Positions 1 to 59,789 of a stretch of DNA of 59,789 nt are shown here, piece by piece. The notes below the pieces were generated by a model. That model did no database searches. It was not told the origin of the DNA and saw only the letters and a list, made by a program, of their open reading frames with translations. Every line of letters starts with the position of its first letter. The first letter of the stretch is position 1. Origin of the DNA: Gemmatimonadota bacterium (GTDB taxonomy: Bacteria; Gemmatimonadota; Gemmatimonadetes; Longimicrobiales; RSA9); the NCBI GenBank assembly GCA_007126035.1, contig SLCC01000123.1, positions 1 to 59,789 on the forward strand, read 5' to 3'. Made by a program: the position numbers and the translations under genes.

Positions 1-92
1 ACCTCAACTCACTGAACCGCCGGATGCGGACCCGCATGTCCGGTGGTGTGGGAGGGGAGTAGCCGGGATTGCCGGCTACCCCCTATCCCGAT
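1..92 (+). mobile_element. Group II intron, 3' end (domains V and VI), truncated by window edge
   Basis: Bases 16-47 fold as a group II intron domain V: ACCGCCGGA (16-24) pairs with TCCGGTGGT (39-47), a TG bulge lies at 37-38, and TGCG (25-28) pairs with CGCA (33-36) around a GACC tetraloop. A second hairpin follows: GTAGCCGG (59-66) pairs with CCGGCTAC (72-79), with GGGG 54-57 and GGG 50-52 pairing to CCCC 80-83 and CCC 87-89. This leaves A85 unpaired seven bases before the expected 3' splice site at T92, as expected for a domain VI branch point. Bacterial group II introns commonly end in GAT or GAC, as here. The reverse transcriptase ORF would lie upstream, outside the window. Subclass cannot be decided from this piece. 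Confidence 0.85.
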
Positions 93-116
93 TGGCGCGT
101 ATGGCGGGAGGTTTCT

Positions 117-145
117 TTGCGCGCTCCCGGGGTGAGGACTAGATT
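117..145 (+). promoter_or_regulatory. Predicted promoter for the pentose phosphate genes
   Basis: TTGCGC (117-122) and TAGATT (140-145) are separated by exactly 17 bases, giving a predicted start near 152 and a leader of about 38 bases to the first transketolase gene. It lies just downstream of the intron end, so the intron would not separate promoter from gene. Prediction by eye only. Confidence 0.5.
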
Positions 146-189
146 GCTCGGCTTTCCGGTGGGTACCTCGTACCAGGTGACGTGAAGCC

Positions 190-1080
190 ATGAGATTTGG
201 ATCGAAAGGGGAAGTGGATCCGGGGGAGTTGAGGGCCATGGCCACCAGGCTCCGCCACCATATCGTGCACATGTTGGCGCGAGCGGGGAGCGGCCATCCC
301 GGAGGCTCCCTCTCCGCTGTGGAGTTCGTGACGGCGCTGTACTTCGGTGGGTTCCTGAGATACGATCCGAAGCGCCCCGACTGGCGGGACCGGGACCGCT
401 TCATCATGTCGAAGGGACATGGCGTCCCGGTCCAGTACGCGGCGCTCGCTGAAGCGGGATTCTTCCCGGTCGAGGAGCTCGACACCCTGCGGGCAATCGA
501 TTCGCGGCTCCAGGGCCATCCAGTGTACGGAACGGCGCCTGGGATCGAGGCCTCCACGGGTTCACTGGGCCAGGGTCTCTCGATCGGTCTGGGCATTGCC
601 CTGGCGGGCAGGTTGGACCGTAAGGACTTCCAGGTCTACGTGCTGCTGGGCGATGGAGAATGCCAGGAGGGCCAGGTCTGGGAAGCGGCCATGGCGGCGG
701 GCCATCACCGACCGGACAACCTGGTGGCCATCGTGGACTACAACAAGTTCCAGCTGGACGGCGCCGTCGAGGAGATCATGAGCATCGAGCCGCTGGCGGC
801 CAAGTGGGAGGCCATGGGCTGGGCCGTGCGAGAGATCGACGGTCACGACCTGGTCCAGGTGCTGGACGCACTGGAGTGGGCCACGGCGGCCACCGGGCCG
901 GCGTGCATAATCGGGCATACGGTGAAGGGTAAGGGTGTGAGCTTCATGGAGCACGAGAACCGGTACCACGGTGTGGCGCCCTCGGAAGAGGAGCTGACCC
1001 GGGCCCTGGAGGAGCTAGGGGTGGCTGCTGCTGACCGGTCCATCGACGCAGACGCTGCAGGCGCCAAGGAGGTCCAGTGA
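190..1080 (+). CDS. Transketolase, N-terminal (TPP-binding) subunit
   Basis: N-terminal half of a split transketolase, which transfers two-carbon units between ketose and aldose phosphates in the non-oxidative pentose phosphate pathway. GSGHPGGSLS (33-42) and the TPP/metal motif beginning GDGECQEGQ (154-162) and ending at Asn185 (IVDYN) mark the pyrophosphate-binding domain. At 296 residues it matches the two-subunit form found in archaea and many bacteria rather than the fused enzyme of about 660 residues. AGGTGA lies about nine bases before the ATG. The stop overlaps the GTG of the C-terminal subunit (GTGA), implying translational coupling and equal synthesis of the two halves. Confidence 0.95.
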   Translation: MRFGSKGEVDPGELRAMATRLRHHIVHMLARAGSGHPGGSLSAVEFVTALYFGGFLRYDPKRPDWRDRDRFIMSKGHGVPVQYAALAEAGFFPVEELDTLRAIDSRLQGHPVYGTAPGIEASTGSLGQGLSIGLGIALAGRLDRKDFQVYVLLGDGECQEGQVWEAAMAAGHHRPDNLVAIVDYNKFQLDGAVEEIMSIEPLAAKWEAMGWAVREIDGHDLVQVLDALEWATAATGPACIIGHTVKGKGVSFMEHENRYHGVAPSEEELTRALEELGVAAADRSIDADAAGAKEVQ

Positions 1081-2066
1081 GGGATCTTTTCGAGGGGCTC
1101 GAGCTGGGCAAGGCCACCCGCGACGCGTACGGTGAGGCGCTGCGTGACCTGGGCCATGAGCACCAGGACATAGTGGTGCTGGACGCGGATCTGGCCAAGA
1201 GCACCAAGAGCTGGACCTTCGGGGCGGAGTTCCCCGATCGGTTCTTCAACGTGGGCATCCAGGAAGCGAACATGGTGGGGATGGCCGGCGGGCTGGCCAT
1301 GGCCGGGAAGGTCCCATTCATATCGAGCTTCGCCTGCTTCGTGATCTTGAAGGGCTTCGACCAGCTCCGCATGGCGGTGAGCTATCCGAATCTGAATGTG
1401 AAGATAGCCGGCAGCCATCAAGGCATCAGTGTAGGCGAAGATGGCACGAGCCAGCAGGCGGTGGAGGACGTGGCGCTTGCTTGCAGCCTGCCCAACGTGG
1501 TCGTCGTCGTACCCGCGGACGAGCACGAGACGAGGGCGGTCGTCAAGGCCGCCTACGCTCACCACGGACCTGTCTATATTCGGACGGGCAGGCCCTCCGC
1601 ACCTCTGGTCCATGATTCCGAGCCGGAGTTCGTCTTCGGCCGGGCCAAACGACTAAGGGAAGGGACGGACCTGACCATCATCGCCAATGGCCTGCTGGTC
1701 GGTGCGGCACTGGTCGCCCACGATCGCCTTGCCGAGGAGGGTATAGCGGCGAGGGTAGTGAACATGGCCACGGTGAAGCCGCTGGACGTGGCCGAGGTCG
1801 AGTCGGCCGCCCGGGAGACGGGGGCCATCGTGACTGCCGAGGAGCACCTCCTCCACGGCGGGCTCGGGTCCGTGGTGGCACAGGCGGTGGTGGCCAACCA
1901 CCCGGTGCCCATGGAGTTCGTGGGCCTGGATGATACGTACGCCGAGAGCGGAGAGCCTGCGGCCCTGCTCCGGAAGTATGGCCTCACGGCAGCCGAGATA
2001 GTGGCCGCGGCGCGCAGAGCCATCGACCGGAAGGGCGCTGTCGCACCGGACCGGGTCGTCGGTTGA
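1077..2066 (+). CDS. Transketolase, C-terminal subunit
   Basis: Carries the pyrimidine-binding and C-terminal domains of transketolase and forms the active site together with the upstream subunit. The catalytic glutamate of this family is visible in FNVGIQEANMVGMAGG (Glu63), followed by the expected FISSFA segment and a transketolase C-terminal domain from about residue 190. A GTG start is chosen because AAGGAGG lies about four bases upstream and the GTGA overlap with the preceding stop is typical of coupled genes. 329 residues is normal for a split C-subunit. A 1-deoxyxylulose-5-phosphate synthase identity is unlikely given the split architecture and the neighbouring rpiA and rpe. Confidence 0.94.
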   Translation: MRDLFEGLELGKATRDAYGEALRDLGHEHQDIVVLDADLAKSTKSWTFGAEFPDRFFNVGIQEANMVGMAGGLAMAGKVPFISSFACFVILKGFDQLRMAVSYPNLNVKIAGSHQGISVGEDGTSQQAVEDVALACSLPNVVVVVPADEHETRAVVKAAYAHHGPVYIRTGRPSAPLVHDSEPEFVFGRAKRLREGTDLTIIANGLLVGAALVAHDRLAEEGIAARVVNMATVKPLDVAEVESAARETGAIVTAEEHLLHGGLGSVVAQAVVANHPVPMEFVGLDDTYAESGEPAALLRKYGLTAAEIVAAARRAIDRKGAVAPDRVVG

Positions 2067-2070
2067 GACC

Positions 2071-2772
2071 ATGACTCAGAACGAGCTGAAACGGAACGCC
2101 GCCGAGAAGGCAGCCGGCCTGGTCGAGGATGGTATGAAGCTCGGCCTGGGCACAGGCTCCACCGCACGGCTGGTGCTGGAGGCCATCGCCCAGCGGCGGG
2201 CCCGGGGCGAACTGGTCAGCATAGTCGGCGTGCCCACGTCCACCGAGACCCGTGACCATGCGACCCGGCTCGGCATACCCCTGGCCAGCCTGGACGACGA
2301 GCCCCGGCTCGACCTGACGCTGGACGGCGCGGATGAGGTGGACCCCGGCCTGGACCTGATCAAGGGGTTGGGCGGGGCGCTGCTGTGGGAGAAGGTGGTG
2401 GCGTCTGCCACGGCCCGATTGGTCATCGTGGTGGATGAGACGAAGCTGGTGGACCGCCTCGGGACGAAGTCGCCCCTGCCCGTGGAAGTGGTGCCCTTCG
2501 GTTGGCGGACAGCGCTGGACGTCGTGGCGGGACTGGGGGCGGCACCCAGGCTCCGGAACGGCCCCGATGGCTCGCCCTTCACCACCGATGGCGGCCACTT
2601 CATCCTGGATTGCCAATTCCCCAATGGGATAGCGGACCCCGCTGCAGTGGACATGACCCTTCTCCGCTGCCCTGCCGTGGTGGAGACCGGCCTCTTCCTC
2701 GACATGGCCGATACCGTGGTGGTGGCGGGAAGCGAAGGAGTCGAGCTCCGCCGGCGTAGCGACGCCCGATGA
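2071..2772 (+). CDS. rpiA: Ribose-5-phosphate isomerase A
   Basis: Interconverts ribose 5-phosphate and ribulose 5-phosphate. The N-terminal phosphate-binding loop [11 protein letters not shown] (about 25-35), the active-site stretch [20 protein letters not shown] and a later VDETKLVD are all typical RpiA signatures. 233 residues is the usual length. It starts four bases after the transketolase stop and ends in an ATGA overlap with rpe, so tkt, rpiA and rpe form one cassette covering most of the non-oxidative pentose phosphate branch. A transaldolase is not present in the window. Confidence 0.96.
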
Positions 2773-3428
2773 TCAAGATCGCGCCCTCCATCCTCTCCGC
2801 CGACTTCGCACGCCTCGCCGATGGTGTGGCCGAGGCCGAAGCGGCCGGCGCCGATTGGATCCACGTGGACGTAATGGACGGCCACTTCGTGCCCAACATC
2901 ACGATAGGCCCGCCCGTCGTCGCCGCACTCCGGAAGGTCACCGACCTGCCGCTGGACGTCCACCTCATGATCGCCGCACCGGAACGCTACGTGGACGCGT
3001 TCGCCGACGCGGGCGCCGACATCCTGACCGTCCACCAGGAAGCCACCACCCATCTCCACAGGACCGTCCAGGCTATCAAGCACCGGGCTATCCGGGCGGG
3101 CGTCTCGCTCAACCCGGCCACACCTGCCCACACCCTGGGGGAGATCCTGCCATACCTGGACCTGGTGCTGGTAATGAGCGTCAATCCGGGCTTTGGAGGG
3201 CAGAGCTTCGTCCCCACCAGCACCGCCAAGATTGCCAGGATCCGCAGGATGCTCGCCGACGGCGGAATCCACGACGTGGAGGTCCAGGTCGATGGCGGCA
3301 TCGGGCCGGACACCGCCGGCGAAGTGACCGCTGCCGGCGCCACGGTGCTGGTGGCGGGCGCCGCCGTCTTCGGTGGCGTGGGCACTGTGGCTGAGAACAT
3401 CACGGCCATCCGCACCGCCGCCCGCTGA
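2769..3428 (+). CDS. rpe: Ribulose-phosphate 3-epimerase
   Basis: TIM-barrel epimerase that interconverts ribulose 5-phosphate and xylulose 5-phosphate. Motifs run in the usual order: [10 protein letters not shown] at the N-terminus, [17 protein letters not shown] with the metal-binding His and catalytic Asp, [15 protein letters not shown] and VDGGI. 219 residues is standard. The ATG overlaps the rpiA stop, making this the last gene of the pentose phosphate cassette; a GC-rich inverted repeat covers its stop codon. Confidence 0.97.
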
Positions 3429-3438
3429 GCTGCGGGCG
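3419..3438 (+). terminator. Possible terminator hairpin after rpe
   Basis: CGCCCGC (3419-3425) and GCGGGCG (3432-3438) form a perfect 7-bp stem with a 6-base loop that contains the rpe stop codon. No T-tract follows, so it may only be a weak terminator or an mRNA 3'-end stabiliser. Confidence 0.35.
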
Positions 3439-3528
3439 TATCGAGCCGGCCTGCGGGGGTTGTCCACGGCCTCCGGTTCTGCGACTTTACCAGGTTCGCA
3501 TTGATCACCTGGAACAGGCCGGAGTGGC

Positions 3529-4641
3529 ATGGCGGGGGAAGGGAACGGAGCGGGGGAGGGTACGGGTATCGTCCTGCTGAACCTGGGCGGTCCCGAGACC
3601 GTGGACGATGTGGGGCCGTTTCTGACGGAGCTGTTCGCGGATCGGGAGATCATCCCGTTGCCTGCGCAGCGGTGGCTGGGTCCGTTCATCGCGAAGCGTC
3701 GTACCCGGAGCGTGCAGGAGCTGTACGAGGGTATCGGCGGCGGCTCGCCGATTCTGCGCTGGACGCGGGAGCAGGGGCAGGGGATGGTTGAGCGTCTGGA
3801 CCGGCTCTCACCCGAGACGGCGCCGCACCGGTTCTACGTGGCGTTCCGCTACATCCGTCCCGACAGTGAGGAGGCGCTGCGCCAGATGAAGGCTGACGGT
3901 GTTCGTCGTGCCGTGGCGTTCACGCAGTACCAGCATTTCTCGTGCGCGACTACGGGCTCGAGCCTGAACGAGTTGTGGCGCGCGTCGTCGAGGCTCGGCC
4001 TGGTGCGGCAGTTCAACTGGAGCGTGATCGACCGTTGGCCCACGCACCCATCGTTCGTCCGGGTGATGGCGAAGAAGGTGGCGGAGGGGCTGGCCAGGTT
4101 CCCGGAGTCGGAGCGTGACGAGGTGCTCTTGCTGTTCAGTGCCCATTCCCTGCCGCTGTCGGTGATCGACCGTGGCGACCCCTATCCCCTGGAGGTGGGC
4201 GCCAGCGTGCACGAGGTCCTGAAGGCGGGCGGTTTCTGGAACCCACACCTGTTGTCGTACCAGTCGGAGGTGGGACCGGTACGCTGGTTGGGTCCCAGCA
4301 CGGAGCAGGTGATCAAGGATCTGGGCGCCAAGGGCCAGAAGAACGTGCTGGTGGTGGGGATAGCGTTCACGAGCGACCACATCGAGACGCTCTCGGAGAT
4401 CGACATCGAGTACGCGCACCTGGCGTCGGAGGTGGGGATAGGGCGGTTCGAGCGGGCGCCTGCGTTCAACGACGACCCCGCCTTCCAGGACGCGCTGGCG
4501 GATATAGTGCTGGAGCATCTGCGCAGTGGTGAGGCGTGCACGCGGCAGTACGGCCTGCGCTGCCCCGGGTGTGAGAACCCCCAGTGCCGGAACATCCTGA
4601 ATCCTGTGGCGCCTTTCGAGCGGATGCCGCTGAAGGGGTAG
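3529..4641 (+). CDS. hemH: Ferrochelatase with a mitochondrial-type [2Fe-2S] cysteine set
   Basis: Inserts Fe2+ into protoporphyrin IX, the last step of haem synthesis. FSAHSLPLSVI carries the catalytic His206, and IAFTSDHIETLSEIDIEY is the highly conserved C-terminal active-site stretch. The four cysteines that hold the [2Fe-2S] cluster of human ferrochelatase (196, 403, 406, 411) have clear counterparts: Cys139 in FSCATTGSSLNE, and Cys345, Cys348 and Cys353 in CPGCENPQC. Many bacterial ferrochelatases lack this cluster. GGAG precedes the ATG. It opens the haem operon although it acts last, and the downstream hemN and hemY fit the protoporphyrin-dependent route. Confidence 0.96.
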   Translation: MAGEGNGAGEGTGIVLLNLGGPETVDDVGPFLTELFADREIIPLPAQRWLGPFIAKRRTRSVQELYEGIGGGSPILRWTREQGQGMVERLDRLSPETAPHRFYVAFRYIRPDSEEALRQMKADGVRRAVAFTQYQHFSCATTGSSLNELWRASSRLGLVRQFNWSVIDRWPTHPSFVRVMAKKVAEGLARFPESERDEVLLLFSAHSLPLSVIDRGDPYPLEVGASVHEVLKAGGFWNPHLLSYQSEVGPVRWLGPSTEQVIKDLGAKGQKNVLVVGIAFTSDHIETLSEIDIEYAHLASEVGIGRFERAPAFNDDPAFQDALADIVLEHLRSGEACTRQYGLRCPGCENPQCRNILNPVAPFERMPLKG

Positions 4642-4644
4642 AAC

Positions 4645-5484
4645 ATGGAACCGACTCTGGCGGTCATGAACGGGCTGATCCCGGTGGGCTACCTGATAGC
4701 TCTTCTGGGTTACCTGCTGGTGTTCGTGAACCAGCAGAGTCGGATGGGCTCATGGGTCACCGGATTCACGTGGCTGCTGGTGGTGGTGCACGGGTCTTAC
4801 CTGGTCCTGAGCGGCATCGAGTACGAGCACGTTCCGCTGGCCAGCACCTGGGAAAGCCTGACGTTCACCGCCTTTGCCATGGCGCTGGTCTACCTGGTGT
4901 TGGAGTGGCAGATGCGGGATCGGAGCACCGGGGTGTTCCTGCTCTCGGGCGCGCTCTTCCTTCAGATCCTGTCCACGGCCTTCATCAGCCCGGTCCGGGA
5001 GGTGCCGGCCATCCTGCGGTCGCCCATGTTCGGGATCCATGTGAGCACGGCGCTGATCGGGTATGTGGCACTGGCAGTGTCGGCGCTCTACGGGCTCATG
5101 TACCTGATCCAGTACCGTCAATTGAAGCACCAGCACGTCGGCCTGCTGTTCCAGCGCCTGCCGAACCTGGAGACGCTCTCGCGATTGAACGTGCGGGCGC
5201 TGGGCATCGGCTGGCTGGGTCTGACGGTAGCGATCCTGGCGGGCACGGTCTGGGCCTACAATCTGAGGCTGACCGGGATTCTCCAGGTCAATCCGTTCCT
5301 GGACCCGAAGTTCCTGCTGACGGCGGGGCTGTGGGTGATCTACGGGGTATGCCTGGGCGGACTGTACCTGGACCGGTGGCCGAAGCGGCTCCTGGCTTCC
5401 ATGTCGGTACTGGCGTTCCTGCTCATGCTCGGGTCGTCGCTGGTGGTGACGCTGATGTTCCCTTCGTTCCACGATTTCACATAG
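4645..5484 (+). CDS. ccsA: CcsA/HemX-family cytochrome c assembly membrane protein
   Basis: Polytopic inner-membrane protein of the cytochrome c assembly family. About eight hydrophobic segments span the whole 279 residues, for example LIPVGYLIALLGYLLVFV near the start and LLASMSVLAFLLMLGSSLVV near the end. The central FGIHVSTALIGYVALAVSALYGL and the later GTVWAYN and DPKFLLTAGLWVIYG segments match the HemX/YpjD type. In Bacillus subtilis HemX lies in hemAXCDBL and lowers glutamyl-tRNA reductase levels; here the gene is directly upstream of hemA, so either a cytochrome c maturation role or a HemA-regulating role is possible. It begins three bases after hemH. Confidence 0.85.
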   Translation: MEPTLAVMNGLIPVGYLIALLGYLLVFVNQQSRMGSWVTGFTWLLVVVHGSYLVLSGIEYEHVPLASTWESLTFTAFAMALVYLVLEWQMRDRSTGVFLLSGALFLQILSTAFISPVREVPAILRSPMFGIHVSTALIGYVALAVSALYGLMYLIQYRQLKHQHVGLLFQRLPNLETLSRLNVRALGIGWLGLTVAILAGTVWAYNLRLTGILQVNPFLDPKFLLTAGLWVIYGVCLGGLYLDRWPKRLLASMSVLAFLLMLGSSLVVTLMFPSFHDFT

Positions 5485-5488
5485 GGCC

Positions 5489-6814
5489 ATGGAGCTGATT
5501 GCACTGGGGGCCAACCACCAGACGGCACCGGCGAGGATCCGGGAGGAGATCCAGCTCGCTCCAGCGGACGTGGAGCGGTTTTGCAGCCTGCTGCGCATGG
5601 ATCGCGCCGATGTGCCCGAGCTGGCGGTCCTGTCTACCTGCAACCGCACGGAGATCTATTCCCTGGTCCGGGACGTCCAGCAAGGCCAGGGCCTTCTGCG
5701 CCGGGCAGTGGAGGCCCAGAAGGGGGTGCCGCACCTGAACAACGGCCGGTACACATTCCTGCTGGAAGGTGACGGAGCGGTCCGCCATCTGTTCCGGGTG
5801 GCTTCCGGGATCGAGTCGCTCATGGTGGGCGAGCCCCAGATCCTGGGTCAGGTCCGGGATGCCCACAAGCTAGCGGACCATCACCGGGTCTCGGGCGCTG
5901 TGCTCACCAGGCTGTTCAACACGGCAGTCCGGGTGGGCAAGCGAGCCCGGTCGGAGACGGAGATCGGCCGGGGCACGGTGTCGGTGGCGTACGCGGCGGT
6001 GGAGATGGCCCTGAAGGTCTTCGACGGGCTGGAGAAGCACACGGTGGTGGTGGTGGGTGCCGGCGAGACGGGCGAGCTGGTGGCTCGTCACATGGCCGAC
6101 CGGCGGCCGGCCCGGCTCGTGATCGTGAACCGATCGCTTGAGCGAGCCACGCCATTGGCCGTGGAGCTGGGAGGTGAGGCCCGGCCGCTCACGGCGCTGG
6201 AAGACGCCGTGCGGGAGGCGAGCGTCGTAGTAACCGCCACGGGCTCCCGCGAGCCGATCCTGTCCGCCGAGCTGCTGGGTCAGGTGGCCCGTAAGCGGAG
6301 CTCGCCCCTGGTGCTGGTGGACATTGCCAACCCGCGGAACATCGATCCGGCGGCGGCCCGTATCGACAACGTGTTCCTGTACGATCTGGATGCGTTGGAA
6401 GGGATAGCCGAGCAGAACCGTGCCAAGCGGGCCAAGGAGATCCCGAAGGTGGAGGCCATCGTCGAAGAGGAGGTGGCTGGCTTCCTCGGCTGGTACGAGT
6501 CGTTGCAGGTGGTCCCGGTGATCCGGGCTCTTCGTGACCAGTTCCACGACGTGGGGGAGCAGGAGCTGGAGCGCTATCTCCGGCGGATAAAGGAATCGGA
6601 CCAGGAGGTCTTCCGCGCCTTCACCCGAACCCTGGTGAACAAGCTGCTGCATCAGCCCACGAGCAGGATCCGGAACGTGGATCCGGCCACCTATCATGGT
6701 GTCCACAAGCTGGTGGCGATCCAGGAGCTGTTCGAGCTGGACCTGGACCGGTACGCTCGTTCGGACGAGGTGGCGGAGTTGATGGAAGAGGTGGACGGGG
6801 AGTCGGCGGGATGA
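5489..6814 (+). CDS. hemA: Glutamyl-tRNA reductase
   Basis: First committed step of C5 tetrapyrrole synthesis: NADPH-dependent reduction of glutamyl-tRNA(Glu) to glutamate-1-semialdehyde. The catalytic cysteine is Cys51 in VLSTCNRTEIYSLV; GIESLMVGEPQILGQVR is the family signature, and VVVVGAGETGELVARHM is the NADPH Rossmann loop at about residue 188. The C-terminal dimerisation helix region is present and the 441-residue length is normal. It starts four bases after the CcsA-like gene, and the stop overlaps the hemC ATG (ATGA). Confidence 0.97.
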   Translation: MELIALGANHQTAPARIREEIQLAPADVERFCSLLRMDRADVPELAVLSTCNRTEIYSLVRDVQQGQGLLRRAVEAQKGVPHLNNGRYTFLLEGDGAVRHLFRVASGIESLMVGEPQILGQVRDAHKLADHHRVSGAVLTRLFNTAVRVGKRARSETEIGRGTVSVAYAAVEMALKVFDGLEKHTVVVVGAGETGELVARHMADRRPARLVIVNRSLERATPLAVELGGEARPLTALEDAVREASVVVTATGSREPILSAELLGQVARKRSSPLVLVDIANPRNIDPAAARIDNVFLYDLDALEGIAEQNRAKRAKEIPKVEAIVEEEVAGFLGWYESLQVVPVIRALRDQFHDVGEQELERYLRRIKESDQEVFRAFTRTLVNKLLHQPTSRIRNVDPATYHGVHKLVAIQELFELDLDRYARSDEVAELMEEVDGESAG

Positions 6815-7761
6815 GCGAGGCGGTGCGGATCGGAACGCGGGGATCAGCACTGGCCCTGTGGCAGGCGGAGCATGTGGCGGCCAGGCTCCGGTCGCTGCCG
6901 GGTTCGCCGCCGGTGGAGCTTGTGACCATCCAGACCGAGGGCGACAAGATCCAGGATGTCCCGCTCTCGAAGCTCCCTGGCAAGGCTTTCTTCACGAAGG
7001 AGCTGGAGCAGGCGATCCTGGACGGACGGACCGACCTGGCGGTGCACAGCCTGAAGGACGTGGCCACGTCCATGCCGGAGGGGCTGACCCTGGGCGCCAT
7101 CCTCGAGCGTGAGGATCCCCGGGACGCGCTTGTGGCCCGGCCCGGCCTTGCCCTGGAGACGTTGCCCGAGGGCGCCCGGGTAGGGACCAGCAGCCTACGC
7201 CGGGCCGCGTTCCTGAGACGGTGGCGGCCGGACCTGGAGGTGCTGGACCTGCGGGGCAACGTGCCTACCCGCCTCCGTCGTCTCGACGAAGGCGGCTACG
7301 ACGCCATCGTGCTGGCTGCGGCGGGGCTGAAGCGGCTGGGCCTGGAGGCTCGGATCATTGATTACCTGCCCTTCCACGTGCTGCTCCCCGCCGTGTCTCA
7401 GGGCGCGATAGCCGTCCAGATCCGTGCGGCGGACGAGCGCATCGGGCCATGGGTCGGTCGTCTGAATCACGAGCCCACCAGGCTGGCCACCGCCGGGGAG
7501 CGGTCGTTGCTCCGGGAGGTCGAGGGCGGCTGCCAGGTCCCGCTGGGCGCTTACGGCGTGGTCAGCGACGGCAGGCTCGAGATCAGCGCGGCCATGGCCG
7601 CGCTGGACGGCTCAATCTCCGTATCAGGTTCCATCGAGGGTTCGGCGGCCGATGCCGTCATGCTGGGTCGTGGCCTGGCCAGTGACCTCATGGCCCGGGG
7701 GGGAGCGGCGGTCATGGCGGGGATCCGGGGCGTGCTGGATGGCGGTGACCGGCGGGCGTGA
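6811..7761 (+). CDS. hemC: Hydroxymethylbilane synthase (porphobilinogen deaminase)
   Basis: Polymerises four porphobilinogen molecules into hydroxymethylbilane. It begins with the expected IGTRGSALALWQAEHV, has FFTKELEQAILDGRTDLAVHSLKDV with the catalytic Asp region, and carries the dipyrromethane-cofactor cysteine in EVEGGCQVPLGAYG. 316 residues is standard. Both ends overlap neighbours (hemA and hemD), as is usual for this operon order. Confidence 0.97.
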   Translation: MSEAVRIGTRGSALALWQAEHVAARLRSLPGSPPVELVTIQTEGDKIQDVPLSKLPGKAFFTKELEQAILDGRTDLAVHSLKDVATSMPEGLTLGAILEREDPRDALVARPGLALETLPEGARVGTSSLRRAAFLRRWRPDLEVLDLRGNVPTRLRRLDEGGYDAIVLAAAGLKRLGLEARIIDYLPFHVLLPAVSQGAIAVQIRAADERIGPWVGRLNHEPTRLATAGERSLLREVEGGCQVPLGAYGVVSDGRLEISAAMAALDGSISVSGSIEGSAADAVMLGRGLASDLMARGGAAVMAGIRGVLDGGDRRA

Positions 7762-8554
7762 CCTGGCTCTGCGGGGCGTCGGCGTGGTCGTGACGCGGGA
7801 CGACGCCCCGGACTTCCCACTCACCCGTGCACTCGAGGCGCTGGGCGCCCGGGTCCTCTACTGGCCCACCATCCGGCCGGCCCCGCCCCTGGATGCTGGC
7901 CCGCTGGAAGACTCGATCGAGCGCCTGGCGGAATTCGACTGGGCGGCCTTCACCAGTCCCCGGGCGGTGGAGGCGGTGGCCCGGCGTCGCCGGGAGCTGC
8001 CGCCGGAGCTGAGGGTGGCGGTTGTGGGGTGGTCTACGGGCGAGTGGGCTGGCCGTCATGGCTGGCGAGTGGACGTGCTTCCTGAGCGGCAGACGGCCGA
8101 GTCGCTGGTGGCGGAGCTGGACGCGGCGGGCCTGGCCCGTGGCGACCGGGTCTTTTTTCCCGCCAGCGAGATAGCCCGGCCCACGCTCGAGGCAGGCCTG
8201 GCTCGCCTGGGCGCCGAGGTAGTGCGCGTGACGGCGTACCGGACGTTGCCCGCGGAGTTGGACCGGGCGGCTTGCCGTCGTGCCATCGAGGCCGGCCAGG
8301 CCCAGGTGATCAGTCTGACGAGCCCGTCGTCGCTGGAGAACCTGCGCAGGGCCCTGGGCGAGGAGCTTTTCGGACGGGCCTGCGGTGGTGCGGTGATGGC
8401 GGCCATCGGGCCAACCACGGCGGCGGCGGTGAGGGAGAGCGGTTGCGCGCAGGTGATCGAGGCCAGTGACCATTCGTTGAGCGGACTGGTCCGACGGATA
8501 GCGGAATGGGCAGGCGATACCAGTCACAGGAGAGGCGATGAGCTTTCCAGCTAG
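7739..8554 (+). CDS. hemD: Uroporphyrinogen-III synthase
   Basis: Cyclises hydroxymethylbilane to uroporphyrinogen III with inversion of ring D. HemD is poorly conserved; the call rests on the two-lobed pattern ([13 protein letters not shown] at the start, an internal [22 protein letters not shown] repeat-lobe motif, then [12 protein letters not shown] and [15 protein letters not shown]) and on position between hemC and hemB. An ATG overlapping the hemC end is used; a GTG six bases later is equally possible, and the longer upstream open frame reads out of frame through hemC and is not credible. It overlaps hemB by 17 bases. Confidence 0.9.
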
Positions 8555-9539
8555 CAGGCTGCGCCGGTTGCGCAGGAGCGAGGCCTGGCGACGAGCGGTG
8601 CGGGAGACGGGGCTTTCGCCGGCCGACCTGGTCTACCCGTTGTTCATCGTCGAGGGCGACGATGTGAGGAACCCCGTCGCGAGCATGCCGGGTGTGGAGC
8701 AGCTTTCAGTGGGGCAGGCCTCCCGTGAAGCGGCGGAGGTCTACGAGCTGGGTATCCCGGCGGTCATCGTGTTCGGCGTCCCGGACGACGAGCAGAAGGA
8801 TGCTGAGGGGCGCGCCGGTTACGATCCTGGGGGGCTGGTGCCACGGGCCATCAGCGCCATCAGGGCGGAGGCGCCCGACCTCCTGGTGTGGGCTGACGTG
8901 TGCCTCTGCGAGTATACGTCGCACGGTCATTGCGGCGTGCTCGGCCCCGGGGGCGAGATCCTGAACGACGAGACGCTCGACCTCCTGGCCATGGTCGCGC
9001 TGACGTACGCCCGGGCCGGCGCCGACGCCGTGGCGCCCAGCGACATGATGGACGGGAGGGTGGTTGCCATCCGGGAGATACTGGACGACAACCGGCTGTC
9101 CCACGTGCCCATAGTAGCCTACGCCGCCAAGTACGCGTCGGCCTACTACGGCCCGTTCCGTGACGCGGCCCATTCGACGCCAGCCTTCGGTGATCGACGG
9201 GGCTACCAGATGGACCCGGGCAACAGCGAGGAGGCGTTGCGGGAGGTGGAACTGGACATCCAGGAGGGCGCGGACATCGTCATGGTGAAACCGGCGGGCC
9301 CGTACCTGGACATCATCCAGCGGGTGAAGGAGACGTTCAAGATGCCTACGGCCGCCTACCAGGTATCGGGTGAGTACGCCCTGATCAAGGCGGCGGCCGA
9401 GAAGGGCTGGGTGGACGAAGAGCGACTGATGATGGAGAGTGTGCTGGGTATCAAACGGGCCGGTGCGGACCTGGTCCTCACGTACTTTGCGAAGGACGTG
9501 GCACGCGCACTACGGGAGGGGAGCGAGAACAGTGTCTGA
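8538..9539 (+). CDS. hemB: Delta-aminolevulinic acid dehydratase (porphobilinogen synthase), zinc type
   Basis: Condenses two aminolevulinate molecules to porphobilinogen. The Schiff-base lysines are Lys198 ([15 protein letters not shown]) and Lys251 ([12 protein letters not shown]). The metal site reads [14 protein letters not shown] with Cys122, Cys124 and Cys132, the three-cysteine zinc form rather than the aspartate-rich Mg/K form. 333 residues is normal. AGGAG precedes the ATG within the hemD coding end. Confidence 0.97.
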
Positions 9540-10818
9540 GAGCGAGTCGTTGTTCCAGAGGGCGTTGCGGGTGACGCCCGGTGGTGTCAACAGCCCCGTG
9601 CGGGCGTTCGGATCGGTGGGCGGCACGCCGCGGTTCATCGAGAGCGGGGCAGGCTCGGTGATGCGGGACGTGGACGGGAACGAGTACCTGGACTACGTGG
9701 GCTCGTGGGGCCCCATGATCCTGGGCCACGACCACGATGAGGTCCGGGAGGCCATCGGGCGGGCCCTTGCCCGCGGGACGTCGTTCGGCGCGCCGTCGCC
9801 TGGTGAGGTGGAGCTGGCGGAGCTGGTGGTGGAGATGGTGCCGTCGGTGGACCTGGTCCGGTTCGTCAACTCGGGCACCGAGGCCACCATGAGCGCGCTC
9901 CGGGTGGCCAGGGCGGCCACGGAACAGGACAAGGTGATCAAGTTCCGGGGCGGCTATCATGGCCATGCGGATGCCTTCCTGGTCGAGGCCGGCTCCGGTG
10001 CCGCCACGCTGGGCGTGCCGTCCAGCCCGGGCGTGACTGAGGGCGCGGCCCGGGACACGCTGGTGGCGGAGTTCAACGACCTGGACTCGGTCCGCACGCT
10101 CCTCGAGGAGAACACGGGTCAGGTGGCAGCCATCATCCTGGAGCCGGTGGCGGGCAACATGGGGTGCGTGCCGCCCCGTGACGGGTTCCTTGAAGCCGTC
10201 CGCGGGCTGTGCGACGCCCACGGGACTCTCCTCATCTTCGACGAGGTGATGACCGGCTTCAGGCTGGCGCCGGGCGGGGCGCAGGCCCTGTACGGCGTGG
10301 TCCCGGACCTGACCACCATGGGCAAGGTGATCGGTGGCGGGCTGCCGGTGGGTGCCTTCGGCGGACGGGAGTCCCTGATGCGACGAGTGGCACCGGAGGG
10401 ACCGGTCTACCAGGCGGGCACGCTCTCTGGCAATCCGCTGGCGGTGGCGGCGGGGCTGGCCACGTTGTCACACCTGAGGAGCCACCCCGATATCTACGCA
10501 CGTCTCGAGAGCCTGGGCCAGCGGCTCGAGGACGGGTTCAGGCACCTGCTCGAGGGCCGTCACGACCGATTGTCGTGGAACCGGGTGGGCTCCATGGCCA
10601 CCCTCTTCTTCTCTTCCGGTCCGGTGACGGGCTGGGAGAGCGCGTCAGGTGCGGACCGTGGCCTGTTCTCCCGCTATTTCCACGGCATGCTCGAGCGGGG
10701 GATCTACCTCCCGCCCAGCCCCTTCGAGGCGGCTTTCCTGTCGGTGGCCCACACCGAGGCGGACATTGACCGCACCATCCAGGCGGCGGACGAGGTTTTG
10801 GACGAGGTGCTGCGGTGA
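9532..10818 (+). CDS. hemL: Glutamate-1-semialdehyde 2,1-aminomutase
   Basis: PLP enzyme converting glutamate-1-semialdehyde to 5-aminolevulinate. It starts [22 protein letters not shown], typical of the family; the PLP lysine lies in [16 protein letters not shown], preceded by the [12 protein letters not shown] aspartate motif. A GTG start is chosen because GGGAGGGGAG lies six bases upstream and the 428-residue product then matches family length; an in-frame upstream ATG would add about 30 residues read from inside hemB. The start overlaps the hemB stop by eight bases. Confidence 0.96.
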
Positions 10819-11858
10819 GCGCCGGACAGGTGACGCCAGAGCCGCCGTTCCTGGCGGCTTGCCGCCGCAGGCCGGTGCCGCATACGCCCGTCTGGATCAT
10901 GCGCCAGGCGGGCCGCTACCTGCCCGAATACATGGCGGTGCGCCAGAAGGTGGACTTTCTGACGTTGACCAAGACGCCGGACCTGGCTGCGGAGGTAACG
11001 CTCCAGCCCATCCGTCGCTTCGGGATGGACGCGGCCATCCTGTTCAGCGACATCATGACGCCGCTGGAAGGGATGGGCGTGGACCTGGACTTCGACCCGG
11101 GACCCGTGATCCGCAATCCTGTCCGCTCCGCCGGCCACGTGGACGGGTTGCGGGTGGGCGACCCGGAGGAGTCGGTCCCCTTCGTGATGGAGACCATCCG
11201 GATCCTGCGCAGGGAGCTGCCGGCGTCGGCGCCCCTCATCGGCTTCGCCGGCGCGCCCTTCACCACGTACTGCTACACTGTCCAGGGCAGCGGGTCCAAG
11301 ACGTTCATCGAGGCCAAGGCCTTCCTGTACGCGGAGCCGGAGGCGGCGGCCCGGCTCCTGGACAAGATCGCGGAAACCACGAGCCGGTACCTGAGCGCGC
11401 AGGCGGATGCGGGCGCCCAGGCCCTCATGATCTTCGATTCGTGGGCCGGGCTGTTGTCGCCCCGGGATTACCGACGGTTCGCCCTGCCAGCCGTGCAGCG
11501 CATAATCGCCGAGCTGCGAAGCCACAGGCTGCCCCTCATCTACTTCCCGAACCAGGGCTCCACCCTCATGGCATCGGCCCGGGAGGCGGGCGCCGACGTG
11601 ATCGGAGTCGACTGGCGACTCCCGCTGTCGGAGGCACGGTCCGTATTGGGACCGGATCTGGCCGTTCAGGGTAATCTGGACCCGGCAGCGCTGTTCGCGC
11701 CGCGGGACGAGCTGGCGCGCCAGGTCGACCGGGTCCTCGCCGAGGTGGGCGGGGCGCCGGGACATATCTTCAACCTGGGCCACGGTATCGAGCGGACCAC
11801 CGACCCAGCGGCGGTGGCGTTCCTGGTGGACCGGGTGCACGAGCAGACAGCGAGATAG
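10815..11858 (+). CDS. hemE: Uroporphyrinogen decarboxylase
   Basis: Decarboxylates the four acetate side chains of uroporphyrinogen III to give coproporphyrinogen III. PVWIMRQAGRYLPEY is the N-terminal signature with the substrate-binding arginines; ILFSDIMTPLEGMG carries the catalytic aspartate, and the C-terminal FNLGHGIERTTDP motif is intact. 347 residues is typical. A GTG start overlaps the hemL stop (GTGA). Confidence 0.97.
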   Translation: MSAGQVTPEPPFLAACRRRPVPHTPVWIMRQAGRYLPEYMAVRQKVDFLTLTKTPDLAAEVTLQPIRRFGMDAAILFSDIMTPLEGMGVDLDFDPGPVIRNPVRSAGHVDGLRVGDPEESVPFVMETIRILRRELPASAPLIGFAGAPFTTYCYTVQGSGSKTFIEAKAFLYAEPEAAARLLDKIAETTSRYLSAQADAGAQALMIFDSWAGLLSPRDYRRFALPAVQRIIAELRSHRLPLIYFPNQGSTLMASAREAGADVIGVDWRLPLSEARSVLGPDLAVQGNLDPAALFAPRDELARQVDRVLAEVGGAPGHIFNLGHGIERTTDPAAVAFLVDRVHEQTAR

Positions 11859-11865
11859 GAGTCGA

Positions 11866-13269
11866 ATGGCTGATTCGAAGGTGCGCGTGGATCTCGAGAC
11901 GGTGAAGCGGTTCGATCGACCGGGCCCCCGCTACACGTCCTACCCGACGGCTGTGGAGTTCACCGAGGAGGTTGGCGAGGCCGCGTATCGCGAGCGGTTG
12001 GCAATGGCCAACGCCACCCCGGACGCGCCGCTGAGCCTGTACGCGCATCTGCCGTTCTGCGAGCACCGGTGCCTGTTCTGCGGCTGCCACGTGGTGATCA
12101 CGCCCCACATGCCCGTGGCGGAGAAGTACCTGGAGTACCTGAAGCGGGAGCTGGACCTGCTGGCGGAGCGCCTGCCCGACCGGCGATCGGTGGTCCAGAT
12201 GCACTGGGGCGGTGGCACGCCCACCTACTACTCGCCTGCCCAGATCCGGGACCTGTTCGGCCACGTGACGGAGCACTTCGACTTCGTACCGGGCGCGGAG
12301 ATCGCCGTGGAAGTGGACCCGCGGGTCACCAGGCGGGACCACCTGGAGACGATGGCGGAGTTGGGCTTCAACCGGCTGAGCTTGGGCGTCCAGGACCTGA
12401 CCGCCGCCGTCCAGGCGGCAATCACACGGAACCAGACCTTCGATGAGACGGAAAAGCTGGTGCGCCAGGCCCGGGAGGTGGGTTTCACCGAGGGGATCAA
12501 CATCGACCTGATCTACGGCCTGCCGCTCCAGGAGCCGGTCAGCTTCGGCCGGAACCTGGACCAGGTCATAGGGCTGCGGCCGGACCGGGTCGCCGTCTAT
12601 TCCTTTGCCTACGTGCCCTGGATCAGGGGCCACCAGAAGAAGCTTGACCCGGAGTCCCTGCCGTCGGCGGAGGTGAAGCTGGAGCTGTACCTGACGGCCA
12701 TGGAGCGGTTCCTGGATGCCGGCTACCAGCCCATCGGCATGGACCACTTCGCCCTGCCCGACGACGAGCTGGCGGTGGCGGCCAACCAGGGCCGGCTGTA
12801 CCGCAACTTCATGGGCTACACGGTCATGCCCGCGTCGGACATGATCGGTGTGGGCATCTCCGGGATCGGTGAGGTCCAGCACGGGTTCTTCCAGAACGAG
12901 AAGAAGCTGTCCACCTACTACAAGGCCATTGACGACGGCCGGCTGCCCGTGGCCCGGGGCTATCTCCTGGACCCGGATGACCGGATCCGCCAGTACGTGA
13001 TCCAGCAGATCATGTGCAACTTCCGGATCGGGAAGGAGGACGTGGCCCGTCGGTTCGGAGTGGACTTCGACGAGTACCTGGCCTCCTCCCTGGCCCGTCT
13101 CGAGGACGTGAGGGAGGCGGGCTTCGTGGTCCTGGACGACGAGGGGCTGCGCGTGACGCCCCAGGGCCGCGTCTTCGTGCGGAACGTGTGCATGGCCTTC
13201 GACCGGTACCTGATGGAGAAGGAGGCGGCCAGGGACCAGGAGCGGCCAGTCTTCTCCCGGACGGTCTGA
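11866..13269 (+). CDS. hemN: Oxygen-independent coproporphyrinogen III oxidase (radical SAM)
   Basis: Radical SAM enzyme that oxidatively decarboxylates coproporphyrinogen III to protoporphyrinogen IX without oxygen. YAHLPFCEHRCLFCGCHV contains the cluster motif C-x3-C-x2-C followed by the extra cysteine (CGC) that distinguishes true HemN from the HemW haem chaperone. HWGGGTPTY and the QDLTAAVQAAI region follow, and the HemN C-terminal domain is present; 467 residues is right for HemN and long for HemW. It sits seven bases after hemE with an AGGAG site. No oxygen-dependent HemF is seen in the window. Confidence 0.95.
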   Translation: MADSKVRVDLETVKRFDRPGPRYTSYPTAVEFTEEVGEAAYRERLAMANATPDAPLSLYAHLPFCEHRCLFCGCHVVITPHMPVAEKYLEYLKRELDLLAERLPDRRSVVQMHWGGGTPTYYSPAQIRDLFGHVTEHFDFVPGAEIAVEVDPRVTRRDHLETMAELGFNRLSLGVQDLTAAVQAAITRNQTFDETEKLVRQAREVGFTEGINIDLIYGLPLQEPVSFGRNLDQVIGLRPDRVAVYSFAYVPWIRGHQKKLDPESLPSAEVKLELYLTAMERFLDAGYQPIGMDHFALPDDELAVAANQGRLYRNFMGYTVMPASDMIGVGISGIGEVQHGFFQNEKKLSTYYKAIDDGRLPVARGYLLDPDDRIRQYVIQQIMCNFRIGKEDVARRFGVDFDEYLASSLARLEDVREAGFVVLDDEGLRVTPQGRVFVRNVCMAFDRYLMEKEAARDQERPVFSRTV

Positions 13270-13273
13270 CGCC

Positions 13274-14779
13274 ATGAAACGGGTGGTGGTGGTCGGCGGC
13301 GGGATAACAGGCCTCGCCACGGCGCTGCACCTGAGGGACCGGGCAGGTGAGGTTCCGGAGGGCCTCGAGGTCGTGGTCATGGAGGCGGCTGAGCGCCCTG
13401 GTGGCAACGTCCAGACGGACCGGGTCGACGGGTTCACCATCGAGCGGGGACCGAACGGCTTCCTCGACAACGTACCCGCCACCCTGGACCTGGTCCGCAG
13501 GCTCGGCCTCGAGGGTAGCACACAGCAGGCCGACCAGAGCGCCGCCAGACGATTCCTCTTCCGCCACGGCCGGCTCCACCTCCTGCCGTCAGGGCCCGTT
13601 GGCTTCCTGCGTAACCCTGTTCTCAGCATGAGGGGTCGGCTCAGGGTGTTCGGCGAGCCGTTCGCCAGGCGCCGGCCGCCGGGTGTGGACGAGAGCGTGT
13701 TCGACTTCGCCAGCCGCCGCATCGGCGAGGAGGCCGCCGCCGTCCTGGTGGATGCCATGGTCTCGGGGGTCTTTGCGGGGAACGTGCATGAGCTCAGCCT
13801 CCGGAGCGCGTTCCCCAAGATGGCCCAGATGGAGGAAGAGCACGGCGGCCTGGTCAGGGCCATGGTGGCCAAGCTGGCGAGCCGACGGTCCGCCAGGAAG
13901 GAGGCCCGGACCAGGGCAGCGCGTGGCGAAGATGTGGCGCAGCTCACCCAGCCCGGTGGGCCGGCGGGTCCAGGCGGCACGCTCACGTCGTTCCGGAATG
14001 GGCTGGACGTGCTGGTGGATGGGCTGGCCAGGGAAGTGGGTGAGAGTCTACGGCTGCGCAGTCCGGTGACCGGTGTGCAGAAGTCCAGCGCACCCAAAGG
14101 CCCGTCCGGTTCCGGTGACCCGGTGGGGGGCGGTCTGCGGGCAGAGGTGGAGCCGAAGGTCTGGGCTGTCCAGCTGGCCTCAGGCGAGGTGGTCGATGCG
14201 GACGTGGTGGTGGTGGCGGTCCCGTCGCCCAGCGCCGCCAGGCTCATGGAGCCCATGGACCCGGTCCTTGGGCTGGAGGTGGGCGGCATCGAAACGGCGG
14301 GCCTGGCAGTCGTCGCACTGGGGTACCGGGAGGAGGACCTGGACGAGGTGCACGGTTTCGGGTTCCTGGTACCTCGTGGTACCGGGCCGAGGATCCTGGG
14401 CTGTCTGTGGGATTCGAGCATCTTTCCCGGCCGTGCGCCCGCGGGGCATGTGCTCCTGCGTGCCATGATCGGTGGGGCCCATGCCCCGTCCGCTGTGGGC
14501 CAGGAGACGGCGGAGCTGCTGGACGTGGTCCGCCAGGACCTGGACACCACCATGGGCATCCGGGCCGAGCCTGTCCGGAGCCTGGTCTATCGCTGGCCCA
14601 ACGGAATAGCCCAGTACCGGATAGGTCACCAGGCCAGGCTGGACCGGATCCACGCCCGGCTCCGGGAGCATCCGGGTCTCTGGGTGGCGGGGAGCTCGTT
14701 CTATGGCATCAGCATGAACGCCTGCTTCGAGAAGGCGCCCTCCCAGGCTGGCGAAATTCTGGCCTACATCAGACGGTAA
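13274..14779 (+). CDS. hemY: Protoporphyrinogen oxidase, FAD-dependent (HemY type)
   Basis: Flavoprotein oxidising protoporphyrinogen IX to protoporphyrin IX. VVVVGGGITGLATALHLRD is the N-terminal FAD Rossmann motif, followed by ERPGGNVQTDRVDGFTIERGPNGF, strongly typical of HemY. ALVDAMVSGVFAGN and the C-terminal LWVAGSSFYGISMNACFEKA (FAD-contact region) are intact. At 501 residues it is slightly longer than average, with a proline/glycine-rich insertion near residues 215-235 and another near 275-295. It closes the haem operon; with hemN and hemH it defines the protoporphyrin-dependent branch. Confidence 0.94.
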   Translation: MKRVVVVGGGITGLATALHLRDRAGEVPEGLEVVVMEAAERPGGNVQTDRVDGFTIERGPNGFLDNVPATLDLVRRLGLEGSTQQADQSAARRFLFRHGRLHLLPSGPVGFLRNPVLSMRGRLRVFGEPFARRRPPGVDESVFDFASRRIGEEAAAVLVDAMVSGVFAGNVHELSLRSAFPKMAQMEEEHGGLVRAMVAKLASRRSARKEARTRAARGEDVAQLTQPGGPAGPGGTLTSFRNGLDVLVDGLAREVGESLRLRSPVTGVQKSSAPKGPSGSGDPVGGGLRAEVEPKVWAVQLASGEVVDADVVVVAVPSPSAARLMEPMDPVLGLEVGGIETAGLAVVALGYREEDLDEVHGFGFLVPRGTGPRILGCLWDSSIFPGRAPAGHVLLRAMIGGAHAPSAVGQETAELLDVVRQDLDTTMGIRAEPVRSLVYRWPNGIAQYRIGHQARLDRIHARLREHPGLWVAGSSFYGISMNACFEKAPSQAGEILAYIRR

Positions 14780-14818
14780 CCTTGCCGGGGGGACGGCAGG
14801 ATTGCACGTTACGAAGGT

Positions 14819-14836
14819 CCCGGCCATGAGGCCGGG
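14819..14836 (+). terminator. Stem-loop between haem operon and redox cluster
   Basis: CCCGGCC and GGCCGGG form a perfect 7-bp stem with an ATGA loop in the 120-base gap after hemY. No T-run follows. It could end haem operon transcripts or shield the 5' end of the next operon. No convincing promoter was found in this gap. Confidence 0.35.
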
Positions 14837-14899
14837 GGCGGCTTCGAGACTGGGCGCAGGTCTCCAGCCGGGCTCGTAATCGCGACCGATGGTGGCGAT

Positions 14900-15793
14900 G
14901 TGGCTACACTGCTCAGCAAGGACTTTGTCCGCTCCACGGTAGAGAAGTACCGGGGTCGGCGGGGCGCATTGATCTCGATCCTGGACGAGATCCAGACCAG
15001 GGAGGGCTACCTCCCCGAGACCGCGCTGCGACAGGTCGCGGACCTCACTGGCCGCACGCTGATAGATGTCTTCGGCGTGGCCACCTTCTACAAGGCCTTC
15101 CGTCTGACTCCCCGGGGTATGCACCTGGTGTCGGTGTGCCTGGGCACGGCCTGCCACGTCCGGGGCGCGGGTGGCGTGGCGGCGGCGCTCCAGGACCACC
15201 TGGACCTGCCGGCAGACGGCGGTACCAGCCAGGATGGCGCCTTCACCCTCGAGCCGGTGCGGTGCGTGGGGGCGTGCGCTCTGGGGCCGATCCTGGTTAT
15301 CGACGGGGATTACATGGCGAACGTCAGCGCGACGCGGGCGGTGGCGTTGATCGAGGGCCGCCGTGACGGAGAGGGAGCGGTCTGTCCTACCGAGGACGAG
15401 CGGGTCTTCCCGGTGGAAGTCAACTGCCCCCGGTGCAACCACAGTCTCATGGACCCGGACTACCTCGTGGATGGCTACCCGTCGGTCCGGTTCACCGTGT
15501 CATTCGGCCAGGAGCATGGCTGGCTACGCCTGTCGTCGCTCTACGGCAGCTACGCCATCGAAACGGGTGGTGAGGTCCCCGCCGATACCATCGTCCATTT
15601 CTTCTGCCCCCACTGCCACGGTGACCTGATGGGCGCCTGGAACTGCACGGAATGTGGCGCGCCGATGGTGCCGGTGCTGGTGCAAGGAGGCGGAATGGTG
15701 CAGATCTGCTCGAGGCGCGGCTGCCACAGCCATCTGCTGGACCTGGAAGTTGACCCCGAGGGTCAGACCCCGCCGCCGCCCCTACCGCGCTGA
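14900..15793 (+). CDS. NuoE/HydC-like [2Fe-2S] subunit with an added C-terminal zinc-ribbon domain
   Basis: Residues 1-155 are a thioredoxin-fold NuoE/HoxE/HydC subunit: ILDEIQTREGYLP and VFGVATFYKAF are family motifs, and Cys80, Cys85, Cys122 and Cys126 are spaced for the usual [2Fe-2S] cluster. Residues 170-297 are an extra domain absent from ordinary NuoE (about 160 residues). It holds four cysteine pairs: 176/179 (CPRC), 236/239 (CPHCH), 249/252 (CTEC) and 270/275 (CSRRGC, with His276 and His278 nearby), suggesting two zinc ribbons. A GTG start is used. As first gene of the cluster it probably relays electrons to or from the NuoF-like subunit. The substrate partner of the added domain is unknown. 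Confidence 0.88.
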   Translation: MATLLSKDFVRSTVEKYRGRRGALISILDEIQTREGYLPETALRQVADLTGRTLIDVFGVATFYKAFRLTPRGMHLVSVCLGTACHVRGAGGVAAALQDHLDLPADGGTSQDGAFTLEPVRCVGACALGPILVIDGDYMANVSATRAVALIEGRRDGEGAVCPTEDERVFPVEVNCPRCNHSLMDPDYLVDGYPSVRFTVSFGQEHGWLRLSSLYGSYAIETGGEVPADTIVHFFCPHCHGDLMGAWNCTECGAPMVPVLVQGGGMVQICSRRGCHSHLLDLEVDPEGQTPPPPLPR

Positions 15794-15805
15794 GGGGGAA
15801 CGAAT

Positions 15806-18800
15806 ATGGAACTGGAACAGCTCACCTCCCCTGCAGCATTTCGATCCCTCCAGCGCCGCATCGTGGCGGAGCACGACTGGCACGTGCCCCGGATCGTCAT
15901 CCCGGCGGGCACCTGCGGCCAGGCCAGCGGCGCCAACGACCTGATCCGTGTCACCAAGCGTGAGATGATCGCCCGTGGCCTGGTGGGCAAGGTTCAGCTA
16001 CGGGTCACGGGGTGTCACGGGTACTGCGAGTTGGAGCCGTCAGTGCTGGTCGTCCCGTCGGGCACGTTCTACCCGCGGGTGGACATGGCCAACATGGCGC
16101 GGATAGTCGACGCCGTGGCCAATGACGAGGTGCTGGAAGACCTGCTGTACGTGGACGAGGCCACAGGCCGGCGGATCCGTCGCCAGGCGGACATCCCCTT
16201 CTTCCGCCACCAGACGCGGCCGCTCATGTCCCGCAACGAGCGGGCCGATCCCATCCGGCTCATCCACTACATCCGCGAGGGTGGCTACGCGGCGCTGGCC
16301 ACGGTGCTGGAGCGGGGCGATGCGGCATGGGTCATCGATGAGGTGAAGACCTCGGGGCTCCGGGGCCGGGGCGGGGCAGGCTTCCCCACCGGTCTCAAGT
16401 GGGAGATGCTCGCGAGTCAGAACTCGGGCCGCCCCCGCTTCCTGGTCTGCAACGCCGACGAGGGGGACCCGGGCGCCTACATGGACCGGAGCCTTCTGGA
16501 AGGCAACCCCCACAGCATCCTGGAGGGGATGGTCATCGGGGCCTTCGCCACCGGCGCCAGGGAGGGGGTCATCTATGTGCGGGCAGAGTACCCGCTGGCC
16601 ATCAAGCACCTCCTGATCGCCATGCGCAGAGCCCGCTCCACCGGTCTCCTTGGCGAAGACATCCTGGGTACCGGGTTCTCCTTCGACATCGAGCTGGTCA
16701 AGGGCGCTGGCGCCTTCGTCTGCGGTGAGGAGACGGCACTGGTCCGGTCCATCGACGGTCGTGTGGGTGAGCCCCGGCAGCGGCCGCCGTACCCCGTCGA
16801 GCGGGGCATCGAGGGCATGCCCACGATCATCAACAACGTGGAGACCTGGGCCAACATCCCTCACATCATCGACCAGGGCGGGGTTGCCTTCTCCGCTCTG
16901 GGGACCCCGGCCAGCTCCGGGACCAAGATCTTCAGCCTGGTCGGCCAGGTCCGGAACACGGGCCTGGTCGAGGTGCCCATGGGCGTGAGCATTGCCCATA
17001 TCGTGAACGACATTGGTGGCGGCCCGGTTGCGAGCGCACCCATCAAGGCGGTGCAGACGGGCGGTCCCTCGGGCGGCTGCATCCCCGCCAGCAAGTTCGA
17101 CCTGCCCGTGGAGTTCGAGAGCTTGAAGCAGGCGGGCTCGATCATGGGGTCCGGCGGCATGATCGTCATGGACACCAACACCTGCATGGTGGACGTGGCC
17201 CGCTACTTCATGGCGTTCCTGAAGGACGAGTCGTGCGGCAAGTGCTTCACCTGTCGCAAGGGCACTCAACGGTTGTACGAGCTGCTGGACGACATCGTCT
17301 CGGGGCGGGGGACACCCGCGCACATCCCGCTGCTGACCGAGCTGGCCGAGGCGGTGCGGGAGACGTCCATGTGCGGCCTGGGCCGGTCCGCGCCGAACCC
17401 GGTGCTCAGCACCATCGAGTACTTCGCCGAGGAGTATCGGCGCCACATCGAGGACAAGCGCTGCGACGCTTTCGTCTGCCAGCAGCTGGTGGGCGCGCCG
17501 TGCGCTACCGCCTGCCCGGTGGGTACGGAGGCCTGGCGCTACGTGGCCCACATCCAGCGCGGCGAGTTGGCGGAGGCCTACCACGTGATCAGGGAAGCCA
17601 ACCCCTTCCCATCGGTGTGCGCCCGGGTCTGTCACCACCCGTGCGAGGTCCGGTGCCGTGCCGGGCTGGCCGGCGGCGACCCGGTGGCGATCCGGGCGCT
17701 CAAGCGCTTCGTCACCGATGGCAGCGATCCCGCCTCCTTCGTCCCACGGCGCCAGCCCCTGAACGACCGGCCGCCCGTTGCCATCGTTGGTTCCGGGCCC
17801 GCCGGCCTGACCGCCGCCCATTTCCTGTCCCTGAAGGGGCACCGGGTAACCATCATCGAGAAGGAGCGCGAGCCGGGCGGCATGCTCTACAGCGCCATAC
17901 CGCCGTACCGCCTGCCGCGGGAGGTGATCCGCAGAGAGGTTGACGCGCTCCTGGACGAGAACATCACGCTCCGTTGTAACACCGCCCTGGGCCGGGATGT
18001 AACGATCGACAGTCTACTGGACGAGGGCTTCGGCGCCATCTTCGTGGCCATCGGCGCCCATGAGAGCCTGCGCCTGGGGCTGGACGGCGAGGACGTGGAG
18101 GGCGTGATCCCCAGCATCCAGTTCCTCAAGTCGTTCAACCTGGCCGGAGAGCCGCTGGCAAGGGGCAGGGTAGGGGTCATCGGCGGTGGGAACTCCGCCG
18201 TGGACGCAGCCCGCGTGGCGCTGCGGCAGCCTGACGTGGAGAGCGTGACGATCCTCTATCGTCGGACCCGGGCCGAGATGCCCGCCTTCGCCGATGAGAT
18301 CGACGCGGCCATTGAGGAGGGTGTGACGTTGGAAACGCTCGTCACGCCACAGTCGATTCGCGCCCAGTGGGGCCGGCTGGCAGGTCTCGAGTTCCTGCGG
18401 AACCGGCTGGGCGACCGCGACGCCAGCGGCCGGCGTCGCCCCGTACCCATCCAGGGCTCGGAAGAGGTGCTCGCACTGGACACCCTCGTCGTCGCCATCA
18501 GCGAGGGCTCCGACACCGATTGCCTGGCCGTAGTGGGCGCCAACCGCATCGATGTGGACGATAGGGCCCGTACCGTCCGCGTCGACCCCGTGACGCTCCG
18601 GACCAACCGGCCCCAGGTATTCGCTGGCGGGGACGTGACCACCGGGCCGGCCACGGTCATCGACGCCATTGCCGCTGGCAAGCGTGCCGCCACCATGATC
18701 GACCTGTACCTGGCGGGCGCTGAGCTCGAGGTGCCCGGAGAGGCCCTACTGCCCCGGCACTACGTGGAGCCAGTGGCGCTGGATGACGCGTCCGCGGTGC

Positions 18801-19096
18801 GCCTGTCGCCTCGCCGAGTACCGTCGTCGGTGAGGCGAGAGAGCTTCCAGGAAGTGGAGATGGCCTTCACCACCGAGCAGGCCCGGGCCGAAGCGGCGCG
18901 CTGTCTCCGCTGCGACCTGGAGTTCATCGGCGGGGGGGATGATGAGGCCACACTGGCGAGTGTCGGCGTGACCGCGGACCAGGCCCCGTCTGGCGCGGTG
19001 CCGGCGGGGGGTGCGGCCCCCGGCGGCTTCACGGTCGGGCCGGGCGACGAAGGCTCGCATGGAGACGGAGCGAAGCCTCCGGGAGGAGCGTCATGA
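15806..19096 (+). CDS. NuoF/HydB-GltD fusion: NAD(P)H oxidoreductase flavo-iron-sulfur subunit
   Basis: A 1096-residue fusion. Residues 1-100: thioredoxin-like [2Fe-2S] domain (Cys37, Cys70, Cys74). Residues 150-550: NuoF core with FMN/NADH loop GLRGRGGAGFPTGLKW (184-199), NADEGDPGAYMDR, GAFVCGEETALV, an SLBB region, and a [4Fe-4S] site at Cys477, Cys480, Cys483 and Cys523. A HydB-like CDAFVC (553-558) leads into a GltD/NfnB-like module: cysteines 566, 570, 605, 609, 613 and 617 for two clusters, FAD loop VAIVGSGPAGLTAAHFL (about 658), NAD(P)H loop VGVIGGGNSAVDAA (about 789) with YRRTRAEMPA, and FAGGDVTTGPATVIDAI near 939. CLRC (1033-1036) and a Gly-rich tail end the protein. It can probably bind two separate pyridine nucleotides. 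The stop overlaps the next start (ATGA). Confidence 0.9.
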   Translation: MELEQLTSPAAFRSLQRRIVAEHDWHVPRIVIPAGTCGQASGANDLIRVTKREMIARGLVGKVQLRVTGCHGYCELEPSVLVVPSGTFYPRVDMANMARIVDAVANDEVLEDLLYVDEATGRRIRRQADIPFFRHQTRPLMSRNERADPIRLIHYIREGGYAALATVLERGDAAWVIDEVKTSGLRGRGGAGFPTGLKWEMLASQNSGRPRFLVCNADEGDPGAYMDRSLLEGNPHSILEGMVIGAFATGAREGVIYVRAEYPLAIKHLLIAMRRARSTGLLGEDILGTGFSFDIELVKGAGAFVCGEETALVRSIDGRVGEPRQRPPYPVERGIEGMPTIINNVETWANIPHIIDQGGVAFSALGTPASSGTKIFSLVGQVRNTGLVEVPMGVSIAHIVNDIGGGPVASAPIKAVQTGGPSGGCIPASKFDLPVEFESLKQAGSIMGSGGMIVMDTNTCMVDVARYFMAFLKDESCGKCFTCRKGTQRLYELLDDIVSGRGTPAHIPLLTELAEAVRETSMCGLGRSAPNPVLSTIEYFAEEYRRHIEDKRCDAFVCQQLVGAPCATACPVGTEAWRYVAHIQRGELAEAYHVIREANPFPSVCARVCHHPCEVRCRAGLAGGDPVAIRALKRFVTDGSDPASFVPRRQPLNDRPPVAIVGSGPAGLTAAHFLSLKGHRVTIIEKEREPGGMLYSAIPPYRLPREVIRREVDALLDENITLRCNTALGRDVTIDSLLDEGFGAIFVAIGAHESLRLGLDGEDVEGVIPSIQFLKSFNLAGEPLARGRVGVIGGGNSAVDAARVALRQPDVESVTILYRRTRAEMPAFADEIDAAIEEGVTLETLVTPQSIRAQWGRLAGLEFLRNRLGDRDASGRRRPVPIQGSEEVLALDTLVVAISEGSDTDCLAVVGANRIDVDDRARTVRVDPVTLRTNRPQVFAGGDVTTGPATVIDAIAAGKRAATMIDLYLAGAELEVPGEALLPRHYVEPVALDDASAVRLSPRRVPSSVRRESFQEVEMAFTTEQARAEAARCLRCDLEFIGGGDDEATLASVGVTADQAPSGAVPAGGAAPGGFTVGPGDEGSHGDGAKPPGGAS

Positions 19097-19764
19097 TAGA
19101 CCTTCGACTGAACGGCCTGCCGGTCCAGGTGGAGGAGGGCTCGACGCTGCTTGAGGCGGCCGGGATGTACGGCATACCCATCCCCACGCTCTGCCACATG
19201 GACGGCCTGTCGCCGTACGGTGCCTGCCGGCTGTGCGTGGTGGAGGTTGGCGCCGACGGCCGGTCCGAGTTGGTCTCGGCGTGCACCTACCCCGCCCAGG
19301 ATGGGTTGCTGGTGCGGACGGCCTCGAGGCGGGTGCTGCGGGCGAGGCGTATGGTGCTCGAGTTGCTGCTGGCTTCGTGCCCCCAGTCCAAGGCCATCCA
19401 GGACCTGGCGGCTGCGCACGACGTGCGGCGCCAGCGGTTCCACCAGGAACACGAGGACTGCATCCTGTGCGGCCTGTGCGTCCGGATGTGTGCCGAGCAG
19501 ATGACCGGCCACGCCATCGGCTTCCAGGGCCGGGGCGAGCATCGGTCCATAGGCACCCCCTACGACGCCAGGTCGGCGGAGTGCAAGCTGTGCGGTGGCT
19601 GTATCTACGTGTGTCCCGCGTGCAGCCTCCGCTGCACCTATACGGACCCGGAGCGGGCGGTCTGCGGCGGGTGCGCCAACCTGGCCCCGCCCTGCCTGGA
19701 CAAGTCGCAGTTCCACGACATGATGTGCACCATGGACCCATGCGTCGCCTGCGAGATCGGGTGA
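19093..19764 (+). CDS. NuoG/HoxU-like iron-sulfur subunit with a cysteine-rich tail
   Basis: Residues 1-80 form a plant-type [2Fe-2S] ferredoxin domain (Cys34, Cys45, Cys48, Cys64). The middle lacks the His/Cys-ligated cluster of NuoG; LASCPQSKAIQDLAA stands in its place. Residues 123-133 (CILCGLCVRMC) and 164-174 (CKLCGGCIYVC) supply two [4Fe-4S] clusters. Eight further cysteines (177, 181, 191, 194, 201, 212, 217, 220) crowd the last 47 residues, enough for one or two more metal centres. It would be the wire linking the NuoF module to the GltB-like flavoprotein. The molybdopterin domain of full-length NuoG is absent. Confidence 0.88.
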   Translation: MIDLRLNGLPVQVEEGSTLLEAAGMYGIPIPTLCHMDGLSPYGACRLCVVEVGADGRSELVSACTYPAQDGLLVRTASRRVLRARRMVLELLLASCPQSKAIQDLAAAHDVRRQRFHQEHEDCILCGLCVRMCAEQMTGHAIGFQGRGEHRSIGTPYDARSAECKLCGGCIYVCPACSLRCTYTDPERAVCGGCANLAPPCLDKSQFHDMMCTMDPCVACEIG

Positions 19765-19789
19765 GGCGCGAAGAACAGGGGAGTTCCGG

Positions 19790-21421
19790 ATGTCACTGTC
19801 CAGAGTGAATGCAACGGCGGCGACGCTGACCAAGAACAGGACCGAGCACTCGGTGGTGCCCACGTCCGGCATGTGCGTCACCTGTGTGGACGGCTGCATC
19901 GGGATGTGCGAGATCGGCAAGTCCGCATTCCGGGGCCACGAGGTGATCTACCCGCAGCCTTTCGGGTCCATAACCACCGCGGGCGAGAAGGCCTACCCCG
20001 TGGACTACTCGCACCTCACCATCATGGGGACGGCGGTGGGTGCCCACGGCATCGATCCCGACAGCGACAAGGCCATCTTCCCGGCGGTGGACCTGAGTGT
20101 GCGGTTCGGCCACGACGGCGAGCTCAAGTTCCGGTATCCGTGGATCATCCCCGGTATCGGGTCCACCGACATCGCCCGTAACAACTGGGAAGGCCTGGCC
20201 ATAGGGTCCGCCATCGCCGGGACGGGGCTGACCATCGGCGAGAACGTGGTGGGCATGGACCCGGAGGCGGTGATCCGCAACGGGTCGATCCGGAAGACCG
20301 TGGACCTGGAGCGCCGGGTCCGCCTCTTCACCGAGCACCAGCGGGATGGGTACGGCGCCATCGTGCTGCAGGGCAACATCGAGGACACGCGCCTCGGGGT
20401 GCAGGAGTACGCCATCCGGGAACTGGGTGTCGAGTGCATCGAGCTGAAATGGGGGCAGGGCGCCAAGAACATCGGCGGAGAGGTGAAGATCCGGAGCCTG
20501 GAGAAGGCGCAGCTCCTGCACGAGCGGGGGTACGTGGTGCTGCCCGATCCCACCCAGGAACACGTCATCCAGGCCTTCCGGCGGGGTGCCTTCAAGGAGT
20601 TCGAGCGGCATTCCCGCGTCGGCATGGTGACGGAGGAGGACTTCGCCCGTCGGGTCGAGGAGCTGAGGGCCGCGGGCGCCCGCTACATCTTCCTCAAGAC
20701 CGGCGCGTTCCGGCCCGCGGACCTGGCCCGGGCTGTAGTCTTCGCCTCCCGCTACGAGCTGGACCTGCTCACGGTGGACGCTGCCGGCGGCGGTACGGGC
20801 ATGAGCCCGTGGCGCATGATGAACGAGTGGGGCGTCCCGCCCCTGGAACTCCATTCCCTGCTGCACCGCTATGCTTCGCGGATCCACGAGCGAGGTGGTC
20901 ACCTGCCCGCCATCGCCGTGGCCGGAGGGTTCACCTTCGAGGACCAGATCTTCAAGGGGCTGGCCCTGGGCGCCCCCTACGCCAAGCTGGTGGGCATGGC
21001 CCGGGCGCCACTGGCCGCCGCCATGGTGGGCAAGACCATCGGCCGGGCCATCGACGACGGGAACCTGCCCGTCTACGTCGAGCGCTTCGGCCGGACCCGT
21101 GAAGAGATCTTCGTCACCGCCGCGGAGCTCCGGCACGAGCTGGGCGAGGAAGAGTACCAGCGCCTGCCGGCGGGCGCCCTGGGCCTCGTCACCTACTACG
21201 AGCGGCTAGGCCAGGGGCTGCGCCAGATAATGGCCGGCTCCCGCAAGTTCGGCCTCGAGCACGTCTCCCGCCATGATGTGGCGGCCCTGACCCGGGACGC
21301 CGCCGAGATTACCGGCCTGCCGTACGTGATGGATGCCGACGCCGAGGAGGTCGAGCGGCTCCTGGAGAGCATGCCCCGGGAGGGCGTGCCCCGGGAGGGC
21401 GTGCCAGCCGGTACGGGGTAG
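19790..21421 (+). CDS. GltB-like FMN-binding oxidoreductase (glutamate synthase family, not a canonical GOGAT)
   Basis: A 543-residue TIM-barrel flavoprotein of the glutamate synthase central/FMN family. GIGSTDIARNNWEGLAIG and LLTVDAAGGGTGMSPWRMM align with the FMN and 2-oxoglutarate regions of GltB. It lacks the N-terminal glutaminase domain, and the CHxxxCPVGVATQ [3Fe-4S] motif of glutamate synthases is missing at the expected place (about 375-420). Instead four cysteines sit near the N-terminus, MCVTCVDGCIGMCEIG (29, 32, 36, 40), plausibly a [4Fe-4S] site. The end has a short tandem repeat (REGVP twice). Genomic databases often call such proteins glutamate synthase, but reaction and substrate are unknown; the upstream genes suggest it is the catalytic partner of an NAD(P)H/ferredoxin complex. 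Confidence 0.85.
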   Translation: MSLSRVNATAATLTKNRTEHSVVPTSGMCVTCVDGCIGMCEIGKSAFRGHEVIYPQPFGSITTAGEKAYPVDYSHLTIMGTAVGAHGIDPDSDKAIFPAVDLSVRFGHDGELKFRYPWIIPGIGSTDIARNNWEGLAIGSAIAGTGLTIGENVVGMDPEAVIRNGSIRKTVDLERRVRLFTEHQRDGYGAIVLQGNIEDTRLGVQEYAIRELGVECIELKWGQGAKNIGGEVKIRSLEKAQLLHERGYVVLPDPTQEHVIQAFRRGAFKEFERHSRVGMVTEEDFARRVEELRAAGARYIFLKTGAFRPADLARAVVFASRYELDLLTVDAAGGGTGMSPWRMMNEWGVPPLELHSLLHRYASRIHERGGHLPAIAVAGGFTFEDQIFKGLALGAPYAKLVGMARAPLAAAMVGKTIGRAIDDGNLPVYVERFGRTREEIFVTAAELRHELGEEEYQRLPAGALGLVTYYERLGQGLRQIMAGSRKFGLEHVSRHDVAALTRDAAEITGLPYVMDADAEEVERLLESMPREGVPREGVPAGTG

Positions 21422-21511
21422 GGCGGGGGCCGATAGCACCAGTGTAGCGTCAGAATCCGGTCGACTGGTTCGTCCCTACGTCAGCGGCGAGCCAGTGGAC
21501 CAGGCCATGCG

Positions 21512-22168
21512 ATGATCTCAAGAGCGCACTTCTGTCTCACAGTGGGAGCGATCACGGCGTTTGCCCTCTCGTGCGGCGAGCTGTCAGCCCAGGACGTGTG
21601 GGTGAGAGGTGTCCACGCCAGCTCCAGTCAGGATTCGTTCGAGCGGAGCGGCGGCTTCGGCCTTGGCGCGGCGATTCCTGCCAGCGAAAGGTTCGATGTC
21701 CAGATAGCTCTCAAGTGGACCGCGAGCGAGTCCGATCGTCACGGTCTGGCGTGTAGCAGCTACAACCCCAGACCGCTGGACTGCGAGGAGGACAGACTCA
21801 GTGAGAGGGTGCGGGTTCGCAGCTTCCGGATCTCGGCCCATGGCGCCGCCGATTTGCTGGAGTACCTGCACGCGGACCTCGGCCTCGGGGTATCGAGCAA
21901 TGAGCTGACCGGGGCCAGCCGACCGGTGTCATCGAGCCGTATCGGCAACCTCTATGTTCCGCCCACGGCACACATGGGCGTCTTCCTCCAGACCGGTGTG
22001 GCCTGGTCGCCCGTGGACGAGCTACCGCTCAAGCTGGTACTCGACGCTGCCGGCCACTGGATCTTCTTCGACGGTTGCAGGACCACGGGCTCGTGGCACG
22101 CTCCATTCTGCGGCGGAAGTCTGATCACGGAACTGTCAGTGGGGGCTTCGTACCGGGTCTTCCGATGA
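21512..22168 (+). CDS. Exported four-cysteine protein, paralogue A
   Basis: Unrecognised 218-residue protein with an N-terminal signal peptide (CLTVGAITAFALSCGELSAQ, likely cleaved after SAQ). The rest alternates polar and hydrophobic residues and ends in SVGASYRVFR, consistent with a small outer-membrane beta-barrel. Four cysteines in the mature part match those of the paralogue downstream of tRNA-Leu: C-x9-C in ACSSYNPRPLDC and C-x10-C in GCRTTGSWHAPFCGG, suggesting two disulfides. PPxxxMGVF is also shared. No ribosome site is obvious. Function unknown. Confidence 0.8.
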   Translation: MISRAHFCLTVGAITAFALSCGELSAQDVWVRGVHASSSQDSFERSGGFGLGAAIPASERFDVQIALKWTASESDRHGLACSSYNPRPLDCEEDRLSERVRVRSFRISAHGAADLLEYLHADLGLGVSSNELTGASRPVSSSRIGNLYVPPTAHMGVFLQTGVAWSPVDELPLKLVLDAAGHWIFFDGCRTTGSWHAPFCGGSLITELSVGASYRVFR

Positions 22169-22351
22169 ACGGCTCCCGGCCCGCCGACCCGGGGGCCGAC
22201 CAGGCGCCCCGCACCCGCTGACTTCTCAGACGACTTTGCAGGCGGACTGATAGTGAGGGCTCGCTCCGTCGCGATATCGAGTAGCGCGAGGAGCGTGTCC
22301 GGGCGATCTTCCAGGAGACAGGCGCCGGCCTTGCGCTCGTGGAGACTTCGC

Positions 22352-22380
22352 TTGTCCGGAAGCCCGGAATGCCCCATCAT
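22352..22380 (+). promoter_or_regulatory. Predicted promoter for tRNA-Leu
   Basis: TTGTCC (22352-22357) and CATCAT (22375-22380) are 17 bases apart, placing a start near 22387, five bases before the mature tRNA. The short predicted leader fits a tRNA gene. Confidence 0.45.
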
Positions 22381-22391
22381 CCGTCGTGTGC

Positions 22392-22474
22392 GCCGGGGTG
22401 GCGAAATGGCAGACGCGGGGGACTTAAAATCCCCTGGGCTTCGGCCCGTGTGGGTTCGACCCCCACCCCCGGCA
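22392..22474 (+). tRNA. tRNA-Leu (anticodon UAA)
   Basis: An 83-base class II tRNA. The acceptor stem is GCCGGGG (22392-22398) with CCCCGGC (22467-22473) and discriminator A. The anticodon stem GGGGA/TCCCC encloses loop CTTAAAA, anticodon TAA at 22425-22427. A long variable arm (TGGGCTTCGGCCCG region) and the T-arm with GGTTCGACC follow, both typical of leucine tRNAs. The 3' CCA is not encoded. The next coding start is 19 bases past the tRNA end. Confidence 0.97.
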
Positions 22475-22493
22475 TGAACCGCAATTGGCCGCA

Positions 22494-23144
22494 ATGTCGA
22501 CAGTGCGTAACATCGTCCGTTTTCTGGCCCTTCTGATCGTGCTGGTCCTCGCGAGCGCGGGTCCCGGCGCCGCTCAGAGCCTCCGGGTGTCGGGGCTCAG
22601 CTCTGCTTCACCTGAGCCGCTCCTCGATGGCGTCACGGGGTTCGCCGTGTTCGGAGACGTGGACGTCATGTCCTGGCTGATCGTGTTCGCCGGGATCACA
22701 CGCAGCACTGCCGACTCGGAGCGGCAGGGGACGGCCTGCGGGGTGTTCCGGCCGTATCCGGTGGATTGCACGACGGACCGGCTGGCGGAGCACGTCTCCC
22801 TGCTCAGCTACCGAGTTGGCGGCCAACTCTCCGTCGATGCTTTCGAATCCGTACGGGTTGGCGCCGGTCTCGGCGGATCGCTGAACGAGATCCGGTCCAG
22901 GAGCAGAGGGGTAACGTCCAACCTGCCGGGCACGCTCTACTCGCCTCCGAGCGGTAACATGGGCGTGTTCCTGGAAGCCCGTGCGGCCTGGAGCTTGCTC
23001 TACAACCTGGCGCTGGTGGCGAGCGCTACCCATAGCTGGATCTCCTTCCAGGGGTGCCGGGACAACGATCTGGACTACGCGCCCTTCTGCGGTGGCGAGC
23101 GGTTAGTCGAAGTCCACCTGGGGCTCGCCTACAGACTGTTCTGA
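22494..23144 (+). CDS. Exported four-cysteine protein, paralogue B
   Basis: 216-residue paralogue of the protein upstream of tRNA-Leu. The signal peptide is clear (FLALLIVLVLASAGPGAAQ). Shared features are CGVFRPYPVDC (C-x9-C), YSPPSGNMGVFLE, GCRDNDLDYAPFCGG (C-x10-C) and a C-terminal LGLAYRLF typical of outer-membrane barrels that end in phenylalanine. The ATG is chosen over an in-frame TTG nine bases earlier. With only 19 bases after the tRNA it is probably made from a tRNA-mRNA precursor or on a very short leader. Function unknown. Confidence 0.8.
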   Translation: MSTVRNIVRFLALLIVLVLASAGPGAAQSLRVSGLSSASPEPLLDGVTGFAVFGDVDVMSWLIVFAGITRSTADSERQGTACGVFRPYPVDCTTDRLAEHVSLLSYRVGGQLSVDAFESVRVGAGLGGSLNEIRSRSRGVTSNLPGTLYSPPSGNMGVFLEARAAWSLLYNLALVASATHSWISFQGCRDNDLDYAPFCGGERLVEVHLGLAYRLF

Positions 23145-23198
23145 CCCCTGGCGCGGCCCCGGGAGCGGCTGGGGCGGTGCCGCTCCCGGAGCGGGGTC
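23143..23198. terminator. Bidirectional terminator between convergent genes
   Basis: CCGGGAGCGG (23159-23168) pairs perfectly with CCGCTCCCGG (23180-23189), and flanking GACCCC (23143) and GGGGTC (23193) extend the hairpin. It lies between the ends of the plus-strand paralogue B and the minus-strand PDZ gene, so it can serve both. Confidence 0.6.
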
Positions 23199-23231
23199 CA
23201 GGTGGGCAGGGTCAGGGCCGTGCGGCAGCCA

Positions 23232-24035
23232 TCACCGCGGCCAGGCCGCGACGCCACGAACCGTCATTCGCTGCCGGTCCCTGACCACCACGAGCTCCAC
23301 TTCCTCGTCGGCGCGGTACGAAGCCAGGATCGAGCGAAGGTGGGCGGGGTCGTGGGGGTTCCGTCCGTCGATGGACAGCACCACGTCGCCAGGCACGAGG
23401 CCCAGGGGCGAGGCTTCGGCGATGTTCACCACCAGGATACCCTCCTGGACACCGAAGTAGCGGCCCAGCTCAGGGTTCATCTCGGCGAGCTCCAGGCGGT
23501 GCCGGCCCAGTTGGCCCACCAGGGCCGGAATCTCCCTGAGCGCCTCGGCTATCGCCGGGCGAAAGTCCGGGATCGGCGGGATCGTGAGCGCACGGCGCCG
23601 GTCCATGACCACGTGGACGGCGTGTTCCCGGCCGTCCCGGTGCAGCAGCACCACCAGGGTGTCTCCCGGCTCGGCCCGGCGAACCACGTCGGTGACACGA
23701 CGACCTGGGTCGGTGCCCAGATCCTGGTCATCGATTGCCAGCAGGATGTCGCCCGGCTCGATGCCTGCCTTTGCCGCTGGCCTGCCCGGCAGGGCCTGCA
23801 TGACCAGGACGCCGGTGCGCCCGTTCACCTCCTCGGCGGAGCCCAGGACCACGCCGAGCTCGGTCCGGCCCAGCGCCATAATCCGGATCATCTGCCGGCC
23901 CCACTCGTCCCCCGTGGGCCGGCCCAGTGGCTCCTGGGCCGTGGCCGCCGACGCCAGCGCAACCAGCATCATGGTGGGGAGGAACAATGCGCGCACGACC
24001 CGGCGAGACCCGATCCGTCCAGTAAACCCGCTCAT
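23232..24035 (-). CDS. Exported protein with two PDZ domains
   Basis: The only minus-strand gene in the window. A signal peptide (ALFLPTMMLVALASAATAQ) is followed by two PDZ domains. The first is near residues 55-150, with TGVLVMQALPGRPAAKAGIEPGDILLAIDDQDL; the second is near 190-260, with EGILVVNIAEASPLGLVPGDVVLSIDGRNP. No protease catalytic triad is visible, so it is not a complete DegP/HtrA enzyme; it may be a periplasmic scaffold, chaperone or protease adaptor. GGAG lies about seven bases before the ATG. 267 residues. Confidence 0.85.
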   Translation of the reverse strand: MSGFTGRIGSRRVVRALFLPTMMLVALASAATAQEPLGRPTGDEWGRQMIRIMALGRTELGVVLGSAEEVNGRTGVLVMQALPGRPAAKAGIEPGDILLAIDDQDLGTDPGRRVTDVVRRAEPGDTLVVLLHRDGREHAVHVVMDRRRALTIPPIPDFRPAIAEALREIPALVGQLGRHRLELAEMNPELGRYFGVQEGILVVNIAEASPLGLVPGDVVLSIDGRNPHDPAHLRSILASYRADEEVELVVVRDRQRMTVRGVAAWPR

Positions 24036-24124
24036 GGCTCTACTCCGTCAGAATTGCCTTCGGGCAGGTCCGCCCGCCCGCTGTCACTTCGATGCGCCAC
24101 GACGGCACACGGTTGCCTCCACGC

Positions 24125-24154
24125 TTGCACCGGTCCCCGCAGGCCGGGTAGGTT
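24125..24154 (+). promoter_or_regulatory. Predicted promoter for the small membrane protein/rnz unit
   Basis: TTGCAC (24125-24130), an 18-base spacer and TAGGTT (24149-24154) predict a start at about 24161, one base before the GTG start codon, so the transcript would be leaderless. The -10 is weak. Confidence 0.35.
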
Positions 24155-24161
24155 CTCTTCC

Positions 24162-24503
24162 GTGAACACCGTACTCGATATTCTCGCCGTTACGGGGATT
24201 GTGGCCGCCGTCTGGCACGTGGTGCTGGCGGCGTTGCGGTTCCTCGGGCACGGCGCCGCCGGCGCTTGGGCCGACCAGGTGGCCCGGACCCAGGCCAGTC
24301 GAGGCGATGTCACGGGCATGGAGGAGAGCCGCCGCCAGCGGCAGGCGACGGGGCAGCAGAAGACCCGCGCTGGCGCGGAGGCCGTCGGTTGGCTGGTCCT
24401 GCTCCTGGCCCCGCCGCTGACGCCCTGGTCCCGCTACATCTACGCCGCCTACACCCTCCTCTGGCTGGTCCCGGCGCTGCGCAGTCGGAGGCGGAGGTCG
24501 TGA
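24162..24503 (+). CDS. Small integral membrane protein, unknown function
   Basis: 113-residue protein with two hydrophobic segments, VLDILAVTGIVAAVWHVVLA at the N-terminus and GWLVLLLAPPLTPWSRYIYA near the C-terminus. A charged, glutamine-rich linker (ESRRQRQATGQQKTRAGAE) lies between them and an arginine-rich end follows. The GTG start is used because the hydrophobic segment begins there; upstream sequence in frame is proline/arginine-rich and antisense to the PDZ gene. The stop overlaps the rnz GTG. Not recognised as a named family. Confidence 0.6.
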   Translation: MNTVLDILAVTGIVAAVWHVVLAALRFLGHGAAGAWADQVARTQASRGDVTGMEESRRQRQATGQQKTRAGAEAVGWLVLLLAPPLTPWSRYIYAAYTLLWLVPALRSRRRRS

Positions 24504-25423
24504 TCCGGGTCGTCTTCCTGGGCACCGCCGCCAGCCGGCCTACAGTGGGCCGCAATGTCAGCAGCGTCGTGATCCAGCGGCTGGGTGACTTCCTCATGTT
24601 CGACTGCGGCGAGGGCACGCAGCGGCAGATGTTGCGGTTCGGTACCGGCTTCAGCGTGCACCACATCTTCTTCACCCACATGCACGCGGACCACCTTCTG
24701 GGGCTGCCCGGGTTGCTCCGGACCATGGGACTCCAGGGTCGGGAGGAGGCCATGCGCCTCTACTGCGCCCGTGGCGAGGCGGCGATCGTGGACCAGGCGG
24801 TCCACCTGGGAGTGGAGCGGGTGCCGTTCCAGATCTCGATCCACGAGCTGAAGCCAGGGGAGGTGGTGGAGCGTGATGGCTACGACGTCGTCGCGTTCCG
24901 CACCAATCATGGCCGCCACTCCCTCGGTTACGCTCTGGTCGAGCACCAGAGGCTCGGCCGCTTCGATCCGGTCCGGGCCCGGGAGCTGGGCGTACCGGAG
25001 GGACCGCTCTTCGGTAGGCTGCACCGGGGTGAGCCGGTGGAGGTTGACGGCCGCACCATTACCCCGGACCTGGTCGTGGGTGATCCCAGGCCGGGGCGGC
25101 GGGTGGTCTACACCGGTGATACACGGCCCGCCAGAACCACCGTGGAGCAGGCCGCCGGCGCCGACCTCCTGATCCATGAAGCCACCTTCGCCCACGACGA
25201 GCGGGCAAGGGCACGGGAGACCCGCCACTCCACCGCTCGGGAGGCGGCCAGAGTGGCCCGCGAGGCTGGCGCCAGGCGCCTTATCCTCACTCACCTCTCG
25301 CCCAGGTACGGACTCGAGCCGGACATCCTGGAGCGCGAGGCCCGGGCCATCTTCCCGGCCACGGAGATAGCCCGCGATGGTATGGCCATCGAGGTGCCAT
25401 ACCCCGACGACCATGACAGCTGA
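24500..25423 (+). CDS. rnz: Ribonuclease Z (tRNA 3' endonuclease)
   Basis: Metallo-beta-lactamase-fold endonuclease that trims tRNA 3' ends, relevant because tRNA-Leu in this window lacks an encoded CCA. It starts VIRVVFLGTAASRPTVGRN; the zinc motif is FFTHMHADHLLGLPG, and later ligands are in TNHGRHSLGYAL, YTGDTRP and LILTHLSPRY. 307 residues is typical of the short (bacterial) RNase Z. The GTG start overlaps the upstream stop. Confidence 0.95.
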   Translation: MIRVVFLGTAASRPTVGRNVSSVVIQRLGDFLMFDCGEGTQRQMLRFGTGFSVHHIFFTHMHADHLLGLPGLLRTMGLQGREEAMRLYCARGEAAIVDQAVHLGVERVPFQISIHELKPGEVVERDGYDVVAFRTNHGRHSLGYALVEHQRLGRFDPVRARELGVPEGPLFGRLHRGEPVEVDGRTITPDLVVGDPRPGRRVVYTGDTRPARTTVEQAAGADLLIHEATFAHDERARARETRHSTAREAARVAREAGARRLILTHLSPRYGLEPDILEREARAIFPATEIARDGMAIEVPYPDDHDS

Positions 25424-26126
25424 AGGAAAGGACGCGCAGCGCGTGATCATCGCCGTCGACGGACCAGCCGCCTCGGGAAAGAGCACCACCGCTCGCGAAG
25501 TCGCGCGCCGACTACGGTTCCTGCACCTGGAATCTGGTGCCTTCTACCGAGCGATCACCTTCGCCCTCCTGGCAGATGGCGTCCCCGAAGCGACCTGGGA
25601 AGGGCTGCGGCCTGAGGAGCTGGACCGCTTCCGCATACGCGGCGCCCGCGGTGAGCACAACGGCGTCCAGATCAGCGTAGGTGATCAGACAGTCGATCAG
25701 GAGCTCAGGACCCAGGAGGTCAACGACCACGTCTCCCACGTGGCGCGCATCCCCGCCGTACGGACCTGGTTGCTACAGCGGCTCCGCGACCTGGCGGGGC
25801 GGGAAGACGTGGTCTCCGATGGCCGGGACATCGGCACCGTCGTCTTCCCAGACGCCGATGTCAAGGTGTTCCTGGTCGCCGACCCGGAGGTCCGCGCTCG
25901 ACGACGCCTGGCCGAGCGAGACATCCACCAGCCGGACAGGGACACCCTCCTCCAGGAGATCGGACGGCTCCTGGAACGGGACAGGATAGACAGCGAGCGG
26001 GAGGTGGCCCCGCTCAAGAAGGCCGTTGACGCCGTCAAGGTCGACACCACCTCCCTCACCTTCGACGAACAGGTCGACGCGATCCTGGAGCTGGCTCGCG
26101 GTAGGCTGGCCGCCGGGCGAGCTTGA
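25413..26126 (+). CDS. cmk: Cytidylate kinase
   Basis: Phosphorylates CMP and dCMP with ATP. The P-loop is VDGPAASGKSTT, followed by LESGAFYRAIT (substrate-binding), SDGRDIGTVVFPDADVKVFL, and RARRRLAERD in the lid. 237 residues is normal. The ATG overlapping the rnz stop is used; a GTG ten codons later, just before IIAVDGP, is also possible. Cmk directly upstream of rpsA is a widely conserved arrangement. The rpsA promoter overlaps the cmk stop codon. Confidence 0.96.
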   Translation: MTAEGKDAQRVIIAVDGPAASGKSTTAREVARRLRFLHLESGAFYRAITFALLADGVPEATWEGLRPEELDRFRIRGARGEHNGVQISVGDQTVDQELRTQEVNDHVSHVARIPAVRTWLLQRLRDLAGREDVVSDGRDIGTVVFPDADVKVFLVADPEVRARRRLAERDIHQPDRDTLLQEIGRLLERDRIDSEREVAPLKKAVDAVKVDTTSLTFDEQVDAILELARGRLAAGRA

Positions 26127-26151
26127 CCGTACCCTGCGCCACAGGTAAACT
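26123..26151 (+). promoter_or_regulatory. Predicted strong promoter for rpsA
   Basis: TTGACC (26123-26128, five of six consensus) and TAAACT (26146-26151) are 17 bases apart; the -35 overlaps the cmk stop. The start would be near 26158, giving a leader of about 104 bases, long enough for S1 autoregulation as known in E. coli. Confidence 0.65.
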
Positions 26152-26261
26152 TACGGGCTACCCCGCCCAGCCAGGGCGGGTGGGCGCGCGGGGCGCCCTG
26201 GAATGAACCGAACCGTCGGGCCTCCCCCGGGGCCGCGGCGCACAGAGGACTTGTCAGGACC

Positions 26262-28604
26262 ATGGCAGACACACCCACCCAGCAGGACCAGCCCGAACAG
26301 CAGGACCAGCCCGAGCAGCAGGATCAGCCCGAGCAGCAGGATCAGGAGGACCAACTGGAGCAGACCCTCCGAGGCGAGGAGCAGAGCGTGTCCGATACTG
26401 CCGCCGCGGCCATGGAGGATGCAACGGTGAGGGCGGGCGACACGGAAGTGGCGTTGGCGGAGCGGGAGTATACCCAGGACCAGCGGGACCGTCGGGCCCG
26501 GGAGCTGGGGATCAAGCCTGAGCTGTTCGAGGAGGACGAGTACACTGTCGACGAGTACGAGGCGATGCTCGCCATGTACGAGGACACCCTGAAGCAGATC
26601 GAGGAGGGTGAGATCGTACGCGCGCGGGTGATCCGCGTGACGGACGCGGCGGTGATTCTGGACGTCGGATTCAAGAGCGAGGGCTCGGTACCCCGCGACG
26701 AGTTCGCGGATCCTGAGGAGCTGAAGCCGAACGACGAGGTGGAGGTCTTCCTGGAGCGTCTGGAGGACGATGAGGGTCGTGTCGTCCTGTCGAAGAAGAA
26801 GGCGGACTTCCTGCGGGTGTGGGACAAGATCAAGGAGGCCCACGAGGAGGACGAGGAGGTACCGGGCATCCTCAAGCGGAAGATCAAGGGCGGTGTGACG
26901 GTGGACCTGATGGGCGTGGAGGCGTTCCTGCCAGGTTCGCAGATCGCGCTCCGGCGCGTCCCCAACGTGGACGACCTGATCGGCAACAAGTACGAGTTCA
27001 AGATCATCAAGCTGAACAAGCGTCGCCGGAACATCGTGGTGAGCCGGCGGGTCATCCTGGAGGAGGAGCGGGAGAGCAAGAAGAAGTACCTGGTGAAGGA
27101 GCTGCTGGTAGGGCAGGTCCGCGAGGGCGTGATCAAGAACGTGACGGACTTCGGCGCGTTCATCGATCTGGGCGGGCTGGACGGGCTGCTCCACATCACG
27201 GACATGAGCTGGGGCCGTGTCGGTCATCCGTCGGAGCTGGTGGACATCGGGGACAACATCGACGTGAAGGTCCTGGACATCGACTGGGACCGGGAGCGTA
27301 TCTCTCTGGGCCTGAAGCAGTTGCTCCCGTACCCCTGGAAGGACGTGGCCGGGAAGTACCCGGTGGGCTCGCGGGTCATCGGCCGTGTGGTCTCCATCAC
27401 CAATTACGGCGCCTTCGTCGAGCTGGAAAAGGGCGTGGAGGGCCTTGTCCACGTGAGCGAGATGTCGTGGACGCGCAACATCAAGCACCCGTCGCAGATC
27501 GTGTCCATCGGCGACGAGATCGAGGCGGTGGTGCTGAAGGTGGACCGGGACGACGAGAAGATCTCGCTGGGCATGAAGCAGATCGAGGAAGATCCGTGGC
27601 TGGCGCTGCCGGTGAAGTACCCCACGGGGACCAAGGTCTCGGGCGTGGTGCGGAACCTGACGTCGTTCGGCGCCTTCATCGAGATCGAGGCGGGGATCGA
27701 CGGTCTGATCCATATCTCGGACATGAGCTGGACCAAGCGGGTCCAGCACCCGTCGGAGATTCTGCGCAAGGGCGAGGAAGTGGAGGTCATGGTCCTGGGC
27801 GTTGACGCGGAGAACAAGCGGATCTCCCTGGGCCTGAAGCAGATGCAGGAGGACCCGTGGTACCGCCTGGTGGATCAGTACTCCCCGGGTGTGGAGACCA
27901 GCGGCACGGTGGTCCGTCTGCTGGACGATGGCGTGGTGGTGGACCTGGGCGACGACGTGGAGGGCTTCGTCCCCCTCAGCCAGCTGCCTGGTAACGTCAA
28001 GGAAGCAAGCCAGGCGGTCTCCGAGGGCCAGACCATGGACATGCGGGTGGTGGAGTCGGATGCCGTGAACCGGAGGATCGTCCTCGCGGTGACGGAGATC
28101 CACCCCCTGGATGAGAGCGCGGAGCTCTCGACTCCGGCCGGTGCGGAGGAAACCGAAGGGGAGGCTGCCGAGGTCGAGACACCCGCCGAGGCGTCGGTGG
28201 AGCCCGAGCCGGTGGAGGAAGCGGCGGCAGAGCCGGCAGAGGCGGCGGCCCCGGCGGAATCTGAAGCCGTGGAGGAAGCGGCGGCAGAGCCGGCAGAGGT
28301 GGCGGCCCCGGCGGAATCTGAAGCCGTGGAGGCCGCGCCCGCCGAGCCTGAGGCTGAAGCGCCCGAGGCTGCCGCGCCCGAGGCTGCCGAGCCTGAGGCT
28401 GCCGCGCCTGAGGCTGCAGAGCCCACCGAGGCTGCAGAGCCCACCGAGGCTGCAGAGCCCACCGAGCCTGAGGCTGCCCCACCCTCCGAGGCCGCTGATG
28501 CCGAGGTCGCCGGTGCGGAAGAGGACGTGGTGGAGTCTGCCGAGGCGGAGGAGGCGGAGGAGGCGAAGGAGGCGGAGGAGGCGGAGGAGGCGGAGGAGAA
28601 GTAG
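26262..28604 (+). CDS. rpsA: 30S ribosomal protein S1 with long low-complexity N- and C-terminal arms
   Basis: Translation-initiation RNA-binding protein. Six S1 (OB-fold) domains start near residues 117, 205, 285, 368, 455 and 543; domains 3-5 are the most alike (for example ITNYGAFVELEKGVEGLVH and LTSFGAFIEIEAGIDGLIH). The 780-residue length exceeds E. coli S1 (557) because of two unusual arms. Residues 7-30 are QQDQPE repeats, and about 160 C-terminal residues (from about 620) are almost entirely Glu, Ala and Pro, ending in EEAEEAEEAEEK. Both arms are strongly acidic and probably disordered. A hairpin follows the stop. Confidence 0.96.
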   Translation: MADTPTQQDQPEQQDQPEQQDQPEQQDQEDQLEQTLRGEEQSVSDTAAAAMEDATVRAGDTEVALAEREYTQDQRDRRARELGIKPELFEEDEYTVDEYEAMLAMYEDTLKQIEEGEIVRARVIRVTDAAVILDVGFKSEGSVPRDEFADPEELKPNDEVEVFLERLEDDEGRVVLSKKKADFLRVWDKIKEAHEEDEEVPGILKRKIKGGVTVDLMGVEAFLPGSQIALRRVPNVDDLIGNKYEFKIIKLNKRRRNIVVSRRVILEEERESKKKYLVKELLVGQVREGVIKNVTDFGAFIDLGGLDGLLHITDMSWGRVGHPSELVDIGDNIDVKVLDIDWDRERISLGLKQLLPYPWKDVAGKYPVGSRVIGRVVSITNYGAFVELEKGVEGLVHVSEMSWTRNIKHPSQIVSIGDEIEAVVLKVDRDDEKISLGMKQIEEDPWLALPVKYPTGTKVSGVVRNLTSFGAFIEIEAGIDGLIHISDMSWTKRVQHPSEILRKGEEVEVMVLGVDAENKRISLGLKQMQEDPWYRLVDQYSPGVETSGTVVRLLDDGVVVDLGDDVEGFVPLSQLPGNVKEASQAVSEGQTMDMRVVESDAVNRRIVLAVTEIHPLDESAELSTPAGAEETEGEAAEVETPAEASVEPEPVEEAAAEPAEAAAPAESEAVEEAAAEPAEVAAPAESEAVEAAPAEPEAEAPEAAAPEAAEPEAAAPEAAEPTEAAEPTEAAEPTEPEAAPPSEAADAEVAGAEEDVVESAEAEEAEEAKEAEEAEEAEEK
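26280..26351 (+). repeat. 18-bp coding tandem repeat in rpsA (QQDQPE)
   Basis: Four consecutive 18-base units of the form CAGCAGGAYCAGCCCGAR; the last is degenerate after the first 12 bases. Units differ at synonymous positions only, and the period keeps the frame, so copy-number change would alter the arm length without breaking S1. Confidence 0.85.
28212..28325 (+). repeat. 57-bp direct repeat in the rpsA tail
   Basis: Two adjacent 57-base units (19 codons, VEEAAAEPAEAAAPAESEA and a near-identical copy with one Ala to Val change). A third, diverged unit begins at 28326. In-frame duplication within the acidic tail. Confidence 0.8.
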
Positions 28605-28632
28605 CCCGGCCAGCCATCTCCTGCGCCGTGTC

Positions 28633-28660
28633 GAGGGGCGGTCCTCCGGGTCCGCCCCTC
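28633..28660 (+). terminator. rpsA terminator hairpin
   Basis: GAGGGGCGG (28633-28641) and CCGCCCCTC (28652-28660) form a perfect 9-bp GC-rich stem with a 10-base loop, 28 bases after the rpsA stop. There is no T-run after it, as for other hairpins in this GC-rich window. Confidence 0.6.
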
Positions 28661-28680
28661 GCTGTTGGGACGTGCCTGGG

Positions 28681-28718
28681 GTGTCAGGGGGTGTCAGGGG
28701 GTGTCAGGGGGTGTCAGG
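28681..28718 (+). repeat. GTGTCAGGGG tandem repeat, REP-like
   Basis: Three perfect copies of the 10-mer GTGTCAGGGG plus a partial fourth (GTGTCAGG), then CCCC, which lets the last GGGG fold back over TGTCAGG. Such GTGTCAGG/CCCC motifs resemble repetitive extragenic palindromes. Whether it recurs elsewhere in the genome cannot be seen here. Confidence 0.7.
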
Positions 28719-29230
28719 CCCCGGCTCAACGGGCAAGTGTTCGCCAACGTGAGTCCAGATGCACAACCGTGGCCTGATCGAGATCACCGATTTCGAACCG
28801 CTTGCTGGCATACTCCACGCCAACATGCGCGGTCGGATCTGCTGGTGACGGGTGGAGCGTCGGGCTTCGAGAGGCTGTACGACGTACCTTCCTGTTCGTT
28901 GGTCGTCATGGCGCGAGGGAGAAGAAGTCACCGCCGACCCCCTGCCGGTGGAGTTCCGCCAGCCTCGCCAGGTCGACTGGACCCGACGGAAGCCGTAAGA
29001 TCAGGGGCGGTAGCTGCTGGAGGGAAGCTGAAGCCGTGGAGCACGCTACGAAGCCGGCGGGTTTGCCAGACGCCCACTCGAAGTTCGAGGTTTGGAGGTT
29101 CGGTACGACCCTTTCCTCCTGCGGCGGTGTATGTCCAGCTGATCAGGGGCGGGCGCCGTCCCTGTCCCGATCCCGGTCGTCCCACTAATTTCCCGACCGG
29201 CATGCAGAACCGGTAACCGACGAGGGTGGT

Positions 29231-30781
29231 TTGATCGAGCGGATGAAGTGGTTGAGCCTGACGCTCCTTCTCCTACCGCTGGGCTGCGCGGTTGGGGAGG
29301 CTTATCCAGGCCCTGTGAGTCCGGCGGAGCCCCCGGCGGCTGAGCGACCTGCTGAACGGCCCGCGGTGCCGACGGCAGAGGCGGAGCGGTTGGCGTCGGA
29401 GGTAGTGGAGCGGGCTGTAGCTGCATACGCGACGGCGGAGGTCGCCGAGGCCCTGGAGCTCTCTCTCCAGGTCTTGCGGGAGTACCCTGGCTCGGCGGCG
29501 GAGGAGGCGGCTCTCTGGCTGGCGGCCCGCTCGGCGTTCGGGCTGAGCCGGTATGCGGAGGCGCGGGAGTTCGCGGAGCGTTATGGTGCCAGGCAGCCGG
29601 CGGGCTCTGCTGAGGCGGAGCGGGCGCGGGCGCTGGCCGAGCTGGCCGCGGACGCCCTGGCCCGGCCGGCGGCAGGGCCGATAGTGGGTGCTCTCCTGCC
29701 ACGCAGTGGCCCGGACGTGCTGGTCCAGTACGGGGACTGGGTGCTGGAGGGCATCGAGCTGGCCATTCGGGAAGCGGAGCGGCGGCAGGGTCGAGCTATC
29801 CGTCTGGTGGTGGCGGACGACGGCGGTGGTGCCCGGACGGCCCAGGCCGTGGCGGAGCTGGAAGCCCAGGGCGTGCTTGCTATCATCGGTCCGCTGCTCC
29901 AGGAGCAGTTGCGTCAGGCGGCCGGAGCCAGGCTTAGTGACCATCTGATGATGGTGAGTCCCACTGTTCCGGAGACGCCTGGACACTTGACCAACGTGTA
30001 CTCCGTGTCGAGCGGCGACACGCACGGCGCCCGGGAGCTGGCTTGGTACGCTGTCCAGAGCGGCCTGCACGACGCCGCCGTCCTGCACTCCAGGGGCACT
30101 GAACAACAGAGGCGGGCGCAGGCCTTCGCGTCCGAGTTCCGTGCCCGGGGCGGTCAGGTCCGGGCCGTGGTGGCGTACGAGAGCGGCACGACCACGTTCG
30201 CGACGCACATGGAGGAAATCCGCAGATCGATCCCATCTGGCGCCGGCGGCGGGGCGGGCCGGAGCGCCGCTCGTTCGTTTGTCCTGTTCATCTCGGCGCC
30301 TGACCGTGACGTGCCCCAGATCGCCCCGCAGGTCTCGTTCTATGGGCTGGACGCCGCCGGTGTCCAGGTCCTTGGCGACGAGGCGTGGTCGTCGTCTACG
30401 GTCCGTCGGGTGGTCCCGAACCGTGAGCTGGAGGGCGTGGTCGCATCATCGCCCCACCCGCCCGGGCGAGGCGAGGCTCTGGCGGACCCTGACTTCGTGA
30501 ATCTCTTCGAGAACACGTACCGGCGCTCGCTGACGAACCAGCTCCCGGCGCTGGGCTACGACGCGGCGAGGGTGGTGGTCGAGGCGCTGCCGAACCGGCT
30601 CATGACCCCTGTGGCCGCCGCCACGTCCTTCCAGCTCCTGACTGCCATCGACGGAGCGACGGGTCGGCTGTCGGTGCGAGATGGTATCCTGGTCCGGACG
30701 CCACACCTGGTGGTGATCCGGAATGGTCAACTCAAGCCGGCGCCGGAGCCCTGGCGTCGGGTCGGAGAGCCTGATTCGTGA
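29231..30781 (+). CDS. Lipoprotein with TPR-like and periplasmic-binding domains (LpoA/penicillin-binding protein activator-like)
   Basis: An N-terminal lipoprotein signal, [11 protein letters not shown], has a clear lipobox. Residues about 50-140 are alanine-rich helices resembling TPR repeats ([21 protein letters not shown]). From about 150 there is a type I periplasmic-binding fold: [56 protein letters not shown] and [13 protein letters not shown]. This order matches LpoA, which stimulates a peptidoglycan synthase in E. coli, but branched-chain amino acid binding proteins share the fold, so activator function is inferred. A TTG start follows GAGGG closely; an ATG four codons later also gives a good signal peptide. 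Confidence 0.8.
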
Positions 30782-32328
30782 CGATGCGAGACAAGCTGAA
30801 GCAGCTCGAGGAGCTGCGACGGCAGTCGGAGCTGGGCGGCGGGGAAGAGCGGATCGCGGCGCAACACAAGCGAGGCAAGCTGTCTGCCCGGGAGCGTCTG
30901 GACCTGCTCCTGGACGAGGGCAGCTTCATCGAGCTCGACCGCTTCGTCACTCATCGTACCTCCGGCTTCGGCCTGGAGAAGGAGCGCTACCTGGGCGACG
31001 GCGTGGTGGCCGGGTACGGCACGGTCAAGGGACGGCTGGTCTACGTCTTCAGTCAGGATTTCACCGTGTTCGGCGGCTCGTTGTCGGAGGCGCACGCGGA
31101 GAAGATCGTCAAGGTGATGGATCTGGCGCTGAAGAACGGCGCGCCGGTCATCGGCCTCAACGACAGCGGCGGTGCCAGGATCCAGGAGGGCGTGGTGAGC
31201 CTGGGCGGGTACGCGGACATCTTTTTGCGGAACACGCTGGCCTCCGGCGTGGTCCCCCAGGTCAGCGCCGTCCTGGGCCCGTGCGCGGGCGGCGCCGTCT
31301 ATTCGCCCGCGATCACGGACTTCGTCTACATGGTCAGGGGCACGAGCTACATGTTCGTGACCGGTCCGAACGTGGTGAAGACCGTGACGCACGAGGACAT
31401 CGACATGGAGGGGCTGGGTGGCGCTGACGTGCACGCCAGCACCTCCGGGGTGGCCCATTTCGCCAGTGACTCGGAGGCGGCCTGCCTGGAGTCGGTACGG
31501 CGCCTCTTCGACTTCATCCCCCAGAACAACCGGGAGGACCCGCCCCGCCGGGAGACTGACGATCCCTTCGATCGTGCCGACGAGCAGCTCCTGGACATCG
31601 TGCCGGACGAGCCGACGAAGCCGTACGACATCCTGGACGTGATCCGTCTCGTCTCGGACGAGGGCGAGTTCTACGAGGTCCACCAGGACTACGCCCAGAA
31701 CATCGTGGTCGGCTTCGCCCATGTAGGTGGCCGTAGCGTGGGCGTCGTAGCCAACCAACCGGCGGTCCTGGCCGGCGTCCTGGACATCAACAGCTCGGAC
31801 AAGGGCGCCCGGTTCGTGCGCTTCTGCGATGCGTTCAACATACCGCTCGTCGTCTTCGAGGACGTGCCTGGCTTCCTGCCCGGTGTCGGCCAGGAGCATG
31901 GCGGGATCATCCGGCATGGGGCCAAGCTCCTGTACGCCTTCTCGGAGGCCACCGTCCCGAAGGTCACGGTGATCACGCGGAAGGCCTACGGCGGGGCATA
32001 CGACGTCATGAACTCGAAGCACATCCGCGGCGACATCAACCTGGCCTGGCCCACGGCGGAGATCGCCGTGATGGGGCCGAAGGGTGCCGTCGAGGTGCTG
32101 TTCCGGCGTCAGATCGCCGCCGCCGATGATCCGGCCGAGGCCACGGCGGAGCGGGAGGCGGAGTACCGTGAACGCTTTGCCCACCCCTATATCGCCGCCG
32201 CCCGTGGCTACGTGGATGACGTGATCGATCCCCGCGAGACCCGGGCCCGGCTGATCAGCGCGCTGGACATGCTGGAGAACAAGCGGGACGAGAACCCGTG
32301 GAAGAAGCATGGCAACATCCCGCTCTGA
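30778..32328 (+). CDS. Acyl-CoA carboxylase, carboxyltransferase (beta) subunit, propionyl-CoA type
   Basis: Transfers the carboxyl group from carboxybiotin to an acyl-CoA, most likely propionyl-CoA. 516 residues fits PccB/Mmd[22 protein letters not shown] starts the domain; oxyanion-hole regions are visible as [20 protein letters not shown] and [16 protein letters not shown] in the first half and [17 protein letters not shown] and [11 protein letters not shown] in the second. A GTG start is used (GGAG ten bases upstream); an ATG two codons later is an alternative. The biotin carboxylase follows directly and methylmalonyl-CoA mutase lies in the same run. Confidence 0.93.
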
Positions 32329-32336
32329 GGGGCACT

Positions 32337-33827
32337 ATGCTGGATAAGGTCCTGGTCGCTAACCGCGGCGAGATCGCTGTACGGGTCATCCGGGCGTGCC
32401 GGGAGCTGGGGATCCGGAGCGTCGCCGTGTACTCGGAAGCGGACCGCCACGCGGTGCACGTGCTGGGGGCCGACGAGGCGGTACTGCTGGGGCCGGCACC
32501 TGCGGCCGAGAGCTACCTCCGGGTGGACCGGATCCTGGATGCTGCGCGGGAGCGGGGCTGTGACGGTGTACACCCCGGCTACGGGTTCCTGGCCGAGCGA
32601 GCGCCCTTCGCCCGGGCGGTGGAAGAGGCGGGTCTGGTGTTCGTGGGACCGTCGGCAGACGCCATCGAGGCCATGGGCGACAAGACCCGGGCCCGGCAGG
32701 CGATGATGGACGCGGGAGTGCCCGTGGTACCCGGCACGGCCCACGCCCTGGCCGATGCCCAGGACGCGGCGGCGGTGGCGGAAGAGGTGGGCTATCCCGT
32801 CATGCTCAAGGCTGCCGCTGGTGGTGGCGGCAAGGGTATGCGGGTGGTCTACGAGAGCAAGGAGCTGGCCAGCGCCTTCGAGTCCGCCAGCCGGGAAGCA
32901 CTGGGCGCGTTCGGCGACGGCAGCGTCTACATCGAGCGCTTCCTCGAAGGTCCCCGGCACATCGAGATCCAGGTCCTGGCCGACAACCACGGCAACATCA
33001 TACATTTGGGCGAGCGTGAATGCTCGATCCAGCGCCGTCATCAGAAGATGATCGAGGAGGCGCCGTCGCCCGTGGTGACGGGCCCGCTCCGCGATCGTAT
33101 GGGCCACGCCGCTGTGGCAGCCGCTCGGGCTGTGGGATACCGGAACGCCGGCACCGTGGAGTTCCTGTACCAGGACGGCGAGTTCTACTTCCTGGAAATG
33201 AACACCCGGATCCAGGTCGAGCACCCGGTGACGGAGCTGGTCACCGGAATAGACCTGGTCCGCTGGCAGCTCCGCGTCGCGGCGGGCGAGGTGCTGACGG
33301 TCCGGCAGGAGGACGTGGGCTGGACCGGCCATGCCATCGAGTGCCGCATCACCAGCGAGGATCCCTACCGTGGGTTCTTGCCATCCGCCGGTCGGATCGA
33401 GTTGCTCCAGCCGCCGGGCGGACCCGGCGTGCGTTGGGACGGAGGGGTTCAGGAGGGCGACGAGGTGTCCCTCTATTACGACCCGCTCCTGGCCAAGCTG
33501 GTGGTCCACGCGGCCACCCGGGAGGCGGCAATGGACCGGATGGTCCGCGCCCTGGGCGAGCTGCGGGTGGTGGGCGTGGAAACCAGTGCGCCCTTCCACC
33601 GGCGGGTTCTCCTCGAGCCGGACTTCCGCTCGGGGGACCTGGACATCCGCTACATCGATCAGCACCCCGAGCTGCTCGAGCGGGAAGTCACACTCGCCAC
33701 CGCCCAATCCCTCGCCGTGACGGCGGCGCTGCTGGCGGAGGAGGACAGGCAGCGGAGAACGGCTCGGCGTGCCGAGCGGGGCGCCTCGTCGACCACGTCG
33801 CGCTGGAGGGACATGGGGTGGCGCTGA
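32337..33827 (+). CDS. Biotin carboxylase subunit of acyl-CoA carboxylase
   Basis: ATP-dependent carboxylation of biotin. MLDKVLVANRGEIAVRVIRA opens the protein; ATP-grasp motifs AAAGGGGKGMRVV and MNTRIQVEHPVTELVTGIDLV and the biotin carboxylase C-terminal domain follow. At 496 residues it is slightly longer than AccC (about 450), with a basic extension ending RWRDMGWR but no biotin-carrier domain. The carrier is a separate gene about 2.2 kb downstream. The start is nine bases after the carboxyltransferase stop, with GAGGGG upstream. It could also serve acetyl-CoA carboxylase, but the neighbours favour propionyl-CoA. Confidence 0.93.
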   Translation: MLDKVLVANRGEIAVRVIRACRELGIRSVAVYSEADRHAVHVLGADEAVLLGPAPAAESYLRVDRILDAARERGCDGVHPGYGFLAERAPFARAVEEAGLVFVGPSADAIEAMGDKTRARQAMMDAGVPVVPGTAHALADAQDAAAVAEEVGYPVMLKAAAGGGGKGMRVVYESKELASAFESASREALGAFGDGSVYIERFLEGPRHIEIQVLADNHGNIIHLGERECSIQRRHQKMIEEAPSPVVTGPLRDRMGHAAVAAARAVGYRNAGTVEFLYQDGEFYFLEMNTRIQVEHPVTELVTGIDLVRWQLRVAAGEVLTVRQEDVGWTGHAIECRITSEDPYRGFLPSAGRIELLQPPGGPGVRWDGGVQEGDEVSLYYDPLLAKLVVHAATREAAMDRMVRALGELRVVGVETSAPFHRRVLLEPDFRSGDLDIRYIDQHPELLEREVTLATAQSLAVTAALLAEEDRQRRTARRAERGASSTTSRWRDMGWR

Positions 33828-33846
33828 GGGGTGGCAGGCAACGCGC

Positions 33847-33875
33847 TTGCAATTTCACCGCCCCGTTTCTAACAT
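33847..33875 (+). promoter_or_regulatory. Predicted promoter upstream of the 180-residue unknown protein
   Basis: TTGCAA (33847-33852), a 17-base spacer and TAACAT (33870-33875) predict a start near 33882 and a leader of about 150 bases. It lies in the 207-base gap after the biotin carboxylase gene. Confidence 0.45.
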
Positions 33876-34034
33876 TGATCTTCCAGCCACCTTCCCGTGC
33901 GCCGTCGACCGGGCGCAGCCAAACTGGTGCGACAGAGACGATGTCGAGAACTGGCGATTCCTGATGGACGGCTACTCCGTACCACCCGCACCAGCCGCCG
34001 TGGCGGCGGGACCGACGGGAATGGGGAGGTGTCC

Positions 34035-34577
34035 GTGAACCCTGTGGAGAACAACCCCCTGATGAGGCTCCGGATCTTCCTCCGGGACCATCGCGTGCTG
34101 GATGGCGATGCGCGGGTGCCACAGGGCCAGACCCTGGCCACCTACCTCGCCAGTCGCAACCGATACGTCAACCTGACGACAGTCGAATGGCTGGGCACCG
34201 GCGAGACGATCCCGCACATGGCCCTGAAGGTGAACACCATTCTCTGGGCATCGTCCCCGGATGGGGGCCTGCCCATCAGCACCGGGGTGCCATCGGCGGT
34301 CTCCCGGCGGGTGGAGCTGGAGCTGACCGGCGGTTATCTCCTGGGAGCCGGGCTGCTCCTGGTGGATCAGCAGCGGCTCACAGACTACCTGCGTTCGGCG
34401 CCCGGATTCTTGCCGCTGCGCCAGGCGGAGCTGCGCCCCAGGGGCAAGACCCTGGGTGACATCGTGGTCAACCACGAAGCGGTCAACGTGGTGCGGGAAG
34501 TGGACCCGTTCGATGAAAGGGATCTGGAGGCGGCGGGCGTATCTCCGAGCTGGCAACCGGAGCCCCGGGACCAGTAG
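34035..34577 (+). CDS. Conserved-looking protein with an internal duplication, unknown function
   Basis: Unrecognised 180-residue protein. Two similar halves are visible: residues about 10-75 (MRLRIFLRDHRVLDG ... LATYLASRNRYVNLTTVEWL ... LKVNTILWA) and about 88-160 (VELELTGGYLLGAGL ... LTDYLRSAPGFLPLRQAELR ... VVNHEAVNVVREV). Each has a beta-hairpin start, a Tyr-Leu helix segment and a hydrophobic strand end, suggesting a tandem beta-barrel of LSM or PilZ-like size. There is no signal peptide or membrane segment. A GTG start is chosen because GGGGAGGT lies five bases upstream. It sits alone between carboxylase genes and rlmD with its own predicted promoter. Confidence 0.75.
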   Translation: MNPVENNPLMRLRIFLRDHRVLDGDARVPQGQTLATYLASRNRYVNLTTVEWLGTGETIPHMALKVNTILWASSPDGGLPISTGVPSAVSRRVELELTGGYLLGAGLLLVDQQRLTDYLRSAPGFLPLRQAELRPRGKTLGDIVVNHEAVNVVREVDPFDERDLEAAGVSPSWQPEPRDQ

Positions 34578-34687
34578 GCCGACCTGGGCAGCCCGCTGCG
34601 GGAGCCCGGACTGCCTTGCAGCGCCGGGAATGTGTCCGCCGGTCGGCGTCGCGCCGTACCACGCCCGGCCGGTCCCGATCTCTCGAC

Positions 34688-34716
34688 TTTCACCTCCGAG
34701 CTGAACCGGCTATCTT
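34688..34716 (+). promoter_or_regulatory. Predicted promoter for rlmD
   Basis: TTTCAC (34688-34693), a 17-base spacer and TATCTT (34711-34716) put the start near 34723, four bases before the ATG, with no ribosome-binding site. The same -10 hexamer occurs at the promoter near the right edge of the window. Confidence 0.4.
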
Positions 34717-34726
34717 CTGCCGCCGC

Positions 34727-36004
34727 ATGGGACAGAAGCCAGAGGTCATCGATATTACCGGGGTCGCAGCGGGCGGAGCCGGCGTGGGCCGCCTCAGCGA
34801 TGGCCGGGTGACCTTTGTGCATCGCACCGCACCGGGAGACAGGGTGGAGGTGCGGGTCACGGAGAGCAGGCGCCGCTGGGCCCGCTCCCGCCTGGTCCGC
34901 GTCCTGGCCAGCGGACCGGAACGACGGGTCGCGCCCTGCCCCCACTATCGGCGTTGTGGCGGTTGTACGATCGAGCATCTGAGCTACGAGGGACAACTGG
35001 CTATCAAGGCCCGGCTCGTGGCAGATGCGTTACGACGCATCGGCGGCCTCGAGACTGCCGAGCCCACCGTCGTGCCGTCGCCGTTGGAGTTCCGGTACCG
35101 GAACCGGGTGAGCTTTGCGCTCAGACGTCAGGACGGCGGTGTCGTCGCTGGTTTTCGCGAACTGGAGCGGCCTGACCGGGTGCTGGACATGGGTGGCGAG
35201 TGCCTGCTTCCCGAGGAGGCGGTGGCCCGGAGCTGGGACCTGCTCAGGAGTGCCTGGGGTACGGCAGCCCATCGGCTGCCGTCGGGGGAGGAGCTACGCC
35301 TCACCTTGCGGGCCGTGGCGGACGGCGGGGTGACGTTGCTGGTGGACGGCGGCTACGGGCCGGGTCGTCCGGATGACCTGGTGGCCTCGGTGCCGCCGTT
35401 GCGCTCCGTATGGCACCGACCGGTGGCTGCCGACACCTATCGACTGCTGGCCGGGGACCAGGTGGTCCACGAGTGGTGGGGCGGGGAAGAGGTGCGCGTG
35501 ACGGAGGATGTCTTCCTTCAGGTCAACCGCAGTGCTGCCGCCCTCCTGGAAGCCCACGTCATGGAGCTGGCGTTTGCGGCGGAGCCGGCTCGAGTGCTGG
35601 ATGCGTACTGCGGCGTCGGGTTGTATTCTCGGAGGTTGGCCAGAGCGGGTGTCGAAGTGGTGGGGATCGAGGCCCATCCAGGCGCCGTCGCCGAAGCCAG
35701 GCGGGGCGCCCCGGGCGCCCGTATCATGGAGGGCACAGTTGAGGCGTTGATGGAGCAGGCGCTCCCGGTGGACGTCGCCATATTGAACCCGCCCCGCGCG
35801 GGTCTGGACCGTGCGGTGGTGGGGGGCCTCGCGGCGCAGCCGCCGGCTCGCCTCCTCTATGTGAGTTGCGACCCTGCCACGCTGGCCCGGGACCTGGGGC
35901 GGCTGGAATCGGAATATCGGCTGGTCGGGGTGTGGTCATTCGACCTGTTCCCCCAGACCGCCCACGTGGAGACGGTGGTGGAACTGTCATGCGCTACTAC
36001 GTGA
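34727..36004 (+). CDS. rlmD: 23S rRNA (uracil-5-)-methyltransferase, RumA/RlmD type
   Basis: SAM-dependent m5U methyltransferase of the TrmA/RumA family. An N-terminal TRAM domain (ITGVAAGGAGVGRLSDGRVTFV) is followed by Fe-S cysteines Cys71, Cys77 and Cys80 (CPHYRRCGGC), the SAM motif VLDAYCGVGLYSRRLA, NPPRAGLDR, and the catalytic cysteine in YVSCDPATLARDL. 425 residues is normal. The ATG given is preferred over an upstream in-frame ATG, whose extra residues are arginine-rich and unlike the family. The exact target base is not provable from sequence. The end overlaps the biotin-carrier gene by 16 bases. Confidence 0.92.
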   Translation: MGQKPEVIDITGVAAGGAGVGRLSDGRVTFVHRTAPGDRVEVRVTESRRRWARSRLVRVLASGPERRVAPCPHYRRCGGCTIEHLSYEGQLAIKARLVADALRRIGGLETAEPTVVPSPLEFRYRNRVSFALRRQDGGVVAGFRELERPDRVLDMGGECLLPEEAVARSWDLLRSAWGTAAHRLPSGEELRLTLRAVADGGVTLLVDGGYGPGRPDDLVASVPPLRSVWHRPVAADTYRLLAGDQVVHEWWGGEEVRVTEDVFLQVNRSAAALLEAHVMELAFAAEPARVLDAYCGVGLYSRRLARAGVEVVGIEAHPGAVAEARRGAPGARIMEGTVEALMEQALPVDVAILNPPRAGLDRAVVGGLAAQPPARLLYVSCDPATLARDLGRLESEYRLVGVWSFDLFPQTAHVETVVELSCATT

Positions 36005-36504
36005 CCGTGGACGGGAAGTCGATGGAGGTGGACCTCACCGGAGACGCGCCGGTCGTGGACGGCCAGCGTGTCGAGGCGGAGCTGTCGCGGGTGCCGGGCA
36101 CGCCTACGCTCCACCTGCTCGCGGACGGCCGGTCCCATGTGGTCGTGGCCACGCGCCGGGACCGCCACAACCTGGAACTGCACCTGAACGGCGAGCGCTA
36201 CGACGTGGAGGTGGTGGACGAGCGGACCAGGGCGATCCTGGCCATGACGGGTCAGGGCGCCATAGCGAAAGGGCCGCGGCCGGTGCGGGCGCCCATGCCC
36301 GGTCTGGTGGTCAGGGTGAACGTGACCCCGGGTGACCAGGTGGAAGCAGGGCAGAGCATCGTCATAATCGAGGCGATGAAGATGGAGAACGATCTCAAGG
36401 CGGAGGCCGCCGGGGTGGTGGAGCGGGTCGCAACGGAGGCAGGACAGGCGGTGGAGAAGGGTGCGGTCCTGGTGGAGTTCCGGGCGGAGGCGGAGGATGG
36501 GTAA
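35989..36504 (+). CDS. Biotin carboxyl carrier protein of acyl-CoA carboxylase
   Basis: 171-residue carrier for the carboxylase encoded upstream. The biotinylation motif is EAMKMENDL with Lys131 as acceptor, inside a C-terminal biotinyl domain (about 97-171) that begins [18 protein letters not shown]. The first 90 residues ([16 protein letters not shown] ... [11 protein letters not shown]) resemble the linker/BT-like domain found in propionyl-CoA carboxylase alpha chains. It is separated from its carboxylase gene by two unrelated genes, a split arrangement. It overlaps rlmD upstream and the mutase gene downstream. Confidence 0.92.
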
Positions 36505-38065
36505 GGATAGGCGACGCTTCGTCACTACGAGCGGCCAGGACATCGAGCGGGTGTACGGTCCTGAACGGACGCCTGACCCCGGGGTGCTGGGCGAGCCGGG
36601 GGAGTTTCCCTACACCCGGGGCGTCTATTCCGACATGTACCGGGGCCGGCTCTGGACCATGCGCCAGTACGCCGGGTTCGGCACCGCACAGGAAACGAAC
36701 GCCCGCTACCGCTACCTGCTGGAGGCCGGCCAGACGGGCCTGAGCGTGGCCTTCGACCTCCCGACGCAGATGGGCTACGACTCCGACGCGGAGATGGCCA
36801 GGGGCGAGGTGGGGCGGGTGGGTGTGGCCATCGATTCGCTGGAGGACATGAGGACGCTGCTCGACGGGATACCGTTGGACGAGGTGTCCGTGTCCATGAC
36901 CATCAACGCCACCGCGCCCATACTCCTGGCCCTCTATGTGGCGCTGGGCGATGAGCGGGGCGTGCCCAGGGACCGCCTCGCGGGCACGGTCCAGAACGAT
37001 ATCCTGAAGGAGTACATCGCACGGGGCACGTATATCTACCCGGTGGAGCCCAGCCTGCGCCTGGTCACCGACACCTTCGCCTTCTGCGCCCAGCAGGTGC
37101 CCAGGTGGAACACCATCTCCATCAGCGGCTACCATATCCGTGAGGCTGGGGCCACCGCCGCCCAGGAGATCGCATTCACCTTCGCCAATGCCCTGGAGTA
37201 CGTGGAGCGGGCGAGGAGCGCCGGGCTGGCCGTGGACGACTTCGCCCCACGCCTCTCCTTCTTCTTCGCCGCCCACAGCGATCTGTTCGAGGAGGCTGCC
37301 AAGTTCCGCGCGGCACGACGACTGTGGGCCCGGCTCATGACGGAGCGCTACGGCGCCACCGGGGCGTCGGCACGGCTCCGGTTCCATACCCAGACCGGCG
37401 GCGTCACGCTCACGGCCCAGCAGCCGCTGAGCAACGTGGTGCGGGTCACGGTCCAGGCGCTGGCGGCCGTACTGGGCGGGACCCAGTCCCTGCACACGAA
37501 CGCGTACGACGAGGCGCTGGCACTGCCTACACCCGAGTCGGCGAAGCTGGCGCTGCGGACGCAACAGGTGTTGGCCCACGAGTCGGGCGCAGCCTGGACG
37601 GTGGACCCCCTGGGCGGGAGCTACTACGTGGAGTCGCTCACCGACTCGCTGGAGGCGGCGGCCCGGGAGTACCTGGACCAGGTCGACGAGCAGGGCGGGG
37701 CGGCCCGGTCCATTGTGTTCTTCCAGGAAGAGATCCACCAGGCCGCCTACGAGCACCAGAAGGCGGTGGAGCGAGGGGAACGGGTCATAGTCGGTGTGAA
37801 CGCCCACCGGGAGCGGGAGGACGGGCTCAGGATCGAGCAGCCAGACTACGCCAGCCTGGAGGCGGGGCAGCGGGAGCGGCTGACGGACCTCAGGGACCGG
37901 CGTGATGGCGCGGCCGTCGCCGACTCCCTGGAGGCCGTGAGGTCCGCGGCACGGGGCGGGGACAACCTCCTGCTCCCGATGATCGAGGCGGTGAAAGCCA
38001 TGGCCACCCTGGGCGAGATCAGCGACGTCCTGCGCCAGGAGTGGGGCGAGTACCGTGGCACCTGA
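36497..38065 (+). CDS. Methylmalonyl-CoA mutase, large catalytic subunit without the B12-binding domain
   Basis: TIM-barrel half of adenosylcobalamin-dependent methylmalonyl-CoA mutase, converting methylmalonyl-CoA to succinyl-CoA. [14 protein letters not shown], the [19 protein letters not shown] stretch and [13 protein letters not shown] are hallmark motifs. By spacing, Tyr58 (RQYAGF) and Arg176 (YIARGTY) correspond to Propionibacterium Tyr89 and Arg207, which contact the methylmalonyl carboxylate; isobutyryl- and hydroxyisobutyryl-CoA mutases differ at these positions. The 522-residue length stops before the cobalamin domain (DxHxxG motif absent), so a separate B12 subunit must be encoded outside the window. 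The start overlaps the biotin-carrier stop. Confidence 0.93.
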
Positions 38066-38092
38066 ACAACACGGATAGCGAGAACGAAGGGG

Positions 38093-38464
38093 ATGCCGAC
38101 GTACGAGTACCGATGCCCGGAGGGGCACGAGTTCGAGAAGTTCCAGCGGATGAGCGACCTGCCGGTGGCCCAGTGCCCGACGTGTGGCCAGGACGCTTCC
38201 CGGCTCCTGTCGGCCGGTGCCGGGCTGCTGTTCAAGGGCGAGGGTTTCTACATAACCGATTACCGCAGCGATAGCTACAAGGAAGCCGCCGCGAAGGAGA
38301 AGCCGGAGAAGTCGAAGGCTGGCGGTGAACAGGCCGGCGGAGACGGCGGTGGTGGGGACGGCAGGTCGAAGAAGTCGAAGGAGGTGGGCGGCAAGTCCGG
38401 CGGCTCGTCTGCGGGCAAGCCCGGCGGTTCGTCTGCCGGATCTTCGACTGGGGGCGGGGAATGA
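38093..38464 (+). CDS. FmdB-family zinc-ribbon protein
   Basis: 123-residue protein beginning MPTYEYRCPEGHEFEKFQ, with paired cysteines at CPEGH and CPTCGQ, the FmdB/CxxC regulatory zinc ribbon. After residue 50 it turns into a lysine-, glycine- and serine-rich tail (KEAAAKEKPEK, then GGSSAGKPGGSSAGSS) that is probably disordered. The family is linked to regulation in methylotrophs but its role is generally unclear. The stop overlaps the argS ATG. Confidence 0.88.
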   Translation: MPTYEYRCPEGHEFEKFQRMSDLPVAQCPTCGQDASRLLSAGAGLLFKGEGFYITDYRSDSYKEAAAKEKPEKSKAGGEQAGGDGGGGDGRSKKSKEVGGKSGGSSAGKPGGSSAGSSTGGGE

Positions 38465-40146
38465 GCGACGTCGAGAGGCTCCGGTCGGCTCTGTCCGCGG
38501 TCCTGGATGAACTGGGCATTGCCGGGGTGGACATTCAGCTGGAACGGCCCAGGAACCCGGAGCACGGGGACTGGTCCACCAATGTCGCCATGGTGAGCGC
38601 CGGCCGGCTCCGCAAGCCGCCCCGGGAGGTAGCCGCGGAGATCCTGGATCGGCTGGACCTGGGCGGGGCTGGCGTGCGGGAAGCGGAGGTGGCGGGCCCC
38701 GGCTTCATCAACTTCCGTCTCACCAGCGCCCAGCTCCAGGCCCTGCTGAAGCGGATCCTGGAGGAAGACGAGGCCTACGGTAGGCGAGAACCGGAGTCGC
38801 CGGAGCGGGTGGTGGTGGAGTTCGTGTCGGCGAACCCGACGGGCCCGCTCCACGTGGCCCATGGCAGGGGCGCGGCGCTGGGGGACGGCATCGCCAGGCT
38901 CCTGGAGTGGACCGGCCAGGTGGTGCACCGTGAGTTCTACGTGAACGACGCAGGCGTCCAGATCGATCGGCTCGCCGCGTCGGTGGACGCGCGCTGGCGC
39001 CAGCTCCAGGGCGAGAATGCACCCATACCCGAGAGCGGCTACCACGGCGACTACGTGGGGGGGTTGGCCCGGGAAGCGGACGAGGAGCTGGCGGACCGGC
39101 TGGTGGACGCGTCTGATCCCGACCGGCTGGACCTGTTCCGGGAGTGGGCGGTCGAGCGGCTGAAGGCGGATCAGGACCGGGATCTAAGAGACTTCGGCGT
39201 CGCCTTCGACGAGTGGTACCCGGAGAGCCGCGTCTACGAGGAAGGTCTGATCCAGGAGACTTTGGCCGACCTGACGGGCCGGGACCTGGTCTATGAGGCG
39301 GACGGCGCCACCTGGCTGCGGACCACCACCTTCGGCGACGACAAGGACCGGGTCCTGGTCAAGCAGGACGGCACGTACACCTACCTGGTCCCGGACATCG
39401 CCTACCACCGGGAGAAGGCCCGCCGGGGGTACGATCTGGCCATCAACGTCTGGGGCGCGGACCACCACGGTTACGTGCCCAGGATGCAGGCGGCGCTGGC
39501 GGCCCTGGGCCTGGAGGACTTCCTGGTCGTGGAGATCGTGCAGATGGTCCGCATCCTCCGGGGCGGACAGGAAGCGAAGCTGAGCAAGCGGGCGGGCGAC
39601 TTCATCACGCTGAGGGAGCTGTTCGAGGAGACGGGCACGGACGTGGCCCGGTACTTCTTCCTGATGCGTCGCGGGGACACCCAGATGCTGTTCGACCTGG
39701 ACCTGGCCCTGGACCATTCGGAGAAGAACCCGGTCTTCAAGGTACAGTATGCCCACGCCCGCATGATGAGCATCTTCCGGAAGGGCGGGGTGGAGCCGGC
39801 CCAGCGGTGGTCTGGTGAGCTTCCGCTGGATCGGCTCGAGACCGACGACGAGCAGGACCTGGTCAAACAGCTGGCCCGCTTTCCCGAGGTGGTCCGGCGG
39901 GCCGCTGCCGGCCGTGCGCCCCACCTGGTCTGCGACTACCTTGAGGAGACCGCGGGGATGGCCAACGGCTGGTACCACTCGGGCAACCCCAGCCGGAACC
40001 CTGAGCTGGCGGTGCTGGCCGATGACCCGGACCTCCGGGAGGCCCGCCTCGCCCTGGCCCGGGGCGTCCGCATCGTGTTGCGCAACGGGCTGCGGGTACT
40101 GGGTCTCACCGCGCCCGACCGGATGGAGCGAGAGGAGCAGGGATGA
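38461..40146 (+). CDS. argS: Arginyl-tRNA synthetase
   Basis: Class I aminoacyl-tRNA synthetase. The HIGH-type motif is HVAHGRGAALGDG in NPTGPLHVAHG; the KMSKS-type motif is AKLSKRAGDF; an N-terminal Add-1 domain and a C-terminal DALR anticodon-binding domain (VQYAHARMMSI onward) are present. 561 residues is normal. The GTG-free ATG start overlaps the FmdB-like stop and the end overlaps the PfkB kinase start. Confidence 0.97.
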   Translation: MSDVERLRSALSAVLDELGIAGVDIQLERPRNPEHGDWSTNVAMVSAGRLRKPPREVAAEILDRLDLGGAGVREAEVAGPGFINFRLTSAQLQALLKRILEEDEAYGRREPESPERVVVEFVSANPTGPLHVAHGRGAALGDGIARLLEWTGQVVHREFYVNDAGVQIDRLAASVDARWRQLQGENAPIPESGYHGDYVGGLAREADEELADRLVDASDPDRLDLFREWAVERLKADQDRDLRDFGVAFDEWYPESRVYEEGLIQETLADLTGRDLVYEADGATWLRTTTFGDDKDRVLVKQDGTYTYLVPDIAYHREKARRGYDLAINVWGADHHGYVPRMQAALAALGLEDFLVVEIVQMVRILRGGQEAKLSKRAGDFITLRELFEETGTDVARYFFLMRRGDTQMLFDLDLALDHSEKNPVFKVQYAHARMMSIFRKGGVEPAQRWSGELPLDRLETDDEQDLVKQLARFPEVVRRAAAGRAPHLVCDYLEETAGMANGWYHSGNPSRNPELAVLADDPDLREARLALARGVRIVLRNGLRVLGLTAPDRMEREEQG

Positions 40147-41069
40147 GCATACTGGTGGTGGGGAGTGTGGCTCTGGACAGGATCGAAACGCCCTTCGGTT
40201 CCGCGGAGCGTGCCCTGGGAGGGGCGGCGACGTACTTCGCGGCGGCGGCATCGCTGTTCCAGCCGGTGCAGCTGGTGGGCGTGGTGGGTGACGATTTCCC
40301 CACCGGCGAGCTGGCCTTCCTCGAGGAGCGGGGCGCGGACCTGGCCGGGTTGGAACGGGCCAGGGGGGAGAGCTTCTTCTGGTCCGGCCGCTACGACTAC
40401 GACATGAATACCCGGACCACCCTGGAGACGCGGCTCGGTGTGTTCGCCGATTTCCGGCCTCGCATCCCGCCATCGTTCCGGCAGGCTGACTGGCTGTTCC
40501 TGGCTAACATCGACCCGGACCTTCAGCGCGAGGTCTTGGACCAGGTCAGTGCGCCGCGGCTGGTGGCCTGCGACACCATGAACTACTGGATCGAGTCGAA
40601 GCGGGAGTCGCTGCTCGAGCTGCTGGGGCGGGTGGACTGCGTGCTCCTGAACGACAGCGAGGCCCGGGAGCTGACGGGCGACTACAACCTCAGTCGCGCT
40701 GCCCGCTGGATCCGGGAGCGGGGGCCGTCAATCGTGGTGGTGAAGAAGGGTGAGCATGGAGCACTGCTGTTCACCGAGACACACACCTTCTTCGCCCCTG
40801 GCTACCCGCTGGAGGAGGTCTTCGACCCCACGGGCGCCGGCGACGCCTTCGCCGGAGGGTTCATGGGGTGGTTGGCATACACCGGGAACATGGATGAGGA
40901 CGAGCTATGTCGGGCCATGATCTATGGCTCGGCCACCGGCTCACTGGTGTGCGAGCGGATGGGTATGGAACGACTGAGAGAGGTGGGCGTGGAAGAGGTG
41001 CACGAGCGGGTCCGGGCGTTCCGCCGGCTCACCGCCTTCGACTCCCCTGTGGCGCCGGTCCATGGCTGA
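40143..41069 (+). CDS. PfkB-family carbohydrate/nucleoside kinase
   Basis: Ribokinase-fold kinase of 308 residues. The N-terminal MSILVVGSVALDRIETPFG and GGAATYFAAAASLF match PfkB signature 1; the C-terminal FDPTGAGDAFAGGFMGWL is signature 2 with the catalytic aspartate and anion hole. The specific sugar or nucleoside cannot be read from sequence; a position between argS and purM may suggest a purine/ribose link, but that is inference. Confidence 0.88.
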   Translation: MSILVVGSVALDRIETPFGSAERALGGAATYFAAAASLFQPVQLVGVVGDDFPTGELAFLEERGADLAGLERARGESFFWSGRYDYDMNTRTTLETRLGVFADFRPRIPPSFRQADWLFLANIDPDLQREVLDQVSAPRLVACDTMNYWIESKRESLLELLGRVDCVLLNDSEARELTGDYNLSRAARWIRERGPSIVVVKKGEHGALLFTETHTFFAPGYPLEEVFDPTGAGDAFAGGFMGWLAYTGNMDEDELCRAMIYGSATGSLVCERMGMERLREVGVEEVHERVRAFRRLTAFDSPVAPVHG

Positions 41070-42102
41070 GGGGCTGAGCTACCGGGAAGCGGGCGTGGAC
41101 CGGGCCGCTGCGGAGCGGGCCAAGAGCCGGATCGCCGCACTCGTCGCCTCCACTGAGGTGGACGGCGTTCTCTCCAAGGTGGGCTCCTTCGGCGGGCTGT
41201 TCCGGACGCCCACCGGGATGCGGTCTCCGGTGCTCGTATCCAGCGCAGACGGCGTGGGCACCAAGCTGAAGGTGGCCATCCGGGCCGGCCGCCATGATAC
41301 CGTTGGCCAGGACCTGGTCAACCACTGCGTAAACGACATCCTGGTGGAGGGGGCACGGCCTCTCTTCTTCCTCGATTACGTTGGGATGGGCACCCTGGAC
41401 GAGGGGGTGGTGGAGTCCCTGGTCGAGGGGCTGGCCCTGGCCTGCCGGGAGAACGGCTGCGCGCTGCTGGGCGGAGAGACGGCGGAGATGCCCGACTTCT
41501 ACGCTCCAGGCGACTACGACCTGGCTGGCTTCATCGTGGGCGTCGTCGAGGAGGACGGGCGGCCCGGAGCGGGACGGGTATCGGAAGGCGATCGGCTGGT
41601 GGGCGTGGCATCCAGCGGGTTCCACACCAACGGCTATTCCCTGCTCCGAAAGCTCCTCTTCGAGAGACTGGGCCTGGAGTTGGGCGATGAGTTCCCCGGC
41701 TCCGACACCAGCGTGGGTGAGGTCCTGCTCCGGGTGCACAGGAGCTACCTGCGCTCGGTGCACCCGCTGGTCCAGGAGGGCAGGGTGCTGTCGCTGGCCC
41801 ACATCACCGGCGGGGGGATGCCGGGGAACCTGAACCGCTCCCTGCCGGAAGACCTCCAGGCACGGGTCGACCGGTCCAGCTGGGAGCTGCCCGGCGAGTT
41901 CAGAGGCGTGATGGAGGCTGGTCGGATAGACGAGCGGGAGATGTTCGAGACCTTCAACATGGGCGTCGGCCTGGTGCTCGTGGTCCCGGAGGAGGATGCT
42001 GACGGGGTGGTTGGCGCTCTCCACGGCGCCGGCGAGAGCGCCTGGGTGCTGGGAGACATCCGGAAGCGGCAGGGTGATGATCCGCAGGTCCTCCTGGCGT
42101 AG
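41062..42102 (+). CDS. purM: Phosphoribosylformylglycinamidine cyclo-ligase (AIR synthetase)
   Basis: ATP-dependent ring closure giving 5-aminoimidazole ribotide, step five of purine synthesis. LSYREAGVDRAAAERAKSRI starts the protein; SSADGVGTKLKVAI, VNHCVNDILVEGARPLFFLDY and GETAEMPDFYAPGDYDLAGF are characteristic. 346 residues is typical. It overlaps the PfkB gene upstream and the next gene downstream by 26 bases. No other purine genes are in the window. Confidence 0.97.
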   Translation: MAEGLSYREAGVDRAAAERAKSRIAALVASTEVDGVLSKVGSFGGLFRTPTGMRSPVLVSSADGVGTKLKVAIRAGRHDTVGQDLVNHCVNDILVEGARPLFFLDYVGMGTLDEGVVESLVEGLALACRENGCALLGGETAEMPDFYAPGDYDLAGFIVGVVEEDGRPGAGRVSEGDRLVGVASSGFHTNGYSLLRKLLFERLGLELGDEFPGSDTSVGEVLLRVHRSYLRSVHPLVQEGRVLSLAHITGGGMPGNLNRSLPEDLQARVDRSSWELPGEFRGVMEAGRIDEREMFETFNMGVGLVLVVPEEDADGVVGALHGAGESAWVLGDIRKRQGDDPQVLLA

Positions 42103-43096
42103 CAGACAGCGCTGGCGCCCCTGCCGGGACGGTCGCCTGGCGATGCTGCTTGCCGTGTCAGCGGCGATGGCTGTGCCAGGCCCGAGCGGAGCGCAGGCCT
42201 GCTCGCCGGGCACCTGCGCAGCTCCGTCGCTCACCGGTGGCGCTGCCGCGGACCGGCAGCTGGCGATCGCTACGGTCCAGGCGGTGCAGGAGCGGGTGGG
42301 CACCGCTATCTGGGGCGGCAACCCCGTACCGGGGACGGCGAGCACGTTGGGCTTGAGGATCGGGACGACGCCCCGGGTCAGCCTCTCCGGTCAGCTCAGA
42401 CTGGTGCCGGCCGAGCTGCCGCCGCTCCTGGACATGACGGCGGTGCGCGGTCGGCGCACACTGCTGCCCGGGCTGTCAGCCCAGGCCAGCCTGGGCATGC
42501 TGCCAGGCTGGTCGCCAGTTTCCACGGTGGGCGGTGTACTGTCAGTGGACCTCATCGGGCGCCTGTCCGTGGTGCCCCTGTCGTCGGGTGCCGGGTTCGA
42601 GACGGGTGCGGCGGTGGGCGGCTCCGCCGGCGTGCGGCTGGGGTTGCTCCGGGAGTCCTTCACCATGCCCGGTCTCTCCCTGACCGGCTCGTACGGCCGG
42701 AGCTCCACCATCAGGTTAGGCGATCGGGACCTGGAGGATGCGGACGGTTTCGTGCGCGGTGCGGTCACCGACCTGAACGGCACGTTGGCGGCCAGCAGGC
42801 GTTTCGGCGGACTCCGGCTCGCTGTCGGCGTTACGGCGGACCGCTACAGCACCCGGGCGCAGGTCGGCTACCGTCCCCGTGAGCCGGTCGAGCTGGTCGA
42901 GCCGGCGGGGGAGCGGGTCCGGGTCGTCACGCACCGGCGCTCCCTCTTCGCCAACGCCGCATGGACGTTCCTCATCTTCCACGCCTCCACCGAGCTGGGC
43001 TGGCAGCGGGTCCCAGCGCCCACCGGTTTGCCAGAAGGTGTCAGGGTAGACCCCACCGGCTGGTGGGTCGGCACGGCCTTCCGCCTGTCGATCTGA
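42077..43096 (+). CDS. Exported outer-membrane-like protein, unknown function
   Basis: 339-residue protein with an arginine-rich start, then a signal peptide (LAMLLAVSAAMAVPGPSGAQ), then alternating short strands and turns, ending WWVGTAFRLSI, consistent with a beta-barrel. Early mature residues CSPGTCAAPS contain a close cysteine pair. Glycine-rich strand pairs such as GFETGAAVGGSAGVRLG and LRLAVGVTADRYSTRAQVGY fit a barrel. Family not recognised. CAGGGTG precedes the ATG inside the end of purM. Confidence 0.75.
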   Translation: MIRRSSWRSRQRWRPCRDGRLAMLLAVSAAMAVPGPSGAQACSPGTCAAPSLTGGAAADRQLAIATVQAVQERVGTAIWGGNPVPGTASTLGLRIGTTPRVSLSGQLRLVPAELPPLLDMTAVRGRRTLLPGLSAQASLGMLPGWSPVSTVGGVLSVDLIGRLSVVPLSSGAGFETGAAVGGSAGVRLGLLRESFTMPGLSLTGSYGRSSTIRLGDRDLEDADGFVRGAVTDLNGTLAASRRFGGLRLAVGVTADRYSTRAQVGYRPREPVELVEPAGERVRVVTHRRSLFANAAWTFLIFHASTELGWQRVPAPTGLPEGVRVDPTGWWVGTAFRLSI

Positions 43097-43129
43097 CGTG
43101 GGCCTCCGGACTCTTCCGCGGGTGGAGCC

Positions 43130-44269
43130 ATGAGCCAAGACAGGGTCCACCCTGACCTGGTGTTCATGCGGCGCGCCCTGGAGCTGGCGGAGCTGGGCTG
43201 GGGCAAAGTCCACCCGAACCCGCTGGTGGGCGCCGTGGTGGTCAGCGACGGGGCCGTGGTAGGTGAGGGCGCCCACCGTGAGTACGGCGGCCCCCACGCC
43301 GAGGTGGAGGCACTACGGGCCGCGGGGGATCGGGCCAGGGGCGCCACGCTCTACGTGACCCTGGAGCCGTGCGCCCACCACGGCAAGACGCCGCCCTGCA
43401 CAGACGCGGTCCTGGCAGCGGGCATCCGTCGGGTGGTCTTCGCCGCCGGGGACCCTGACCCCGCGGCGGCAGGTGGCGGGGCTCTTCTCTCAGCGGCCGG
43501 ACTGGAAGTGATGGCGGGGCTGGAGCGGGAGGCGGCCAGGCGGCAGAACGCCATCTTCCTCCACTACCTGGAGACCGCCTCGCCCTTCATAGCCCTCAAG
43601 TACGGCCTCAGCCTGGATGGCCGGATCTCCCGATCCGCAGGGGAGCGGACCAGGGTGACGGGGCCGGCGGCGGAGGCGGAGGTGCACCGACTCCGGGCCG
43701 GGTTCGACGCCGTGCTGGTGGGCGGCCGTACGGCCCGCACCGATGACCCGTTGCTCACCGCCCGCGGGGCCGTCAAACCGAGGAAGCCGCCAATTCGTGT
43801 CGTCGTCTCGGCCAGCGCCGACCTGCCGCTCGACAGCCGGCTCATGGGTTCCCTCGCGGAAGGGCCGGTGTGGCTCGTGACAGGGGCCGACGCTCCCGAC
43901 GCCGTCGTCGCCACTTTCGCCGAGCGCGGTGCGCGCGTGATCCGGGTGCCCGGCGTCTCCGCCCAGGCAAGTGGTCCCGGCGGCCCCGGCGGTCTTGACC
44001 CGACGGCAGTCATGGGAGCACTGGCGGACGAAGGCATCCAGTCGGTCTTCTGTGAGGGGGGCGGCCGACTGGGATCGGCCCTCCTGGCGGCGCGTCTGGT
44101 CGATCGGTTGTACCTTTTCTTTGCGCCCGTGATCTACGGCGAAGGCGGGGTGCCCGCTTTCTCCGGCCCGGACCCGGGTTTCCGCGGTCGCGTGGTCTCG
44201 GCGCGGGCGGTAGGCGATGACATACTGACTATTGTGGAACGGAGTGATAGATGTTCAGCGGCATCGTAG
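43130..44269 (+). CDS. ribD: Bifunctional riboflavin deaminase/reductase
   Basis: Second and third steps of riboflavin synthesis: deamination then NADPH reduction of the pyrimidine intermediate. The N-terminal deaminase has the zinc motif HAEVEAL with PCAHHGKTPPCTDAV; the C-terminal reductase begins near SPFIALKYGLSLDGRI and includes VFCEGGGRLGSALL. 379 residues is normal. It opens ribD-ribE-ribBA-ribH. Only 33 bases separate it from the previous gene, too few for an FMN riboswitch. Confidence 0.96.
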   Translation: MSQDRVHPDLVFMRRALELAELGWGKVHPNPLVGAVVVSDGAVVGEGAHREYGGPHAEVEALRAAGDRARGATLYVTLEPCAHHGKTPPCTDAVLAAGIRRVVFAAGDPDPAAAGGGALLSAAGLEVMAGLEREAARRQNAIFLHYLETASPFIALKYGLSLDGRISRSAGERTRVTGPAAEAEVHRLRAGFDAVLVGGRTARTDDPLLTARGAVKPRKPPIRVVVSASADLPLDSRLMGSLAEGPVWLVTGADAPDAVVATFAERGARVIRVPGVSAQASGPGGPGGLDPTAVMGALADEGIQSVFCEGGGRLGSALLAARLVDRLYLFFAPVIYGEGGVPAFSGPDPGFRGRVVSARAVGDDILTIVERSDRCSAAS

Positions 44270-44859
44270 AAGCGGTTGGTCGGGTGAGGGAGTCGGAGCC
44301 CATGGACAACGGGCGTCGGTTCCGGATCGAGGCCCCGTTCGCAGCGGAACTGCGGGTGGGCGACAGCGTGGCGGTGGAAGGTGTGTGCCTCACGGCCACA
44401 GGTGTGGGGAGCGACTGGTTCGAGATGGACGCGATCGCCACCACCCTGTCACGGACCACGCTGGGGGGACTAGTCACCGGGTCCGGGGTAAACCTGGAGC
44501 GGGCCCTTGCCCTGGGAGACCGCCTGGGCGGACACCTGGTGCAGGGGCATGTGGATGGCGTGGGCGAGGTGGTGGGACTGGAGCGGGTCGGCGAGCACGT
44601 GCTCCTGGACGTTGGCCTGCCCGACGTGGTGGCGGAGGTGACCGTGCTCCACGGCTCCATCGCCATGGCCGGGGTGAGCCTCACCGTGAACGCCATGCCC
44701 AGCCCGGACGTGGCCCAGGTGGCGCTGATCCCGTTCACCTGGGAGCAGACGACGCTCAGCCAGTTGGAACCGGGTGACGGCATCAACCTGGAGGGAGACA
44801 TGCTGGGCCGATTCGTGGTGAGCTACCTGGACAGGAGAGGCCTGGGGAGGGGGGGGTGA
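44251..44859 (+). CDS. ribE: Riboflavin synthase, alpha chain
   Basis: Dismutates two 6,7-dimethyl-8-ribityllumazine molecules to riboflavin. It has the two tandem lumazine-binding repeats: [16 protein letters not shown] at the start with [14 protein letters not shown], and [16 protein letters not shown] then VSLTVNAM in the second half. 202 residues is standard. It overlaps ribD by 19 bases and ribBA by four. Confidence 0.96.
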
Positions 44860-46157
44860 CAGCAGTGGATCCCGTTTTCGATACCATCGAGGAGGCGATC
44901 CGGGACATCCGGGACGGGAAGATGGTCATCGTCGCCGACGACGAGGACCGCGAGAACGAGGGCGACCTGGTCTGCGCGGCGGCGAAGGCCACGCCAGACA
45001 TAATCAACTTCATGGCGACCCACGGCCGTGGCCTGATCTGCGCCGCGATCACCCGGAGCCGCGCCGATCAACTCGATCTGCCCCTCATGTCTGAGCACAA
45101 CGAGGAGGCCTTCAGCACCGCCTTCACCGTCAGCGTGGATGCCCACCCCCGCTTCGGCGTGACCACCGGCATCAGCGCAGCGGACCGTGCCAAGACCATC
45201 GAGCTCCTGGTGAACCCGGAAACCAGCCCCCGTGACCTCCGCCGGCCCGGCCACATCTTCCCGCTCAGGGCCGTGCCCGGCGGGGTGCTGCGGCGGGTGG
45301 GCCAGACGGAGGCATCGGTGGACCTGGCACGCCTCGCCGGCCTGCCACCGGCAGGCGTCATCTGCGAGATCATGAACGAAGACGGGACCATGGCACGGCG
45401 GGCAGAGCTGGAGGAGTTCGCCAGGCGCCACGACCTCCGGTTCATCACCGTGGCACAGATAGTGGCCTACCGGCTCGCCAACGAGCGGCTGGTGCGCCGG
45501 ATCGCGGAGGCCTCGCTTCCCACCGAGTTCGGCGACTTCCAGGTGGTGGCCTTCGAGAACCAGGTGGACGGCCGGGAGCATGTGGCGCTGGTGGCCGGCG
45601 AGATCGACGGCCGGGAGGACGTGCTGGTGCGGATGCATTCCGAGTGCCTCACAGGCGACGTATTCCACTCCCAGCGCTGCGATTGCGGCGCCCAGCTGAC
45701 CGCGGCCATGCAGCGCATCCAGAACGAAGGCGGCGGCGCCATCGTCTATCTCCGACAGGAGGGTCGGGGTATCGGGCTGGTTAACAAGATTCGGGCATAC
45801 GCCCTCCAGGAAGGGGGGCAGGACACGGTCGAGGCAAACCAAACCCTGGGCTTCAAGCCTGACCTGCGAGACTACGGGATCGGCGCGCAGATCCTCCTGG
45901 ACCTGGGCCTCAGCTCGATCCGGATCCTGACCAACAACCCCCGCAAGATCGTGGGCCTGGAAGGCTACGGCCTGCGGATCACGGGACGGGAAGCTATCGA
46001 GATCGAGCCGACCAGCCACAACCGGGCGTACCTGGAGGCCAAGCGCAGCAAGCTGGGCCACATCCTGCCGGTGCCTGTGGAGCCCGCACTCGGCGATGCG
46101 CCGGGCGGGGCGCCACCGTCGCCTACTTCGCCCGCAGCCAAGGCCATGGGGGAGTGA
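44856..46157 (+). CDS. ribBA: Bifunctional 3,4-dihydroxy-2-butanone-4-phosphate synthase / GTP cyclohydrolase II
   Basis: Supplies both building blocks for riboflavin. The N-terminal RibB domain (1-205) contains [27 protein letters not shown] and [17 protein letters not shown]; the C-terminal RibA domain has the zinc cysteines in [21 protein letters not shown] and [11 protein letters not shown] with TNNPRKI. Catalytic motifs of both halves look intact. 433 residues plus a short Pro/Ala tail. A GTG start overlaps the ribE stop. Confidence 0.97.
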
Positions 46158-46164
46158 GGGGAAG

Positions 46165-46650
46165 ATGAACGTCAACCAATACGAAGGCGCGCACCAGGGC
46201 GCGGGCAGGCGCTTCGCGATCGTGGCGTCCCGGTTCAACGAGCTGATCACCGAGCGACTCGTGGACGGAGCCCGGTCGTGTCTGCTCCAGCACGGCGTCA
46301 GCGCCGGCGACGTGGATCTGGTCCGGGTCCCCGGCGCGTTCGAGCTGCCGGCGGCGGTGGCCGCCCTCCTGCGCAGGGGTGGGTACGACGGCGTGATCGC
46401 CCTGGGTTGCGTGATCCGGGGTGAGACGTCCCACTACGACTTCGTCGCGGGCGAAGCGTCCCGGGGGCTGCAGGAGCTGTCTTTACGCTACCCCGTGGGC
46501 CTCGGGTTCGGGTTGTTGACCACCGATACCCAGGAGCAGGCGGTGGCCAGGGCCGGCGGCGACCGGGGGAACAAGGGCTGGGAAGCGGCACTGACCGCCC
46601 TGGAGATGGTGGACCTGATCCAGCACCTGGAACCGCATGCGGGAGCGTAG
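46165..46650 (+). CDS. ribH: 6,7-dimethyl-8-ribityllumazine synthase
   Basis: Penultimate step of riboflavin synthesis; usually forms 60-mer or pentamer shells. FAIVASRFNELITERLVDGA, VRVPGAFELPAAVAALL, GCVIRGETSHYDFVA and PVGLGFGLLTTDTQEQAVARAG are all diagnostic. 161 residues with the ATG preceded by GAGGGGAAG. An upstream in-frame ATG lies within ribBA and adds arginine-rich sequence, so it was rejected. It overlaps nusB by 14 bases. Confidence 0.97.
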   Translation: MNVNQYEGAHQGAGRRFAIVASRFNELITERLVDGARSCLLQHGVSAGDVDLVRVPGAFELPAAVAALLRRGGYDGVIALGCVIRGETSHYDFVAGEASRGLQELSLRYPVGLGFGLLTTDTQEQAVARAGGDRGNKGWEAALTALEMVDLIQHLEPHAGA

Positions 46651-47062
46651 TAAGGCCAGGGAGTGGACGCTCCGCGTGCTCTATGCATGGGAGTCACGCC
46701 AGCGGCAGGACGAGCGGGCCGACCTGGTCACGACCATGGAGGACTTCCTGGCCCGTCTCAGCGTGGGGCCGACGCGACGGCCCTACCTCAGGCGGCTGGT
46801 GGAGACGCTCGACTCGAGCCTGCCTGAGATCGATGCCGAGCTACAGCGCTGCCTCACCAACTGGCGGCTGGAACGGGTTTCGGCGGTGGACCGGAACGTC
46901 CTCCGGATCGCCGCAGCCGAGATGCTGCGGCTGGACGACGTGCCGCCCCGCGTCTCCATCCAGGAGGCCCTGGCGCTGGCAGAGAAATACGGCACCGAAC
47001 GCAGTCCTGCCTTCGTGAACGGGGTGCTGGACGCCCTGATGCGACGCCTGCCCAGACGATGA
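46637..47062 (+). CDS. nusB: Transcription antitermination factor NusB
   Basis: RNA-binding protein of the rRNA antitermination complex. It begins RERSKAREWTLRVLYAWESRQ (the ARxxALQ-like helix), with LERVSAVDRNVLRIAAAEML and EALALAEKYGTERSPAFVNGVLDAL typical of the C-terminal half. 141 residues is standard. ribH-nusB adjacency is a common bacterial arrangement. The stop overlaps the glycosyltransferase start (ATGA). Confidence 0.95.
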   Translation: MRERSKAREWTLRVLYAWESRQRQDERADLVTTMEDFLARLSVGPTRRPYLRRLVETLDSSLPEIDAELQRCLTNWRLERVSAVDRNVLRIAAAEMLRLDDVPPRVSIQEALALAEKYGTERSPAFVNGVLDALMRRLPRR

Positions 47063-48174
47063 ACATCCTGGTCCTCAACTGGCAGGACAGGCTCAACCCC
47101 CAGGCAGGGGGCGCGGAGATGCACCTGCACGAGGTGTTCGGGCGCCTGGCGAGCCGGGGCCACCAGGTGACGCTGCTGGTATCGGGCTGGCGGGAGGGGA
47201 CGGCCCGCGCCGAGCTCGACGGTATGGACGTGCATCGGACAGGCAGTCGCTTTACATTCAATATGGCAGGCCCCTCCTACTACAGGCGGCGGTTGGCGCA
47301 CCGGGACTATGACGTGATGGTGGAAGACCTCAACAAGGTCCCACTCCTGGCGCCCATCTGGGCGCGGCACCGTTTGGTCCTGCTCGTGCATCATCTCTTC
47401 GGCGTGACCGCTTTCCAGGAGGCCTCGGCAACGGTGGCGGCGGTAACCTGGCTGTTGGAACGGCCGCTGGGCCGTCTCTATCGCCGGGTGCCGACCATGG
47501 CCGTGTCTCGCAGCACCGCCCGGGACCTGGGCGAGAGGGGGCTGCCCGAGGATGAGATCGCTGTCATCCCGAACGGTGTGGACATGGCCCGTTTCCGGGC
47601 CGCAACGCCGGAGGACCGCTTCGAGACACCCACGATCCTGTACCTGGGAAGACTCAAGCGCTACAAGCGCGTGGACCTGCCCATCAGGGCCGTGGCACAA
47701 CTGCGGGCGGAGGGGTTCCCCGTCAGGATGATAGTGGCCGGTACGGGCGACCATGGCGCAGAGCTGCGCAAGCTACGGGACGAGCTCGGCCTGTCCCCCG
47801 ATGACGTGGACTTCCGCGGCTTCGTGGACGAGGCGGAGAAGGTCGAGCTGTTCCGCCGGACCTGGTTACATGTACTGACCTCGCCCAAGGAGGGCTGGGG
47901 TATCACCAACCTCGAGGCCGCGGCGTGCGGGACGCCGACGGTGGCGAGCGACTCACCGGGCTTGAGGGACTCGGTGGTCGACGGCGAGACGGGCTACCTG
48001 GTCCGCCATGGCGATGTGGCGGCGCTGGCAGGCCGGATCCGCCGCGTGGTAACGGATCCCGCATTGCGGGACGCGCTGGGCCATGGGGCCCTGCAGTTCG
48101 CACGGCGCTTCACCTGGGACAGGGCGGCCGACCAGACGGAGGACTTCCTCCGTCGCGCCGCTCGTGCCACCTGA
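47059..48174 (+). CDS. Glycosyltransferase family 4 (GT-B fold)
   Basis: 371-residue GT4 enzyme. The N-terminal WQDRLNPQAGGAEMHLHEVFGRLASRGH is the acceptor-side GAEMHL motif; IPNGVDMARFRA starts the C-terminal nucleotide-sugar domain; LTSPKEGWGITNLEAAACGTP holds the E-x7-E-type catalytic motif. No signal or membrane segment is seen, so it acts in the cytosol, perhaps on cell-surface glycan precursors. Donor and acceptor are unknown. Its position between nusB and hpf gives no functional hint. Confidence 0.9.
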   Translation: MNILVLNWQDRLNPQAGGAEMHLHEVFGRLASRGHQVTLLVSGWREGTARAELDGMDVHRTGSRFTFNMAGPSYYRRRLAHRDYDVMVEDLNKVPLLAPIWARHRLVLLVHHLFGVTAFQEASATVAAVTWLLERPLGRLYRRVPTMAVSRSTARDLGERGLPEDEIAVIPNGVDMARFRAATPEDRFETPTILYLGRLKRYKRVDLPIRAVAQLRAEGFPVRMIVAGTGDHGAELRKLRDELGLSPDDVDFRGFVDEAEKVELFRRTWLHVLTSPKEGWGITNLEAAACGTPTVASDSPGLRDSVVDGETGYLVRHGDVAALAGRIRRVVTDPALRDALGHGALQFARRFTWDRAADQTEDFLRRAARAT

Positions 48175-48197
48175 GCATATCGAACAGGGAGGATGAA

Positions 48198-48539
48198 ATG
48201 GACGTTCGGATCACCACCCGTCGGGCAACGGTCGGCGACAGCTTCGTTCGACAGGCCGAGGAGCGAGCACGGAAGCTCGAACGCTATGAGCCCCGACTCC
48301 AGGGAGTGGCCATCACCGTGGACGAGGACCGTGGCCGTGTCTTCATGGAGGTGCGGGCTGACGTGGCGGGCACGCCGACGGTGGTCGCTAGCTCGGATGG
48401 TGATACGACCCGGAGCGCCCTGGACCGGGCGCTGCAGAAGGTGCAGCGCCAGCTCCGGCGGAAGCGATCGAAGAGGTTGGACCACAAGGCACCGCCCGCG
48501 GCGGCGGTGGCTCCCGAAGCGGAGCCGCAGCCGGAATAG
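48198..48539 (+). CDS. hpf: Ribosome hibernation promoting factor, short type
   Basis: Binds the 30S decoding/mRNA channel in stationary phase. MDVRITTRRATVGDSFVRQAEERARKLERY and the FMEVRADVAGTPTVVAS and ALDRALQKVQRQLRRKRSKR segments match the HPF/RaiA domain. At 113 residues it lacks the C-terminal dimerisation domain of long HPF; the tail is Pro/Ala/Glu-rich. AGGGAGGA precedes the ATG. It heads the hprK-PTS run; in proteobacteria hpf likewise lies beside PTS-Ntr genes. Confidence 0.92.
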   Translation: MDVRITTRRATVGDSFVRQAEERARKLERYEPRLQGVAITVDEDRGRVFMEVRADVAGTPTVVASSDGDTTRSALDRALQKVQRQLRRKRSKRLDHKAPPAAAVAPEAEPQPE

Positions 48540-48551
48540 GACGGTAACACC

Positions 48552-49508
48552 GTGCAGAAGCTGACCGTCGAGACGCTGTTCGAGGACAAGCGGGAGGTCC
48601 TCGACCTCGAGCTCCTGTCGGGCGGGGGCCTGGACAGGAACATCGAGGCGCCCACCCTGTCCAGTCCCGGCCTCGTGCTGACCGGATACGACGGGCGCGC
48701 GCCTCGCGGTCGGCTCCAGGTCATGGGGGAGACGGAGATGTCGTTCCTCCGCTCCCGTGGCCCCCAGGGCATGCAGGAGTCACTGGATCGCCTCTTCGCC
48801 CTGGACATGCCGGCGCTGGTGGTCACCAAGGCCATGGAGGTACCGGGCCCGCTCCTGGAGACGGCGCGTCGGCGTGGCGTGCCCGTCTTCCGGACATCCC
48901 TCAAGACTGGCGAATTCTACCGTCGGATCCAGCCCTACCTCGAGAGCATGTTCGCGCCGACTACTACGCTGCATGGGTCCATGGCGGATGTATACGGGGT
49001 TGGGTTGCTGATCGTGGGTCGGAGCGGGATCGGCAAGAGCGAGTGTGTCCTGGACCTGGTGGAGCGTGGACATCGGCTGGTGGCCGACGACCTGGTGTAC
49101 GTGAGCCGCAGGGGGAACGACGTCCTCATCGCCCGTGGCCACGAGCTCCAGCGCCACCACATGGAGATCCGGGGCGTGGGTATCGTGGACATCCCGTCCC
49201 TCTTCGGCATCCGGTCGATCCGTCAGCAGAAACGCATCGAGGTGGTGGTCCGTCTGGTGGACTGGAACGAGAAGGACGCCTACGAGCGGACTGGCCTCGA
49301 GTTGGAGTTGGTGGAGATCCTGGACGTGAAGCTGCCGCAGGCCACCATCCCGTTGAACCCGGGCAAGAACGTGACGGTCATCGCTGAAGTCATCGCCATG
49401 AACCACCTGTTGAAGTATTCGGGCGTGCATACGGCGGAACGGTTCAACGCCAGTCTGCAGGCGGCGATGCGTCCGGTGCGAGACTACCTCGAGCAGGATT
49501 ATGAGTGA
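48552..49508 (+). CDS. hprK: HPr kinase/phosphorylase
   Basis: Phosphorylates and dephosphorylates HPr on its regulatory serine according to energy and metabolite state. The C-terminal kinase domain has the Walker A GRSGIGKSE, VADDLVYVSRR and the family signature EIRGVGIVDIPSLFG; the N-terminal domain is the HprK receiver-like domain. 318 residues is normal. A GTG start is used. The HPr encoded downstream has the target serine (Ser50), so the pair can function together. It overlaps EIIA by eight bases. Confidence 0.96.
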   Translation: MQKLTVETLFEDKREVLDLELLSGGGLDRNIEAPTLSSPGLVLTGYDGRAPRGRLQVMGETEMSFLRSRGPQGMQESLDRLFALDMPALVVTKAMEVPGPLLETARRRGVPVFRTSLKTGEFYRRIQPYLESMFAPTTTLHGSMADVYGVGLLIVGRSGIGKSECVLDLVERGHRLVADDLVYVSRRGNDVLIARGHELQRHHMEIRGVGIVDIPSLFGIRSIRQQKRIEVVVRLVDWNEKDAYERTGLELELVEILDVKLPQATIPLNPGKNVTVIAEVIAMNHLLKYSGVHTAERFNASLQAAMRPVRDYLEQDYE

Positions 49509-49893
49509 TCCGGGACATCGGGGCGTGGTAGTGTCCCATGGCGAGCTGGCCCGCGGGCTGCTGAGCGCGGTGCAGCGTATAGCTGGTGTCGACGAATCGG
49601 TCCTGATCGGCCTCAGCAACGATGGCCTGGGCCCAGACGCCATTCGTCGGCGTCTGGATGAGGTGCTTGGTGAAGGCCCTGCAGTCATCTTCTCCGACCT
49701 GCCGGAGGGTAGCTGCGGGCTGGTGGGCCGCAAAGCCTGCCTCGGAAGGGTTGACCGCCTGCTCATCACCGGGGTCAATCTGCCAATGCTGCTGGACTTC
49801 GCCCTGCACAATCACCTGCCGCTGGACCAGTTGGCGACACGGCTCCTGGAGCGTGGCCGGGCCTCGATCACGCTATTCCCAGAGGTCGGCTGA
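49501..49893 (+). CDS. PTS mannose-family EIIA component
   Basis: Soluble phosphocarrier of the mannose (ManX-type) PTS. GVVVSHGELARGLL positions the phosphorylated His13 as in ManX; IFSDLPEGSCGLVGRK and LLITGVNLPMLLDFAL match the conserved DLxGGSP and GxNLPMLLE regions, with EGS replacing GGS. 130 residues is the free EIIA length. It should receive phosphate from HPr and pass it to the EIIB encoded next. Confidence 0.92.
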   Translation: MSDPGHRGVVVSHGELARGLLSAVQRIAGVDESVLIGLSNDGLGPDAIRRRLDEVLGEGPAVIFSDLPEGSCGLVGRKACLGRVDRLLITGVNLPMLLDFALHNHLPLDQLATRLLERGRASITLFPEVG

Positions 49894-49894
49894 A

Positions 49895-50380
49895 GTGAGC
49901 GTCATCCTGTATCGCGTCGATGAGAGACTGATCCACGGCCAGGTAATGGTCGGCTGGGGCGCCCGACTCCGGCCGGACCGGATCGTGGTGGTGGACGACG
50001 AGCTGGCCAGCTCACAGTGGGAGCAGGAGCTCTATTCCATGGGCGTGCCCGATGAGATGGAGGCGGAGTTCGTACCCGTGGACGAGGCCATCGAGCGTTT
50101 GCCGGACTGGCAATCGAATCCGGAGCGGGTGATGCTCCTGACCCGCGACATCGCCACCATGCGCCGGACGGCGCGGAGCGGATTGCTACACGGGCAGCGG
50201 GTGAACATCGGGGGCATCCATCACGCGCCTGGCCGTACGCGCGTGCTCCGCTACGTATTCCTGAGCGAAGCCGAGCGGGAGGAGCTGAGGGAGCTGTCCT
50301 CGGAGGGTGTCCGGATAACGGCCCGGGACCTGCCCGGGGCGCGGGAGGTCCCGCTGGAAGAGCTGGTGCGCGCGTCATGA
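49895..50380 (+). CDS. PTS mannose/sorbose-family EIIB component
   Basis: 161-residue phosphocarrier. YRVDERLIHGQVMVGWG contains the active-site His14 in the diagnostic R-x-D-x-R-L-I-H-G-Q motif; VNIGGIHHAPGRTRVL is the conserved NVGGI region. A GTG start is used, one base after the EIIA stop; an upstream in-frame ATG inside EIIA gives a non-conserved extension. The stop overlaps the EIIC start (ATGA). Confidence 0.93.
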   Translation: MSVILYRVDERLIHGQVMVGWGARLRPDRIVVVDDELASSQWEQELYSMGVPDEMEAEFVPVDEAIERLPDWQSNPERVMLLTRDIATMRRTARSGLLHGQRVNIGGIHHAPGRTRVLRYVFLSEAEREELRELSSEGVRITARDLPGAREVPLEELVRAS

Positions 50381-51051
50381 CTGGCTGGCTGGGGGTGGCC
50401 CTGTGGGGCGGGATAGTGGGGTCGGACAGCACGTCCTTCCCCCAGGTAATGGTATCACGCCCGCTGGTGGCAGGCGCCGTTACCGGGCTGATCTTCGGCC
50501 GGCCTCTGGAGGGGGCGGTGGTGGGATTCCTGGTCGAGGTCTTCTCCCTGACCACGCTGCCCATCGGCGCCGCCCGCTACCCCGAGTCGGGAACGGCTAC
50601 GGTGGCGGCGGCAGCGGCCTATTCCGCCGTGGCGCCGGCCGGGCTGGATCCAGGCTACCTGGTCTTGGCCCTTGCCTTCGCCCTGGCCTGGGAGCGGCTC
50701 GGCTCCGTTACCGTGGTGCTCCAGCGCCGTGCCAACGGGCGCATGCTGATCCGGGCGACAGCCATGGCCGCTGGCAAGCTCGAGCGCCGGCACCTGGCTG
50801 CCATGACCCTGGACTTCCTGCGCGGCGCCGCGCTCTGCCTTCTGGGCGGCCTGTCGGGCGCCCTCCTGATCGGGCTGGTGGGGCCGCTCTGGGGTCTGGA
50901 CTCTGGTCCCACCGCCGCCCTGTTGGCGGTGCTGGCCGCGGCCATGGTGGGGACGTCTCTCCCCCTGTTCAGCGGGCCGGTGAAGAACTGGCTCCCCGTC
51001 CTGGCAGGGGCCGCCGCGGGCATCCTGGTGGCGATGGCGCTGCTGCCATGA
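50377..51051 (+). CDS. PTS mannose-family EIIC membrane component
   Basis: 224-residue polytopic membrane protein with about six hydrophobic segments. WGGIVGSDSTSFPQVMVSRPLVAGAVTGLIFG is the characteristic EIIC N-terminus (ManY-like SRPLV...GLI.G), and a later PESGTATVAAAAAY lies where ManY has its substrate loop. It is about 40 residues shorter than E. coli ManY (266). The sugar specificity, if it transports at all, is not deducible. Confidence 0.88.
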   Translation: MTGWLGVALWGGIVGSDSTSFPQVMVSRPLVAGAVTGLIFGRPLEGAVVGFLVEVFSLTTLPIGAARYPESGTATVAAAAAYSAVAPAGLDPGYLVLALAFALAWERLGSVTVVLQRRANGRMLIRATAMAAGKLERRHLAAMTLDFLRGAALCLLGGLSGALLIGLVGPLWGLDSGPTAALLAVLAAAMVGTSLPLFSGPVKNWLPVLAGAAAGILVAMALLP

Positions 51052-51794
51052 CCATGGATCGGTCCGTCTGGTGGGCAGTCCTGGCCCGGTCGCTGGCCGT
51101 ACAGGGCTCTTGGAACTACGAGACGTTGACGGGTACGGGGTTCGGGTTCGCTATCCTGCCGGCGCTGCGCAGGCTCTACCCGGACCCGGCGGCCCTGGAC
51201 GCAGCGGTGGGTCGGCACGAAACTCCGTTCAACAGCCACCCGTACCTGGCCCCTCTGGCCCTGGGCGCGGTGATCCGGCTCGAGCTGGATGGCGAGCCAC
51301 CGGAGGTGATCAATCGCTTCAAGGCGGCCTTGAGAGGCTCGCTGGGGACGCTGGGGGACCAGCTGGTGTGGGCCGGCTGGCGACCGCTCTGTGTACTGGC
51401 GGCGCTGGCCCTGATGGTGGCGGGAGCGCCCTGGTACGTGGCAGTGCTGGCGTTCCTGGTCGTGTACAACATCGGGCACCTGGCCCTCATGATGTGGGGG
51501 CTTTCCGTAGGGTTCAGTGAAGGGCGATACGTGGCGGAGCGACTTCGTGGCTCGGTCGTCCGCCACACGCACGGCCGTCTGATGAAGGCAGCGGCGTTCG
51601 TGGCGTCGTTGACCTTCGCGCTGGTGGCAGTGGCAGGGGTGCCCGGCCTGGCGGCACCGACCTCCACGATGGCCACGGTGGCGCTCGTCGGCGCGGTGGC
51701 CGGTGCCGGTTGGGGTGAGCGAGCGCGGCGAGTAGGTTTCGCGGCGGTGGCTGTGCTGGTGTTGATCGGGGTGCTGGCGGGGACCATGGTATGA
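51048..51794 (+). CDS. PTS mannose-family EIID membrane component
   Basis: 248-residue partner of EIIC. RSLAVQGSWNYETLTGTGFGFAILPALRRLY is the conserved EIID start (QxSWNYE), followed by HETPFNSHPYLAPLALGAVIRLE, matching the FNTHP region of ManZ. Hydrophobic segments fill the C-terminal half. The ATG overlaps the EIIC stop; an upstream reading frame through EIIC was rejected as non-conserved. The end overlaps the HPr start (ATGA). Confidence 0.92.
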   Translation: MTMDRSVWWAVLARSLAVQGSWNYETLTGTGFGFAILPALRRLYPDPAALDAAVGRHETPFNSHPYLAPLALGAVIRLELDGEPPEVINRFKAALRGSLGTLGDQLVWAGWRPLCVLAALALMVAGAPWYVAVLAFLVVYNIGHLALMMWGLSVGFSEGRYVAERLRGSVVRHTHGRLMKAAAFVASLTFALVAVAGVPGLAAPTSTMATVALVGAVAGAGWGERARRVGFAAVAVLVLIGVLAGTMV

Positions 51795-52069
51795 GTGATA
51801 AATCTGGCGATCGGGCGGTAGTCATCCAGAACAAGTACGGGCTCCACGCGCGGCCAGCGGCAGAGTTCGTGAAGATTGCCCACGGGTTCGACTCCGAGAT
51901 CTGGGTACGAAAGGACGATCTCGAGGTGAACGGCAAGAGCATCATGGGCATGATGATGCTGGCTGCGGAGCAGGGCTCGGAGATAGTGATCCGGGCGAGC
52001 GGCTCGGACGCTGACCAGGCCCTGGACACGCTCTGCGAACTCGTTTCCAGCAGATTCGGGGAGGATTGA
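51791..52069 (+). CDS. ptsH: Phosphocarrier protein HPr
   Basis: 92-residue HPr. NKYGLHARPAAEFVKIA carries the EI-phosphorylated His19; NGKSIMGMMMLAAEQGSEI carries Ser50, matching the serine phosphorylated by HprK. It lies between EIID and EI and can feed the EIIA encoded in the same operon. The start overlaps the EIID stop. Confidence 0.96.
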   Translation: MSDKSGDRAVVIQNKYGLHARPAAEFVKIAHGFDSEIWVRKDDLEVNGKSIMGMMMLAAEQGSEIVIRASGSDADQALDTLCELVSSRFGED

Positions 52070-53857
52070 GTGGGACGACGTCTGGTCCGGGAAGGAACGG
52101 CGGCATCGCCGGGGATCGTGATCGGCCCGGCCCACGTGGTGGCGTGGGAGCGCCCGCGCGTCCCGCACCAGGCGATCACCGATGACCAGGTGGAGGCGGA
52201 GGTGGCTCGCTTCCGGGAGGCACGGGAGGCGACGCGGCTGCGGATCCAGGAGATCCAGGCGGAGACGTCGGAGCGGCTGGGGTCCATCGAGGCACAGATC
52301 TTCGAGCCACAGCTCATGATGCTCGAGGACTCCGACCTGATCAGGGACGTGGAGGCCTACATCGGGGAGAACCATATCTCCGCGGCTCGCGCCCTCGAGA
52401 TCAGGATGCTCGAATTCCAGTCGGAGTGGCGCCAGACCGGTCACCCAATGGTGATGGACCGACTGAACGACCTGCTGGACCTCGAGGCCCGCCTCATCCG
52501 CCAACTGCTGGGCACGGGTGACCCGGACGGCGTACTCGGCGGGATCACTGAGCCGGTGATCCTGGTGGGCCGGGACTTCGCACCGAGCCTCACGGTCCAG
52601 CTCGACCCCACCCGGGTGCTGGGCCTGGCCACGGACGCCGGGACACGCACCTCCCATTCGGCCATCATCGCCCGCGCCCTGGGCATCCCCGCGGTGGTGG
52701 GCCTGACGGACCTTGCCAGGGAGGTGGAGGAGGGCGACGAGCTGGTGCTGGACGGTCGGGTAGGCACCGTGATAGTGCTGCCCACCGAGGAGGAGCGGCG
52801 TATCTATCGGGCCCGGGACGTGCGCGTGCGGGAGTGGGAGCAGGAGCTGGTCCTGCTGGCCCATCTGGAGCCCGTCACCCCCGATCGGCAACCGGTCCTG
52901 CTCCGGGCCAACATCGACCTGCCTGGCGAGGCGAAGACGGCCAAGGAGCATGGGGCCCAGGGAATCGGACTGCTCCGTACCGAGTTCCTCGTGATCGGCC
53001 GCCGGTCCCCGCCCGACGAGGAAGGCCAGTACCAGGCGTACAAGCGGGTGGCGGAGAGCTTCCGGAACCAGGCGGTCCTCATCCGCACCTTCGACGTGGG
53101 CGGCGACAAGTTCCCCCACTTCCTCCAGATGCCGCCGGAGGAGAACCCGTACCTGGGATGGCGGGCGATCCGGATGTGTCTGGACATGCCCGAGCTGTTC
53201 CGTACCCAGTTGCGCGCGTTGCTCAGGTCCACGGTCCATGGCGATGTCCGGATCATGCTGCCCATGATCTCCGCGGTGGAGGAACTGAGGGCCACCCGCC
53301 GCATGCTCGAGGAGGAGGAGGACCGGCTCAACGCCGATGGCATCCCGTTCAATCCCGGCTACAAGCTGGGCATCATGATCGAGACGCCCGCCGCCGCCCT
53401 CACGGCGGCGGAGATGACCCGCTACGCCGACTTCTTCTCCATCGGGACGAACGACCTGACCCAGTACGTCCTGGCCATCGACCGCAACAACGCCAAACTG
53501 TCTTCCCGCTTCACCTCCTTCCATCCGGCCGTGCTGCGCCTCATGGCCAGCACCGCGGCGGTGGGGCGCGAGGCGGGGCTCGAGGTCAGCATCTGCGGCG
53601 AACTGGCCGCCAGCCCGTTGGGCGTCTACCTCCTCCTGGGCCTGGGCATAACGGCGTTGAGCGTGGGGCCGTCAGCCCTGCCGGAGGTGAAGAAGGTGGT
53701 CCGGTCCGTGCCCGCTACCGACGCCAGGGCACGGGTCTCACAGGCCCTGGAGGCGCCCGACACCGCCACGGTGATGGCCATACTCGAGGAGGGCATATCC
53801 CACTGGCTGGACCTGTCGCTGTTCTCCGGCCGGTGGAACCTGTCCGAGTCGGAATGA
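52070..53857 (+). CDS. ptsI: PTS enzyme I (phosphoenolpyruvate-protein phosphotransferase)
   Basis: Transfers phosphate from PEP to HPr. The active-site histidine is His196 in [72 protein letters not shown] and [11 protein letters not shown] are PEP-binding TIM-barrel motifs. 595 residues is normal (E. coli 575). A GTG start directly abuts the HPr stop and is preceded by GGGGAGG. The full relay EI-HPr-EIIA-EIIB is therefore encoded together. Confidence 0.97.
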
Positions 53858-53909
53858 GGGAACCAGACTTGCACGCGCCCGCCTCACCTGTACCCGACGA
53901 CACGGTCAT

Positions 53910-55088
53910 ATGACAACCAGGCTGTTCACCTCCGAGTCGGTGACGGAGGGACATCCGGACAAGATAGCGGACCAGATAAGCGACGCGGTGCTGGATGCCG
54001 TCCTGGCCGAGGACGCTGGCGGGCGCGTGGCCTGCGAGGTGCTGGTCACCACTGGGCTCGTGGTATTGACCGGCGAGATCACCACCGATACGCCGCCAGA
54101 CTACGCCACCCTGGCCCGGGGGACGGTATCGTCCATCGGCTACCGTGATTCCAGCTGGGGGATCGACGGCGATACCTGCGGTGTGCTGGTCTCCATCGAC
54201 CGACAGTCGCCGGACATCAGTCAGGGCGTGGACCCGGGCGGCGCCGGCGACCAGGGCATGATGTTCGGCTACGCGGTGGACGAGACGGCGGAGCTCATGC
54301 CCGCGCCCATCGTGCTGGCCCACCGGCTGACCCACCGGCTGGCGGAGCTGCGGCACGAAGGCCGGTTGCCCTGGCTCCGGCCGGACGGCAAGGCCCAGGT
54401 CACCATCGAATATGGCGGGGACCGACCCCTCCGGGTCCATACGGTGGTGGTGAGTACACAGCACTCGGCGGACATCGGGCTGGACGACGTCCGGGAGGCG
54501 GTGATCAGGGACGTGATCACCCCCGTCATGCCTGCGGAGCTCTACGACCCCGATCACTGCATATTCCACGTCAACCCCACGGGCAGGTTCGTCGTGGGCG
54601 GCCCCCACGGCGATGCCGGGCTCACCGGCCGCAAGATAATCGTGGACACATACGGCGGCGCTGGCCATCATGGGGGTGGCGCCTTCAGCGGGAAGGACCC
54701 GACCAAGGTGGACCGGTCCGGCGCCTACGCTGCCAGGTGGGCGGCCAAGAACGTGGTGGCCGCCGGGCTGGCCAGGCGGTGCGAGATCCAGTTGGCGTAC
54801 GCCATCGGGGTGGCGGAGCCCGTATCGATCCACGTGGACACGTTCCGGACGGGCAAGCTGCCCGACCAGCAGATCGCCGATGCCGTGGCCGCGGTCTTCG
54901 ATTTCCGGCCCCGAGCCATCATCGAGACGCTGCGGCTGGACCAGCCCATCTACAAGCCCACGGCCGCATACGGCCACTTCGGCCGGCCACCGCGGGAGAG
55001 GTCGGTGAACGGCATGCAGGTCATGCTGTTCCCATGGGAGCGGACGGACCGGGCGGACGATTTGCGGCAAGCGTCGGCGGTGGGCTGA
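53910..55088 (+). CDS. metK: S-adenosylmethionine synthetase
   Basis: Makes SAM from methionine and [25 protein letters not shown] is the N-terminal signature; [13 protein letters not shown] and [22 protein letters not shown] are the classic second and third motifs, with [20 protein letters not shown] between. 392 residues is normal. SAM feeds the window's HemN and RlmD. No SAM riboswitch fits in the 52 bases upstream, and no convincing promoter is seen. Confidence 0.98.
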
Positions 55089-55095
55089 AGAAAGT

Positions 55096-55121
55096 GCCGG
55101 GTGACCGGTAGGGGTCCCGGC
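55096..55121 (+). terminator. Weak hairpin after metK
   Basis: GCCGGG (55096-55101) and CCCGGC (55116-55121) form a 6-bp stem with a 14-base loop, eight bases after the metK stop. It lies in a 208-base gap in which nothing else is recognised. No T-tract. Confidence 0.3.
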
Positions 55122-55296
55122 GGCCCAGTCAGGCGGTGCGGGCCGAGCTGGCCCGGACGAAGGGTGCTCCGGTGAACCTGGCCACCATTGCGGAGTACCC
55201 ATCTTTGGAGGCGGGCCCACCGATCGCGGCGGCCCCGACCATGAGGATTGCGAACCCCGGCGCGACCCAGAGCCGCGCAGCGGCAGCGGAGGGCCC

Positions 55297-55827
55297 ATGA
55301 TAGAAGTCACCGTACAGAGCCTCGGCCTCGACCGGAACTCCAACACGCCGGTGGTGATCCTGCAGGAGCGAGACGGCTCCAGGGTACTCCCCATCTGGAT
55401 CGGTCCCGGAGAGGCCAGCTCCATCGCCATGGAGCTGGCGGGCATGAACTTCAGCCGGCCCCTGACCCACGACCTGTTCGCGTCCGCCATTGCCGGGTTG
55501 GGCGGGTCGCTGAAGCGCGTCATCATCACAAAGGTGGTGGAGAACACCTACTACGCCGAGATGATCATCTCCCGGAACGGTGAGTTCTTCAGCCTGGACG
55601 CTCGACCGTCCGACTCCATAGCCATCGCCCTGAGAATGGACGCCGGGATCTACACCACGGAAGACCTGCTCGAGCACACTTCCATAGAGATCGCCGAGGC
55701 CTCGGACTTCGAAGAGTCCGGCGCCGAGGAGGAGGGCACCGAATCCGAGGAGATCCCCAAGCCGGAGGACCTGAAGGAGTACCTGCGCCGGCTGCATCCC
55801 GAGGACTTCGGCCGGTTCACCCCGTGA
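55297..55827 (+). CDS. Bifunctional nuclease (BFN/DUF151) family protein
   Basis: 176-residue member of the DUF151 bifunctional nuclease family. MIEVTVQSLGLDRNSNTPVVILQE, LPIWIGPGEASSIAMEL and FSLDARPSDSIAIALRMDAGIY are all characteristic. After residue 125 the protein becomes acidic (EEEGTESEEIPKPEDLKEYLRRLHPEDFG), a UVR-like or regulatory tail seen in some members. A plant homologue has RNase and DNase activity, but the bacterial function is unclear. GGAGGG lies just upstream of the ATG. It overlaps the next gene by four bases. Confidence 0.9.
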   Translation: MIEVTVQSLGLDRNSNTPVVILQERDGSRVLPIWIGPGEASSIAMELAGMNFSRPLTHDLFASAIAGLGGSLKRVIITKVVENTYYAEMIISRNGEFFSLDARPSDSIAIALRMDAGIYTTEDLLEHTSIEIAEASDFEESGAEEEGTESEEIPKPEDLKEYLRRLHPEDFGRFTP

Positions 55828-56486
55828 CCAGCAGCCTCCTCCTGCTCGCCTCGCTGCTGGTGCTGGCGACGCTGGGCACGCCCCATGCTTCCCGTGCCCA
55901 GGAGATCCAGGGCGTGGCAGTGGACGCGCGGGGTGAAGCACTGCCGGGTGTCACCGTCGCCCTCCATCGCGTGGACGAGGCGGCCGGCGGCTCGAACGTG
56001 GCAGCCACCACGACCGACGACCACGGTCGCTTCCAGTTCCAGGTAGAGCCGCCCGACTCCGCCCTCTACTTCGCCGCCATGCGCCACGACGGGCGCATGT
56101 ACATCGGGTCGCTGGCGCTGCCTGGGATCGAGCGGGTGACCGGCTACGTGCTGTCAGCCGACCCGTCGGCGGAGGCGGGCGCGGTGGCATCGGCCCTGTC
56201 CCGGGTAGGGGCCGCAGCAGCTCCCGACCAGCGTACAGGGACTGCGGGGCAGGGCGCCGCCCAGCTCACCGGTCAGGCAGCGGCCCTCGTGGCACTCCTG
56301 GCCCTCACTGCCGGGCTCCTGCTCGTCTTCACGGTCCCGCGTTACCGCCGCCGACGGACACGAGAAGCGTTGATCGAGTTGGCGTCGCTGGAGAATCGCC
56401 TGGCCTCGGAAGCCGACCAGGAGGACCGTGGCGAACTGGTCCTGAGACGAGACCAGTTGAGGGACCGCCTGGCGCCGCCCGCCTGA
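55824..56486 (+). CDS. Exported carboxypeptidase-regulatory-like domain protein with a C-terminal membrane anchor
   Basis: 220-residue protein. The signal peptide is SSLLLLASLLVLATLGTPHASRAQ; residues 25-105 are a carboxypeptidase regulatory (SpaA/CarboxypepD_reg) beta-sandwich (IQGVAVDARGEALPGVTVALHRV ... DDHGRFQFQV). A transmembrane helix, AALVALLALTAGLLLVF, lies near residue 160. The cytoplasmic C-terminus is basic then helical (ENRLASEADQEDRGELVLRR). It may anchor a surface or periplasmic sensor module. A GTG start overlaps the upstream stop; recO starts one base after its end. Confidence 0.8.
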   Translation: MTSSLLLLASLLVLATLGTPHASRAQEIQGVAVDARGEALPGVTVALHRVDEAAGGSNVAATTTDDHGRFQFQVEPPDSALYFAAMRHDGRMYIGSLALPGIERVTGYVLSADPSAEAGAVASALSRVGAAAAPDQRTGTAGQGAAQLTGQAAALVALLALTAGLLLVFTVPRYRRRRTREALIELASLENRLASEADQEDRGELVLRRDQLRDRLAPPA

Positions 56487-56487
56487 C

Positions 56488-57237
56488 ATGGCCCTGGCAA
56501 CGCTGGACGCCATCATCCTCCAGGCGTTCCCGTACAGCGAGACCAGCAAGATCCTGCGCCTTCTGACCCCCGGCCACGGCGTACAGTCGGTCATGGCGAA
56601 AGGGGCCAGGCGACTGCGTAGCCGATACGGCGGCATCCTGGAGCCCTTCACCGACGGCTTCGCCACCTTCTACCTGCGGCAGAACCGGGAACTCCACACC
56701 CTCAGCGACTTCGAGCTGGTCCGCCCGCGGCAGGCCCTGGGCCGCGACCTGGTGCGGTTCGGCGGCGCCTCCCTGCTGGCGGAGATCATGCTCCGCACCG
56801 CTAGCGAAGAGGCGGCCCCCGAGGTCTTCAGCCGCGTCCGCTCCGCCCTGGACAGGCTGGAGGCGGCTTCGCCCGAAACGGTGGAGGCCACTGCACTGGC
56901 CGAGACCTGGGCCCTGATAACCGCCCTGGGGTTCGGGCCGTCCCTGGATCGGTGCGTGGAATGTGGCGAAGCCGTGCCCGATGAAGGCGAGCTGTTCCTG
57001 GACTACGCCGCGGGAGGCGTCTTCTGTAAAGCTTGCCAGGGCGGCGGCGGCGGCGGGCGGGTCCTGCCGGAACCGGCGCGGGCGGACCTGCGGGCTCTCT
57101 CGGCGGGAGTCGTGGTGGAGTTGCCCCGCACTGGCGCCCACTGGCAGCTCCTGTCCCGGTTCCTGGCCTTCCACCTGGTGGATGCCGCCTCCCTCAGGTC
57201 TTTGGACTTCCTGTACGGAGCGCGAGGGGCTCAATGA
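56488..57237 (+). CDS. recO: DNA repair protein RecO
   Basis: Mediates RecA loading and strand annealing in the RecFOR pathway. The N-terminal OB fold includes DAIILQAFPYSETSKILRLLTPGHG and VMAKGARR; the C-terminal half has the zinc finger CVECG ... VFCKACQ. 249 residues is normal. The stop overlaps the selB ATG (ATGA), so the two genes are translationally coupled. Confidence 0.93.
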   Translation: MALATLDAIILQAFPYSETSKILRLLTPGHGVQSVMAKGARRLRSRYGGILEPFTDGFATFYLRQNRELHTLSDFELVRPRQALGRDLVRFGGASLLAEIMLRTASEEAAPEVFSRVRSALDRLEAASPETVEATALAETWALITALGFGPSLDRCVECGEAVPDEGELFLDYAAGGVFCKACQGGGGGGRVLPEPARADLRALSAGVVVELPRTGAHWQLLSRFLAFHLVDAASLRSLDFLYGARGAQ

Positions 57238-59114
57238 TCAGATCCATCATCGGGACCGGTGGCCACATTGACCACGGCAAGACAGCGCTGGTGGAGGCCC
57301 TCACCGGCGTCCGCACCGATCGTCTGCCCGAGGAGAAGCGCCGGGGCATCACCATCGACCTGGGCTTCGCGCGCATGGACCTGGAAGACGCGGCTATCGG
57401 ACTCGTGGACGTGCCAGGCCACGAGGACTTCGTCCGGAACATGGTGGCCGGCGCATCCGGCTTCGACCTCCTGCTGCTGGTGGTGGCGGCGGACGAGGGC
57501 GTCATGCCCCAGACCCGGGAGCACGTGGCCATTGCCCAGCTGCTGGGCGTGCCACGCGCCGTCGTCGCCCTGACCAAGACGGACCTGGTGGAGCCCGAGT
57601 GGCTGGAGCTGGCGCGTGATGACGTGGCCGAGTTCATGGCCGGTACGGGCTTCGCCGACGCCCGCATAGTCTCCACCTCCGCCGTCACCGGCGCCGGGCT
57701 CGACGAGCTACGGGCAGCCATCCGCACAGCCCTGCCCCCGAACCGGGGCCGAGCCGACGACCTGTTCCGTCTCCCCGTCGATCGCGTCTTCACCGTCCGC
57801 GGGACCGGGACCGTGATCACCGGTACCGTCTGGAGCGGATCCCTGGCCCGGGAGCAGCACGTCCGGGTCCTGCCCGGTGAGCTCACCGCCAGGGTGCGCG
57901 GACTCCAGGTCCACGGCGACGACGTGGAGCGCATCGAGCCCGGGCAACGGGCCGCCATCGCCCTGGCAGGGGTCGAGCGGGCTGAAGCAGGGCGGGGCAG
58001 CACGCTGGTCACCCACCGAGCCTGGACACCCACCAGGGCCACCACCATCCGGCTGCGGGTGATCCCCGGCTCGCGCTGGAGCATCAAGCACGGCCAGAGG
58101 ATCCGCGTCCACCTGGGGACCGGTGAGACCATGGCCAGGGCTTTCCTCATCGGCCATGAGCGCCTCGAACCGGGTAAGGGTTGCTGGGCCCAGCTCCGGT
58201 TCGAAGCGCCGGTGGTGGCACGCGCCGGTGACCGGGCCGTCATCCGGTCATACTCACCAGTCACCACCATCGGAGGGGGGATCATCGTGGAGCCATCGGC
58301 CCGGCGACGGCGGCGCCTCGAGCCCGCCGATGCGGCGTTCCTGGGCAAGCTGCTCGAGGCACCGCCCCTGGACCGCGTCGCCGGCCTGGTGACCAGGGCC
58401 GCCGTGGCCGGAGCCGACAGGGCCTCACTACCCATCATCACCGGCGCCACCCCGGCCCAGGTGGACGACGCGGTCACGGAGCACCAGATGGCCGTGGCGG
58501 GCGAGAGGTGCTTTTGCCGTGATGCCGTGGACCTGGTGGACCAGGCGCTCCGCGACGCTCTGGACTCGTATCACCATGAGCACCCGCTCCGGAGCGGCAT
58601 GGAGGTGGAGCAGTTGAGACGCGCCGCGCCCAGGGGGGCAGACCCGGCCCTGATCGCCCACGCCCTGGCTCTGCTGCTGGACCACGGTGAAATGGTGATA
58701 GCGAAAGGACGGATCGCCCGCACCGGCTTCGCACCCACTCTCACCGCCGATCAGGAGGCGATCCGGCAACGGATCCTGGCCACCTTCCATCAGGCCGGCT
58801 ACGCGCCCCCGAGATCGGATCAGCTGCAAGATGAGCTCGGATCCGTCGACCGCCTGGAGGAGCTGATCGCCATCCTCGAGACGGAGGGAAGCCTGGTGCG
58901 CCTCGAGCACCAACTCCTCATACACCGGGAACACCTAGAAGCCATCGTCCGGGACGTGCGCGCCAGGTTCGCCGGCCGCCAGGATGTCAGCCCCGCCGAG
59001 TTCCGGGAGGTGGTGCCCGCCTCACGACGACACCTCATCCCCATCCTCGAGCACCTGGACCGCACCGGTGTCACCGTGCGCGCAGGCGAGGGCCGGGCCG
59101 TACCCGGCCCCTGA
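57234..59114 (+). CDS. selB: Selenocysteine-specific translation elongation factor SelB
   Basis: GTPase that brings Sec-tRNA to UGA codons at SECIS elements. GTGGHIDHGKTALVEALTG (G1), RRGITIDLGFA (G2), DVPGHEDFVRNM (G3) and ALTKTDL (G4) match SelB rather than EF-Tu. Three beta-barrel domains follow, then winged-helix repeats in the last 220 residues (for example ILATFHQAGYAPPRSDQLQ and a final SRRHLIPILEHLDRTG motif). 626 residues is typical. The given ATG excludes an arginine-rich upstream extension overlapping recO. It implies a selenoprotein system, but selA, selC and selD are not in this window. Confidence 0.95.
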   Translation: MIRSIIGTGGHIDHGKTALVEALTGVRTDRLPEEKRRGITIDLGFARMDLEDAAIGLVDVPGHEDFVRNMVAGASGFDLLLLVVAADEGVMPQTREHVAIAQLLGVPRAVVALTKTDLVEPEWLELARDDVAEFMAGTGFADARIVSTSAVTGAGLDELRAAIRTALPPNRGRADDLFRLPVDRVFTVRGTGTVITGTVWSGSLAREQHVRVLPGELTARVRGLQVHGDDVERIEPGQRAAIALAGVERAEAGRGSTLVTHRAWTPTRATTIRLRVIPGSRWSIKHGQRIRVHLGTGETMARAFLIGHERLEPGKGCWAQLRFEAPVVARAGDRAVIRSYSPVTTIGGGIIVEPSARRRRRLEPADAAFLGKLLEAPPLDRVAGLVTRAAVAGADRASLPIITGATPAQVDDAVTEHQMAVAGERCFCRDAVDLVDQALRDALDSYHHEHPLRSGMEVEQLRRAAPRGADPALIAHALALLLDHGEMVIAKGRIARTGFAPTLTADQEAIRQRILATFHQAGYAPPRSDQLQDELGSVDRLEELIAILETEGSLVRLEHQLLIHREHLEAIVRDVRARFAGRQDVSPAEFREVVPASRRHLIPILEHLDRTGVTVRAGEGRAVPGP

Positions 59115-59125
59115 CTCCAGGGGCC
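59106..59125 (+). terminator. selB terminator hairpin
   Basis: GGCCCCTG and CAGGGGCC form a perfect 8-bp stem with an ACTC loop overlapping the selB stop codon. A short CT-rich stretch follows rather than a T-run. Confidence 0.5.
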
Positions 59126-59157
59126 CGCTCCTTGCAACCGGCGTCTGCACGAAATCC

Positions 59158-59187
59158 TTGACCAGCAGCAGTGGGGATCTGTACAAT
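59158..59187 (+). promoter_or_regulatory. Predicted strong promoter for the sorting-tail protein
   Basis: TTGACC (59158-59163), an 18-base spacer and TACAAT (59182-59187), each five of six consensus, the best match in the window. The start would be near 59194, giving a leader of about 80 bases. Confidence 0.65.
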
Positions 59188-59274
59188 GGACGTGGGCAAG
59201 AACTCTTACCTTCCGGAGTAGTTGGAGGGCGATCGGACACTCTGTTACCGAAATAGCTTCATGCAGAGGATACA

Positions 59275-59727
59275 ATGAGACGCCGCATGATAGCGGGCGT
59301 CATCTTCTGCTGCTTCCTCGCATTCTCCGGACTCTCCCTGACGGCGCAGGAAGCGGCGAGCGACGAGCCTGGTCGGGTAGCCGACGCCGGCTTCGAGCTC
59401 CAACAGAACTATCCCAATCCGTTCACCACCAGCACGCGGATACCCTTCCGTCTCGACCCGGTCCTGTTCGAGACCGGTCAGCCGGCAGTGGCGACCATGC
59501 GGGTCTTCAACGTGCTCCAGCAGCTGGTGGCGTATCCCACCGCCATCAACCACCCCACGGGTGAGGGCGCCGCCGTCCAGGGACTGGAATATTATTCGCC
59601 AGGCCGCCAGGAGGCGTTCTGGGACGCCCACGACCTGAACGGCAGGCAGGTGGCCGCCGGCATCTACTACGTCCAGCTAACGGTGAACGGTCGCCGGCAG
59701 ACCATGAAGATGATGGTGTCGAACTAG
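59275..59727 (+). CDS. Small secreted protein consisting mainly of a sorting-tail/FlgD-like domain
   Basis: 150-residue protein: signal peptide (GVIFCCFLAFSGLSLTAQ), a short acidic linker, then FELQQNYPNPFTTSTRIPFRL, the YPNPF hallmark of type IX secretion/FlgD-like C-terminal domains of the FCB group. Strand pairs MRVFNVLQQLV, FWDAHDLNGRQVAAGIYYVQL and a final MKMMVSN complete the Ig-like fold. Such domains normally cap large secreted proteins; here the passenger is essentially absent. AGAGGA precedes the ATG by about four bases. Confidence 0.85.
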   Translation: MRRRMIAGVIFCCFLAFSGLSLTAQEAASDEPGRVADAGFELQQNYPNPFTTSTRIPFRLDPVLFETGQPAVATMRVFNVLQQLVAYPTAINHPTGEGAAVQGLEYYSPGRQEAFWDAHDLNGRQVAAGIYYVQLTVNGRRQTMKMMVSN

Positions 59728-59734
59728 TACTTAG

Positions 59735-59763
59735 TTGCACAAGTTCGTAACATGACGTATCTT
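59735..59763 (+). promoter_or_regulatory. Predicted promoter for a gene crossing the right edge
   Basis: TTGCAC (59735-59740), a 17-base spacer and TATCTT (59758-59763) put the start near 59770, two bases before an ATG. The -10 is the same hexamer as at rlmD. Confidence 0.5.
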
Positions 59764-59771
59764 GCTTTCCC

Positions 59772-59789
59772 ATGGAGTTCGAGTACACC
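59772..59789 (+). CDS. Possible start of the next gene (cut by window end)
   Basis: Six codons (MEFEYT) open to the window edge, immediately downstream of the predicted promoter and without a ribosome-binding site, suggesting a leaderless gene. Too short to identify. Confidence 0.3.

Follow-up and report, generated by a model that had tools for sequence, protein, structure and literature searches.

Glutamate synthases (GltS), both the canonical GltB/GltD enzymes of Escherichia coli and Azospirillum and the ferredoxin-dependent Fd-GltS, are built on an FMN barrel that carries K-x2-QGAK and GGTG segments and is followed by a helical segment. A second group of described systems, the Bfu family (HydABC, NiFe-Bfu, Nfn-Bfu/Stn, and Nuo-Bfu), is encoded by operons that also include the subunit acting on a third substrate; the survey of this family names no GltB-like FMN protein as such a subunit, and the word glutamate does not occur in it (PMC9304861). 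Elements of both groups are combined in the window, that is, the whole analyzed stretch of 59,789 nucleotides from a Gemmatimonadota bacterium. Here, the GltB-like gene closes a four-gene operon, following genes E, F (15806-19096), and G, with intergenic gaps of 12 bp (E/F), -4 bp (F/G, the start of G overlapping the stop codon of F), and 25 bp (G/GltB-like). The three upstream genes had been missed in the initial annotation. The operon contains the following features:

14900..15793, + strand: subunit E, NuoE/HydC-like [2Fe-2S] protein (Pfam 2Fe-2S_thioredx, PF01257, 1e-42; C80, C85, C122, C126)
15806..17455, + strand: subunit F, residues 1-550, NuoF/HydB-like NADH-FMN domain with an N-terminal thioredoxin-like domain and the B1 cluster cysteines (Complex1_51K, PF01512, 7e-45; NADH_4Fe-4S, PF10589, 5e-31)
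17444..17479, + strand: B2 [2Fe-2S] ligand signature H547-x5-C553-x4-C558 (with C460) in F, invariant in 66/66 sequences (ligands from PMC9304861)
17456..19096, + strand: subunit F, residues 551-1096, GltD-like tail consisting of a DPD_II two-[4Fe-4S] domain and an FAD and NAD(P)H domain (Fer4_20, 4e-23; Pyr_redox_2, 4e-26)
19093..19764, + strand: subunit G, short NuoG/HoxU/BfuA-like protein with a [2Fe-2S] and two [4Fe-4S] motifs and a Cys-rich C-terminus (Fer2_4, 2e-16; Fer4)
19790..21421, + strand: GltB-like FMN-barrel subunit, open reading frame of 543 aa (FMN TIM-barrel fold; located in the operon in all relatives with flanking sequence)
19874..19909, + strand: C29-x2-C32-x3-C36-x3-C40, proposed [4Fe-4S] site of the GltB-like subunit
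20447..20467, + strand: K220-W-G-Q223-G-A-K226, equivalent by alignment to IKVAQGAK of E. coli GltB, invariant in 47/47 sequences down to 40% identity
20777..20830, + strand: D-A-A-G-G-G-T-G-M-S-P-W-R-M-M-N-E-W, residues 330-347, FMN/substrate loop (GGTG, SPW, MM, and W347 invariant)

The Pfam scan of the GltB-like protein yielded a match to Glu_synthase (PF01645, residues 279-409, E 5e-12) and none to the GATase_2 and GXGXG domains; the NCBIfam scan returned no matches. The relationship of the barrel to E. coli GltB is distant (profile probability 70%, 18% identity), and the profile alignment places IKVAQGAK of GltB opposite LKWGQGAK, the loop YDGGTGASP opposite AAGGGTGMSP, and VDGG of beta-7 opposite VAGG. 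The K-x2-Q-x2-K strand of GltS presumably contributes to 2-oxoglutarate binding. Among 47 sequences spanning 40-100% identity, the invariant positions include K220, Q223, K226, E231, R246, H274, K303, GGTG, and R405.

In the same alignment, the [3Fe-4S] loop of E. coli GltB (CKYLRICHLNNC) falls opposite the Cys-free stretch AAMVGKTIGR. The entire protein contains five cysteines (29, 32, 36, 40, and 216), which rules out a hidden [3Fe-4S] site assembled from other cysteines. The four N-terminal cysteines are retained in all 80 close relatives (the best 80 of at least 587, 72-78% identity; one has Ser at C32) and in 46/46 further homologues sampled from one phylum (40-78% identity). The genome of origin, which is 98% complete, showed no matches to GATase_2 (PF00310) or GXGXG (PF01493). 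The sequence observation of the initial annotation, an FMN barrel without the [3Fe-4S] motif or an encoded glutaminase and with a new N-terminal cysteine set, is thus confirmed, and the complete [3Fe-4S] site from other cysteines that it had named as a refutation is excluded. Truncation of a canonical GltB by a sequencing error or pseudogene formation was ruled out, given the similar length and >72% identity of the protein in 80 genomes.

AF2 modeling of the GltB-like subunit from 80 sequences gave a mean pLDDT of 77.6 and a pTM of 0.81, with residues 1-67 unreliable; an earlier model from 33 sequences was poor (pLDDT 63). A Foldseek search with the AF2 model retrieved FMN TIM-barrels (glycolate oxidase, lactate oxidase, flavocytochrome b2, and type 2 IPP isomerase), with FMN hydroxy-acid oxidases rather than GltS in the first ranks and no GltS chains among the top 50 matches listed. 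A PDB sequence search with the profile of the GltB-like family revealed nothing meaningful. FMN 2-hydroxy-acid oxidases carry the catalytic His in an SNHG(A/G)RQ motif, which is missing here, the 543-aa sequence containing no NHG.

The other three subunits correspond to components of the Bfu family, namely, E to BfuC with the [2Fe-2S] cluster C1, F to BfuB with the B1 and B2 ligands, and G to a short BfuA (PMC9304861). The cluster-binding cysteines of E are conserved in 63-64 of 64 relatives, and its best PDB match is 7t2r_C, subunit C of a NiFe-hydrogenase. E has, in addition, a zinc-ribbon-like C-terminal extension (15425-15790) with eight conserved cysteines (C176, C179, C236, C239, C249, C252, C270, and C275), unlike ordinary NuoE/HydC. 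Subunit G comprises just 223 aa and, compared with BfuA, has its own Cys-rich tail; each of its 21 cysteines is 99-100% conserved, and C34, C45, C48, and C64, which we assign to the A1 [2Fe-2S] cluster of a BfuA homologue, are invariant. G (best PDB match, 9mqx_A) matches the ferredoxin part alone, without the H-cluster domain of the [FeFe]-hydrogenase A2/A3 type.

Among PDB chains, F is closest to bifurcating HydB (7t2r_B, NiFe-HydB, 4e-185), with complex I NuoF chains ranking below (~1e-99 to 1e-83). The B2 ligands of NiFe-BfuB are C438, C476 or Thr, H525, C531, and C536, and the B2 His is missing from non-bifurcating HydB homologues (Schut et al., PMC9304861). With four of these five ligands compared, C460, H547, C553, and C558 of F show spacing identical to that of C438, H525, C531, and C536, and this His/Cys set shows no variation among the 66 full-length F proteins, including those with a GltD tail. 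Likewise invariant are the B1 [4Fe-4S] cysteines C477, C480, C483, and C523 and, in the N-terminal thioredoxin-like domain, at the candidate B5 [2Fe-2S] site, C70 and C74; C37 is present in 46/66 proteins, and 12 more have a cysteine at the adjacent position. The ferredoxin-type B3/B4 domain (IPR017896) is absent from F of the window, where GltD takes its place, and we therefore assign this copy to Bfu only with reserve.

The tail of F varies among relatives: 48 of the 66 proteins have a GltD-like tail and 18 a two-[4Fe-4S] ferredoxin tail (B3/B4). The two types are interleaved on the GltB+G tree, with 13 changes by parsimony, at least three of which are forced by strongly supported branches. 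By this comparison, the GltB end of the putative complex is constant and the predicted low-potential end is exchangeable. A fusion of NuoF to DPD_II and an FAD/NAD(P) domain in place of B3/B4 is also found in the Sub-type I BfuB of Hydrogenedentota [FeFe]-hydrogenases (PMC11406978), although its partner in those enzymes is a hydrogenase BfuA that carries an H-cluster. The Sporomusa-type Nfn (Stn; PMC7483475) is likewise a single NADH/NADP/ferredoxin enzyme with NuoE, NuoF, and GltD modules, but it carries GltD on the A subunit (StnC) instead of the NuoF subunit and has no GltB-like subunit.

A scan of species genomes identified at least 587 relatives of the GltB-like protein. The best 80 come from more than a dozen phyla, including Planctomycetota, Zixibacteria, Bacteroidota, Acidobacteriota, Myxococcota, Thermodesulfobacteriota, Calditrichota, and Ignavibacteriota, and the E-F-G-GltB order was found in every one of these whose contig gives enough flank. 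In its own phylum, the gene is rare (4/298 genomes), in keeping with horizontal transfer; a binning artefact was ruled out because the operon is likewise present in the three other carriers of the phylum, whose genomes each consist of a single contig. The wider family is represented in 98/198 sampled Thermodesulfobacteriota genomes. No published description of an E-F-G-GltB enzyme was found in the literature searched, and the four-protein enzyme is apparently both widespread and undescribed. Many homologues stand alone, with no NADH module nearby, which indicates that the GltB-like enzyme does not strictly require one. Such stand-alone "glutamate synthase-related proteins" from Peptoclostridium acidaminophilum (EAL2_RS12730) and Acetoanaerobium noterae share 38% identity with the GltB-like subunit over nearly the full length, as well as the same four cysteines and many motifs, but the GGE after QGAK is lost. 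In A. noterae, the flanks of the gene (region L092:8946-13933) encode two MinD/Mrp-like ATPases that carry ferredoxin motifs, as well as two NifX/NifB-like proteins, of which one was confirmed (PF02579).

Several other genes recur around the operon. A GAF histidine kinase and an NtrC-like sigma-54 response regulator are encoded within 3.2 kb upstream in 35/53 loci (e.g., L048:455-3530), and a small Cys-rich protein with two LCxxC...C...WHCEEY repeats and no Pfam match is encoded directly upstream of E in 35/57 loci (e.g., L048:3852-4187 and L033:5102-5443), although not in the window. In another genome of the same phylum (L110:10348-11861), the operon is followed by genes resembling the alpha subunit of nicotinamide nucleotide transhydrogenase (identified by eye), neighbors pointing to NADPH.

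Genes of nitrogen metabolism are frequent neighbors. In six loci of the 80 close relatives, the operon has a glutamate dehydrogenase gene no more than 420 bp away, and these genes belong to two different subfamilies. For the wider family, 78 Thermodesulfobacteriota loci were surveyed within 6.5 kb, and at least one gene for NrpR (14 loci), glutamine synthetase (10), an ammonium transporter (7), or glutamate dehydrogenase (4) was found in 32 of them; the chance expectation for glutamine synthetase in the 78 loci, estimated from gene copy number, is ~1. The NrpR genes are mostly divergent and within 500 bp. NrpR is a nitrogen regulator that responds to 2-oxoglutarate in methanogens.

Across Thermodesulfobacteriota, the family is present in 21/66 genomes with canonical GltS versus 77/132 without it (odds ratio 0.33, p=5e-4, ignoring kinship). 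In a separate count, 42 of 50 carriers have neither GATase_2 nor a full GltB. Canonical GltS occurs in only about 27-30% of the genomes of the window's own phylum, so that its absence there says little and replacement of GltS within the phylum was an uninformative comparison. The genome of origin also encodes glutamate dehydrogenase homologues, with which an ammonia-using enzyme would be partly redundant.

A related gene may already have entered the literature under another name. In two Geobacter studies, GSU1239, part of the RpoN-linked five-gene operon GSU1235-1239, is taken as GOGAT (PMC2725144, PMC6964889), and its annotation is "glutamate synthase-related protein" (PMC2725144). The annotation pattern of this operon (two hypotheticals, a pyridine nucleotide-disulphide oxidoreductase, an Fe-S protein, and the glutamate synthase-related protein) fits the E-F-G-GltB operon, sigma-54 regulators occur with many relatives, and GSU1239 may belong to this family. 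The published GOGAT reaction of Geobacter would then rest on a protein that is possibly of the E-F-G-GltB type.

In our best reading, to which we assign a probability of roughly 0.5, the operon encodes a glutamate synthase of a divergent kind that is driven by a Bfu-type NADH module and probably takes free ammonia as its nitrogen donor. The four gene products would form one soluble complex in which E, F, and G make up an NADH-oxidizing module of the Bfu/HydABC type (as subunits C, B, and a shortened A) and the GltB-like subunit serves as the "third substrate" enzyme. Electrons would leave F (FMN, B1), travel along the Fe-S chain of G to the N-terminal CxxCxxxCxxxC cluster, and finally reach the FMN of the GltB-like subunit, where 2-oxoglutarate and free ammonia would be converted to glutamate, or the reverse. 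Because no GltS-type glutaminase is encoded in the genome, it is difficult to envisage a glutamate synthase that consumes glutamine; provided that the enzyme forms glutamate, free ammonia is the probable source of nitrogen.

These findings bear unevenly on what the initial annotation had made of its observation. The different electron entry route that it suggested gains support from the conserved CxxCxxxCxxxC motif in place of the [3Fe-4S] cluster and from the NADH/Fe-S module in the same operon. The proposal of a probably different reaction is weakened by the invariant K-x2-Q-G-A-K strand, the nitrogen-gene neighbors, and the negative association with GltS, calculated ignoring kinship. Its warning that a glutamate synthase label would mislead holds in part: the GltB-like subunit lacks three defining features of canonical GltS (the glutaminase, the GXGXG domain, and the [3Fe-4S] loop), has a four-Cys N-terminal motif and an extra NADH module instead, and must not be filed as such, but the best reading is still a glutamate-forming or glutamate-oxidizing enzyme.

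The complex might, more tentatively, be an electron-bifurcating, ammonia-dependent glutamate synthase. Electrons from NADH would be split at the FMN of F, and the low-potential arm would be the GltD domain (NADP(H)) in the window and ferredoxin-type clusters in relatives, so that reductive amination of 2-oxoglutarate would drive the reduction of NADP+ in GltD-tailed and of ferredoxin in ferredoxin-tailed enzymes. The energy for this step could come from the relatively high potential of the 2-oxoglutarate/glutamate couple, to which the oxidation of NADH would be linked. By textbook potentials, however, the formation of glutamate from NADH is downhill without bifurcation, and F of the window has, instead of a ferredoxin tail, the GltD tail that is the usual NADPH entry of GltS. 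The same complex and chemistry could therefore operate as a linear NAD(P)H-dependent glutamate synthase, with the NADH module, together with the GltD tail, simply feeding in electrons from NAD(P)H. We consider this version rather doubtful, given that even GltD-tailed F proteins retain without exception the B2 His/Cys set associated with bifurcating BfuB (PMC9304861) and that the ferredoxin tail is kept in 18 relatives.

The substrate itself could differ, the GltB-like subunit acting on another 2-oxo acid, a 2-hydroxy acid, an imine, or a quinone. The remoteness of the barrel from GltB, the first rank of FMN hydroxy-acid oxidases in the fold search, and the lack of a glutaminase in the genome are all compatible with this, but the nitrogen-assimilation neighbors across many lineages, the invariant K-x2-QGAK strand of GltB, and the missing hydroxy-acid oxidase motif make it unlikely. 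Finally, the histidine kinase and NtrC-like regulator upstream of 35/53 loci and the small Cys-rich protein upstream of E in 35/57 could be taken to mean that the complex is a nitrogen- or redox-sensing flavoprotein without metabolic turnover, read out by the kinase or the sigma-54 regulator. A sensor would hardly need a complete NADH module rich in Fe-S motifs, and the regulator genes, which in the window and at many other loci do not adjoin the operon, look as though they control it; we regard a sensory role as highly improbable.

If the glutamate synthase reading is correct, an ammonia-assimilating enzyme is being misread or missed by genome annotation and metabolic models in a large bacterial group, on the scale of about half of the sampled Thermodesulfobacteriota genomes for the wider family and of the at least 587 relatives in the species-genome collection. 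The Bfu enzymes would gain a nitrogen-metabolism branch. With bifurcation, the generation of reduced ferredoxin or NADPH would acquire a new exergonic partner reaction, the reduction of 2-oxoglutarate, and nitrogen assimilation would become an energy-conserving step in many bacteria, tied directly to electron splitting.

Two consecutive genes in the window (21512-23144) encode related secreted or outer-membrane-like proteins of ~219 aa (WISFQGCR/WIFFDGCR...APFCGG), the first of which has no Pfam match. Directly upstream of the operon, on the same strand and ending 120 bp before it, lies a nearly complete haem biosynthesis cluster (3529-14779), in which genes for ferrochelatase, a cytochrome-assembly-like protein, HemA, HemC, a HemD-like protein, HemB, HemL, HemE, HemN, and protoporphyrinogen oxidase were identified by visual inspection of the translations. 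Glutamate is the starting compound of the C5 haem pathway.
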